From a virus: a stretch of DNA of 38,417 nucleotides. The notes below the pieces were generated by a model, which was not told the origin of the DNA, did not search any database, and saw only the letters and a list, made by a program, of their open reading frames with translations. Of the stretch, positions 1-38,417 are shown in pieces. The translations under genes were made by a program, and so were the position numbers. Each line of letters begins with the position of its first letter. Within the stretch, counting starts at the first letter, position 1. The stretch is taken from positions 1 through 38,417 of the IMG/VR virus record IMGVR_UViG_3300025840_003904. One strand, written 5' to 3'.

Positions 1-31
1 TACCTCTTTTAAGTTTAATAACTGTCGCCAT
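1..31 (-). CDS. Start of a further fibre-like protein (partial, runs off the left edge)
   Basis: Only the first ten codons are inside the window (MATVIKLKRG). They closely match the start of the neighbouring 798-aa fibre protein (MATIIKIKRTTG), so this is probably a paralogous tail fibre or fibre-adaptor gene. An AGGA ribosome site lies about 10 nt upstream of the ATG at 31, and the gene begins just after the stop of its neighbour. Function is inferred from this short match and position only. Confidence 0.6.
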   Translation of the reverse strand, partial: MATVIKLKRG

Positions 32-56
32 TAATATATTTCCTATTCAATGACGA

Positions 57-2453
57 TTAGTAAGTTCCGCCGTCTAAATCGCCGTACGTAATATTACTAC
101 CGTCTGATTGTAAAATTTTACCACTTGCACCAAGTGTTAACTTATCAAGTGTGTTTGAACCACTAGCGTATAAAATATCACCAGTAGTGTATGTGCTTTG
201 TCCTGTACCACCATATACTTCACCAATAACATCACCATTCCAAGTACCTTGACTAATAGTTCCTAATGTTGTGATTGATGTTTGACCAGCATAAGTTGAT
301 TTAATTTGTAATGCGTCAGATGATATTTCAATCGTACTGTCGTCAACAGCAACATCTATTTGATTACCAGTTTTTGTTAAACCATCACCAGCACTAATTT
401 GACCAGCACCAGAGAATTGAGAAAATGTAATACTTGTACTACCAAATGTTGGTGTGCCGTTATGTGTAGCAACATAGCCGTTATCAGCATTTGTAGAACC
501 TTGTTCAGCAAAGAAGAAAGTACCACCAGTTAATTCTGAAGCTGTGTCGGCATCAGGTGCTCTTGTTAATACGTATGCAGTTGAACCATCACCAACAGTT
601 GTTACAGTATAGATACCGTTTTGAGTATCTGTTGATTGGTCTTTAACTAAAACTCTATCACCTTGACTTAAAGTAACACCGTCAATTGAAATAGCACCAT
701 TTGAACCAGCTGTTAATGTTCCTGCGCCATTATCATATGTAGCAGATAAATTGGCAGTTGTAGCAACTCTAACACTTTCTTTTACATCTAATCCATTTGC
801 AACACTATCAACGTATGCTTTTGTAGCAGCGTCTTGTGCTGAAGTTGGATCAGTAACGTTTGTAATTCTACTTGAATTAACATCAACTGAACCAGAACCT
901 TTTGGATTTAATACTAGGTCAATGTTAGTATCACTACCTGTTGTAGCAATCTCTACACCATCACCAGTAGCTGCGTTACTAACTTGTAATTCATTAACAG
1001 CACTTGCAGTTGTTCTTAATAGAATTAACTCATTACCATTTGCGTCAGCAAGATATCCAGCGTCAGCAAATTTAGGTGCTGTAAGTGTTTTATTTGATAG
1101 TGTTTCTGTTCCTGCTAATGTAGCAAAAGAACCATCAGACAATGCACTATTAAATTCAGCAGTTGTACCAGTTAAAGTACCTTCAGATAAATCTAATGTT
1201 AAAGTGTTATTTGCACTATCAATTACTTTGTTTTGTAAAGTTTGATTTCCTGTTAACGTAGCAACAGTACTGTCTATAGCTATTGTTAATTGTTTAGTTA
1301 AGTTATCAACTGTTGTGTCAATACCAGTACTGCCAGTAACTTGTAATGACTCACTATCTAAATCAATAGAAGCTGAACCTGTATCAGCTGTTAAGTCAAA
1401 ATCTTGTGCTGTGACTTTGTCATCTACATATGTTTTAATCGCTTTCGCAGAAGCAAGAGTACTATCATCTGAAGTTATAGATACAGATAAATCAGTTTCA
1501 ACAACACTAGAAGCAAAATCAGCAACTTCTATATTAGATATAGAGTTTCCTGTTCCATTTGCGTCAAATGTTTTATTTGTTAAAGTATGTGTTGATGAAG
1601 CTGTTAGTACGTCAGCGTGTGTGCTGATTGTAATTGTATCACCTGAAACTGAAGTATCAATGTTTGTACCACCAGTAAATGTTAATGTGTCTGAACCTAA
1701 TGCAACACCATCGTCTGTACCACTATCAGCAGCAATATCTAATGTTGTTGATATTGTAGCCGTACCAGCCGCTGTTAAACGACCTTGTTGATCAACAGTA
1801 AATGTTGGAATTGCAGTTGAAGAACCATATGCACCTGGAGTTACAGCAGTGTCATCTAAATCTATTGTAATTTCGTTATCTGTAATAGATGTAGTAATTC
1901 CTGTATCACCAGTAAACGTTAAAGTTTGACCAGTAGTAAATGTGTCAGTACCACTATCACCAGTAATTGTAAATGAACCTGATGGAATAGCAGCAAAACT
2001 TAAATTACCAGAACCGTCAACTGTTAAGAATTGACCATTTGAGTAAGTACCTGGAAGAGTATAAGTAACGTCTGAAGCTAATGAGTTGGGAGATTTAAGA
2101 GCTACAAAATGTGCACCGTTATTAGTACCTTCGTTTAATTTTATTGTACCACCTGTGGTAGCATTATTACCAATAAGCAATTCATCAATTGCTTTATTAG
2201 AATCTACTATTAAACCAGAAGACGCAGTTAACGTTCCTGGTGTGTGGTCTAAAAGTTGTGTGTAATATCTTCCACCAATTTCAATTGCTGAATTTGATGT
2301 TGATGTTGGATCACCAATGAATAACCTATAACCATTACCACCAGCACCATTATCGGTTGCTGAAGTATCATAGACATAAGCTAGTTCCCCTTGGTTAAGG
2401 CCGCTGGGTGCATTAGCACCAGTGGTTCGTTTAATTTTGATTATTGTTGCCAT
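57..2453 (-). CDS. Tail fibre-like virion protein, 798 aa, modular
   Basis: Low-complexity, Thr/Ser/Gly/Asp-rich protein with the short-beta-repeat character of marine phage fibres. The N-terminus (KIKRTTGANAPSGLNQGELA) resembles the opening of many cyanophage and pelagiphage fibre proteins. Around residues 293-310 it carries FDANGTGNSISNIEVADF, and at about 551-690 a globular module (NGIYTVTTVGDGSTAYVLTR and flanks). Both recur in the 384-aa protein at 31635-32789. The C-terminus ends in GDLDGGTY. A GGGAGA ribosome site precedes the ATG. It lies last before another fibre gene in a tail-gene run. A structural role is well supported; fibre versus another appendage is inferred, and no receptor-binding tip can be identified by eye. 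Confidence 0.8.
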   Translation of the reverse strand: MATIIKIKRTTGANAPSGLNQGELAYVYDTSATDNGAGGNGYRLFIGDPTSTSNSAIEIGGRYYTQLLDHTPGTLTASSGLIVDSNKAIDELLIGNNATTGGTIKLNEGTNNGAHFVALKSPNSLASDVTYTLPGTYSNGQFLTVDGSGNLSFAAIPSGSFTITGDSGTDTFTTGQTLTFTGDTGITTSITDNEITIDLDDTAVTPGAYGSSTAIPTFTVDQQGRLTAAGTATISTTLDIAADSGTDDGVALGSDTLTFTGGTNIDTSVSGDTITISTHADVLTASSTHTLTNKTFDANGTGNSISNIEVADFASSVVETDLSVSITSDDSTLASAKAIKTYVDDKVTAQDFDLTADTGSASIDLDSESLQVTGSTGIDTTVDNLTKQLTIAIDSTVATLTGNQTLQNKVIDSANNTLTLDLSEGTLTGTTAEFNSALSDGSFATLAGTETLSNKTLTAPKFADAGYLADANGNELILLRTTASAVNELQVSNAATGDGVEIATTGSDTNIDLVLNPKGSGSVDVNSSRITNVTDPTSAQDAATKAYVDSVANGLDVKESVRVATTANLSATYDNGAGTLTAGSNGAISIDGVTLSQGDRVLVKDQSTDTQNGIYTVTTVGDGSTAYVLTRAPDADTASELTGGTFFFAEQGSTNADNGYVATHNGTPTFGSTSITFSQFSGAGQISAGDGLTKTGNQIDVAVDDSTIEISSDALQIKSTYAGQTSITTLGTISQGTWNGDVIGEVYGGTGQSTYTTGDILYASGSNTLDKLTLGASGKILQSDGSNITYGDLDGGTY

Positions 2454-2473
2454 TTAAAATCTCTCCCTATTTT

Positions 2474-2704
2474 TTAAAATGTGCCACCGTTTAATATTAA
2501 ATTTCCACTTTCAGTTTTTATATCATTTCGACTTGTCCATTTTTTAGAAGTATTATCATATTGAAGCATTGCACCATCATTTAATGTTGATACATTAACA
2601 TCACCTAGAGCATTAAGTCTAGTTGAAGCTGCTGGAACAGTAACGGAAACGTTTCTCGGTCCCGAAGTATTATTATTAACTGTAGCTATTATTCTGTCTG
2701 ACAT
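2474..2704 (-). CDS. Small fibre-associated protein, 76 aa
   Basis: Short protein with a central D-V-N-V-S-T-L-N-D-G-A-M-L-Q-Y-D segment, a motif common in the N-terminal parts of marine phage fibre proteins, and an ending ILNGGTF that echoes the GGTY end of the 798-aa neighbour. It looks like a short fibre or fibre-base subunit. Its start codon directly abuts the 3' arm of a perfect 12-bp inverted repeat that contains its AAGG ribosome site, with a late promoter in the loop, so its translation is probably tied to late transcription. The exact role is unknown. Confidence 0.65.
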   Translation of the reverse strand: MSDRIIATVNNNTSGPRNVSVTVPAASTRLNALGDVNVSTLNDGAMLQYDNTSKKWTSRNDIKTESGNLILNGGTF

Positions 2705-2752
2705 ATTACCTTATTACTAGTAAGTTTATAATATTTATAATAATAAGGTAAT
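2705..2752 (-). promoter_or_regulatory. Inverted repeat covering the ribosome site of the 76-aa gene
   Basis: Perfect 12-bp arms at 2705-2716 (ATTACCTTATTA) and 2741-2752 (TAATAAGGTAAT) flank a 24-nt loop. Read on the minus strand, the 3' arm contains the AAGG ribosome site and ends at the ATG. A transcript from upstream would pair both arms and hide the site. A transcript started at the late box in the loop (predicted start near 2726) lacks the 5' arm and would leave the site open. The same layout is known for T4 genes such as e and soc. Confidence 0.75.
2732..2739 (-). promoter_or_regulatory. T4-type late promoter box
   Basis: Exact TATAAATA on the minus strand, the sequence recognised by the T4 gp55 late sigma. 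It lies in the loop of the 2705-2752 inverted repeat. The predicted start near 2726 would give a leader of about 22 nt before the 76-aa gene. Confidence 0.75.
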
Positions 2753-2759
2753 GTAAAAC

Positions 2760-2772
2760 TAGTTAATAACTA
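2760..2772. repeat. Short palindrome at the end of the 83-aa gene
   Basis: TAGTTAATAACTA forms a 13-nt dyad that includes the stop codon of the 83-aa gene and is followed on the minus strand by GTTTT. It might weakly attenuate transcription, but the stem is entirely AT-rich apart from one G-C pair per arm, so terminator activity is doubtful. Confidence 0.25.
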
Positions 2773-3021
2773 CTTTTTTTCAACTTCTTTTGATGTATCA
2801 ATGCCTAATTCAGCGGCAATAATATCATCATAGTGTTTTTGTAAAATAGCAACTTTTTCTAACTCTAAAGACAACTTAACTCTAGTTGCTTGTAGGTCTT
2901 GTCTAATGATAATACTATTTAAAGTTTTTGTATTTAACTCACTTCTTTTATAGTCTTTACCATCAATTGTAAAAGTTTGCTCTTTAGCTACATCTGTTTG
3001 TGTATTCAATTCACTACTCAT
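2770..3021 (-). CDS. Small conserved phage protein, 83 aa, IDGKxY type
   Basis: Acidic/basic helical protein with FTIDGKDYKRSELN near residues 17-30, followed by a long helix (about 35-70) with coiled-coil-like spacing. Proteins beginning with an F-x-I-D-G-K-x-Y motif and a helical tail are common in marine T4-like phages (DUF6447-like, from memory). A strong AGGAG site precedes the ATG. It sits between two small structural genes and may be a minor virion component or chaperone. Function is unknown. Confidence 0.65.
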   Translation of the reverse strand: MSSELNTQTDVAKEQTFTIDGKDYKRSELNTKTLNSIIIRQDLQATRVKLSLELEKVAILQKHYDDIIAAELGIDTSKEVEKK

Positions 3022-3036
3022 TTTATTCTCCTATTA

Positions 3037-3372
3037 TTAAACGTTTGGTTTAACGGTGATTAAACCTTCAATTATTTTTGTTACAGTACTGTCACTTGCC
3101 GTTATATCTAAATCATAAACATAACGTGCTGGTGCGTCTAAAGCTGCAGTTTGAGCTGCAGTTAAAGAAAGTGTTATAACACCTGTTGTTCTATCGGCAT
3201 CAAAAGTTGTTGTAATAGTGGTTCTTGTTCTTGTTGAAGCATAACCTAAAGCCATCTTTGCACTTGCTGTATAATCAGTCAAGTCTAAAGGATTTCCATC
3301 ATTACCTCTAACGGTAACTGCTGATGAAAACGTTGTTCCTTGATGTATTACATAATTTGCTATTGCTGCCAT
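3037..3372 (-). CDS. Small beta-rich virion protein, 111 aa (BppU-like fold suspected)
   Basis: The pattern VIHQGTTFSSAVTVRGNDG then LDLTDYTASAKM, with later GVITLSLTAAQTAAL and VYDLDITASD, resembles small phage beta-sandwich proteins related to the N-domain of upper baseplate protein BppU. This usually supports a baseplate or fibre-attachment role. It is the first gene of the left tail block. An exact late box ends only 5 nt before the ATG, so the mRNA may start at the start codon; no ribosome site fits between. The family assignment is from pattern only. Confidence 0.65.
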   Translation of the reverse strand: MAAIANYVIHQGTTFSSAVTVRGNDGNPLDLTDYTASAKMALGYASTRTRTTITTTFDADRTTGVITLSLTAAQTAALDAPARYVYDLDITASDSTVTKIIEGLITVKPNV

Positions 3373-3377
3373 AGTAC

Positions 3378-3385
3378 TATTTATA
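3378..3385 (-). promoter_or_regulatory. T4-type late promoter box, leaderless geometry
   Basis: Exact TATAAATA on the minus strand, then GTACT, then the ATG of the 111-aa gene. By T4 spacing the transcript starts at about 3372, the first base of the start codon. It shares a 41-nt intergenic region with the divergent receptor promoter. ATAGTA (3371-3376) and TACTAT (3390-3395) form an inverted repeat around the box. Confidence 0.65.
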
Positions 3386-3394
3386 CATATACTA

Positions 3395-3422
3395 TTGACT
3401 TTTTTTTAAAAAGTGATATTAT
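3395..3422 (+). promoter_or_regulatory. Sigma70-type promoter of the TonB-dependent receptor
   Basis: TTGACT at 3395-3400, 16-bp spacer, TATTAT at 3417-3422. Six bases further on is the A of ATG 3428, so the transcript is predicted to be leaderless. A perfect dyad, ACTTTTT-TTT-AAAAAGT (3398-3414), fills the spacer and could be an operator. The stretch through AGTATG closely resembles the promoter at 7705-7733. Confidence 0.6.
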
Positions 3423-3427
3423 ATAGT

Positions 3428-5038
3428 ATGCATAAAATTTTAGTAATTTTAACATTTTTATTTAGTAATATATTATTTGCAGCCGAAAACGACTGTCAAT
3501 GGGAAAATGAAACTCCTTGTATTATTATATCTAAATCAAACATAACAAACTCTAACAAAATTGGTGATAAAATTACACCAAGTATTTCTATAACAAAAAA
3601 ACAAATAGAAAAATACAATCTTATAGATTTAGCAAAAACTTTAAATTTTGTTCAAAGCTTAGAAGTATCTCAATCAGGTCCTAGAGGTCAACAAGGATCA
3701 GTTTTTTTCAGAGGCACTAATTCAAATCACGTTTTAGTTTTGTTAAATGGTATACCAATAAATGATTATTCTACACCAACAGGTGCGTTTGATATTGGCC
3801 AAGATTTTATGTTTAATGTTCAACAGATAGATGTTTATAAAGGTTCATCTGGTGCTCATTGGGGCGCTGACGCTGTGGGAGGTGCAATTAATTTTAGAAC
3901 AACTATTGATTACGATAAAAAATTAAACATTTCAGGAAATCACAACGATAAAACAATTAGTGGAAACTACTATACTAATATAAATGACTTTGATATATCC
4001 TTGTCTGCAGGACAACATCAATCAAAAAATATATCAGCACTTTCTGGTGCTAGTGAAAAAGATGGAACAGAAAATAAATCACTTTCACTAAACGTAAGTA
4101 AATGGTATGATCTTATTCACTGGAGAACAAACTTCTTTACACGAAACACATTTACCGATTTAGATGGACATAATGTACTTGTGCAAAATGATAAATGGTC
4201 CGATAATACATTTTATGCTTTTCAAACAGGACTAGATTACAAAAACAGTAGTTTAACTTTACATACACACCAATATGATAGAAACTATGATGATGATTAT
4301 TATAAAAGTCAAAACTATACACTAAAGGCTACACAACAATATGAAAACTATGGTTTTGGATTTGATTATAAACACAATGAATCATTAAACAATCAACATC
4401 ATAACTTAGGATATTTTTTTAATTTATCATATGATATATTTTCTTATCATCACAGATTTGATGAAGAACACGAAACGTATAAGTTAGGATTTTTTAAAGA
4501 AATACAAGATGGATTAAGTATAAGTGGAAGTACATCTACAAGTTATAAAGACAAAACTACCTGGACAGCTATCGAGTATGGTGAAACACAGGAATTAACG
4601 TTAACTAAAAATAATTTTTCAACAACAGTTTTTAAAAACGATATAGGTAATTTAAATACGGATGGTATTGAATTTGCTTATAATCTAAATGATATTAAAT
4701 TTTTTGCAAGTCATCTTAACAGCAAAACAAACGATACGGTAACACTAAGACGTCCTAATTGGTCACTAGGATTTATTCACAATTATGATTTTAAAAATAA
4801 CTTTTCACTAACCACAAATTACAAATATAAAGGCGAACATTTAGATGTACATAACTCTAATTGGTCAACAATCTCAATGCCTGAAACACATTTATTAGAT
4901 TTAAATATTGGTTATGATTATTATGGAATAAAATTTGGTGTAAGTGTGACAAACCTTTTAAATGAAAATTATGATTCACCACACGGATTTAACCAAGAAG
5001 GCAGAAAACTAACTTTAGGATTTAACAAATCTTTTTAA
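3428..5038 (+). CDS. TonB-dependent outer-membrane receptor, BtuB-like, 536 aa
   Basis: Outer-membrane transporter with a signal peptide (MHKILVILTFLFSNILFAA), a plug domain and a beta-barrel. The plug (residues about 50-160) carries FFRGTNSNHVLVLLNGIPIN, very close to the E. coli BtuB segment [20 protein letters not shown], and later YKGSSGAHWGADAVGGAINF. The rest alternates aromatic strands and ends in Phe, as expected for a barrel. BtuB imports cobalamin; the substrate here is inferred. At 536 aa it is shorter than BtuB. The frame also opens at GTG 3413, but ATG 3428 starts the signal peptide directly and is preferred. No clear ribosome site is present. Its stop overlaps the convergent radical SAM stop by 3 nt. 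A host-type gene in a phage tail module suggests capture from a bacterium. Confidence 0.9.
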   Translation: MHKILVILTFLFSNILFAAENDCQWENETPCIIISKSNITNSNKIGDKITPSISITKKQIEKYNLIDLAKTLNFVQSLEVSQSGPRGQQGSVFFRGTNSNHVLVLLNGIPINDYSTPTGAFDIGQDFMFNVQQIDVYKGSSGAHWGADAVGGAINFRTTIDYDKKLNISGNHNDKTISGNYYTNINDFDISLSAGQHQSKNISALSGASEKDGTENKSLSLNVSKWYDLIHWRTNFFTRNTFTDLDGHNVLVQNDKWSDNTFYAFQTGLDYKNSSLTLHTHQYDRNYDDDYYKSQNYTLKATQQYENYGFGFDYKHNESLNNQHHNLGYFFNLSYDIFSYHHRFDEEHETYKLGFFKEIQDGLSISGSTSTSYKDKTTWTAIEYGETQELTLTKNNFSTTVFKNDIGNLNTDGIEFAYNLNDIKFFASHLNSKTNDTVTLRRPNWSLGFIHNYDFKNNFSLTTNYKYKGEHLDVHNSNWSTISMPETHLLDLNIGYDYYGIKFGVSVTNLLNENYDSPHGFNQEGRKLTLGFNKSF

Positions 5039-6288
5039 CTTTGAACAGCTATATTATTATGTTTGTTTAGTTTATCTAAATCTTGTTGATATTGTTTTAC
5101 TTTGTCTAAGGCGTGATGTTGAAACTGATATCCTAATTCTTGTCCCAGCTTCAATACTTTCATAAATCTATTAAATCTTATTTTAAAATCAGAATTTTCA
5201 TTTTTCCAATGATAGCCAAATTCAGAATTAAATAAATCTCTATGCTCAAAATCTAAAGGTGTGTTTTGAAATGTTATCATTATGTGATGTGATACAAATA
5301 TATTATGAGCATATTTTTTATATTTTCTTAATAGGTTTAATGTTTCTTCAAAGTCTTCTTCAGTTTCAGTAGGATAACCACAAATAAGTAAAAATTTCAT
5401 TCTAATGTTTCTTTCACCTATATTTGTTATAAAGTATTCAATATCATCATTACTAAATTTCTTTTTCATATGATCTCGTACTCGCTCACTTCCAGATTCA
5501 ATACCCATATCTAATCCTACACAACCAGAGTTTGCTAAATTATCAAAATCTTGCTGAGTAAATGTTTTTTTATCTCTTACAATAAACTGTGCATCCCAAT
5601 TTATTTTCTTAGGTCTTTTTGCTAACTCGTGGCATAAATCTCTAAAATGTTTCATTGATCCATTAATTAATGAATCAGAAAAATTAATCTTTTTTAAACC
5701 TGTTTGTTCAGAAACGTGATGTAAATCGTCAGCTATTTTTTTACCAGTCTTCCATCTATACTTAGGCCATATACTCATTACATCACAAAAAGTACATTTA
5801 CGAACACAACCTCTACTACCTGATATTACAGCTCTAGTATAATTATGTTTATGAACAACATCTGAATAATCAGGAGGAGGTAGATGTTCTATATCTTCCA
5901 TTTGTGTGGGTTCTTTACCATTAATTCCTGGAAAATCTAAATTTCCTTCCATAAATGCTTTAAGAGCGTGTTCTTCACCTCTTATAAAATGTTTTCTTGG
6001 CCAATTTTTATCAACACCAGAACCACCAAAAACAACATTGTCATAAGGCTCTGCAAGTTTAAGAGCGTCATCTTTTTGTAAAAAAGAAAATACAGATATA
6101 CCTAACCATTTAAATTGATATTTGGCAATTTCTTTGTGTATGTTTTCTAAAGTATCTAATTGATTTCCATCTATAACTTTAACTTTATATCCTAAAGGTT
6201 CTAAATACCCTTTTATAAAAGCAGGACCTGGGACAGGTTTAGCCTTATCTAATCCTGGTAATGATGTAATCACTAAATCATAAATCAT
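5035..6288 (-). CDS. Radical SAM enzyme with B12-binding-like N-domain, 417 aa
   Basis: Class-B-type architecture. The N-terminal Rossmann-like region (1-130; GYLEPLGYKVKVIDG, WLGISVFSF, NVVFGGSG) resembles the cobalamin-binding domains of B12 radical SAM proteins. The radical SAM core carries C161-x3-C165-x2-C168 (GCVRKCTFCDV), which binds the 4Fe-4S cluster and SAM. Later GLDMGIESGSERV and KFLLICGYPTETEEDF are typical of the core barrel. The substrate is unknown; relatives methylate or rearrange unreactive carbons. Its start overlaps the stop of the hydroxylase-like gene as ATGA, so the two are translationally coupled. It ends tail-to-tail on the BtuB-like receptor gene. Confidence 0.85.
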   Translation of the reverse strand: MIYDLVITSLPGLDKAKPVPGPAFIKGYLEPLGYKVKVIDGNQLDTLENIHKEIAKYQFKWLGISVFSFLQKDDALKLAEPYDNVVFGGSGVDKNWPRKHFIRGEEHALKAFMEGNLDFPGINGKEPTQMEDIEHLPPPDYSDVVHKHNYTRAVISGSRGCVRKCTFCDVMSIWPKYRWKTGKKIADDLHHVSEQTGLKKINFSDSLINGSMKHFRDLCHELAKRPKKINWDAQFIVRDKKTFTQQDFDNLANSGCVGLDMGIESGSERVRDHMKKKFSNDDIEYFITNIGERNIRMKFLLICGYPTETEEDFEETLNLLRKYKKYAHNIFVSHHIMITFQNTPLDFEHRDLFNSEFGYHWKNENSDFKIRFNRFMKVLKLGQELGYQFQHHALDKVKQYQQDLDKLNKHNNIAVQS

Positions 6289-6728
6289 CTAAATGCGCCT
6301 ACTATATGAATCCTATCTATTTTTGAACAATTTAAAGCTGTATGATTTTTTGTTGTATCAATTACATATGCCTCACCTGTCGCAGGAATATGTATTCTTT
6401 CATTATCAATTAATAAAAAACAATGTGGATGTGTTATGATTGGAATGTGTAATCGTTTAGTTTTATCGGCGTGCCAAAGATAACAAGTTTTTGGTTTCAT
6501 TTTCATTATTCTTGTTCTCACCAAATTATGTTCTAACATTATACTGTTGATATAGGGTATATTAAAAAGTGGAACATCATAGGTATGTTCAACATTATCA
6601 ATATCATAACCTTTGTCTGAACCTTCTTCAGGATTCATATCTTTTGAATAACCTTGTAGATATAATTGTTTATTATAACTTGGAAGTGTACTCAACTCTT
6701 TTTTTATTAATTCTAAATCATATATCAT
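6285..6728 (-). CDS. Aspartyl/asparaginyl beta-hydroxylase-like 2OG oxygenase, 147 aa
   Basis: Compact cupin-type oxygenase. It has H86-A-D88 (YLWHADKTKRLHIPI) and H129 (TTKNHTALN) as an iron facial triad, with R139 in DRIHIVG as the likely 2-oxoglutarate contact. The order and wording (HxD, RLHIPI, GEAYVID, NHTALN, RIHIVG) match the aspartyl/asparaginyl beta-hydroxylase family. It would hydroxylate a protein side chain or small molecule using Fe(II), O2 and 2OG. First gene of a two-gene minus-strand unit with the B12-type radical SAM protein, driven by a late-like box 5 nt before its ATG. Family well supported; substrate unknown. Confidence 0.8.
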   Translation of the reverse strand: MIYDLELIKKELSTLPSYNKQLYLQGYSKDMNPEEGSDKGYDIDNVEHTYDVPLFNIPYINSIMLEHNLVRTRIMKMKPKTCYLWHADKTKRLHIPIITHPHCFLLIDNERIHIPATGEAYVIDTTKNHTALNCSKIDRIHIVGAFR

Positions 6729-6733
6729 AATTG

Positions 6734-6741
6734 TATTTATT
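6734..6741 (-). promoter_or_regulatory. Late-like promoter box, leaderless geometry
   Basis: AATAAATA on the minus strand (one change from TATAAATA), then CAATT, then the ATG of the hydroxylase-like gene. By T4 spacing, transcription would start on the first base of the start codon. Confidence 0.5.
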
Positions 6742-6746
6742 AGAAT

Positions 6747-6754
6747 TATAAATA
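6747..6754 (+). promoter_or_regulatory. T4-type late promoter box
   Basis: Exact TATAAATA on the plus strand upstream of the nitroreductase-like gene. Predicted start near 6760, giving a 19-nt leader with AAGGAG. It pairs with the minus-strand box at 6734-6741 in a perfect 7-bp dyad (TATTTAT, 7-nt centre, ATAAATA), forming a back-to-back late promoter. Confidence 0.7.
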
Positions 6755-6766
6755 TTATTTTTAACT

Positions 6767-6772
6767 AAGGAG
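6767..6772 (+). promoter_or_regulatory. Strong ribosome site of the 297-aa gene
   Basis: AAGGAG, 6 nt before ATG 6779, fixes this start. It is one of the few full Shine-Dalgarno matches in the plus-strand cargo. Confidence 0.75.
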
Positions 6773-6778
6773 ACTGAT

Positions 6779-7672
6779 ATGACATTGACACGTTATGAAA
6801 AAGGTATGAGAGCTTATATGAAAGAAACCTATGATTGGGATGAAGAACATCAGGTTTTAGAAAAAATGAAAAGGTGCCAAAGAAATTGGGACCATCAAAA
6901 ATATAATGACGATAAAATAGAAAATAGGGAAAGACATATACAAGAACTACTATATGTAGCACAAAATAGTCCTAGTAAGCAATTCGAAGCACATTTTGAT
7001 TTATATTGGACAGCTGATAGAAACGTAATACACGAAATATCCAGATATACTTGGGGCAATACCCATAGAAGAAATCCACCATCAACGTGGAGAAATACAC
7101 AGGCAAATGCTAGCGTCTATATTGTGTGGGTTGCTAAAGAACCTGATACACAATTAAACTGTCACTCAGACGGTACATTAAAAGAAAACTCACACAAAGA
7201 AAGATGGTTAAATGCTTACTGTAGTATTGGAATGTCAGTAGCATTAACTATGAGAGCTGCTGTTAAAATGGGTTATACAACTGGTCCTAATAAAAATCAT
7301 AATGATTTAAATGGTGATGATTTTTGGGAAAAAAAATTAGGTATATTAGATGATGTAAAAGCTGGTACTAAAAAAATAACTTATGGATTAGGTATAGGTT
7401 ATCCGCAAGAAAACCGACCTAGATGGGAATCAGACGATAATGAGCTTTTAATTGGTGCAGGAAATGGTAGTAGAATTACTTTAACTAACCAAGAAGTACA
7501 TCCTCGAACAGGAATGAAAATGAGAAAGGCTAAACTAGTCAATATAAAAGGCAATGAAAATAAAGTGATGCTTGATCCATATGGTGTTGAACACATTATT
7601 CCTGAAACTGCTGACACAAAAATTAATACATCTGTCGTAAAAAGAGATATTAAAGTTACAGAAATTAAGTAA
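6779..7672 (+). CDS. Nitroreductase-like flavoprotein, 297 aa
   Basis: Divergent member of the FMN-dependent nitroreductase fold. KRCQRNWD (31-38) sits where the phosphate-binding Arg motif occurs, LLYVAQNSPSKQFEAHF (57-73) matches the A-x-x-x-P-S-x-x-x-x-Q region, AYCSIGMSVALTMRAAVKMG (146-165) matches the central helix, and ITYGLGIGYP (about 200-210) matches the late flavin loop. The last 60 residues are a basic extension outside the core. Nitroreductase-fold enzymes include oxidoreductases, dehalogenases and BluB; which chemistry applies is unknown. Late promoter and strong ribosome site upstream; the downstream gap contains a separate sigma70 promoter, so it is a single-gene late unit. 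Confidence 0.7.
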   Translation: MTLTRYEKGMRAYMKETYDWDEEHQVLEKMKRCQRNWDHQKYNDDKIENRERHIQELLYVAQNSPSKQFEAHFDLYWTADRNVIHEISRYTWGNTHRRNPPSTWRNTQANASVYIVWVAKEPDTQLNCHSDGTLKENSHKERWLNAYCSIGMSVALTMRAAVKMGYTTGPNKNHNDLNGDDFWEKKLGILDDVKAGTKKITYGLGIGYPQENRPRWESDDNELLIGAGNGSRITLTNQEVHPRTGMKMRKAKLVNIKGNENKVMLDPYGVEHIIPETADTKINTSVVKRDIKVTEIK

Positions 7673-7704
7673 TATTTGTTAATATCTATTTTATCTATTA
7701 ATCA

Positions 7705-7733
7705 TTGACATTTTAGGTGAAAAATGATATAAT
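7705..7733 (+). promoter_or_regulatory. Consensus sigma70 promoter of the long cargo operon
   Basis: TTGACA at 7705-7710, exactly 17 bp, then TATAAT at 7728-7733: a perfect housekeeping-sigma match, unlike the late boxes elsewhere. CATTTT-AGGTGA-AAAATG (7709-7726) is a 6-bp dyad within the spacer and a possible operator. Predicted start about 7739. It should drive the genes from 7769 onward. Confidence 0.85.
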
Positions 7734-7738
7734 TAAGT

Positions 7739-7750
7739 ATGAATAAATAA
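7739..7750 (+). other. Three-codon leader ORF
   Basis: ATG AAT AAA TAA begins where transcription from the 7705-7733 promoter should start. It aligns with the start codon of the receptor gene in the sister promoter (both read AGTATG). It may be a relic of a captured promoter or a small leader; there is no evidence that it is translated. Confidence 0.35.
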
Positions 7751-7768
7751 AATAAAATATATTAAATT

Positions 7769-8683
7769 ATGAAAAATATAAATGTTGTTTGCACTAGCAA
7801 ACCTGGTGACGGTTTATTAAAGTATAGTTATGAACATTCCAGCTATCTTCGTCAATTAGGCTTTCAATCACAATTAATAATAATAACTCATCCAGACTTT
7901 AGAGAAATTGATTATATAAAATCTATAGGGGAAAAATATATTCACAACGAATTTGTTTTTTTTGATGACAAAAATATGGATAATTGGTATCCATATCGTA
8001 AAGAGTCTGTAACTCTAATTATGGGTAGAAGTATGTTAACTTTACCTTATTTAAAAAGAGATGAATACAAACACAGTCAATTGCTTACCTTATCTGTTTT
8101 GTTTGGAAACAATCTTATATCAGTTTATTCTGAAAATCATCCTAAAGATTATCCAATAGCACTAAACTATTTTAATCCTAAAAAAGTAGTTGACCTTTGC
8201 GACTATGATGTTTATCCTAATGGTGTTGGATTACAATTTCAAAAGATAATAAATTTTGATATATACAAACCATTTAAAAATGATATTAAATATGAATATT
8301 TATTTTTAGGAACAAACAAAGAATATTATAAAAATATTGAAGACTTTATAAGTAAAAATCCATCAAAGTATCAATCATACGGTATAGTAGCTTATTCAGG
8401 TCACAAGTATATTAATCCTAAACTTAACAATATTAATGTTCCAGTTGAAAATCTATTAGGTTCTTTTGAAACATATTGTTATGTCAAATCCACTTTTGAT
8501 CCTGCACCTAGATTAATGCAAGAATTTAGATATTTTGATAAAAAAGTTTTATATTTGAGAGATAAAAATATCATAGATGGTGGAAGTGTTTATTGGAACA
8601 GACCTATACCTACCCGAGAAAGTTATTTTAAAAACTTTCAAGTATTAGTTGACGTATTAGAAAATCAATTTAATTTTAATTAA
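7769..8683 (+). CDS. Glycosyltransferase-like protein (GT-B type suspected), 304 aa
   Basis: Alternating beta/alpha protein. The N-terminal half has NINVVCTSKPGDGLLKYSYE and Rossmann-like strands. The C-terminal half has SGHKYINP and FDPAPRLMQEFRYFDKKVLY (243-262), where D244, R248 and E252 resemble the nucleotide-sugar-binding end of GT-B enzymes. It would transfer a sugar to a growing glycan in the cytoplasm. First gene of the long operon; no Shine-Dalgarno is visible in the very AT-rich leader. Two TTTTAATTAA copies lie at its 3' end, just before the next start. The glycosyltransferase call is moderate; the donor is unknown. Confidence 0.55.
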   Translation: MKNINVVCTSKPGDGLLKYSYEHSSYLRQLGFQSQLIIITHPDFREIDYIKSIGEKYIHNEFVFFDDKNMDNWYPYRKESVTLIMGRSMLTLPYLKRDEYKHSQLLTLSVLFGNNLISVYSENHPKDYPIALNYFNPKKVVDLCDYDVYPNGVGLQFQKIINFDIYKPFKNDIKYEYLFLGTNKEYYKNIEDFISKNPSKYQSYGIVAYSGHKYINPKLNNINVPVENLLGSFETYCYVKSTFDPAPRLMQEFRYFDKKVLYLRDKNIIDGGSVYWNRPIPTRESYFKNFQVLVDVLENQFNFN

Positions 8684-8692
8684 TTTTAATTA

Positions 8693-9391
8693 ATGAAGAA
8701 AATATTATTAGTAAGTGGTTGTAGTTGGGGTGATTCAAATTTTACTTCTACGTTTCATCCTGAAATGGCTTGCGACTGGCCTAAATGGCCCGAATTATTA
8801 GCAAAAAAATTAGATATGGAATGTTTAAATCTTTGTAGAAGTGGTGCAGGACAAGAATACATCTATGGTGCTATTTCAGATAAAATACAAACACTTGATT
8901 CTAATAAAATTGGATATACTATTGCAGCTTGGTCAACAGCACCTAGGCGTGATTTTAACATATTTAGTACTTGGAGAAATGAAAGCAAAGATTCTAAAGG
9001 AGACATAAATTATTGGATACAAAGAAGTTTTAGATACCAATATGCATTCCAAACATTAATGGAATTTAAAAAAATACCATATCTACAATTTCAAATGATT
9101 AGTTTACACAAAGCCTATTTGCACGAATTAAGACTGTTAGATCCTAAGAATAAAAATAGATTTGATAATGAACATCAAAAAGTTTTGCACACAATAAAAA
9201 ATAGTCCTTATTATAAAAATTTTAATGATAAGTTTGTTGGTTGGCCAACAGACGAAAATATAGGCGGATTCGATATAGGATCAAAACTATTAAATGAACA
9301 ACACAGAATTTCTGAATTAGATTTAAATCCAAACACAAAAGGACAAGAAGTAATAGCAGAGTTTTTATATGAAAAAATTATTAATAGTTAG
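8693..9391 (+). CDS. SGNH hydrolase-like protein, copy 1, 232 aa (catalytic His replaced)
   Basis: First of three tandem paralogues. Block I is VSGCSWGDSNF with S11 as the likely nucleophile, block II is CLNLCRSGAGQEYIYG, and block V is SELDLNPNTKGQ. In copies 2 and 3 block V contains His before Pro-Asn; here it is Asn (N212, codon AAT), so the usual Ser-His catalysis may be lost. It lacks about 24 residues present in copies 2 and 3 in the middle of the protein. SGNH enzymes add or remove acyl groups on glycans, among other roles. Its last 23 nt overlap the start of copy 2. Family assignment is from motifs; substrate unknown. Confidence 0.65.
   Translation: MKKILLVSGCSWGDSNFTSTFHPEMACDWPKWPELLAKKLDMECLNLCRSGAGQEYIYGAISDKIQTLDSNKIGYTIAAWSTAPRRDFNIFSTWRNESKDSKGDINYWIQRSFRYQYAFQTLMEFKKIPYLQFQMISLHKAYLHELRLLDPKNKNRFDNEHQKVLHTIKNSPYYKNFNDKFVGWPTDENIGGFDIGSKLLNEQHRISELDLNPNTKGQEVIAEFLYEKIINS
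9354..9391 (+). repeat. 38-bp exact direct repeat, first copy
   Basis: Identical to 10102-10139. It spans the C-terminal codons of one SGNH copy (EFLYEKIINS, stop) and, in another frame, the first codons of the next (MKKLLIVS). The unit length is 748 bp. It records the tandem duplication of the SGNH genes. Confidence 0.85.
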
Positions 9392-10139
9392 CGGATGTAG
9401 TTATTCTGATCCAAACTTCACATCACCATTTCATCCAGAAATGTCTTGTGATTGGCCTAAATGGCCTGAATTATTAGCTGACAAAATGGGAATGGATTGT
9501 CTTAACATAAGTCGTTGTGGTGCAGGACAAGAATTTATATACAGCAACTTGGCAGACAGATTACAATCAATTGATCCAAAACAAATTGGTCTTGTAATAG
9601 CAGCTTGGTCAACAGCACCTAGACGTGACTACTCTGTAAAAAATTATTGGACTAATGATATGTTTGATAGTCGTGGAGATATAGAATATTGGATTAAAAG
9701 ATCACTTAGATATTATTATAGTTTTCAAAATATGTGTGAAACACTAAAAATTCCTTATAGACAATTTCAAATGATACATCTATTTAAGGGTTATATATGG
9801 CAACAACTTGTGACCGCAAGAACAAAAAATATGCCTGATGAACTATTAAAACAAATTCCAATATTAAATGCCAAACATCAACTAACAAATGACGAAATAA
9901 ACTGGAAAGAGCGTATTGAAAATACATATCTAAAAATAATACATAATAGTCCATATTTTAATAAGATAAATGATAATTTTATTGGATGGCCAACAGACAC
10001 AAAATATAATGGTTATTCGGTAGCTGAATACAAATTAAATAACAAAACAGATCGAATATCTGAACTAGATTTACATCCAAATGCAAGTGGACAAACTATA
10101 TTAGCAGAGTTTTTATATGAAAAAATTATTAATAGTTAG
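9369..10139 (+). CDS. SGNH hydrolase-like protein, copy 2, 256 aa
   Basis: Second tandem copy. Block I VSGCSYSDPNF (S11), block II CLNISRCGAGQEFIY, conserved AAWSTAPRRDY, and block V SELDLHPNASGQ with H236. Its key residues are intact, though block I has Cys where classic GDSL enzymes have Asp. Opening residues after the start (DWPKWPELLADK) are nearly the same as in copy 1. The start lies inside copy 1's last 23 nt. A role as O-acyltransferase or esterase on a glycan is inferred from the neighbouring aminotransferase and glycosyltransferases. Confidence 0.7.
   Translation: MKKLLIVSGCSYSDPNFTSPFHPEMSCDWPKWPELLADKMGMDCLNISRCGAGQEFIYSNLADRLQSIDPKQIGLVIAAWSTAPRRDYSVKNYWTNDMFDSRGDIEYWIKRSLRYYYSFQNMCETLKIPYRQFQMIHLFKGYIWQQLVTARTKNMPDELLKQIPILNAKHQLTNDEINWKERIENTYLKIIHNSPYFNKINDNFIGWPTDTKYNGYSVAEYKLNNKTDRISELDLHPNASGQTILAEFLYEKIINS
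10102..10139 (+). repeat. 38-bp exact direct repeat, second copy
   Basis: Second copy of the 9354-9391 repeat at the junction of SGNH copies 2 and 3, with the same 23-nt reading-frame overlap. Confidence 0.85.
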
Positions 10140-10887
10140 TGGTGATAGTTATACAGCAAATAATTACAAGTCTATTTTACATCCTGAATTAGATATATCT
10201 TGGCCTGTGTGGCCAGAACTTTTAGCAGATAGACTTAATATGGAATGTATTAACTTGGCAAATGCAGGTTCTGGTAATGAATTTATATACTCATCATTAC
10301 TAGACAAAATAAACACAATAGAAAATAAAAAAAGTATAGGTTTAGTTTTAGCTGCGTGGTCTCAAGCACAAAGAAAAGACTTTGAAGAAGGATGTAAAAT
10401 TAAAAAATGGAAGTCTTATAGAATAGATTCAAGTGGAGATATATTTGGATGGACAAGAAAAAGTATAAGAAACTTTATCAATTTACAACTTTTATGTGAA
10501 TATTTTAATTTACCTTACAAACAATTTCAAATGATAAGACTATATGAAGACTATGTAACAGGCTTAAGACCTAGTCATAAACAAATTATTGAAAACAACT
10601 ATGATGGTAATTATAGACTTACATATAATGGTAATAAATCTGAGGATATAATAAGTTTGTTTAATATAACAACAGAATATAAAAATACATTAAACATTAA
10701 AAATTTTTTAGGTTGGCCAATCATAGAACAGTTTTCAGGCTATTCTATTGCAAACAAAGTTTTAAAAACTAAAATAAATAATATTGATGTTTGGGATTCA
10801 AATTTAATTATTTCTGATTTAGATCACCATCCAAACGCAAAAGGCCAACAAAAATTAATGGAGTACATATATGACAGGTTGGGATAG
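10117..10887 (+). CDS. SGNH hydrolase-like protein, copy 3, 256 aa
   Basis: Third and most diverged copy, with the most canonical block I (VSGDSYTANNY; G9-D10-S11), block II CINLANAGSGNEFIY, and block V ISDLDHHPNAKGQ with H238. WPVWPELLADRLNMEC matches the common N-terminal segment of the other copies. Its ending (EYIYDRLG) differs from EFLYEKIINS of copies 1 and 2, and it overlaps the aminotransferase start by 17 nt. It is probably the active representative of the family and nearest the ancestral member; substrate unknown. Confidence 0.72.
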   Translation: MKKLLIVSGDSYTANNYKSILHPELDISWPVWPELLADRLNMECINLANAGSGNEFIYSSLLDKINTIENKKSIGLVLAAWSQAQRKDFEEGCKIKKWKSYRIDSSGDIFGWTRKSIRNFINLQLLCEYFNLPYKQFQMIRLYEDYVTGLRPSHKQIIENNYDGNYRLTYNGNKSEDIISLFNITTEYKNTLNIKNFLGWPIIEQFSGYSIANKVLKTKINNIDVWDSNLIISDLDHHPNAKGQQKLMEYIYDRLG

Positions 10888-11923
10888 AGATTATCTAGCA
10901 AACAAAGAAGAATACTTAAAACTTTTTGATAATATAATGCAAAAAGAAAACGAAAGAAATATTGAGTTTTTAGAAGAAAGTATTTTAAAAATTATTAATA
11001 GAAAATATGCTATAGCTTGTGCGAGTGGTACAGACGCATTGCATTTTTCACTTATTGCATTAGACATTAAACCAGGTGACGAAGTATTAACTACAAACTT
11101 TTCTTGGATATCTACAGCCTCTTGTATAACGATGGTAGGTGCAACACCTGTATTTTGTGATGTTGATTTAGAAACTTATCATATGTCAATTGATAGTATT
11201 AAACGTATGTATTCTGATAAAGTAAAGGCAATAGTGTACCCACACCTGTTTGGTAATATATCAGATATGACAGAAATACAAAACTTTTGTGAAGATAAAA
11301 ACATAAAACTAATAGAGGATGCTTGTCAATCATTTGGTGCAAATAGAAATGGTCAGTATGCAGGAACGTATGGTGATGTTGCAACATTAAGTTTTAATGC
11401 AAACAAACCAGTTGCAGGTATATCTGGAGGTGGTGCGTTTCTTACAGATGATAAAGAACAGGCAAATCTAGTAAGAAAATTAAGAAGACACGGTAACAAT
11501 GAAGTATTAGGTTATAACTCTAAAATGTTAGCGATCAATGCTGAATTTATTAATTTTAGAATAGAAAAAATGCACGAATGGCAAGATAAAAGATTTAGAA
11601 TAGCTAAAAGATATGATAACAATTTAAAAGATATAGTTACACTTCAAAAAATAGATGAAGGTGTTAATCATTGTTATCACAAATATGTTATTAAAGTTGA
11701 AAATAAAGAAATAAGAGAAATCTTAAAGAAAAGACTAGGGGCAAGTGTACATTATCCTAATCCTATATCAGAAAATGCAATGTATAATTCTATTATACAT
11801 AGAAAAGACAGGTGCTTGAATAGTCAACAAATATGTGATACAATATTAACATTACCTATTCATCCGTATCTAACAAATGATGAAATAGATAATACTTGTA
11901 ATATAATAATGGCCACAATATGA
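10871..11923 (+). CDS. DegT/DnrJ/EryC1/StrS sugar aminotransferase, 350 aa
   Basis: PLP enzyme that aminates a keto-sugar nucleotide. YAIACASGTDALHFSLIAL (46-64) is the cofactor phosphate loop. PGDEVLTTNFSWISTASCI is the family signature. IEDACQSFGA gives D150 and Q153. LSFNANKPVAGISGGGAF places the Schiff-base lysine at K179. HLFGNISDM and a C-terminal SVHYPNPI (usually VHYPxPLH) also match. Length is near the family norm of about 370. It starts inside SGNH copy 3 and ends in an ATGA overlap with the next gene. It supplies an amino-sugar that the SGNH proteins might acylate (inference). Confidence 0.9.
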   Translation: MTGWDRDYLANKEEYLKLFDNIMQKENERNIEFLEESILKIINRKYAIACASGTDALHFSLIALDIKPGDEVLTTNFSWISTASCITMVGATPVFCDVDLETYHMSIDSIKRMYSDKVKAIVYPHLFGNISDMTEIQNFCEDKNIKLIEDACQSFGANRNGQYAGTYGDVATLSFNANKPVAGISGGGAFLTDDKEQANLVRKLRRHGNNEVLGYNSKMLAINAEFINFRIEKMHEWQDKRFRIAKRYDNNLKDIVTLQKIDEGVNHCYHKYVIKVENKEIREILKKRLGASVHYPNPISENAMYNSIIHRKDRCLNSQQICDTILTLPIHPYLTNDEIDNTCNIIMATI

Positions 11924-12222
11924 TAGAACACAACGAAACTGTAACTCAATTTAGCTACATTGACAAAGATAATAATATGGTTAATATAACTGACCAAATG
12001 CCAATTGAATTTTGTCAAAGTGTTCACAAACTTATAGGTGGTAATATTATAGATGAAAGTTTAATTAATGAAAATACTGAAGATATTTACGATTATATAA
12101 TTGAAAAGTTATATACTCGTCCAGAGTATATGGAAAACAACGTTGAATTTAAATCTAAACATAAAATAAAAATAGCCTTTAACAAATTTATTTTTAAAAT
12201 AATTAATAAAATAGTAAAATGA
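11920..12222 (+). CDS. Unknown small protein, 100 aa
   Basis: Not recognised. Acidic first 70 residues with YIDKDNNMVNITDQMP, SVHKLIGGNIIDES and EDIYDYIIEKLY, then a lysine- and isoleucine-rich tail (IKIAFNKFIFKIINKIVK) that could form an amphipathic helix. Both junctions are 4-nt ATGA overlaps, so it is translated with the aminotransferase and the radical SAM enzyme that follows. A partner or carrier for that enzyme is possible; no PqqD-like recognition motif or obvious precursor pattern is visible. The frame is supported by tight packing only. Confidence 0.6.
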   Translation: MIEHNETVTQFSYIDKDNNMVNITDQMPIEFCQSVHKLIGGNIIDESLINENTEDIYDYIIEKLYTRPEYMENNVEFKSKHKIKIAFNKFIFKIINKIVK

Positions 12223-13055
12223 AAACCTTAGAAGAAATACAAGAAAATTATTTAGCTGTAGATTTCTTTTTATCTATGTCGTGTAATAAAAATTGTCATT
12301 ACTGTACAAGTTATACACTAGAGATGAGAAATCTAACAGTAGATATGGATTTTTTAAAAAAAGTTTTAGACTATTTAAAAGATTATAAAATAAGAGTATG
12401 TTTACTTGGAGGTGAACCTGGACTTATTAAAAACTTAAATGATGTCATAAATGAAATTAAAAAATATCCTAATTTTGTTTGTTCAGTACTTTCAAATTCT
12501 TTTATACGTAAAAGATATCCACACATACTAAAAGATAAAGAAATACTTTATGTTGAACATAACATATTAGACTGGTACGAACACGAAGTTACAAAACTTG
12601 GAAATTTTGATTTTATACCTGAAAATGACTATAACAATTATAATGTGGTAGTACAAACACCGAATTACTTTAAATATAAAGACAAGTATCCTGAAATATT
12701 AAAAAAATTAGAACATAAAAATACAATGTGGAAATCATTTAATGGTAGAACACCAAACAAAGATGATGTGTTAGCAGTACACGAACAAGCTGCTGAAATA
12801 GATCGTAAGATGTGTGCAGCTTTTCCTATGGTACCTGTGATAGATTTTGAAAAAAAACATATAGTACATTGTAGTAAAAAGTTTGCTAATAATGATGAAC
12901 TTTCAAAAACATTTGAACTAACAAAAGAAAACATTGATAAAATGATGAACTTTAGATTATTTAAATATGAAAGTTATTGTAAAACTTGTACTGAATGGGT
13001 ACAGCCTAAAGGACATTTTCCTTTAAGAAAATATGGAAAGGTATTAAATGGTTGA
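12219..13055 (+). CDS. Radical SAM enzyme, 278 aa
   Basis: C22-x3-C26-x2-C29 (MSCNKNCHYCTSY) binds the SAM 4Fe-4S cluster, and LLGGEPGL (63-70) is the conserved SAM-binding loop. A later cluster of cysteines includes C254 and C257 (YCKTCTEW) and an HCSKKF segment, suggesting an auxiliary iron-sulphur site of SPASM or twitch type. Substrate unknown. It overlaps the 100-aa gene (ATGA) and the next radical SAM core gene (8 nt). Distinct in sequence from the other radical SAM proteins of the cluster. Confidence 0.82.
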   Translation: MKTLEEIQENYLAVDFFLSMSCNKNCHYCTSYTLEMRNLTVDMDFLKKVLDYLKDYKIRVCLLGGEPGLIKNLNDVINEIKKYPNFVCSVLSNSFIRKRYPHILKDKEILYVEHNILDWYEHEVTKLGNFDFIPENDYNNYNVVVQTPNYFKYKDKYPEILKKLEHKNTMWKSFNGRTPNKDDVLAVHEQAAEIDRKMCAAFPMVPVIDFEKKHIVHCSKKFANNDELSKTFELTKENIDKMMNFRLFKYESYCKTCTEWVQPKGHFPLRKYGKVLNG

Positions 13056-13710
13056 TAATATAGAAAAAGAAAAAAAATTAAATACATTTTTTAACAGAAA
13101 AACAATAAACATTGATATTTCTTTTAGATGTCCACTGGAGTGTCCTAGATGTCAAAGACAAACTTATTTTAAAGACAGAGGACTAAAAGTGCATGGATAC
13201 GATTTATCATTAAATGAAATAGAAAAATTATCTAATTTTTTTACAAGATTTGCATTTTGTGGTCAGTTATCAGATCCTGTTCATCATCCTAAATTCCCAG
13301 AAATATTAAAAATATTACATAAAAAAAATGTTAGATGTGAAATACATAATGCAGCTAGTCAAAAATCAATAGACTACTATATTGAATGTTTTAAAGCAAA
13401 CCCAAATGCTGAGTGGGTGTTTGCGTTGGATGGATTGCCAAAAGATAGTCACAAGTATAGAATTAATCAAAACGGTGAGAAAATGTTTCAAATTATATGT
13501 GAGTCTAAAAAATATCTAAAAAGAGCACCAATATGGCAATATATTGTTTTTAGTTATAATGAAAATGATATTAAAACAGCTCAAGAATTAGCTAAAAAGA
13601 ACGGAATTACATTTTTATTACTACAATCCTCAAGGTGGTTAAGTGATGATGATCCATATAAACCAAAAAACAAAGAATTAGCTTTAGATGCCAAAACAGA
13701 AACTAGATAA
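13048..13710 (+). CDS. Radical SAM core without its SPASM domain, 220 aa
   Basis: C28-x3-C32-x2-C35 (RCPLECPRC) starts the barrel, followed by FAFCGQLSDPVHHPKF, EIHNAASQ, FALDGLPKDSHKYRI and WQYIVFSYNENDI. The last two blocks recur in the intact 323-aa paralogue at 19134-20105 (DGLPKDSHKYRI identical). There the protein continues into a SPASM domain. Here it stops after residue 220, and a SPASM-like protein starts 23 nt earlier in another frame. It is thus a split enzyme, or a gene broken by a frameshift. The short core should still bind SAM but probably needs the next protein or proteins for auxiliary clusters. Confidence 0.8.
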   Translation: MVDNIEKEKKLNTFFNRKTINIDISFRCPLECPRCQRQTYFKDRGLKVHGYDLSLNEIEKLSNFFTRFAFCGQLSDPVHHPKFPEILKILHKKNVRCEIHNAASQKSIDYYIECFKANPNAEWVFALDGLPKDSHKYRINQNGEKMFQIICESKKYLKRAPIWQYIVFSYNENDIKTAQELAKKNGITFLLLQSSRWLSDDDPYKPKNKELALDAKTETR

Positions 13711-14137
13711 ATCTTTAGAACATAAACCATTTAAATATAGGGTTGAGAAAGCTATTAAAGGTAAAATAAAATTAGAACCAAAATGTATGATTACACCTGA
13801 AGACAAAAGACAAGAGGAGATTAAAATGGTGGCAGTAACAAATAGAGGCCATTTATTGCCTTGTTGTTGGTTAGACAATCCAAACATTTTAGATCACCCA
13901 ACTATGAAAAAATTATTAAAAGTGAGTAAAATAAGTGAACATAATTCAGTAGAAGATATTTTAAATTCGAAAGTTTGGCTTGATTTTGCTAAAAACCTAA
14001 TTGAGTCTGAAGATAATATGGATAAAATTTTATGGCCTTGTATTCATCATTGCAGAAAAAGAGAAGACAAAGACAAATATAGAATAGATACATATTTTGA
14101 CGATACAGGAAACATAATAGATAGGATTGTTAATTGA
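13688..14137 (+). CDS. Free-standing SPASM-like domain, copy 1, 149 aa
   Basis: Matches the C-terminal part of the intact radical SAM-SPASM paralogue. KCM (C33), TNRGHLLPCCWLD (C59, C60) and PCIHHC (C118, C122) are typical auxiliary-cluster cysteines. GHxLPCCWL is the signature shared with the 19134-20105 protein. The ATG lies inside the end of the radical SAM core gene (+1 frame). Since the tandem copy 2 begins with the same MPKQ-x-x-DKSLEHKPFKY under its own ATG, this start seems real. It probably acts with the 220-aa core. It ends TGATATG onto copy 2. Confidence 0.72.
   Translation: MPKQKLDKSLEHKPFKYRVEKAIKGKIKLEPKCMITPEDKRQEEIKMVAVTNRGHLLPCCWLDNPNILDHPTMKKLLKVSKISEHNSVEDILNSKVWLDFAKNLIESEDNMDKILWPCIHHCRKREDKDKYRIDTYFDDTGNIIDRIVN
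13911..13947 (+). repeat. 37-bp exact direct repeat within SPASM copy 1
   Basis: Identical to 14362-14398, 451 bp away, which is also the spacing between the two SPASM start codons. It codes for LLKVSKISEHNS. It supports a fairly recent tandem duplication of this gene. Confidence 0.85.
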
Positions 14138-14138
14138 T

Positions 14139-14579
14139 ATGCCAAAGCAAGAACGAGATAAAAGTTTAGAACATAAACCATTTAAATATAGGGTTGGTAA
14201 ACCTATTCCAAAAGAAATAGAAATGCAACCAAAATGTATGGTTGAAAGAAATGAAGAAAAATCAATTAATACTCAACAGGCAGCAGTTACAAATAGAGGC
14301 CATCTAATTCCTTGTTGTTGGTTAGATGAACATCAAACTTTAAATCATCCAATTATGATAGAATTATTAAAAGTGAGTAAAATAAGTGAACATAATTCGA
14401 TAGAAGATATTTTAAAAACAAATGAGTGGACTAATTTTGCTAAAAATTTAGCTGAAAATAATATGGATAAAGTTTTACCTAGTTGTATTCATCATTGCAG
14501 AAAAAGAGATAACAAGGACAAAATAAAAAAAGAAACCTACTTTAAGGACGGAAAAGTTAAAAGTAAAAATATTGTGTAA
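14139..14579 (+). CDS. Free-standing SPASM-like domain, copy 2, 146 aa
   Basis: Tandem duplicate of the preceding gene. It keeps all five cysteines: C33, C59, C60 (GHLIPCCWLD), C116 and C120 (SCIHHC). The frame is open from a TTG at 14127, but the ATG at 14139 aligns exactly with the start of copy 1 and is chosen. It follows the copy 1 stop by one base (TGATATG). Either the two modules are alternative partners of the one radical SAM core, or one is redundant. A 37-bp stretch is identical in DNA to copy 1, while other parts have diverged. Confidence 0.72.
   Translation: MPKQERDKSLEHKPFKYRVGKPIPKEIEMQPKCMVERNEEKSINTQQAAVTNRGHLIPCCWLDEHQTLNHPIMIELLKVSKISEHNSIEDILKTNEWTNFAKNLAENNMDKVLPSCIHHCRKRDNKDKIKKETYFKDGKVKSKNIV
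14362..14398 (+). repeat. 37-bp exact direct repeat within SPASM copy 2
   Basis: Second copy of the 13911-13947 repeat. Confidence 0.85.
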
Positions 14580-14585
14580 ACTAAC

Positions 14586-14590
14586 AGGAG
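14586..14590 (+). promoter_or_regulatory. Ribosome site of the carbamoyltransferase
   Basis: AGGAG, 7 nt before ATG 14598. Few genes of the long operon have such a site; most rely on overlap with the preceding gene. It suggests higher or independent translation of this enzyme. Confidence 0.7.
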
Positions 14591-14597
14591 ATATATT

Positions 14598-16103
14598 ATG
14601 AAAATTTACAGCGTTGCATTAAACTTACACGACCACAATACATATGATGGAAACTATCACAATCAAAGAGAGCGTCATACCAGATTTAAACACAATCTTC
14701 CATATCACGCTGAAGCTTATGCTCACCAATCTGATATATTAAATCCTAAAGATTATAGATTAAATGATGAGTTTGTTAGTGAATACTTTAAAAAGAGAGA
14801 TGGAGATGATGTTTTAGCGTTTACGTACACTCTAGGTGGTATTAGAAAATCAAAAGATGAACTTTTTAACACTATATTAAAAGATCATAAAGAAATACTT
14901 AATTATGAACCTAAAAAACTTTGGGATCATTATTATAAAGATGGAATTTATTATATAGATCATCATCAATCTCACGCCGCATATGCCTTTATTAATTCAG
15001 GCTTTGAAGAGTCTGATATATTAGCTATTGATGGAATAGGTTCAAAATATAGATGTGTATTTTTTGATAAGGATAAAAATATGATAGACTTATCTGATAA
15101 GTTGCCAATAGGATGGTTATGGAATCATATGTCTAATCTTACAGGATTCGGAACACTCGGTGCAAGTAAATTAATGGGCAAAGTTGGATATGGTAAATTT
15201 AATCAATATTATTATGATTTTTTAGATACAGTATTATCTGGACCTATTTTAGAAAAAAAACAAAATTGGCCATTTGTACCAATCTATGGTATTGATGATC
15301 TAGCATATACACTACAACAAATTACCATTGACAAACTTAAAGAGTACATATGGCCTTTAAAGACTTGTGAAAATTTATGTATTGCAGGAGGTGTTGCTTA
15401 TAATGGTTATATGAATGAGAGATTTACAAACCACTATATGAATGAAGTGTATGTACCGCCTGCTGTTGGGGATGAAGGTCAGGCCATAGGTACATATCAA
15501 CACGCTGACTATGTTTTAAATCAAAATATACACAAATCACAAACATACGCTGGAGTTGAATATGATTATGTTGGTGAAGAAAAGGCAGATTATAAAGAAG
15601 TTGCACAAGCAATTGCTGATGGTAAAATAGTAGGTTGGTTTCAAGGTAAATCTGAAAGTGGTAATAGGGCATTAGGTAATAGAAGCATATTAGCAGATCC
15701 TCGTAATCCAGATATAAAAGACATTATTAATCACACCATTAAGATGAGAGAAGACTTTAGACCTTTTGCACCAGCTGTACTAGAAGAACATTATAAAGAA
15801 TACTTTAAAACAAGATTTCCTAGTCCATATATGAGTAGAATATGTAAAGTTAAAACAGATAAAGTTCCAGGAATTACACACGTTGATGGCACCGCTAGAA
15901 TACAAACTGTTAATAAAGAATTTAATGAAAAGTTTTATAATATTATAAATGAGTTTTATAAAATAACAGGAATTCCAATGCTATTGAACACAAGTTTTAA
16001 CTGTCAGGAACCTATAGTAGAAACACCTGAGCAAGCTATAAGAACCTTTAAAAGAACAGCATTAGATATTTTAGTAATAAATAATTACATAATAAGAAAA
16101 TAA
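14598..16103 (+). CDS. NodU/CmcH-type O-carbamoyltransferase, 501 aa
   Basis: Transfers a carbamoyl group from carbamoyl phosphate to a hydroxyl, usually on a sugar. The Kae1-like N-domain has IDHHQSHAAYAF (H122, H126, metal/adenylate site), ILAIDGIGS, a LGASKLMGKVGYG loop (usually GxxKLMGLAPYG) and NLCIAGGVAYN. The C-domain has GKIVGWFQGKSESGNRALGNRSILADPR, REDFRPFAPAVLEE and GIPMLLNTSFN, all strong family signatures. Length is a little below the usual 550-600. It follows the SPASM gene by 18 nt with its own ribosome site, and its TAA is followed by the nitroreductase-like start as TAATATG. Family certain; acceptor unknown, presumably a glycan made by this operon. Confidence 0.93.
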   Translation: MKIYSVALNLHDHNTYDGNYHNQRERHTRFKHNLPYHAEAYAHQSDILNPKDYRLNDEFVSEYFKKRDGDDVLAFTYTLGGIRKSKDELFNTILKDHKEILNYEPKKLWDHYYKDGIYYIDHHQSHAAYAFINSGFEESDILAIDGIGSKYRCVFFDKDKNMIDLSDKLPIGWLWNHMSNLTGFGTLGASKLMGKVGYGKFNQYYYDFLDTVLSGPILEKKQNWPFVPIYGIDDLAYTLQQITIDKLKEYIWPLKTCENLCIAGGVAYNGYMNERFTNHYMNEVYVPPAVGDEGQAIGTYQHADYVLNQNIHKSQTYAGVEYDYVGEEKADYKEVAQAIADGKIVGWFQGKSESGNRALGNRSILADPRNPDIKDIINHTIKMREDFRPFAPAVLEEHYKEYFKTRFPSPYMSRICKVKTDKVPGITHVDGTARIQTVNKEFNEKFYNIINEFYKITGIPMLLNTSFNCQEPIVETPEQAIRTFKRTALDILVINNYIIRK

Positions 16104-16104
16104 T

Positions 16105-16914
16105 ATGAATTTATTAGAACTATATAAAAATCGAAGACAAGCCTTTTCTTATAAACTAGATGCACACATAGAAGAGGAAACTATTTTAGAATGTTTTAAA
16201 AAAGCTCAAATTGAATCACCCTCAAAAAATAACGAACAACCGTATAAAGTAAACATATTTGGACCAGATTGCCAAAACATAAAAGAAAGAATTTACAAAA
16301 AAGTTATAGACAAGCATAGACGTATGCAACAAAAGTCGGTAGATCGTAACTTATCTGCAACAAAATTAAAACCACACGACACAATTAATCAACTTAGTGA
16401 TGATCAAAGACTTGGAAATATAAATGTAAATTACAGACACGTATTAGATAACACATATTTAGCAGTTTTTTCACAAAGACTTACAAATCCTAATCAATAT
16501 AATCTTAATCTAGCTGCGACAGGTGGTCATTATTTAGACAACGCTGATCCTTTAGAGTTAAAAAATAATGAAAAAGCAGTGGCTGTAGAAGTAGGATTAT
16601 TTGCTGATGCAGTATCTCTATTTTTATTAGAAAGGGGTATAGGAAGCTCATATCATATCTGTTTTCAACCAGACGCTGATAACTTTATAGATATACCTGG
16701 TGTTACAGATTATATAAAAGATGGACCTTGCGAAGGACAACTTGTAGGAACAGTTTTGTTAATGATGTCAATCGGTATTGTTAATCTAACAAAAAGACAA
16801 TATTTAGAAAAATTAGAAAAAGACAAGTCTAAAAACTTTTATAATGATTCAGACCATTATAAATCTAATACAAAACCATCATTTGAAACAGTAGTTAAAA
16901 TACACAAAAAATAA
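16105..16914 (+). CDS. Nitroreductase-family flavoprotein, 269 aa
   Basis: Better match to the family than the 297-aa protein: NRRQAFSYKLD (9-19) is the N-terminal FMN-phosphate Arg motif, AQIESPSKNNEQPYKVNIF (34-52) is the A-x-x-x-PS-x-x-N-x-QP motif, VEVGLFADAVSLFLLERGIG (161-180) is the central helix, and LVGTVLLMMSIGIVN lies near the end. It should bind FMN and use NAD(P)H or act on an unusual substrate. It is joined to both neighbours by TAATATG junctions. The presence of two diverged members in one cargo suggests a specific step rather than general reduction; substrate unknown. Confidence 0.78.
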   Translation: MNLLELYKNRRQAFSYKLDAHIEEETILECFKKAQIESPSKNNEQPYKVNIFGPDCQNIKERIYKKVIDKHRRMQQKSVDRNLSATKLKPHDTINQLSDDQRLGNINVNYRHVLDNTYLAVFSQRLTNPNQYNLNLAATGGHYLDNADPLELKNNEKAVAVEVGLFADAVSLFLLERGIGSSYHICFQPDADNFIDIPGVTDYIKDGPCEGQLVGTVLLMMSIGIVNLTKRQYLEKLEKDKSKNFYNDSDHYKSNTKPSFETVVKIHKK

Positions 16915-16915
16915 T

Positions 16916-17533
16916 ATGATTGATAATATAGAAATAGAATTATTTAAAAAAATTATACAAGAAAGTAGGCACAATCCTGATGTTTTGGATTCTTATAGTA
17001 TAAATCAATTTAATGCAAAAGAAAAACTGATAGAACACGTAGAAAATTTAAACATACTAGATAACAATTCTGAAATAGTAATATTTGGAAGTTGGTATGG
17101 AAGTATCTTTATACCAGGATTTAAATATGTAAAAAGAATTACTTTAGTTGATACTGATAGGGCTGTTATCAATATTTCTAAAAATAGATTATTTGATCAC
17201 TATAAAAATGTAGATTTTGTTTGTAATGATGTGTTTGAATGGGCTGAAGACTCAAGTAGAATTAAAAAAACAGATTTAATTATCAATACTTCTTGTGAAC
17301 ATATGAAATCTATGAAAGAACTCAAAATATTAAGTAATTTAAATTGTTATTTTGCTTTTCAGTCAAATAATATGTTTAACATACCCACACACACAAATTG
17401 TGTAAACAATATTGATGAATTTAAAGAACAATTACCCTACAATGCAAATGTTATGGTAGAAGATGAAATAAAAGATGAAAGAGGAACAAGATTTCTTGTT
17501 ATAGGGAGATTTAATGAAAAGAGTAATCTATAG
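16916..17533 (+). CDS. Class I SAM-dependent methyltransferase-like protein, 205 aa
   Basis: Rossmann pattern: SEIVIFGSWYGS (52-63) as the SAM-binding loop, ITLVDTDRA (75-83) with D79/D81 at the end of strand 2, VDFVCNDVFEW (99-109) with D105, and TDLIINTSCEHM (119-130) as strand 4. The glycine loop is unusual (GSWYGS rather than GxGxG), so binding to SAM is inferred from overall order. It likely methylates a sugar or small molecule made by the operon. The last 20 nt overlap the next gene's start. Confidence 0.65.
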   Translation: MIDNIEIELFKKIIQESRHNPDVLDSYSINQFNAKEKLIEHVENLNILDNNSEIVIFGSWYGSIFIPGFKYVKRITLVDTDRAVINISKNRLFDHYKNVDFVCNDVFEWAEDSSRIKKTDLIINTSCEHMKSMKELKILSNLNCYFAFQSNNMFNIPTHTNCVNNIDEFKEQLPYNANVMVEDEIKDERGTRFLVIGRFNEKSNL

Positions 17534-18374
17534 TTTATATATTGACATACCTAGAAATGAACTTGATTTATTTGATGAAAAAGTTTTAGGTAAAAACAAA
17601 ATACCAATAAACCACGCCACAAAACATTCATTCAAACTACATTATCCTAAATTATTAGCTTGTAAACACACATATGCTTATGAAACAGGTGTTGATTTCA
17701 AAATGTTTGAATATGACTCTAATTTTATTATGTTTAAAGAGAATTTTAATAAAAAATATCCATTTGTAACATCTTATAATATTGTTAATTTTTATAAACT
17801 ACATTTACTATACAAACTGGCTGAAGAATATGATGAAATTCTTTATTTAGATTTTGATGTTGTTCCTGTTACTAAAGAAAGTTTTTTTGATAAGTGGGAT
17901 TTTCAAAAAGGAATATGTGTATATGATAACACATATAAGGTACAAAAGATGGAAGTAATATCTGAAAAGACAAATACTATAAGAAGTCCATCGTCAAAAT
18001 ATTATAACACCCAGGCTATGTTATTTGCACACAATCTTAGTATGAAGAATAATGTTATAAACACAGGAATTATTGGAACTAATAAAAAATATTTAGAAAA
18101 GTTAAATTACTTTGGTTCATTTGATGAAGACATATCACTTATGACTGAATTAAAAACTGATACAAGTTTTTTTCCTAAAAAAATAGTTGATTTTTTTGGA
18201 TATGATAATGAAACACTTTTTAGTTTTAAACTAGAACAAAACAAAGTACCTGTTCAATGGTTAGATTCAGAATGGCATTATTTTTTTAGCTCTCAACAAT
18301 TTATTCCTAAAGAAACAAAATTAATACACGCTATAAATAAAAATTTTGATTTAATATGGAAATTATATGATTAA
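17514..18374 (+). CDS. GT-A glycosyltransferase-like protein, 286 aa
   Basis: EILYLDFDVVPV (108-119) supplies a D113-x-D115 motif that binds metal and nucleotide-sugar, and VNFYKLHLLYKLAEEYD is the helix usually before it in GT8/GT32-type enzymes. Later FSFKLEQNKVPVQWLDSEWH and KLIHAINKN resemble the acceptor-side and terminal His regions. Overlaps both neighbours (20 and 8 nt). It should add a sugar to the operon's glycan; the sugar is unknown. Confidence 0.7.
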   Translation: MKRVIYSLYIDIPRNELDLFDEKVLGKNKIPINHATKHSFKLHYPKLLACKHTYAYETGVDFKMFEYDSNFIMFKENFNKKYPFVTSYNIVNFYKLHLLYKLAEEYDEILYLDFDVVPVTKESFFDKWDFQKGICVYDNTYKVQKMEVISEKTNTIRSPSSKYYNTQAMLFAHNLSMKNNVINTGIIGTNKKYLEKLNYFGSFDEDISLMTELKTDTSFFPKKIVDFFGYDNETLFSFKLEQNKVPVQWLDSEWHYFFSSQQFIPKETKLIHAINKNFDLIWKLYD

Positions 18375-19134
18375 GATATGTACTGTTTACTTTGAAGGAT
18401 TATATAAACCAGAATATGTATCAAAACTCTATAGATCACTAAAAAGAAACTCTACAGTACCTTTTGAATTTATCTGTATTAGTGATAATAAAAATATTGA
18501 AGCTGACGTCATATTACCATATAATCACCTTGGTGATATTAAACGACACTGGCATAAATTAAAATTTTTCAGTCCACAATTTGCATATCAACAACCTGGT
18601 GATGATATTATTATTATGGACATTGATCAAGTAATAGTAAACAATGTTGATGATATATTAAAATGGGAAGTAAAAGAAAACGAATTAGTTACTTATGAAA
18701 ATTGGTGGAATAGTAAACCAAATCCATTTGCAGCTGTAAATCCATTACCTATTAACGGAGGTTTTTACAAGTTTAAATCAGGAAGTTTAAAATTTATATG
18801 GGATGAATTTTCTTTAAATCCTGAATACTGGCAATTACATTATTATAACAAAGGTGATGTACATTATAAGTATTATGGAGAACAAAATTATGTAAACTGG
18901 AAACTAGAAGAACACAATTGTGTAATTAATAAACTACCAGCTCAATGGATTGGTAAATATGCTGATACAAATAGGGAAAATATAGTACTTAACAAAATGT
19001 ATTCTACAAAGTTTAATACTGACTTTATGATATTGGATGATGTCAATGATAATATTAAAATAGTACACTTTTTAGGTGTTGGAAAAGTGATACACGGTAA
19101 TAATGATAGTTTTATAGAAAAACATTGGAAATAA
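18367..19134 (+). CDS. GT-A glycosyltransferase-like protein, 255 aa
   Basis: Opening MIKICTVYFEGLYKPEYVSKL and PFEFICISDN, then DDIIIMDIDQVIVNN with D85-x-D87, then INGGFYKFKSG and IKIVHFLGVGKVIHG. The HF-x-G-x-x-K ending is typical of GT8-like retaining transferases. It differs clearly from the 286-aa and 192-aa enzymes, so three DxD transferases probably act in turn. Its TAA overlaps the next ATG by one base (TAATG). Confidence 0.78.
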   Translation: MIKICTVYFEGLYKPEYVSKLYRSLKRNSTVPFEFICISDNKNIEADVILPYNHLGDIKRHWHKLKFFSPQFAYQQPGDDIIIMDIDQVIVNNVDDILKWEVKENELVTYENWWNSKPNPFAAVNPLPINGGFYKFKSGSLKFIWDEFSLNPEYWQLHYYNKGDVHYKYYGEQNYVNWKLEEHNCVINKLPAQWIGKYADTNRENIVLNKMYSTKFNTDFMILDDVNDNIKIVHFLGVGKVIHGNNDSFIEKHWK

Positions 19135-20105
19135 TGGAAAAAATATTTAAAGATAAAGGTATTAACATAGACGCAGGTAATAAATGCACTTTAGAGTGTG
19201 CAGCTTGTGCCCGCCAACAGTATAAAAACATTGGTAGAAAGATTCCTGGAAACGATTTAACACCTGAACAATTTGATAAATTAACTGCTCATTTTAAAAA
19301 AGTTTCTTTTTGTGGAACATTCTCAGATCCAATTTTCAATCCTTATTTTTTAGATATATTAAAAATATGCAAAGAAAAAAATATCAAAACAAAAATTAGT
19401 ACAGCAGCGTCACAAAGACCTATATCTTGGTATCAAAAGGCCTTTGATACATATGATAAAGCTTTATGGGTTTTTGGCATAGATGGATTGCCTAAAGATA
19501 GTCATAAGTATAGAATACATCAAAAAGGAGAATATCTTTTTGACATAATGCTAATGGCAAAATCTCAAAATATACCTGTAGAATGGCAATATATTGTTTT
19601 TGATTATAATAAAGATGATGTAGAAGAAGCTAAAAAAATAGCAAAAAAACACAAAATACGATTAACTCTTATTTTTTCACACAGAAATGTATCTACTAAT
19701 AATAAAAAAATAGAAAATATAAACGATAAAAAAGAAATAGAAAGTGTTATTTTAGAAAAAGAAACTAAAATTGTATATAAATCTAACGTTATATCTAATA
19801 CAGAAACAAAAAGTTTTAAACCTAAATGTATCCATACTAATAGAGATTTATCTTTTTCTAACACAGGTCATATATTACCTTGTTGTTGGTTAAATACTCA
19901 AAACAAAGAAACTGAAATATCTAAATTATTTGATAGTAAACTTCATATAGATAATAATACGGTAGAAGAAATTTTAAATAGTGAAGATTGGAAAAACTTT
20001 TTTAACATATTAAAAAATGATTCTTCTAAAGTACCGTTTAAATGTAGAAGTAATTGTACCAATGATTTAAATGACAATCCAGAAGAAACTAAAATAAATA
20101 TATGA
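19134..20105 (+). CDS. Radical SAM-SPASM protein, 323 aa, intact paralogue of the split pair
   Basis: Core C18-x3-C22-x2-C25 (KCTLECAACARQQ), VSFCGTFSDP, STAASQRPISWY, IDGLPKDSHKYRI and WQYIVFDYNKDDV, followed in the same frame by a SPASM part with KCIHTN, GHILPCCWL (about 245-253) and KCRSNC (about 303-308). This is the one-piece version of 13048-13710 plus 13688-14137. The frame is open from TTG 19125, but ATG 19134 overlapping the upstream TAA is the likely start. Similar free enzymes occur near glycan genes in phages; the reaction is unknown. Ends ATGA with the next gene. Confidence 0.85.
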   Translation: MEKIFKDKGINIDAGNKCTLECAACARQQYKNIGRKIPGNDLTPEQFDKLTAHFKKVSFCGTFSDPIFNPYFLDILKICKEKNIKTKISTAASQRPISWYQKAFDTYDKALWVFGIDGLPKDSHKYRIHQKGEYLFDIMLMAKSQNIPVEWQYIVFDYNKDDVEEAKKIAKKHKIRLTLIFSHRNVSTNNKKIENINDKKEIESVILEKETKIVYKSNVISNTETKSFKPKCIHTNRDLSFSNTGHILPCCWLNTQNKETEISKLFDSKLHIDNNTVEEILNSEDWKNFFNILKNDSSKVPFKCRSNCTNDLNDNPEETKINI

Positions 20106-20680
20106 GAATAATTTGTTGTAGATTTGGTAATAAGTTTACTCAATGGCACGTTGATAACTTAAAACATATGATAGATAAATACTCTGGCTTAAAATATGAT
20201 AGCTTTGAAATCATAGAAGATGATCTATTTGGCAATTGGTTTAATAAGTTTCAAATGTATGATAGATTTAGAGATGGTGAGAATTTATATTTTGATTTAG
20301 ATGTAGTTATCTTTGACAAACTTCCTAATTTAATTAGAAAAAACTTTACTTTACTAGACGATACGTGGTGGAGAGAACGTGCTCACACACCACTTAACTC
20401 ATCTATTGTTTCTTGGACAGGTGATATATCTCATATATGGAATAAATTTAAACAAAAACAGAATCACTATCTTAAAACATACATTAGAGGAAGTGATGAA
20501 TGGTATTTTAAGAATATAGAATATGAAACCTATGACAAAATTTGTCCATCTATAAAAGATTATATCTATACTAAACCTTCAAATTATAGTGTTTGTACAC
20601 TTGGTCAAATGCACCATTTACAAGAAGAAGGATGGACTGGTTGGTATTCTAATTATTTTCTACCGAAGACTCGTATATAG
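20102..20680 (+). CDS. Short GT-A glycosyltransferase-like protein, 192 aa
   Basis: NLYFDLDVVIFDKL (61-74) gives D65-x-D67. FNKFQMYDRF, TWWRERAHTPLNSSIVSW and SDEWYFKN fill the acceptor region, and GQMHHLQEEGW near the end resembles a terminal metal-binding His. Last gene of the long plus-strand operon. Its 3' end overlaps the convergent 168-aa gene by 32 nt, and no terminator is visible between them. Family likely; substrate unknown. Confidence 0.72.
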   Translation: MRIICCRFGNKFTQWHVDNLKHMIDKYSGLKYDSFEIIEDDLFGNWFNKFQMYDRFRDGENLYFDLDVVIFDKLPNLIRKNFTLLDDTWWRERAHTPLNSSIVSWTGDISHIWNKFKQKQNHYLKTYIRGSDEWYFKNIEYETYDKICPSIKDYIYTKPSNYSVCTLGQMHHLQEEGWTGWYSNYFLPKTRI

Positions 20681-21155
20681 CTAAAGCGTTTTTAATTACT
20701 TCTAACTTAGTTTTAGATAATCTCAATTGTTTTTTAGCTTCATCATTTTTTGATTTACTTACAGGTTCCATTTCAAAAAATGCTAACTTTAAAGCAAAAA
20801 TATGGTCTATATTGTCAATATCAGTAAATAGAGCCTTTACAATTGTGGGATAAAATTTTGTGTCAAGTTTATCTTTGTCAAGTACGAGTCCTTCTTTTTG
20901 AGCAATTCTCAAAACTTCTTCTTCAAACCCTTTTCTTTCCTGTGTACGTTTCTGATATGTAGATTCGTGTAAATCATCTAAGCTCATAAACTTAGATAGT
21001 ACTTTATATTGTTCTCCATTTTCATCATATGGAATAATAGTAGTAAATACACTTCTCTTATCTGCTGTTGTAGTTTGTATTTCAATATTTTCTCTTGCAC
21101 TATCAATAAAATAAGCAGTTAAAAAATTATCTTTTAAGTATTCTTCAGTTATCAT
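20649..21155 (-). CDS. Conserved phage protein of unknown function, 168 aa
   Basis: Begins MITEEYLKDNFLTAYFID and has an acidic N-part (NIEIQTTTAD, TTIIPYDENGEQYKVL), a charged middle (STYQKRTQERKGFEEEVLRIA) and a helical C-part. I recall similar uncharacterised proteins in marine T4-like phages but cannot name a role. AAGGAG lies 7 nt before the ATG, an excellent ribosome site. It overlaps the epimerase stop by 11 nt and ends in a 32-nt convergent overlap with the last cargo gene. It marks the border between the tail block and the cargo. Confidence 0.65.
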   Translation of the reverse strand: MITEEYLKDNFLTAYFIDSARENIEIQTTTADKRSVFTTIIPYDENGEQYKVLSKFMSLDDLHESTYQKRTQERKGFEEEVLRIAQKEGLVLDKDKLDTKFYPTIVKALFTDIDNIDHIFALKLAFFEMEPVSKSKNDEAKKQLRLSKTKLEVIKNALAIYESSVENN

Positions 21156-21873
21156 TACGATTCTCCTTTATATAATTATATAAGTCAATTTTTGGTGACC
21201 ATCCAATTGTATTTAGTAGGGTATTATCAGCAAGGTTATCTAATCGTTCAAACGCATTTCCCACAACACGTTTACAATCAATTTTAAAATAATCAACCAA
21301 CTCTATAAGGTTGTTTGTTCTTCCTGAACCTATGTCTGTAATACCCTTTAAGTTTGATTTAATCAAACTGTCTATCGCTCTCACTAAATCGTCAACGTGT
21401 ATAAAATCTCTACTATGATTTGTGTTAATGTAAGGAACATCATTTCTTAATATTCTTGGTATTAACATTGTATCTCTAGCATTAGGACCATATACAGTTG
21501 TAAATCTCATACCAACACTATTCTCTGGAGCAATTTGCTCAAGGCTATACTTGCTCATAGCATATGGATTTTTCCAAGGCTCGTGTGCTGTTGATGAACT
21601 TGCGTATAAGATTCTTGTGTCTTTGAAATAATCAAAAAGTCTTTGACCTGCAATTACATTTTGTTCCCAATATTCTGTAGGTCTATCTAAACTATCTCGT
21701 ACACCAGAAAGGCCAGCAAGATGTATAACTAAATCTACGTTATATTTTAAGTCGCAAGTAAGCAGATTATTGCCTGTTTGTTTATCCAGACAAATTACTT
21801 TGTGATTAATTTTTAAAAAGTTGAATAGATGTTGGCCTATAAAGCCTTCACTACCAGTTAATAATATATTCAT
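21145..21873 (-). CDS. Extended SDR NAD-dependent sugar-nucleotide epimerase/dehydratase, 242 aa
   Basis: GSEGFIG (7-13) binds NAD. VIHLAGLSGVRDS (49-61) and YASSSTAHEP lead to catalytic Y104-A-M-S-K108 (NPYAMSKYSLEQ). MRFTTVYGPNARDTM and NHSRDFIHVDDLVRAI complete the UDP-sugar epimerase/dehydratase signature. At 242 aa it is shorter than the usual 310-340, mainly through a compact middle and C-part; all core motifs remain. It could make the keto-sugar used by the sugar aminotransferase, although it lies on the opposite strand among structural genes and has a late-like box, so it may serve virion glycans instead. Confidence 0.88.
   Translation of the reverse strand: MNILLTGSEGFIGQHLFNFLKINHKVICLDKQTGNNLLTCDLKYNVDLVIHLAGLSGVRDSLDRPTEYWEQNVIAGQRLFDYFKDTRILYASSSTAHEPWKNPYAMSKYSLEQIAPENSVGMRFTTVYGPNARDTMLIPRILRNDVPYINTNHSRDFIHVDDLVRAIDSLIKSNLKGITDIGSGRTNNLIELVDYFKIDCKRVVGNAFERLDNLADNTLLNTIGWSPKIDLYNYIKENRNDN
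21163..21168 (-). promoter_or_regulatory. Ribosome site of the 168-aa gene
   Basis: AAGGAG on the minus strand, 7 nt before ATG 21155, inside the end of the epimerase gene. It fixes the start of the 168-aa protein. Confidence 0.75.
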
Positions 21874-21898
21874 AATTCATAATATAATTTTTTAAATC

Positions 21899-21906
21899 TA
21901 TTTATT
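21899..21906 (-). promoter_or_regulatory. Late-like promoter box of the epimerase
   Basis: AATAAATA on the minus strand, overlapping the stop codon of the 313-aa gene by two bases. Predicted start about 21893 would give a 20-nt leader for the epimerase. One mismatch to the T4 consensus. Confidence 0.45.
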
Positions 21907-22846
21907 AAGATTTAATAATTCGTAAATAATATGTGTTAGCTGTTACTGCTGAACCATCAGGAAACTCTTGTGCTCTATAGTCATCAGCGTTTACAAACAA
22001 TTGTTGATAGTTACCAGAACCATTTAAAATAGTATCTGCAATACCAGAACCTCTTGTATTACCTGTTGCTGTAGTTCCTAAAGTATAACTTAAAGCGTAT
22101 CCATCACCTGATGAAGCAGCTGTATATCTAATCCATTCTCCTATCAACGAATCAAACGCAGCCGTTGTATATTCTTTAATGTTGTTAGAAGCGTCTAAGA
22201 AATAAGGTTCAGTATATGTACCACTTACACCATCAATTCTATGTAAGTAATAGTTTGTAACTGTTGTTGGTTGGTCAAGTGTTTCAGGAATACCACCAGC
22301 AGTATATAAAGATGTATCTGCTCTTGTATCTGAAAAGATTGGTGTTGAAGCACCAGACACTTCAGTTGAACCTGCAACAGAAGCTGAAGTTGAAATGTGA
22401 TATGTTCCAGCTTGTGATGATGTTGTTGAACCAGAAGCTAATAAGTCAATTGCAGGATGTAAAAATGTATCTTTTACATCTTGTAAATTCATCGCTTGAA
22501 TTTGACCACTTGCGTTATAGTACACAGGCCAAGTTTTACCAGTATCACTTGTAGGCGTTACTGTAGCATTTGCTGAACTAATTTTAGCATATGTTACTGT
22601 AACTGTACTAGGTTCTGCTGTTGTAGCTTCAGTTGGATAACCTGTTGTACTTGTTGAATATGATCCCGCTTGCTTTCTTGTATCTGTAATACTTCCAATG
22701 TTACCACCAGAACCTACAACAGACAAAGCAACACTAGGATTTAATGAATATTGATAGACGGATCTTGCTACGATTTCATCAACCATAGTAGTGTCCATCT
22801 CACGTAGATTTCCACTAACTACGTATAAAGGTTTTCTTACTGCCAT
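21905..22846 (-). CDS. Virion structural protein, 313 aa (fibre/baseplate type)
   Basis: Opens MAVRKPLYVVSGNLREMDTTMVDEIV, a start seen in structural proteins of marine T4-like phages, followed by Ser/Thr/Ala-rich beta segments (TSTTGYPTEATTAEPSTV, STSASVAGSTEVSGAS) and a C-part with TNYYLHRIDG, YFLDASNNIKEY and ANTYYLRIIKS. It is likely part of the baseplate or fibre network. GGAG precedes the ATG, and tandem late boxes lie about 60 nt upstream. Specific role not known. Confidence 0.7.
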   Translation of the reverse strand: MAVRKPLYVVSGNLREMDTTMVDEIVARSVYQYSLNPSVALSVVGSGGNIGSITDTRKQAGSYSTSTTGYPTEATTAEPSTVTVTYAKISSANATVTPTSDTGKTWPVYYNASGQIQAMNLQDVKDTFLHPAIDLLASGSTTSSQAGTYHISTSASVAGSTEVSGASTPIFSDTRADTSLYTAGGIPETLDQPTTVTNYYLHRIDGVSGTYTEPYFLDASNNIKEYTTAAFDSLIGEWIRYTAASSGDGYALSYTLGTTATGNTRGSGIADTILNGSGNYQQLFVNADDYRAQEFPDGSAVTANTYYLRIIKS

Positions 22847-22904
22847 AATTTCTCCATTTTTTTACATTGGTACCACTTCATTTCAGTAAGTACCTCTTTA
22901 ATTA

Positions 22905-22918
22905 TATTTATATTTATA
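22905..22918 (-). promoter_or_regulatory. Two overlapping T4-type late promoter boxes
   Basis: TATAAATA occurs twice on the minus strand, at 22911-22918 and 22905-22912, sharing two bases. Predicted starts are 6 nt apart, near 22905 and 22899, with a leader of about 53-59 nt before the 313-aa gene. Confidence 0.7.
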
Positions 22919-22929
22919 CAAACTTTAAC

Positions 22930-23766
22930 TTAAGCACCAGCTCCGTATAAAGTCTTAACTACTGTGCCTGTTGAGTTTAAAATCTGCAAAGTTACTACAC
23001 TTTTTAGTTGATCCTGCCCAATAGCATCATCTGCCATATTTATTTCACCTATTGTGTCAGAAGCTATCATTGAACCAGTAATAACAGAGCTACTTCCTGT
23101 AGTAATAATAGTTCCAGTTTCATCTGGAATAGTAATTGTTCTATCTGCTGTGGGATCAACTACGGTTACTGTGGTCTCAAAGTCATCATTCGTAGCGCCT
23201 TCAAAAATTAAATTATAACTTGCGTTTAAGTTTATGTTTGAACCAAACCTTACAGTTCCAGTTGTGTTAGAAATATTTGTTGCTGATACATTAGGATTAA
23301 TTAATGTTGAACCTGCTTGAATTGTGCCTGCAGCTGTAACATTGTCATTTATTGTAATTGTGTCACTATCACTTGAAGCAATTGTATTTCCAGCTACTGT
23401 TATAGTTCCTAAAGTGTGTGTACCAGTTCCCTGTGCTGTAAATTCTCCTGTTATGGTAACATCACTTGGTAAAGAAAATGTAACTGTATCTGTAGCACTA
23501 ACTGTAGCTGTAACTTGATTCGCTGTACTAGCAAATGTTAATGTTTGTGCATTAGATATTGTTTCAGTAGTTGAACCATCAGAAATATCAAACGCTAAAC
23601 TTCCTGAAATTGATGCATACAATTCATTTACAGCACCAATTACTGATGTTGCACTAATACCAGAATCAAGTGTTGCTATATCTCCAAAATCTGTTTCAGA
23701 TAAAGCATTAAACTCGGTTCTAAATTCTTCGAGTGTTTGTGTTGCTGATATTGTTCTTGCAGCCAT
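22930..23766 (-). CDS. Tail fibre-like virion protein, 278 aa
   Basis: N-terminus MAARTISATQTLEEFRTEFN with ETDFGDIATL and AVNELYASIS, a common head of marine phage fibre proteins, then repeated DTVTFSLPSDVTITGEF and VAGNTIASSDSDTITINDNV beta segments. The C-terminus LKSVVTLQILNSTGTVVKTL-YGAGA matches the end of the 384-aa protein (LQILDSSGSTVKSLYGSGS), suggesting a shared assembly or trimer-tip motif. Its ATG overlaps the stop of the small protein upstream as TAATG. Confidence 0.75.
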   Translation of the reverse strand: MAARTISATQTLEEFRTEFNALSETDFGDIATLDSGISATSVIGAVNELYASISGSLAFDISDGSTTETISNAQTLTFASTANQVTATVSATDTVTFSLPSDVTITGEFTAQGTGTHTLGTITVAGNTIASSDSDTITINDNVTAAGTIQAGSTLINPNVSATNISNTTGTVRFGSNINLNASYNLIFEGATNDDFETTVTVVDPTADRTITIPDETGTIITTGSSSVITGSMIASDTIGEINMADDAIGQDQLKSVVTLQILNSTGTVVKTLYGAGA

Positions 23767-23987
23767 TATTTTTTAATTACCTCTTTTAATAGTTTTTTAA
23801 TTTCAAATAATTCACTTTTTAAATTATTTATCTCTTTTACTGTATCTCTTAAAACATCATTTTGTTTTTCTCTACTTTTATAACGACTCATATAAATTTG
23901 ATAATCAGTTTTATTTACATTTACAATTGCGTTAGAACTTGTATCTCTAACTAAACTTGCAAATCCTTCAACTTGTAATTTTGTCAT
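23766..23987 (-). CDS. Small conserved phage protein with coiled coil, 73 aa
   Basis: MTKLQVEGFASLVRDTSSNA then VNVNKTDYQIYMSRYKSREK and a heptad-rich end (KEINNLKSELFEIKKLLKEV). This VEGxxxLVRDxxSxAI pattern with a coiled tail is common next to DUF4815 proteins in marine T4-like phages. The frame is open from an ATG at 24005, but that start would overlap the giant gene by 17 nt; ATG 23987, one base after the giant gene's TAA, fits the conserved opening. Probably a virion or assembly protein. Confidence 0.72.
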   Translation of the reverse strand: MTKLQVEGFASLVRDTSSNAIVNVNKTDYQIYMSRYKSREKQNDVLRDTVKEINNLKSELFEIKKLLKEVIKK

Positions 23988-23988
23988 A

Positions 23989-26900
23989 TTAGATAGCCAA
24001 TGCAATACCTCTCATATCTCTCAATACAGGTGGATATGATGAATTGGTTCCTTTCATTACTATTTTTAGTTGGAATGATGTAAAGTCGTGTATATCATTA
24101 GCAGTAAATTTGTATTCTTTAAATGTGCTATCGTCTTCAGCAGGTGTAATTGAAATATCTGAACTACCGTCTGTGTTAAATGGTGTCCAACTTATATCAT
24201 CCAATTGTCTTTCTTCATCTGGTCCTGAAACTCTATAATACATTTCTACTTCAGATGTCGCTCTGATATTTGCAGTTAATCTTATATCCAATGCCTTAGA
24301 ATTGTTTTCTAAAATAATTGGTTTAGTACAATAAACAGCAGCTGATGATGTACCTAAATTATTAGTGTCATCCAAATAGTCAGGTGTATTAGATGAAGTA
24401 GGACTATTTAATCTGTTTGCAATTGTAAACACACTCATTCTTTGTGTATCTAATACTGGAGATATTTTAGTGTTTGTTGTTGTTAATTCTAAGATTGTGT
24501 AGAAAGATTTACCAGAACCTTGAGCGGCAACTCCTAATACAGTATCTCCAGATTCATTTATTTCACTTGCAACCATCTGAGGTGCAGTAAAGAATAAGTT
24601 ATCGTTGTTTACTACAGCAAGTTTGTTTGCAGCTGATGTTAAAGTAAATTGTGTTTCTGAACCGTGTACTGATTTACCAGTAGATGTTCTTACATAATAA
24701 TCTATATTTGTTCCTGGAACAACCATAGTTTGAATACCACCTAAGTTTAATACATCAAAAATTCTATTTTGAGTTGCTGTAACTGTAGCACCTCCAATGT
24801 CGCCTGTAGCACTAGCAGTTCCAGAAGCGAGTGTAATATCGTAACTATCTAAAGTAATATTTGAAATACTTGTATATGTTCCGTTAATTGGATCTGTAGT
24901 AGTATCAATACCATTATAAGTTCCGCTTGGTATACCAGCAATTGTAACATTGTTATCAGTTCCGTGCATACCGTGATTTGGATGGAATACTCTAATAACT
25001 GACGAGCCATTTGTTGTTCTTAAAGGATTATTTTTAAGTGTTCTTGTAGATAAAGTATCATTTGTTAAAGTAACTGTACCTGTAACTTGACTAAATTCTG
25101 CTCTTCTTAGTTTAAACTTCATATCTTCATTTTGTTCAGCAGACCAAGTCATACCGTTTTGAGATTTAAATAATACACCAGCATAAGGTTGAGCAGATAT
25201 GGTTCTATTTGAGTCTAATGATGTTTCGCCTATTCTTGCTACATAAGCATTGTAATCTTGTGAGTTAGCCATTACAACAAAACAGTATTCTATATTGTTT
25301 TGTATATAAACTGGACTTGGGAATGTAAATTTAGTTGCGACTGTACCATCTGTACTTGTATTTACTGAACCAGGATTTAAAGTAACTTCTGAGAATGGTA
25401 ATATTTTTTGTCCTGGATAACCGTTAACAACATCTCTAATTTGTACTGTAACTGGTATAGCACTATCTTTTGTACTAAAGAATATGTCAATTGAAGTTAA
25501 GAATACACCACCTTCATCATCAATTAAGAATGTTTGTGCTAAAGGATCGTGGTAACCAACTTGTCTTTCTTCCGTTCTTGTAGATGTTCTTGTGATAGAT
25601 TGTGTTTCAGTAACACTTCTCATTTCAACACGAGCTTCTCTACTTGATAAAATAGTTTCCCTTACAGTTTCTAATAATCCTCTTGCAACGTACTCAACGT
25701 TTGCCGCTGTTTCTACATTTGCATTTGTTAAACTGTTTGAAGAAGAACTTGTTAATCTGAATAGTCGTTGACCTGTTCTCCATCTAGGATTTGCGTCAAC
25801 TTTTGGATCAGGTATTGCAAAAGTACCTGTTACTGAACCATTAGCGTCTGTAACTAAATTACCTCCTAAAGAACCACCGTCAGGTGTTACGTATGAGGCA
25901 ATATTAATATTATCAAAGAATGGATATACTCTTGTATTTGGTTTTAATCTTGTTGCATTAAATGTAATTGTTCTACTTCTTATAAACGGAACAAAGGCAA
26001 CTGAAACAACTCTATCACCAATAGATGTTCTAATTGTTTCTGGTACAGCAACAGCTCTAATACCTGTTCTTGTTTGTGAAACTTGTTGTGCAGTAGTGAC
26101 TTCTTGTCTAGCAATAACTCTCCAACCATGGCCACCTCTTACCTCATAAGTTCCAATATCACGTCTTTCTGTTTCTATAGGTCTTCCTGTCCAAGTATCT
26201 TGCCAAGAATTCCAAACTGTACTCATAGGAAATTCAGATAACTGACCACTATTACCAGATTGTTTTGTTAAGTTATCCCAACTACCATTAGGGTTGTTGA
26301 TAACTAATTCTGGAGCTCTTTCTGTTTCTTTCCATTCATCACCTGGAGGTGTTAATTCTATTGACCCTATCCAAGTAAATACTCCAAATGGGTTTACATT
26401 AATAGCTTTACTTGCATATGGTTGATCAATTAAAGTAGCTTCTGTGTAAGGTAAGGTAATAAGATCACCTGTTTTTTGATAGTTTGCAGTTGTTCTATCA
26501 CTATTAACAATTTCTGTACCATCATCATCTCTTTCAATTAATTTGACAGCATCTTCGTGGAATGTAGGACGCAATTCACCTTTTGCATAATCTATTGAAA
26601 CTTTATAATCTTTATTTCCAACATCGCCTATATTATGACCTGTAAAATTATCTACGACAAATCCATTTTTAAATCTATCAAAACCATTTGCGTCTTGTAT
26701 TTGTAAATTTTGTGCAGCTGTTTCTAAAAGAGATAATTGAGTATAGTATTCAACTGTGTCAATTCTACTTTCAATACGACCAATATCTCTCATTGTGTAT
26801 CGTTTATTATCAACGTGTTCAATACCTACATCGGAAGTATCTAATGTGTATGCTGGTAAAAATAATGTGTATAGGTGCATAGCATTATCTAAAGTACCTG

Positions 26901-29900
26901 GAACTCTTGGTGCTATTGAACTAGCACCTTTTACAACTTTAAAATTACCATCTTTGTCTAAAAATATTTTATCTACTCTTCCTAAATAATATTCAAAATC
27001 TGATCTTATATCAGAATTAAATTTAATAGGTTGTACTGTTGAGGCACCTGTGCCATCAAACGATCTGTCTTGTACTCCTGAATTAATTGTAGAAGCGTCA
27101 TCAACTCTTGGTCTAAAATCTAAACTATCTCTTAACTCATATCTCACACCTGTTGTAGATGAAGTATATGCTGGTATATCCTCATAATTAATTGCTGAAT
27201 ATGAATCAACATCAAAGTAATCACCTGAACTATGAGTAAAATAATCAAAATCAATTAATAGTCGGCCTGTTGGTGTTACTTCACCATCTTTTAATTTTAT
27301 TCTACCAATGTCATAAAAATTATCTCTTTGACCATTGTCTAAATCAAATCTACTTGTAATATTTGTATCACTTGTAGTTGCAGCTGTTGAAAAATCAGCA
27401 GCCATATAAACTGCATTTATTTGATAAACGTCTGCTTTTGCAAGACCTATTGTACCACTTTCAATTGTAGTTTGATCTGTTATTGCAACCTGTGAACCTG
27501 TTGTTAAAGATTTTGTTTTTGATGTACCTACTGATTTGTTTATAGTTAGTAAAGCCTTTATATCGTGTGAAGCATAATTAGCACCAAAGTCAATTGTTAA
27601 TTGTGTTTTTGCAACATTTAAGGTAAAAATTGAAGTACCTTCGTGGTTGTTTCCTGTTAAACTTAAAACATCTCCAACGGCACCTGAACCACCAGAACCT
27701 AATGATGTTATTGAAATTGAAAAATCACTTTCTGATAAATCAGCAAACGTTTCATCTACACCTGCATTAAATGTTCCAATACCATCTCCAGTTAAAGATT
27801 TAATTTCGTGTTTTCTAAAAGTATATGTTGTATCTGAAGCATTACTGTTAGCAGTTGTTTTTAATGTTTTTATATTAGTATAAGGTAGTTTAAATATAGA
27901 AACATTTTTTTCAGGTGATTGTGATTTTGCACGTCTTCTTGTTACAATTGTTTTTGTAGAAGCAGCTGCAGTTACACTTGATAATGTCAAACTTGAATTT
28001 GAAATAATAGCTTCTACTATTTTTGTTTCTGTATTTCCACTATCATTTGTAAATGAAATTGAGTCACCAACTTTTAATTCTTCAGTAAATCTTGTATTAA
28101 TACCTTGTACATCAGCAGAACCTGAACCAACGTCAATTGATCCAGTTAAAACAAAGTTATCTCCATTTGTAGCATCTAATGCTGTATCAGCAGTAAATGT
28201 TGGACTACCAGCCATTGCAATTTGTTTAACCGATGGTAAATCAAATGATGTAACACCTTTTAAACCAACAGCGTCTGATTGAATAACTGCTGTGTTACTT
28301 GATGTGCCGCCTGTAATAGTTTCTCCAGCAACAAAGTCACCTTGTACATTTGAAATTACAACAACTCCATGTGCAGCTGTTCCACCTGAACTATAAGCAG
28401 TGAACGCTGATGAATCTATAGATGTTGTTCCGTCTGTGCCATATAATTCAAATGTTGTACCTGATGGATTTCTAACCGTATAAACATTACCATTAACTTC
28501 AGTCATACCAGATACACTTGAAATTGTAACTTGTTGACCTTCTTTAAAATTGTTGTTTGCTGTAACTACAGCAGGATCAGCTTGAGTAATACCTGTAATT
28601 GTAGCACTTTCAGTTGTAGAGTGTGTTTGTACAACACCTGTTGCACCTGATGTGCCACCTGTTACAATTTCTCCATCATTAAATGATTGAGCTGTTCTAA
28701 TATTTAAATGAGTAAACAAAACAATATCAAAAAGATAATGTTTGTAAATTGCACTTGTTAAACTTGAACTTGAAAAAATATTTGCCGAAGCAGTACCAGA
28801 TGAATATTCAAAACCTCTACTTTTTGCTCTTCCTATTTGTGTTACGGAAGATTCTGTTCCTGTATTTACAGTACCACGTGAACTTGTAGCCACGTTATGG
28901 AGAGTTAATCCTTTAAATGGTTCAATACCTGACGCAGAAGCAATATCTGGTGTACCATAAACGTTTGTTACGTTAACATAGTTACCAATATCAAATCTTG
29001 TACTAAAATTATTTTGTGTATCGAAATCTCTAGCCTTATCTACATCAATGTAAGTAGTAGCTATAGTATCTATTTCATAACCTTTTACATATGCTTTTCC
29101 TGGAGAAAATCCTACAGCAAGTTTAGTAGTATCACCACCGTTTGCTGATGTATAGATACCTCTATTATTACCTGATGCTAAATGTTCTCTAACATCAATA
29201 TCAAAAGGTCTAACAACATAGTCACCAGACTCGTCATATGTTCTTCTTGCTAATGTATCTTCTAAAACAGCATATTCAGTTGATCTAACTTGATTTTGCA
29301 ACGTACCACTTGATAGTCTTAACAATTCATAAAAGTTTGTATCTTCGGTACTTGATAATCCTTTTTTAGCTAATGTAAGAAGAATTTTAAATCTGTGAGC
29401 ACCTGGAGCGTTTGTATTTGAAACACCTTGTGCATTGTCATTTAAACTTGAATCATCTCCTGGAGTTACAAAAGATTCTGTAACTGTTAAACCAACTCTA
29501 TAACTAGGTGTGTTTGAATATTTGTCTAAGATTAAAGTTTGTGCTGACACTTGAACGTGAAAACCATTAATATAATAAACACCTTCTTGTATTTGTGCAG
29601 CTGAACCTGTAGCAGTTGTATCAACAACAACAGTTGGATTACCTGAACCGTCCGATGTTAAAGTTTCACCATCTGAAAAGGCTATTGTTGTATTGTCAGT
29701 ACTGTTTGTGTTAAAATATTTTACAAATAATGTATCTGGATCAGTACCGTCAGTTGCGACAGCGTTTATAACTTTTGCAGTTACGCCTGAAGTCCCGCCA
29801 GTTAATTTTGTACCAACGTATGTAGATAAACTTGAAGCTGATTTAGAAGTAAGTTTTACAGCATAGTATTTTAAATCATACCCAATTTCACCAGGTATAA

Positions 29901-30087
29901 TCATTGCACCTTTGTCAAAAAGGTGATCTGATACTCTTTCTATTTGATTTTGTAGTTGAGTTTGAACTTGTGTTAATTCTCTAGCTTGAACAGCAAATGC
30001 AGGTCTAAAAAGTATTCTGTGAAACTTTTTCGACTCTGTAAAATCGTCATAGTAAGGACTGACATTAAAATCAGTTGGACTTGGCAT
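23989..30087 (-). CDS. Giant DUF4815-type structural protein, 2032 aa
   Basis: The N-terminus (FNVSPYYDDFTESKKFHRIL, then FRPAFAVQARELTQVQTQLQ and NQIERVSDHLFDKGAMIIPG) is the DUF4815 signature of marine myovirus baseplate/fibre proteins. Inside are several G-E-x-I-T-G-G-T-S repeats (for example GEIVTGGTSGATGVV and GETITGGTSSNTAVI), a Pro/Arg-rich centre, and YHDPLAQTFLIDDEGGVFLT about two-thirds along, a beta-domain marker of this family. It takes the position of the T4 gp9-gp12 connector/fibre genes. GGGGA precedes the ATG. It likely bridges baseplate and fibres. The single uninterrupted frame of over 6 kb is intact. Confidence 0.85.
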   Translation of the reverse strand: MPSPTDFNVSPYYDDFTESKKFHRILFRPAFAVQARELTQVQTQLQNQIERVSDHLFDKGAMIIPGEIGYDLKYYAVKLTSKSASSLSTYVGTKLTGGTSGVTAKVINAVATDGTDPDTLFVKYFNTNSTDNTTIAFSDGETLTSDGSGNPTVVVDTTATGSAAQIQEGVYYINGFHVQVSAQTLILDKYSNTPSYRVGLTVTESFVTPGDDSSLNDNAQGVSNTNAPGAHRFKILLTLAKKGLSSTEDTNFYELLRLSSGTLQNQVRSTEYAVLEDTLARRTYDESGDYVVRPFDIDVREHLASGNNRGIYTSANGGDTTKLAVGFSPGKAYVKGYEIDTIATTYIDVDKARDFDTQNNFSTRFDIGNYVNVTNVYGTPDIASASGIEPFKGLTLHNVATSSRGTVNTGTESSVTQIGRAKSRGFEYSSGTASANIFSSSSLTSAIYKHYLFDIVLFTHLNIRTAQSFNDGEIVTGGTSGATGVVQTHSTTESATITGITQADPAVVTANNNFKEGQQVTISSVSGMTEVNGNVYTVRNPSGTTFELYGTDGTTSIDSSAFTAYSSGGTAAHGVVVISNVQGDFVAGETITGGTSSNTAVIQSDAVGLKGVTSFDLPSVKQIAMAGSPTFTADTALDATNGDNFVLTGSIDVGSGSADVQGINTRFTEELKVGDSISFTNDSGNTETKIVEAIISNSSLTLSSVTAAASTKTIVTRRRAKSQSPEKNVSIFKLPYTNIKTLKTTANSNASDTTYTFRKHEIKSLTGDGIGTFNAGVDETFADLSESDFSISITSLGSGGSGAVGDVLSLTGNNHEGTSIFTLNVAKTQLTIDFGANYASHDIKALLTINKSVGTSKTKSLTTGSQVAITDQTTIESGTIGLAKADVYQINAVYMAADFSTAATTSDTNITSRFDLDNGQRDNFYDIGRIKLKDGEVTPTGRLLIDFDYFTHSSGDYFDVDSYSAINYEDIPAYTSSTTGVRYELRDSLDFRPRVDDASTINSGVQDRSFDGTGASTVQPIKFNSDIRSDFEYYLGRVDKIFLDKDGNFKVVKGASSIAPRVPGTLDNAMHLYTLFLPAYTLDTSDVGIEHVDNKRYTMRDIGRIESRIDTVEYYTQLSLLETAAQNLQIQDANGFDRFKNGFVVDNFTGHNIGDVGNKDYKVSIDYAKGELRPTFHEDAVKLIERDDDGTEIVNSDRTTANYQKTGDLITLPYTEATLIDQPYASKAINVNPFGVFTWIGSIELTPPGDEWKETERAPELVINNPNGSWDNLTKQSGNSGQLSEFPMSTVWNSWQDTWTGRPIETERRDIGTYEVRGGHGWRVIARQEVTTAQQVSQTRTGIRAVAVPETIRTSIGDRVVSVAFVPFIRSRTITFNATRLKPNTRVYPFFDNINIASYVTPDGGSLGGNLVTDANGSVTGTFAIPDPKVDANPRWRTGQRLFRLTSSSSNSLTNANVETAANVEYVARGLLETVRETILSSREARVEMRSVTETQSITRTSTRTEERQVGYHDPLAQTFLIDDEGGVFLTSIDIFFSTKDSAIPVTVQIRDVVNGYPGQKILPFSEVTLNPGSVNTSTDGTVATKFTFPSPVYIQNNIEYCFVVMANSQDYNAYVARIGETSLDSNRTISAQPYAGVLFKSQNGMTWSAEQNEDMKFKLRRAEFSQVTGTVTLTNDTLSTRTLKNNPLRTTNGSSVIRVFHPNHGMHGTDNNVTIAGIPSGTYNGIDTTTDPINGTYTSISNITLDSYDITLASGTASATGDIGGATVTATQNRIFDVLNLGGIQTMVVPGTNIDYYVRTSTGKSVHGSETQFTLTSAANKLAVVNNDNLFFTAPQMVASEINESGDTVLGVAAQGSGKSFYTILELTTTNTKISPVLDTQRMSVFTIANRLNSPTSSNTPDYLDDTNNLGTSSAAVYCTKPIILENNSKALDIRLTANIRATSEVEMYYRVSGPDEERQLDDISWTPFNTDGSSDISITPAEDDSTFKEYKFTANDIHDFTSFQLKIVMKGTNSSYPPVLRDMRGIALAI

Positions 30088-30103
30088 TATCTATTTTCCC
30101 CTA

Positions 30104-31600
30104 TTAAAACTCAATAATGAGTTTGATGTTTTCAGTTTGATCGGTTGCTCTAGTAATTTTGGTTCTGTTCTCTACATATAAAATTTCACCTGAGTCGTGT
30201 TGTAATTCTGGAGCAGCATATCCAGAAGTAAATGAAACGTTGTTAACTGTTTGTGTAGAAGTGTCTGGAGTACCAGTGGCACTTGAACCTTGACCAGTAA
30301 TTACATTTGCACCTGAAAAAGTAGTTACATTTCCATTACTATCAGCCCCAGCGTCATTATGCCTTGTCTGAATGTAATATAAAATACCGTTTACAGAATC
30401 CCATTCAACAACTTTACCAACAGCACCTGTTGTTGCTTGATTAATTTCTTCATCAGCAGTAAATGTTCCTGGTGTTGGAGAACTTGCAATTTTAACTGCA
30501 TATGTTCCTCTTAATGTTGCAGCTGAAGCAGCTGTTCCACTTGCGTTGTTTGGATCTTTAATTAAAGTAATTTTTCTAAAGTCGTTTGCAGCTGTAAAGT
30601 CACCAGAGTTTGTACTTTCTGTACCTTCTAATGTTGTGTTTAACATTACAAAAAATCCACCTAATTCTTCTACAGCATTAAATCCGTGTCCACCTTTTGG
30701 TGGAATAATAACATCTAACTCAGCACCTGAACCAGCACCGCCAGCATTTGTTGCTGTAATTATATCAGCGTTTCTAATATAACCTGATGTGTATCCTGTA
30801 CCTCTTGTTGTAACTGTAACAGCTGTAATTGCACCTGAAGTTAAAGTAACTGAACATACTCCACCACTACCATCACCTTTTATTGGTACAGCAGTTATTG
30901 TTCCTGATGTTGCACCACCTGAAACTGTATAACCAGAACCAGCAGTTTTAATTTTAACCACATCTAAGGCACCATCAACAGCAGCTGAACTTACAGTTGA
31001 GTCTGTTGAAACACCCATAAAATCTGTAGATAAGAAATTTGCTTGCTGTGACGCTGATAAAGTGTACATATATTTCCACTTATAATCATCTGAAGTTGTA
31101 ATAACTGAAGTAGAAGTGCCAGATGGTTGATCTGTTGATGTTCCACCACCGTTATTATCTAAACATTTGTAAACATTTCTATCTGAAGTTAAAACATAAA
31201 AAGTTGAATCAAATAAAGTAGTTGCACCACTATTTGAAGTTACTCTTGTTGATGTACTACCTGTTACATATTCTTCATAGTCGTGTCTGTAAATGTCATA
31301 AACTGTGCCAGACGTCCAGTTTCTTCTTGGTACTACAAAAGACACATCTGAAGCTGTAATTTTCTTAGCAGCTAATAAATCGTCAAAGTTTTTAAATTCG
31401 TTTAATACACTATCACCTGGTGTAATAGGTGCAGTTTCAGTTCCTTCGTAGTCTGTTCTTCCGTCTGGTCTTGTTAAAGTACCAAATTCTTGTGCTCTAC
31501 CTATTCCTAAGTAGTAAACTGTTGGAGAAGCCTCAGAAAACGATTCTGAAAACTGTTCCGCATTGTTTATTCTAAATTTGTTTGTTATAATTGCTGGCAT
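30104..31600 (-). CDS. gp8: Baseplate wedge protein gp8-like, 498 aa
   Basis: SPTVYYLGIGRAQEF, PRRNWTSGTVYDIYRHDYEE, FYVLTSDRNVYKCLDNNGGG and DDYKWKYMYTLSASQQANFL are hallmark segments of T4 gp8 relatives. T4 gp8 is a dimer in the baseplate wedge; this protein is longer than T4 gp8 (about 334 aa) because of a beta-rich middle and C-part with GSGYTVSGGATSGTITAV repeats. Late promoter and a GAGGA ribosome site are immediately upstream. It is followed 16 nt later by the DUF4815 giant. Confidence 0.85.
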   Translation of the reverse strand: MPAIITNKFRINNAEQFSESFSEASPTVYYLGIGRAQEFGTLTRPDGRTDYEGTETAPITPGDSVLNEFKNFDDLLAAKKITASDVSFVVPRRNWTSGTVYDIYRHDYEEYVTGSTSTRVTSNSGATTLFDSTFYVLTSDRNVYKCLDNNGGGTSTDQPSGTSTSVITTSDDYKWKYMYTLSASQQANFLSTDFMGVSTDSTVSSAAVDGALDVVKIKTAGSGYTVSGGATSGTITAVPIKGDGSGGVCSVTLTSGAITAVTVTTRGTGYTSGYIRNADIITATNAGGAGSGAELDVIIPPKGGHGFNAVEELGGFFVMLNTTLEGTESTNSGDFTAANDFRKITLIKDPNNASGTAASAATLRGTYAVKIASSPTPGTFTADEEINQATTGAVGKVVEWDSVNGILYYIQTRHNDAGADSNGNVTTFSGANVITGQGSSATGTPDTSTQTVNNVSFTSGYAAPELQHDSGEILYVENRTKITRATDQTENIKLIIEF

Positions 31601-31617
31601 TTCTTATTCCTCATTTA

Positions 31618-31625
31618 TATTTATA
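31618..31625 (-). promoter_or_regulatory. T4-type late promoter box of gp8
   Basis: Exact TATAAATA on the minus strand. Predicted start near 31612, so the 12-nt leader begins with the GAGGA ribosome site of gp8. Confidence 0.75.
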
Positions 31626-31634
31626 ATCATTTTA

Positions 31635-32789
31635 TTACGATCCTGAACCATATAGTGATTTAACTGTTGATCCAGAACTATCTAATATTTGCAATTCAAC
31701 AGCACTTGTTAGTTGTGTTGAACTTATGGAACCTGCTGTTACTGAAAATTGTGTTCCTGTTAGTGTTAATGACTGTCCTGCTGAATATACTGCTACATCA
31801 GCAAATACAGCAAATGTAATATTTGTAGTACCAAAAGTAATTGTACCATTTGTGTTCATTACATTTAATTCTCCAGCACCTGTATCACCTTCTTTTACAA
31901 AAAAGGCATCACCTTCTCCTAAAGCATCAGGATCAGAAGCACCATAACTGTCAGCATCGGTTGCTCTTGTAAGTACCCAAGCAGTTGATCCATCACCAAC
32001 AGTTGTTACTGTGTAAATACCGTTATGAGCAGCATTAGTTTGAGTGTCAATTAAAACTCTATCGTTTAAAGATAAAGCAACACCATCAATTGAAATGGCT
32101 GCTAATGTGCCTGCATTTGTTAATGTTGCACCAACACCTGCGGTTCCATTATCATATGTTGCATTTAAATTTGATGGAGACTCTACTCTTACTGCTGTGT
32201 GATAATGAATACCTGCAGCTGCAACATTATCAACATAAGTTTTAATTGCTTTTGCTGAAGCAATTGTATCATCCAAACCTGAAACTGAAGTTAAATCTGT
32301 ATCTAAAACACCAGCTGCTAAATCAGCAACCTCGATGTTTGAAATTGAGTTACCAGTTCCGTTTGCGTCAAAAGTTTTGTTAGTAAGTGTTGTTGTTGAA
32401 CCTGCAGTTATGTAACTTTGTAAATCACTTATTTGACTTTCTGTAATAGAAACACCTGAATTTATAGCTGATTGGTGTTGTGTTACACTTGATTGTGTAA
32501 TATTAGCATCTGGAACATCAGCCCAAGTAACTGCTGATGATAAATCATTAGCTTCAGAAAATGAAGTAATATAACCAGAGTCATTTGTCCATTGAGATAT
32601 ATTACCTGACTTGTTAGTTAAAGTATCTGTTGATGAGTCTGTGATAAAACCTGTAGTTAAAGTAGTTCCATCACCTATTGCTGTATAAATTTCATTGAAA
32701 TTATCATTAACTAAATCACCAGCGGCTCGAAGTGTTGAACCTGTGCCGTCATTTGCGATTGATCCGATGTTTATTGTTTGTTTTGCCAT
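31635..32789 (-). CDS. Tail fibre-like virion protein, 384 aa
   Basis: Opens MAKQTINIGSIANDGTGSTLRAAGDLVNDNFNE, a classic phage fibre-base sequence. Residues about 139-160 (FDANGTGNSISNIEVADL) and 191-330 (IHYHTAVRVESPSNLNATYD onward, NGIYTVTTVGDGSTAWVLTR) repeat modules of the 798-aa fibre. The end, LQILDSSGSTVKSLYGSGS, repeats that of the 278-aa protein. It sits between the gp7-position protein and gp8, an unusual place for a fibre gene. Late box with short leader upstream. Confidence 0.8.
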   Translation of the reverse strand: MAKQTINIGSIANDGTGSTLRAAGDLVNDNFNEIYTAIGDGTTLTTGFITDSSTDTLTNKSGNISQWTNDSGYITSFSEANDLSSAVTWADVPDANITQSSVTQHQSAINSGVSITESQISDLQSYITAGSTTTLTNKTFDANGTGNSISNIEVADLAAGVLDTDLTSVSGLDDTIASAKAIKTYVDNVAAAGIHYHTAVRVESPSNLNATYDNGTAGVGATLTNAGTLAAISIDGVALSLNDRVLIDTQTNAAHNGIYTVTTVGDGSTAWVLTRATDADSYGASDPDALGEGDAFFVKEGDTGAGELNVMNTNGTITFGTTNITFAVFADVAVYSAGQSLTLTGTQFSVTAGSISSTQLTSAVELQILDSSGSTVKSLYGSGS

Positions 32790-32802
32790 ATCTCTCTCTT
32801 AC

Positions 32803-32810
32803 TATTTATA
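32803..32810 (-). promoter_or_regulatory. T4-type late promoter box
   Basis: Exact TATAAATA on the minus strand upstream of the 384-aa fibre-like gene. Predicted start near 32797 leaves an 8-nt leader made of GAGA repeats that doubles as the ribosome site. Confidence 0.7.
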
Positions 32811-32812
32811 TG

Positions 32813-35425
32813 TTATCCTACATCCATTGTAATATTAGTATCATCAAATGTTGTTGTTGTTTCATCCATAGTATTACCTGATACATCACCTATTTGTGCA
32901 GGAATTGTAAAGTTTGTTTTAAGTTTTCTTCCTTCAGCACTTGAAGTCATTAAAAAGATTGCATTTGAACCGTCTAAAGATGTTCTTGTACCTTGAACTT
33001 TTATATCATTTAATATTGCAAAAGTAATACCACTACTACTTAAAGCTGAGTTTGCAGTAACTCCAAATGCAGTATTAATAAATCTGTTTAAAACACCAAA
33101 TCTTGGTCCTGCATATGCAAATCCTTGTCTTACATTTACTAAGTTACCTGATGAGTTAGATAAATTTCTTCTAACTCTACTTACATAATCTATATTAATT
33201 GGCTGTGTTTTTAAAGTAACATCTCTGGTTGTTTTATCAAACTGTGTAATTGTACCAGTATCTAAATCAGCTGATACACCTAATTTTGCATTTACTCTTA
33301 ATGATGTTCCATCAGTTTCAGTACCTAATCTTCTTCCAACTATAAATGAATATAGTCTTGTTAATACTGATCTTAAAATTTGTGTTACACCAGAATTTAT
33401 TCCTGTTACTCTTTTAATCTGAGCGTTTAGTTGAGTTTCAATTGTAATTTCACCTTGAAAATAAAAACCAGCAGAGTGAAGTGTTTTAATATAACTATCT
33501 CTCCATTCATTGATTGATCTTCCAACTCTAATAATGTATGAATAATCCTGATACAACAAACTGTCTTGTATTTTCATTGTATCTTCAGATACCCAACCGT
33601 CTTCATTTAAAAAAGCACCATCGGTTGTAATTACAGCAGCTACATCTATAGTACCTGTTGCTTGTTCTAATTTACTAACAGTTGCTGTTGCACCACCAGA
33701 ACTTGTAACAGTAATATTTGTGCCATACACTCCTGTTGTATCTGATAATTTCAATATATTTGTATCTGTATTAAATGAAACTACTGTAGAAGTTATGACA
33801 GATGAACCATCTGAACCTAATCCAGAAACAGTTTCACCTGCTGTAAACGTTCCTGAAACATTGGTTACTAAAAGATATGTTGGTAAAATTATTGTTGGGG
33901 CAGGAGAGGCTTGATAATTGTATCCAGCTTCAACAACATTTATTGTTAATGCTCTTCCTATTTCAGAACCGTATGCTAAAACTTTTGCACCTGTTCCTAA
34001 ACTAGATGTAACTGTAAGTGTAGGTAGAGATGTAAATCCATTACCATTAGATATTAAACGAATGTCTGTTATATCTCCTACATTACCACCAGCTTCTTGT
34101 ACAACTTTATTTCCAAAATATGAGTCATCAACCATCGTTTCATCTTCTAAAATAAGTTGACCAGAGCCTGTACCATCTTCTAATGTAACACCTCCATTAA
34201 CAACAGAAACTTTAGCTGATGCATTACCAAAACTAAAATTAACAACATCACCAACTTCATAATTTGCACCACCATCATCTATAACAATTTCTTGTATTGA
34301 ACCAGAACCGACTGGTCCAATTTTTAAAGATGCTCCTGTTCCACCAGCAGTTAATGATACACTATCACCTTCACTATATAATGCACCATCATTTGTTATG
34401 ACTTTATTATTAAGAATACCTGTAACTGTAAGAGATATAGTTACATCTAAATCAGTATTACTTACTCCAGTTATTGTTTGTCCTGAAATAAATGTACCGT
34501 TTACTGAAGTATCTCCTAAAACTAATTCTACAACTTCTTGTCCACCAATAATAAATTTAAATACATCTTCAACAACAGCTGTTGCTTCATTTATGGATGG
34601 GTCTGTTGGATTGTTTGCTTGAGTAATTATTTGCCCAATAAGATTTGTAGCGTCAGAATTACCAATTTCTATACAACGTAATATTTTTTTTGTATCCCAT
34701 TTACCATCCGACACTCTTAAAATATTGTCTTTTGGATATCTTATCTCAGCTTCTTCATTAAATAATAGTTTAAAAAATATTTCACTTGCACGTTTTGTTC
34801 CTTTTGCTTGATAAAGTGATTTAATATTTTTAATTAGATTTCTTTTGTTAACATCGCCATCTAATGTATCAGGTATAGAAGTTAAAAATGAATTTCTAAA
34901 CTTAGTTAAAAAACCTGATATCGTTTTATCCACATCAGCGTAATCTAAAAGTTGTTGTATGTTTTGAACTGGATTTGCTCTATATTTTCCTATATTAGCT
35001 TGAGCGCCTGAAGATGAGCCTGTAATTAATTCACCTTCTATAAATTTATTTTGATGTGTAACAAATAAACGAGAACCAGCGTCAACGTCTTCAACTAAAA
35101 CTGTAGCAGTTGCACCTGAAGTGGCACCTGTAATTGTTTCACCATTTATAAAATCACCGTATGATGTATCTTCTAAAAGTATTCTATCTGTAGAGTCGTC
35201 TTTATTTGTATTTGTTCCATCTAATAATAAAAAATTAGTTACACTATCTGAACTGTCTAATTGAAGATGATCAGGATCTCCAATATTTGTTAATGTAATC
35301 TCAGCTGATTCCATCAACTGATAATATGCCTTTACAAAATCTAAAAATAGTGGATGATCTTCAAGTACAAAATCAGGTACTTGTGAGTTTAAAAGATTTG
35401 ATATTTTATTTTTAAAGTCGGCCAT
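32813..35425 (-). CDS. Large baseplate wedge-like protein, 870 aa (gp7 position)
   Basis: The N-terminus (NSQVPDFVLEDHPLFLDFVK, then AYYQLMESAE) is typical of a marine T4-like baseplate protein family placed after gp6. Residues about 75-125 carry GETITGATSGATATV and GELITGSSSGAQANI. KGTKRASEIFFKLLFNEEAEIRYPKDNILR and, near 620-660, INEWRDSYIKTLHSAGFYFQGE follow. The middle has Gly-rich beta repeats (GGTGASLKIGPVGSGSIQEI). The gene position equals T4 gp7, but I cannot show sequence descent from gp7. No late box; probably read through from gp6, six nt upstream. Confidence 0.7.
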   Translation of the reverse strand: MADFKNKISNLLNSQVPDFVLEDHPLFLDFVKAYYQLMESAEITLTNIGDPDHLQLDSSDSVTNFLLLDGTNTNKDDSTDRILLEDTSYGDFINGETITGATSGATATVLVEDVDAGSRLFVTHQNKFIEGELITGSSSGAQANIGKYRANPVQNIQQLLDYADVDKTISGFLTKFRNSFLTSIPDTLDGDVNKRNLIKNIKSLYQAKGTKRASEIFFKLLFNEEAEIRYPKDNILRVSDGKWDTKKILRCIEIGNSDATNLIGQIITQANNPTDPSINEATAVVEDVFKFIIGGQEVVELVLGDTSVNGTFISGQTITGVSNTDLDVTISLTVTGILNNKVITNDGALYSEGDSVSLTAGGTGASLKIGPVGSGSIQEIVIDDGGANYEVGDVVNFSFGNASAKVSVVNGGVTLEDGTGSGQLILEDETMVDDSYFGNKVVQEAGGNVGDITDIRLISNGNGFTSLPTLTVTSSLGTGAKVLAYGSEIGRALTINVVEAGYNYQASPAPTIILPTYLLVTNVSGTFTAGETVSGLGSDGSSVITSTVVSFNTDTNILKLSDTTGVYGTNITVTSSGGATATVSKLEQATGTIDVAAVITTDGAFLNEDGWVSEDTMKIQDSLLYQDYSYIIRVGRSINEWRDSYIKTLHSAGFYFQGEITIETQLNAQIKRVTGINSGVTQILRSVLTRLYSFIVGRRLGTETDGTSLRVNAKLGVSADLDTGTITQFDKTTRDVTLKTQPINIDYVSRVRRNLSNSSGNLVNVRQGFAYAGPRFGVLNRFINTAFGVTANSALSSSGITFAILNDIKVQGTRTSLDGSNAIFLMTSSAEGRKLKTNFTIPAQIGDVSGNTMDETTTTFDDTNITMDVG

Positions 35426-35430
35426 TTCAT

Positions 35431-37287
35431 TTAGTAACTACTTGTCGTGGTATAACCTATACCAGCGTTTGCTGAGCCTCCTACTAATGTGTCAGCTTCT
35501 ACTGTAACTGAACTATTTGCAATATCAATTTCTAATATTTGATTTCGTATTGGAACTAAATCATTTGAATTTGGTTTTACTGTTACTTCGATAACTGTTG
35601 AAGCTGCACCTCTAACATTTTCTATATTAGAAACATTTAAAGAATTTATCTCTACAAGACCAGTTAAATAATTTATTGTACCTTGTGTACTATTACCATA
35701 TGCTCTTACTGAGCCATCCATTCTATATCTTCTAACATTACCTTGTCCATCATCATCTAAGAACCAAACATTTGTTGTATCACCATCTATTTTAAATCCT
35801 GTTGATGATAATATACCACCCTCAACAGAAGCATGGCCAGAATGTGGATTGTATAATGCATTTGCAAAGTTAATTGTATATTTTGTAGAACTGCCAATTG
35901 TAGGTATAAAAGATTTTCTTAATCTAACAGTAGTTATATTTGATAATATACTTTCATCTGTATCATCAATAAGTCCTGTTAATTTTGAATGTCTAAAAAT
36001 TGTATCAAATGTTTGTAAAGTGTTTGTATTGTAATTTGTTAAAGTTGTAATAACATTTGATTTTAAAGTATCAGCAGTTTTTGTGGTTGCCTTTTCATCA
36101 AATTTAACTGTTGACGTTAAAAGTACATTTGTAATTTCTGGATCAATAATTACAGGTGTTACTGAAGCTACTGAATATTTTTTTAAGTCTGTTATTATTC
36201 TTGCCTTTGTTGACTCTGTAAGATTAGAACCACTTGTTGGTAAAATAGAAATATAGACTCGACCATAAAAAGGTGTTTCAGCATTTTCACCACCCCAAGC
36301 AGAAACTGCTTGTGTATTAGCATATAACTGTTTAACTTTTGATTTATAATCCTCTATTGTTACAGCTCTATCTTGTGAAGAATAAAAGCTTGAAGCATTT
36401 TGTTTTATACTTTGTAATGACTCTGGTTCAGCGCCGCCTTGTGCTGATGAATTTACTGTAACAGTAATGTCTGTAAATCCTGAAATAGAACCTGCAAGAG
36501 TAAATGCTGTAGCACCATTTGCTTCTGTTTTGTTTGTTACGACATAACTTATATTAATAACGTTACCATCATCTAAAGATTTACCAATTACACCATCACC
36601 AAAATAAATTTCATACTGTCCATCTTCAGCTTCTTGTAAAAAGAAAACTTTTGATGTTCCATCTAATTCTGTAATTGAAGTTGCTCTTGTGTATGTATTT
36701 TGTGTTACATCAGCAGAACTATTTTGTACCACAACTTTAATTGTTGTTGAGTCTGCTCTATCACTTGGTATTAAAAATCTTTGATCAATGTCTTGTGCAT
36801 TGTAAGTATAATTATATGTTACATATGTTCCTTCATAAACATTTAAACTTTGCGCTGTGTAAATACCATCAACAGGTTGAATTGTTTTATCAGCAACTGA
36901 AACAAATGTATATGTTAATCCATCCACAGCTGATGTAAATTTTGTACCCGCTGGAATTGTTATTGATGAACCTGTACCATCATTAATTACTAATTTTAAA
37001 TCAGCGATTGGTGCTCTAGCAGAATTAGGTGTATAACCTACTAATTTAGCCAATGACGCAACACTTGATCTTAATTGTGCTGTATCTAAAAACATTTCGT
37101 TGGCAACAAAGTTAGCATTGTAAGCCAAGTAGTGTGTATTGTAAGCAAGTAAGTCTAATAAAATTGCTAGTGAACTTCCTTCAAAGTCGTAATCTTTAAA
37201 TTCGTTTTGATTTGATAAAAATCTTTTAAGTGAACCTTTTATACTTTCAAAATCTAATTCTGATATGTCTAATCTATGTTGTGCCAT
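35431..37287 (-). CDS. gp6: Baseplate wedge protein gp6-like, 618 aa
   Basis: ISELDFESIKGSLKRFLSNQ, DYDFEGSSLAILLDLLAYNT, HYLAYNANFVANEMFLDTAQ and LRSSVASLAKLVGYTPNSAR form the well-known start of T4-like gp6. EIYFGDGVIGKSLDDGNVI and a later TIEDYKSKVKQLYANTQAVS (baseplate J-like) also match. Gp6 dimers form the inner ring of the baseplate. Length is near T4 gp6 (660). It starts one base after the gp25 stop, so the two are coupled. Confidence 0.92.
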   Translation of the reverse strand: MAQHRLDISELDFESIKGSLKRFLSNQNEFKDYDFEGSSLAILLDLLAYNTHYLAYNANFVANEMFLDTAQLRSSVASLAKLVGYTPNSARAPIADLKLVINDGTGSSITIPAGTKFTSAVDGLTYTFVSVADKTIQPVDGIYTAQSLNVYEGTYVTYNYTYNAQDIDQRFLIPSDRADSTTIKVVVQNSSADVTQNTYTRATSITELDGTSKVFFLQEAEDGQYEIYFGDGVIGKSLDDGNVINISYVVTNKTEANGATAFTLAGSISGFTDITVTVNSSAQGGAEPESLQSIKQNASSFYSSQDRAVTIEDYKSKVKQLYANTQAVSAWGGENAETPFYGRVYISILPTSGSNLTESTKARIITDLKKYSVASVTPVIIDPEITNVLLTSTVKFDEKATTKTADTLKSNVITTLTNYNTNTLQTFDTIFRHSKLTGLIDDTDESILSNITTVRLRKSFIPTIGSSTKYTINFANALYNPHSGHASVEGGILSSTGFKIDGDTTNVWFLDDDGQGNVRRYRMDGSVRAYGNSTQGTINYLTGLVEINSLNVSNIENVRGAASTVIEVTVKPNSNDLVPIRNQILEIDIANSSVTVEADTLVGGSANAGIGYTTTSSY

Positions 37288-37288
37288 T

Positions 37289-37720
37289 TTATCTTACTCT
37301 TTGTAAAAATGTTGATACTGAAACTGGTGCTTCGGTGCCGTTTATTAAAAACGAAACCATAATATTTAATCCATTGTTTTCTTCGTCATTTTGAACCACA
37401 ACATCTTCTACTGAAACTCTTGGTTCATATTTTTCAATTGCCATAGCAACTCTATCTTTTATTATTACTAATAAAGGGTCTGTTATATTTTCAAATAAGA
37501 ACCCTCTTAAATTGCACCCAAAATCTGAATTAAAAGGCCTTTCATATTTGTTTGTTAATATTATATTTTTAACAGCTCTTTTAATTGCTTGTACATCAAA
37601 TATCTTTGCAACATCTTTAGTTGCAGGATTTTTAGTAAAACTTAAATTTAAATCACTATAGATTTTATTTGATCTTTTACTTTTATTAGTTGTACTAGCG
37701 TCATAGTTAGAGTAGGCCAT
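37289..37720 (-). CDS. gp25: Baseplate wedge protein gp25-like, 143 aa
   Basis: Small GPW_gp25-type protein: DVQAIKRAVKNIILTNKYER, PFNSDFGCNLRGFLFENITD and AMAIEKYEPRVSVEDV match the conserved core (the E-R-x-F-x-x-x-F-G and YEPRV motifs). In T4-like and other contractile tails it nucleates the sheath on the baseplate. Length is close to T4 gp25 (132). A late box ends exactly 5 nt before the ATG with no room for a ribosome site, so the late mRNA may be leaderless. Confidence 0.93.
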   Translation of the reverse strand: MAYSNYDASTTNKSKRSNKIYSDLNLSFTKNPATKDVAKIFDVQAIKRAVKNIILTNKYERPFNSDFGCNLRGFLFENITDPLLVIIKDRVAMAIEKYEPRVSVEDVVVQNDEENNGLNIMVSFLINGTEAPVSVSTFLQRVR

Positions 37721-37725
37721 ATCAA

Positions 37726-37733
37726 TATTTATA
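37726..37733 (-). promoter_or_regulatory. T4-type late promoter box, leaderless geometry
   Basis: Exact TATAAATA on the minus strand, then TTGAT, then the gp25 ATG at 37720. Same 5-nt spacing as at 3378-3385 and 6734-6741. Confidence 0.7.
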
Positions 37734-37737
37734 TGAA

Positions 37738-38037
37738 TTATCTGCCGTTTACTAAAACGTTTAAGGATCCTGAAATCATTGCACCTGCGTCAGCACTATC
37801 AGTTACACGACCCCAAGGTATACCACCTATCTTCACATTTGTTGATCCTTTGTTTAATGCAGCTACGTGAGCAGGACAGATAGGAGTAGGTGGAGCTGGG
37901 TGTCCTACTGTAGGAGTGCCTTGTACAGCACCCACAATACCGTTTGCCTTTACTGTTCTTACTAAAGAAATCGCTAAATTGGTAATTCCAGTACAAGCAT
38001 GGCCTGTAGTTAAAAAATCTCCTTCTCTTACGGCCAT
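37738..38037 (-). CDS. PAAR-type tail spike tip protein, 99 aa
   Basis: Pattern MAVREGDFLTTGHACTGITN, PTVGHPAPPTPICPAHVAALNKGSTNVKIGG and GAMISGSLNVLVNGR shows PAAR repeats, with His and Cys residues able to hold the metal ion at the cone tip. In T4 this is gp5.4, which caps the central spike and helps pierce the outer membrane. Length matches gp5.4 (97 aa). GGAAAA before the ATG overlaps the end of the upstream 48-aa gene. Confidence 0.9.
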   Translation of the reverse strand: MAVREGDFLTTGHACTGITNLAISLVRTVKANGIVGAVQGTPTVGHPAPPTPICPAHVAALNKGSTNVKIGGIPWGRVTDSADAGAMISGSLNVLVNGR

Positions 38038-38041
38038 ATTT

Positions 38042-38188
38042 CTATTTTCCTTGCCCGTTATACGCTTTCCAACTACGTTTTTTAGATTTATTCATTGATG
38101 AAAACTTAACACTTCGTTTTTTCTTGCCTAGTGATGTTTTTTTATAATTTTTCTCTCTTGCTACAAACGTTTTACTTAATTTTGCCAT
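38042..38188 (-). CDS. Small highly basic conserved phage protein, 48 aa
   Basis: Reading from ATG 38188 to TAG 38042 gives MAKLSKTFVAREKNYKKTSL, then GKKKRSVKFSSMNKSKKRSW, then KAYNGQGK. Proteins with the same TFVxRxKN...KTSxG...KRSxKxYxGQG layout are recurrent in marine T4-like phages (from memory). About one-third Lys/Arg, so DNA or RNA contact is possible. Its ATG overlaps the upstream stop as TAATG, and its TAG lies 4 nt before the PAAR gene. Function unknown. Confidence 0.75.
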   Translation of the reverse strand: MAKLSKTFVAREKNYKKTSLGKKKRSVKFSSMNKSKKRSWKAYNGQGK

Positions 38189-38394
38189 TATCTACCTATC
38201 TTTTTCTTTCTACCAAGTGGTAATTGTATTGAAGATACGATTTTTTTGCCTTTTTTACTAATATATTCAAATCCAATCAGTTGATTCTTAAAATTTTCTT
38301 GGACTGACTTAACAGCCTTCTTAAAACTTGTGTTTTCTTTTTTTTCTTCTTGTCCTGATTCGTTCCAGAACAGAAATTCACGCATTTTTGCCAT
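38188..38394 (-). CDS. Small basic protein of unknown function, 68 aa
   Basis: Opens MAKMREFLFWNESGQEEKKE, has a helical middle (SFKKAVKSVQENFKNQLIGF) and a basic end (LPLGRKKKIGR). GAGGAAA lies before ATG 38394; an inner ATG three codons later is possible. It ends in a TAATG overlap with the 48-aa gene, so it belongs to the same late tail operon. Not recognised with confidence. Confidence 0.6.
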   Translation of the reverse strand: MAKMREFLFWNESGQEEKKENTSFKKAVKSVQENFKNQLIGFEYISKKGKKIVSSIQLPLGRKKKIGR

Positions 38395-38417
38395 AATTTC
38401 CTCATTTTTTAGTTAAT

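Follow-up and report, generated by a model that had tools for sequence, protein, structure and literature searches.

A small fibre-type gene of a marine T4 relative is preceded by a predicted hairpin that hides its ribosome site and encloses a late promoter

The lysozyme hairpin of phage T4 is a classic example of timing by RNA shape and is known for T4 and its relatives, according to the passages of a review that deal with it (PMC3014915). The DNA analyzed here comes from a marine relative of T4 in which a hairpin precedes a small fibre-linked gene, and the locus raises the question of whether this hairpin follows the T4 design and what it would do for the gene behind it. The whole stretch of DNA analyzed, 38,417 nucleotides in length, is referred to as the window. 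We consider it probable, at about 0.8, that the structure is a hairpin that hides a ribosome-binding site and holds a late promoter in its loop, as in T4 e and I-TevI.

The hairpin and the genes around it

An initial annotation had described a perfect 12-bp inverted repeat at positions 2705-2752, covering the AAGG site and touching the ATG of a 76-aa gene, with an exact late box in the loop and the predicted start between the arms. Each of these elements is present, and the strand, which had not been given, is minus; the 3' arm abuts the ATG (2704-2702), and TATAAATA lies in the loop (Table 1). Late boxes in T4 occupy -13 to -6 as described in PMC1524935, and +1 is therefore predicted at 2726, between the arms, which would give a late leader of 22 nt from there to the ATG. 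The repeat is listed first among the inverted repeats of the window with arms within 80 nt, and is the sole perfect 12-bp inverted repeat with a 3-60 nt loop in its 38 kb.

Table 1. Position of the hairpin elements, neighbouring genes and other features in the window.
Feature	Position	Strand	Remarks
798-aa tail-fibre-type gene	57..2453	minus	begins 20 nt past the 76-aa stop; own ribosome site AGGGAGAG
76-aa gene, small fibre-type domain protein	2474..2704	minus	PHROG, homology
3' arm TAATAAGGTAAT	2716-2705	minus	holds the AAGG ribosome site; sequence, folding
Predicted late +1	2726	minus	13 nt past the first T of the box, from the T4 rule
T4-type late promoter box TATAAATA, in the loop	2739-2732	minus	exact box
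5' arm ATTACCTTATTA	2752-2741	minus	only on RNA begun upstream; covaries with the 3' arm in relatives
83-aa gene	2770..3021	minus	stop 17 nt ahead of the 5' arm
111-aa gene	3037..3372	minus	PHROG 1084; PHROG 3304, L-shaped tail fibre assembly
Late box TATAAATA of the 111-aa gene	3378..3385	minus	13 nt ahead of the ATG; predicted leaderless late mRNA
TonB-dependent-receptor-like protein gene	3413-5038	plus	Plug domain, E 8e-19; 536-aa frame at the same place and strand in L014
TTGACA-16-AATAAT match	3499-3472	minus	upstream of the hairpin
Late box	6741	minus	13 nt ahead of an ATG
Perfect sigma-70 match, TTGACA-17-TATAAT	7705-7733	plus	TG ahead of the second hexamer; may drive early transcription of plus-strand island genes
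Two overlapping late boxes (TATAAATATAAATA)	22905-22918	minus	upstream of a 313-aa gene
Late box	37726-37733	minus	13 nt ahead of an ATG

The 76-aa protein matched PHROG 13853 (1.4e-10) and, weakly, the tail-fibre PHROG 9729 (0.0042), and had no Pfam match. It is homologous to the N-terminal part of HTVC008M gp062 (match 46697-46861), a large fibre-region protein that the HTVC008M record names 'baseplate wedge initiator'; its place and its PHROG matches suggest that gp062 is a fibre. The earlier description of the gene as fibre-associated is thus supported, with the domain forming part of the fibre N-terminus in HTVC008M. Since the 798-aa fibre gene possesses a separate ribosome site, with an opening cost of 5.2, hairpin control may reach only the 76-aa protein, and the larger gene may escape it. 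In the hairpin clade, the place of the 83-aa gene is occupied by a gene of 77-116 aa.

In the proposed mechanism, RNA entering from upstream would carry both arms, the stem would shut over the AAGG up to the AUG, and the 76-aa cistron would be silent. A gp55-type late polymerase would start RNA at 2726, which would lack the 5' arm and leave the ribosome site free. A gp55-like late sigma was found in six of six related genomes (E 5e-22 to 3e-17), and none was seen in the window, itself a 38-kb fragment.

The layout closely resembles that of T4 gene e, whose long RNA, as described in the review cited above, places the ribosome site and start in a stem, with late promoters between the arms and, as that review states, a 100-fold decrease in translation (PMC3014915). 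At both loci the late RNA would lack the 5' arm. The differences are that gene e encodes a lysozyme and the gene studied here a small fibre-type protein, that the long RNA of T4 is early whereas the conserved upstream promoter here is late, and that the translational effect was measured in T4 whereas here it is predicted. Such hairpins are also reviewed for T4 I-TevI, I-TevII, gene 49, soc and segB and for Aeh1 mobE (in sections of PMC3014915 and PMC2988022). These share the layout, whereas several of them sit on homing endonucleases in early or middle units, as part of PMC2988022 describes, and not, as here, on a virion-type gene in a late unit.

Folding energies and pairing in relatives

The 12-bp inverted repeat by itself is unremarkable: 65 of 200 dinucleotide-shuffled windows, about a third, hold at least one perfect 12-bp repeat with a 3-60 nt loop. 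The 81-nt fold reached a z of only -1.9 (plus strand folded), exact TATAAATA occurs 9 times in the window against 9.5 expected, which is the chance number, and Rfam 15 gave 0 matches at the gathering score across the whole window. What exceeds chance is that box, arms and start codon coincide and that relatives maintain this arrangement.

Folding of both transcript forms, a check proposed with the initial annotation, gave a closed start region on four longer RNAs (opening cost 14.4-18.6 kcal/mol) and an open one on the late RNA (3.0 kcal/mol). When the 5' arm was scrambled in silico 50 times, the opening cost of the long RNA had a mean of 7.2 and a maximum of 11.5. The mean unpaired probability of the ribosome site was 0.57 on the late RNA versus 0.18 on an RNA from 2900. 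Shuffling of the upstream 50 nt never reached the native value (0 of 60) for the window type, L012, L014, L021, L022 or L038.

We scanned genomes for [TA]ATAAATA boxes ahead of an open frame, counting a site as strong when the energy difference reached 7 or more and z 3 or more. The window had 13 such box sites, G001 30 and G002 37, the latter two being long relatives, and in each of the three this hairpin was the only strong one. Elsewhere, the strong sites numbered 0 of 27 in Mosig, 0 of 18 in HTVC008M, 1 of 24 in Melnitz-1 and 1 of 14 in S-CAM9; scanning six genomes for CATAAATA or GATAAATA boxes added 34 sites, none of them strong. Gene e ranked first by energy difference among the 34 T4 sites of the same scan, followed by I-TevI, I-TevII and 49 at ranks 2-4; soc was absent among the T4 sites listed. 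Under the strict rule e, I-TevII and a gene-26 site qualified in T4, and the rule misses real cases because I-TevI and 49 fall short of its z threshold.

Relatives were collected by protein searches of viral contigs, which returned overlapping sets of 32, 80 (the best 80 of 98), 34, 9 and 39 loci; a further relative search likewise rests on the best 80 matches listed. Some loci are one contig fetched twice (e.g. L021 and L132), and copy numbers are not independent. The named phages among these relatives were Mosig, HTVC008M, Melnitz and S-CAM9, and cellular genomes yielded no relatives by the search used. A search for the arm sequence of the window elsewhere gave 22 stretches; 21 fall on contigs from which the site was already known, and the last on another contig (3300007345_004370). 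One examination dealt with 72 loci and left out L003-L011 and L018-L020, which are near-identical, and L066, which has no upstream DNA. The exact late box was present upstream in 97 of 102 rows (51 distinct), and the five rows without it (L106, L107, L108, L168 and L169) were dropped; from another set, 9 of 38 rows were dropped, two with GTG starts and seven without the exact box.

A tree of 52 proteins, in which few other forks are firm, split a 25-row clade with Mosig and Melnitz (support 100/99) from the side of the window. On the latter side no fewer than five kinds of arm occur, and each fits the ribosome site of its own locus: ATTACCTTATTA/TAATAAGGTAAT in the window type, TTACTCTATTAT/ATAATAGGGTAA in L012 (a U-A to C-G change, with a U.G intermediate in L014), ATATATCCTCTT/AAGAGGGTATAT in L133, TCCCTTATTATAA/TTATAATAAGGGA in L156 and TATTGCCT/AGGCAATA in L163. 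The MAFFT alignments A2 and A3 misregister the arms of different families, and for this reason we used, instead of per-column pair counts, an alignment-free partner-swap test, in which upstream segments are permuted among start regions. For 65 distinct sites, the permutations as good as the native partners were 0, 0, 8 and 163 of 20,000 at 36, 30, 19 and 10 clusters, respectively, and an earlier smaller set gave 1 of 20,000 at 24 clusters. The clade split was made after looking; with it, the side of the window gave 9 of 20,000 (9 clusters), and the pairing of the sister clade was no better than that of swapped partners (3,469 of 20,000; 15 clusters). The compensating changes that had been proposed as a check are therefore present: in relatives both arms change and the pairing is upheld. 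Within the clade, the subclade L036-L055 pairs weakly, L040 opening at 5.2 versus 3.4 with 5 of 60 shuffles as good. A promoter kept while the pairing is lost, which the initial annotation had named as refuting the device, was thus found outside the clade and, in weak form, in this subclade, and not among near relatives. The same annotation had spoken of a device retained from T4, a view that the data do not support: in T4 the sites belong to different genes, and in the sister clade, which includes the cultured phage Mosig, the box is kept without reliable pairing.

Timing, insulation and other explanations

Leaving aside early RNA crossing the gene, every sequence-level feature of a T4-type hairpin over the ribosome site that we tested was found at this putative one. 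The initial annotation held that the gene is silent early and on late; the hairpin over the ribosome site and a late RNA predicted to lack the 5' arm agree with this, but the conserved upstream promoter is itself late. Judged from its sequence, the sole conserved upstream promoter found on the minus strand would be the late box of the 111-aa gene, which automatic detection placed in 18 of 27 hairpin-clade rows; it is also present in G002, whose row (L022) was missed in that count by the choice of a longer frame. As the predicted conserved source of RNA running through the hairpin, this box would in many cases make the longer RNA late as well. No sigma-70-like or early promoter common to the relatives was found upstream of the hairpin.

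The purpose we favour is translation from the gene's own promoter only, that is, insulation from read-through. It would suit the device better than 'early off, late on', and strict early/late timing would be secondary to it. The insulation would act above all against late read-through from the promoter of the 111-aa gene and, in some relatives, also against co-directional genes of the hypervariable host-recognition island. Pelagimyophages carry such an island between VrlC and gp14, as described in part of a survey (PMC7029224). The setting of the hairpin resembles this island, as far as that part describes it; upstream genes change often there, and insulation is therefore plausible. If the upstream RNA is also late, the device would be an insulator and not only a clock.

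True timing as in T4 e, in which early or middle RNA from upstream would cross the gene and leave it silent until late transcription, is possible but in our judgement doubtful. The anatomy is shared with T4 e, I-TevI and 49 (in the relevant part of PMC3014915), a TTGACA-16-AATAAT match lies upstream on the same strand, and in 9 of 27 hairpin-clade rows the next gene upstream of the 111-aa gene is co-directional. However, this match is not common to the relatives, promoter-like sites in 8 kb are as frequent as expected (47 versus 46), the conserved upstream start is a late box, and in the window, as in 14 of the 27 rows (in 4 it is not visible), this next gene is divergent.

The hairpin begins just past the stop of the 83-aa gene and might serve the upstream 111-aa/83-aa message as a stabilizing or processing 3' end or as a terminator, which we regard as improbable: the sequence after the stem is ATGTCAGACAG, without a U-run, the terminator scan lists nothing there, and in five different sequences the 3' arm lies on the ribosome site, which such a role would not need. 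An intrinsic terminator was rejected on the lack of the U-run. Still less probable is that the palindrome acts as double-stranded DNA, as a protein operator over the late promoter; the arms do flank the box, and I-TevI binds over its own late promoter in autorepression, as a section of PMC2988022 describes, but the arms are wholly different between relatives, and in 19 of 23 rows G.U pairs make the sense RNA duplex stabler than the antisense duplex, with three exceptions and one tie. In folds of the whole segment the sense strand wins in 15 of 23 rows only, and not in the window itself. The different arms and the sense-strand bias together disfavour an operator. Pairing by chance in AT-rich DNA around a real late promoter would agree with the frequency of such repeats in shuffled windows, but we find it the hardest to credit in view of the partner-swap test across relatives, the upstream shuffles that fall short of the native value and the singularity of the site among the late sites of three genomes. 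The hairpin hiding the ribosome site thus remains the preferred reading.

Hairpins and late boxes at other genes

The same design was found in Melnitz-1 (MZ577095; locus L227), a cultured OM43 phage, before a gp5-type OB-domain gene, just past a tRNA-Leu gene (box 75082, plus strand). It shares with the window a late box in the loop of a stem that would hide a ribosome site, and differs in its gene, its host (OM43), the tRNA-Leu gene upstream and a predicted late start that coincides with the first base of the 3' arm. In the relatives of this site (L243-L291) the late box lies within the loop each time and the arms change in step (AATCCCTTG/CAAGGGATT; CCCCTTTGC/GCAAAGGGG; AATAATCCTCTT/AAGAGGATTATT), with weaker pairing in the distant types L263, L276 and L279. 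A first swap test, limited to [TA]ATAAATA boxes, set aside the 16 of 50 loci without such a box and was not significant (2,849 of 20,000; 6 clusters), with two of its 16 distinct rows mis-called at an ATG 9 nt past the box. A second form, devised after seeing the first, admitted all ATAAATA boxes and gave 15 of 20,000 (7 clusters, 18 chosen loci); it readmitted L257, L258, L285, L287 and L288 and left out 11 loci (L269-L275, L280 and L282-L284). At these 11 of the 50 gp5-type loci the only box is of the CCTAAATA type, ATAAATA is lacking and a 5' arm is not evident, an argument against universal use of the device at this gene.

Other sites with similar features were also observed. In L156 (1077-1142), L170 and L171 there are two late boxes per hairpin, the first overlapping the 5' arm, and both predicted starts still lie past this arm, an arrangement that can be likened to gene e with its two late promoters. 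In T4 (NC_000866), divergent overlapping late boxes at 116454 (plus) and 116457 (minus), between genes 26 and 51, both show large hairpin effects. The one strong site of S-CAM9 (NC_031922, 144369, minus) is a AATAAATA box ahead of a 66-aa frame, a putative gene.

The hairpin over the ribosome site is known from T4, and the sites described here would represent a further instance, in marine relatives and on virion-type genes, where two-sided stem changes uphold the T4 design. In the open-licence literature searched, we found no report of the device in pelagiphages, OM43 phages or cyanophages. Middle and late promoter prediction was attempted without success in the pelagimyophage survey, as one part of it states (PMC7029224), and the late-box sites found here provide a testable late-gene map.

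We propose only tentatively that in SAR11 and OM43 phages the point at which a message begins might decide whether certain late genes are translated, through hairpins escaped only by a local late start and through leaderless late mRNAs. The two would stand side by side in the window, with the 111-aa gene leaderless and the 76-aa gene behind its hairpin, at the edge of the hypervariable island, where they would insulate the fibre cassette from upstream insertions. A box 13 nt ahead of an ATG places the predicted +1 on the A of the start codon, that is, on a leaderless late mRNA. In six SAR11/OM43-type phage sequences, 23 of the 149 sites had a late box at exactly this distance, versus 0 of 48 in T4 and S-CAM9 together, and the peak is sharp, since distances of 11, 12, 14, 15 and 16 total 6 sites. 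Besides those of the window (Table 1), such boxes are located in G001 at 48795 and 90928 and in HTVC008M at 6267, 7549 and 31119, among others.

Follow-up and report, generated by a model that had tools for sequence, protein, structure and literature searches.

The split genes lie in a window of 38,417 nucleotides, the whole stretch analysed here (positions 1 to 38,417 of IMG/VR virus record IMGVR_UViG_3300025840_003904). A radical SAM core of 220 residues ends within the start of a second reading frame that encodes a free-standing SPASM/twitch module (SP1), and another such module (SP2) follows directly. A one-piece paralogue is found further along the window. The features are listed below, all on the + strand; counts of loci refer to a profile census of 121 loci.

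10871..11923, + strand: DegT/PseC-like nucleotide-sugar aminotransferase (Pfam E 2e-82; in 95 of 121 loci).
12219..13055, + strand: second radical SAM enzyme type of the cassette, with its own C-terminal Cys set (Pfam Radical_SAM E 5e-9; in 84 of 121 loci).
13048..13710, + strand: split radical SAM core, 220 aa, an ORF with CxxxCxxC at residues 28-35 (phrog_21308 E 2.4e-15; weak Pfam Radical_SAM match).
13129..13152, + strand: core motif stretch, residues 28-35, read from the sequence and invariant in the alignments.
13688..13710, + strand: overlap of core end and SP1 start, 23 nt in different frames, read from the sequence.
13688..14137, + strand: SP1, free-standing SPASM/twitch module, 149 aa, Cys 33, 59, 60, 118 and 122 (orthologues in L022 and L023; isolate counterpart Mosig_00085).
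13911..13947, + strand: 37-bp block, first copy, in SP1; identical to 14362-14398 at an offset of 451 (codon alignment).
14139..14579, + strand: SP2, second free-standing module, 146 aa from the ATG (MPKQ), Cys 33, 59, 60, 116 and 120.
14362..14398, + strand: 37-bp block, second copy, in SP2 (codon alignment).
14598..16103, + strand: NodU-like carbamoyltransferase, directly 3′ of SP2 (Pfam E 5e-68; phrog_1601; in 58 loci).
19134..20105, + strand: one-piece paralogue, core and module in 323 aa (fused relatives L194-L196; split close relative L197).

SP1 begins at ATG 13688, in frame +1 relative to the core, with an in-frame TAG (13685-13687) immediately upstream. The ATG of SP2 at 14139 lies one base on from the SP1 stop, and the mechanical ORF start of SP2 is a same-frame TTG at 14127. 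Both modules share the MPKQ start and all five cysteines. The layout of core, overlap and two modules, the five cysteines, the 37-bp block repeated 451 bp apart and the paralogue had been described in a sequence-only reading of this DNA, and all are present in the sequence. These residues are conserved beyond what chance would give: across 119 distinct modules the five cysteines reach 97-100% conservation, and the core CxxxCxxC (C28, C32 and C35) reaches 100% across 122 distinct cores.

This motif, together with the partial TIM-barrel fold of the model described below, places the core among radical SAM enzymes. The modules are harder to classify from profiles. Pfam SPASM (PF13186) scores SP1 at 15.9, SP2 at 17.5 and the fused copy at 19.8 bits, all under the gathering score of 21.5. 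The sub-threshold matches of SP1 and SP2 are real; because they fall below the cut-off, it is cysteine conservation and fold that carry the family assignment of the modules. The seven-cysteine SPASM motif, which serves two auxiliary clusters, is absent from the 119 modules, which conserve just five. The module is thus better described as twitch-like, probably with one auxiliary cluster, than as a full SPASM domain. Its Cys and GxxxxC pattern is kept.

Matches to structural gene families flank the cassette, with tail-fibre and other structural families at 57-2453 and T4-like baseplate and other structural families among the ORFs of 24000-38037, so the split genes belong to a myophage and have tail-fibre-like genes on one side and baseplate genes on the other. 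This position resembles the hypervariable region of pelagimyophages, for which cassettes containing radical SAM genes have been described (PMC7029224). Besides the aminotransferase, the carbamoyltransferase and the second radical SAM type, methyltransferase- and glycosyltransferase-like genes recur beside phage core-module pairs, and 52 phage loci carry a gene labelled nitroreductase-like, a label taken from the Mosig annotation. Three consecutive genes of one cluster in the window (8693-10887) are labelled SGNH-hydrolase-like from a GCSY/GCSW motif; Pfam and NCBIfam searches of these genes gave no match. The 541-aa ORF at 3413-5038 encodes the plug domain of a TonB-dependent receptor (Pfam E 8e-19).

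At L047:13409-16282, a single chain of 957 aa combines a twitch-like domain at its N-terminus with a radical SAM domain and a NodU-like carbamoyltransferase, and proteins of its cluster lie near split pairs in 26 loci. A phage SufT/MIP18-like Fe-S assembly protein (L077:4775-5071; PF01883, E 1e-16) is encoded directly 3′ of the second core-module pair, and its cluster is present in 12 loci. A PP-loop ATPase ORF (L004:3042-3833) closes with sequence that resembles the end of the SGNH-like gene next to it in L003, which looks as though a deletion had joined the two.

The split is old, widespread and the rule among these phages. The census covers mostly marine T4-like phage contigs from IMG/VR, the isolate Pelagibacter phage Mosig and some bacterial contigs, and contains 165 cores and 164 modules. 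Core and module are separate genes for all but 4 of the 165 cores, in a census whose split-core seeds bias it toward split forms; the C-terminal module of known SPASM/twitch enzymes, an extension of the same chain, is thus found here as a separate protein. A scan seeded with the fused copy recovered fused relatives at 5 loci and split relatives at 4, the window's own sequence apart. Copy number of core and module is 1:1 in 74 of the 121 loci and 2:2 in 34. Of the module ORFs that adjoin a core, 62 are offset by +1 and 29 by +2; the overlaps measure 1 to 98 nt, and there are two small gaps. In other loci the module precedes the core or is separated from it by other genes (L154, L156, L157, L096 and L098), and in L154, L156 and L157 it is far from a core. 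Megablast of the region against phage genomes gave no match. Bacterial genomes gave few positives: 2 among 397 of one order, and 1 among 398 sampled from one phylum. Two MAG contigs of Hyphomicrobiales carry the core-module pair by itself (L171:7980-8932 and L172:7953-8920), among housekeeping genes and with no glycan genes; the L172 pair is downstream of an ORF judged guaA-like from its sequence start.

The nearest isolate is Pelagibacter phage Mosig EXVC030M, whose host is HTCC1062. As in the window, its genome carries a split pair in the same kind of cassette (Mosig_00084 and Mosig_00085, with identities of 56% and 41%). The two proteins, of 211 and 112 aa, are annotated as separate genes with an 8-nt overlap; the annotation goes no further than 'putative molybdenum cofactor biosynthesis enzyme' for one and 'hypothetical protein' for the other. 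Unlike the window, Mosig has a single module.

A short overlap, with a +1 offset that is consistent in the closest relatives, is also what a sequencing or assembly error would leave, or a programmed frameshift that joins both frames into one enzyme. We regard either as vanishingly improbable, since the split recurs in the isolate genome and in more than 100 contigs. Furthermore, the offset takes both values, +1 and +2, the overlap varies between 1 and 98 nt, and some modules precede the core or have genes in between; this excludes an indel artefact or programmed frameshift as the general explanation. An indel that restores one frame, which the sequence-only reading had named as a possible objection, does not fit a split whose conservation extends over two frames and more than one gene order; the other objection, that relatives might all be fused with a single SPASM, fails as well, as the relatives are mostly split. 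The split is real and the separate start of SP1 is used. A pseudogene reading of the split was ruled out by the same conservation in Mosig and the contigs, the two offsets and the several gene orders.

We then modelled core and SP1 joined as one chain, with the GCCA at the overlap treated as one step, using AlphaFold2 with 76 relatives. This gave a confident, twitch/SPASM-like model (pLDDT 91.2, pTM 0.89), with pLDDT below 50 only at junction residues 216-230, although few rows of the underlying alignment span both parts. Full-length alignments link the model to MoaA and SuiB (both Z 16.9), SkfB (Z 16.6), BlsE (Z 16.3), DesII (Z 16.1) and BtrN (Z 13.8). Modelling as one chain favours contact, so the fold supports core-SP1 contact and does not prove it. 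SP2 modelled alone reached pLDDT 80 and pTM 0.64. The only PDB matches of this model at Z >=2 are BtrN entries, 4m7s at a weak Z of 3.1 and 4m7t at Z 2.5; the first covers 74 residues of the BtrN twitch region (166-239) with an rmsd of 2.6 Å and 27% identity. A PDB sequence search with the module profile returned chance hits only (for example TIM9, E 0.18), and no usable SP2 match came from Foldseek by itself. The matches reported by VIA and Foldseek carry no information on function.

Comparison with known enzymes places the pair near SPASM/twitch radical SAM proteins. BtrN (PDB 4M7T/4M7S) has the same core fold, and its Cys pairs are similarly spaced, whereas it is one chain and acts on an aminocyclitol; measured across the full model, identity is only about 13%. 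BlsE, DesII, MoaA, SkfB, SuiB and anSME are SPASM/twitch radical SAM enzymes to which the model aligns along its length at Z 16-17; unlike the split pair, they were solved as one chain with a C-terminal extension, and the SPASM members bind two auxiliary clusters. The best NCBIfam match of the cores and the fused paralogue is TIGR04317, the tungsten cofactor oxidoreductase radical SAM maturase W_rSAM_matur, at 24-38 bits. This is a one-chain family, and the window core (31.3 bits) and the fused copy (37.5 bits) fall far below its cut-off of 380. NF033640 (N_Twi_rSAM, N-terminal twitch radical SAM) shares the C...PCC...CxxC module and is present in neighbouring genes of the same cassettes, whereas its module is fused at the N-terminus; a bacterial SP module scores 16.4 bits against its cut-off of 170. 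Published accounts treat SPASM and twitch domains as additions to the C-terminus of the radical SAM chain (PMC9012708, PMC10470005), and a search of open-licence PMC papers for split radical SAM, standalone SPASM or N-terminal twitch turned up none with a SPASM/twitch module as a separate protein. The two-gene form appears to be new; SPASM/twitch radical SAM enzymes themselves are known as one chain.

Core and module evolve together. Distances among cores and among their adjacent modules give a mirror correlation of 0.73, against a permuted maximum of 0.18, a value partly explained by the shared ancestry of whole genomes. Where a genome carries two pairs, 71 of the 82 comparisons that could be resolved have core and module pointing to the same partner pair. 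From the correlation and this agreement, pairs are mostly inherited as cognate units. We therefore consider it likely that core and SP form a two-subunit radical SAM/twitch enzyme, a reading supported by the conserved motifs, the mostly 1:1 co-evolving pairs, repeated natural fusion and fission, and the confident one-chain model. The alternative is that the free-standing module acts as an independent Fe-S electron carrier or cluster donor and not as a subunit. Its own gene, at times far from a core (L154, L156 and L157), and the SufT-like Fe-S assembly gene that adjoins pairs in some loci are in keeping with such a role, as is the requirement of PapB for electron transfer between molecules (PMC10470005). 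However, repeated natural fusions to the core, pair-specific co-evolution and the twitch-domain position of the module in the one-chain model make this quite improbable.

For the two-subunit enzyme, we infer the complex, the cluster count and the chemistry as follows. The core subunit, a partial TIM barrel, would bind the catalytic [4Fe-4S] cluster and SAM, while the separately translated SP would bind one auxiliary [4Fe-4S] cluster via four of the five invariant cysteines. SP would occupy the docking site on the core that the C-terminal twitch domain takes up in the one-chain enzymes BtrN, MoaA and BlsE. SAM cleavage on the core would then generate a substrate radical, from which the SP cluster would most likely take an electron, as proposed for BtrN; by this analogy, SP may serve its electron role in trans. 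The auxiliary cluster of BtrN is thought, and that of SuiB has been observed, to accept an electron from the substrate radical (PMC9012708).

The structural neighbours BlsE, DesII and BtrN act on sugars or aminocyclitols, and for BtrN the action on a sugar/aminocyclitol-type substrate is documented (PMC9012708). The genes around the pairs, encoding a DegT aminotransferase, a carbamoyltransferase and methyltransferase- and glycosyltransferase-like proteins, suggest a substrate en route to a modified surface sugar. The likely role is a radical reaction of a sugar-like compound within a pathway for surface modification, and the phage cassette probably modifies surface sugars.

The core tree indicates that the fused and split states have interchanged at least four times. 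L197 is split and its nearest relative, L196, is fused, with a core identity of 79%. Within this otherwise fused group, L197:2992-3911 represents a clean fission in which core and module share one base. This alternation on the tree leaves the one-piece gene at 19134 without support as the parent form; it belongs to a separate branch where fused and split forms interchange. In the module tree, the window, L022 and L023 group together twice, once by their SP2 copies (clade support 96) and once by their SP1 copies (100). Synonymous divergence between SP1 and SP2 is 0.36-0.53, and between either and the single module of L025 about 0.95. The L025 module already has the MPKQ start and is more diverged from SP1 and SP2 than these are mutually, so the separate start predates the duplication, as the sequence-only reading had argued. 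The related contigs in which that reading had proposed to look for the split and the duplication confirm the first as widespread; apart from the window and its identical contig, an extra module, one more than the cores, is confined to the two related phages L022 and L023. In L022, a PP-loop gene and a gene of the SGNH-like cluster separate the two modules, both of which are intact.

We compared the three SP2 copies (window 14139-14579, L022:10594-11034 and L023:2563-3003) and found 19-25 nonsynonymous against 1-2 synonymous changes. Between the window and L022 the ratio is 23 nonsynonymous to 1 synonymous for SP2 and 26:22 for SP1 (Fisher P 0.0003). Few of the changes fall on positions with a family conservation of >=40% (4 of 61 sites, P 0.002); for positions conserved at >=60%, avoidance is not significant (P 0.20). 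This fast change may reflect relaxed or positive selection, either of which is compatible with three sequences. Synonymous divergence of SP2 is far below that of the neighbouring core, and this difference hints at a recent exchange of SP2 between phages. A diversity-generating retroelement behind the changes is unsupported, as they are not confined to adenines in the codon alignment (judged by eye).

The excess of nonsynonymous changes could mark SP2 as a leftover duplicate under relaxed selection and without function, as could its lack of a core of its own in the available sequence. We consider this unlikely: the SP2 ORF is intact in three phages and two gene orders, and the retention of all five cysteines, together with variation that spares family-conserved positions, disfavours a dead copy. 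SP2 is probably a retained paralogous SP subunit, an alternative subunit for the same core or for another. A more specific proposal, made at the outset from the sequence, is that one core has two exchangeable auxiliary-cluster modules, with SP1 and SP2 docking alternately on the 13048 core and shifting its substrate or redox properties. Consistent with this, the window, L022 and L023 each hold one more module than cores, the SP1 and SP2 clades are each common to the three phages, and SP2 keeps its cysteines and conserved sites while other sites change fast. However, elsewhere pairs are cognate and 1:1, the contigs are partial, so that a core belonging to SP2 may lie elsewhere, and the L022 SP2 is located away from the core. 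The proposal is not borne out by the census, where the extra module is confined to these few genomes, and we consider it unlikely. That one catalytic subunit would thereby gain two activities or redox settings, from SP1 and a fast-evolving, interchangeable SP2, is likewise doubtful.

The roles of SPASM and twitch domains are still disputed. A natural two-subunit form would allow the auxiliary cluster to be added, omitted or swapped without mutating the enzyme, making its role directly testable. The two-module arrangement is a clade-specific oddity; if a core with interchangeable SP1 and SP2 proved true, it would amount to combinatorial radical SAM enzymes. More broadly, phages of abundant marine bacteria keep at least one such core-module pair in cassettes that are probably for surface modification.
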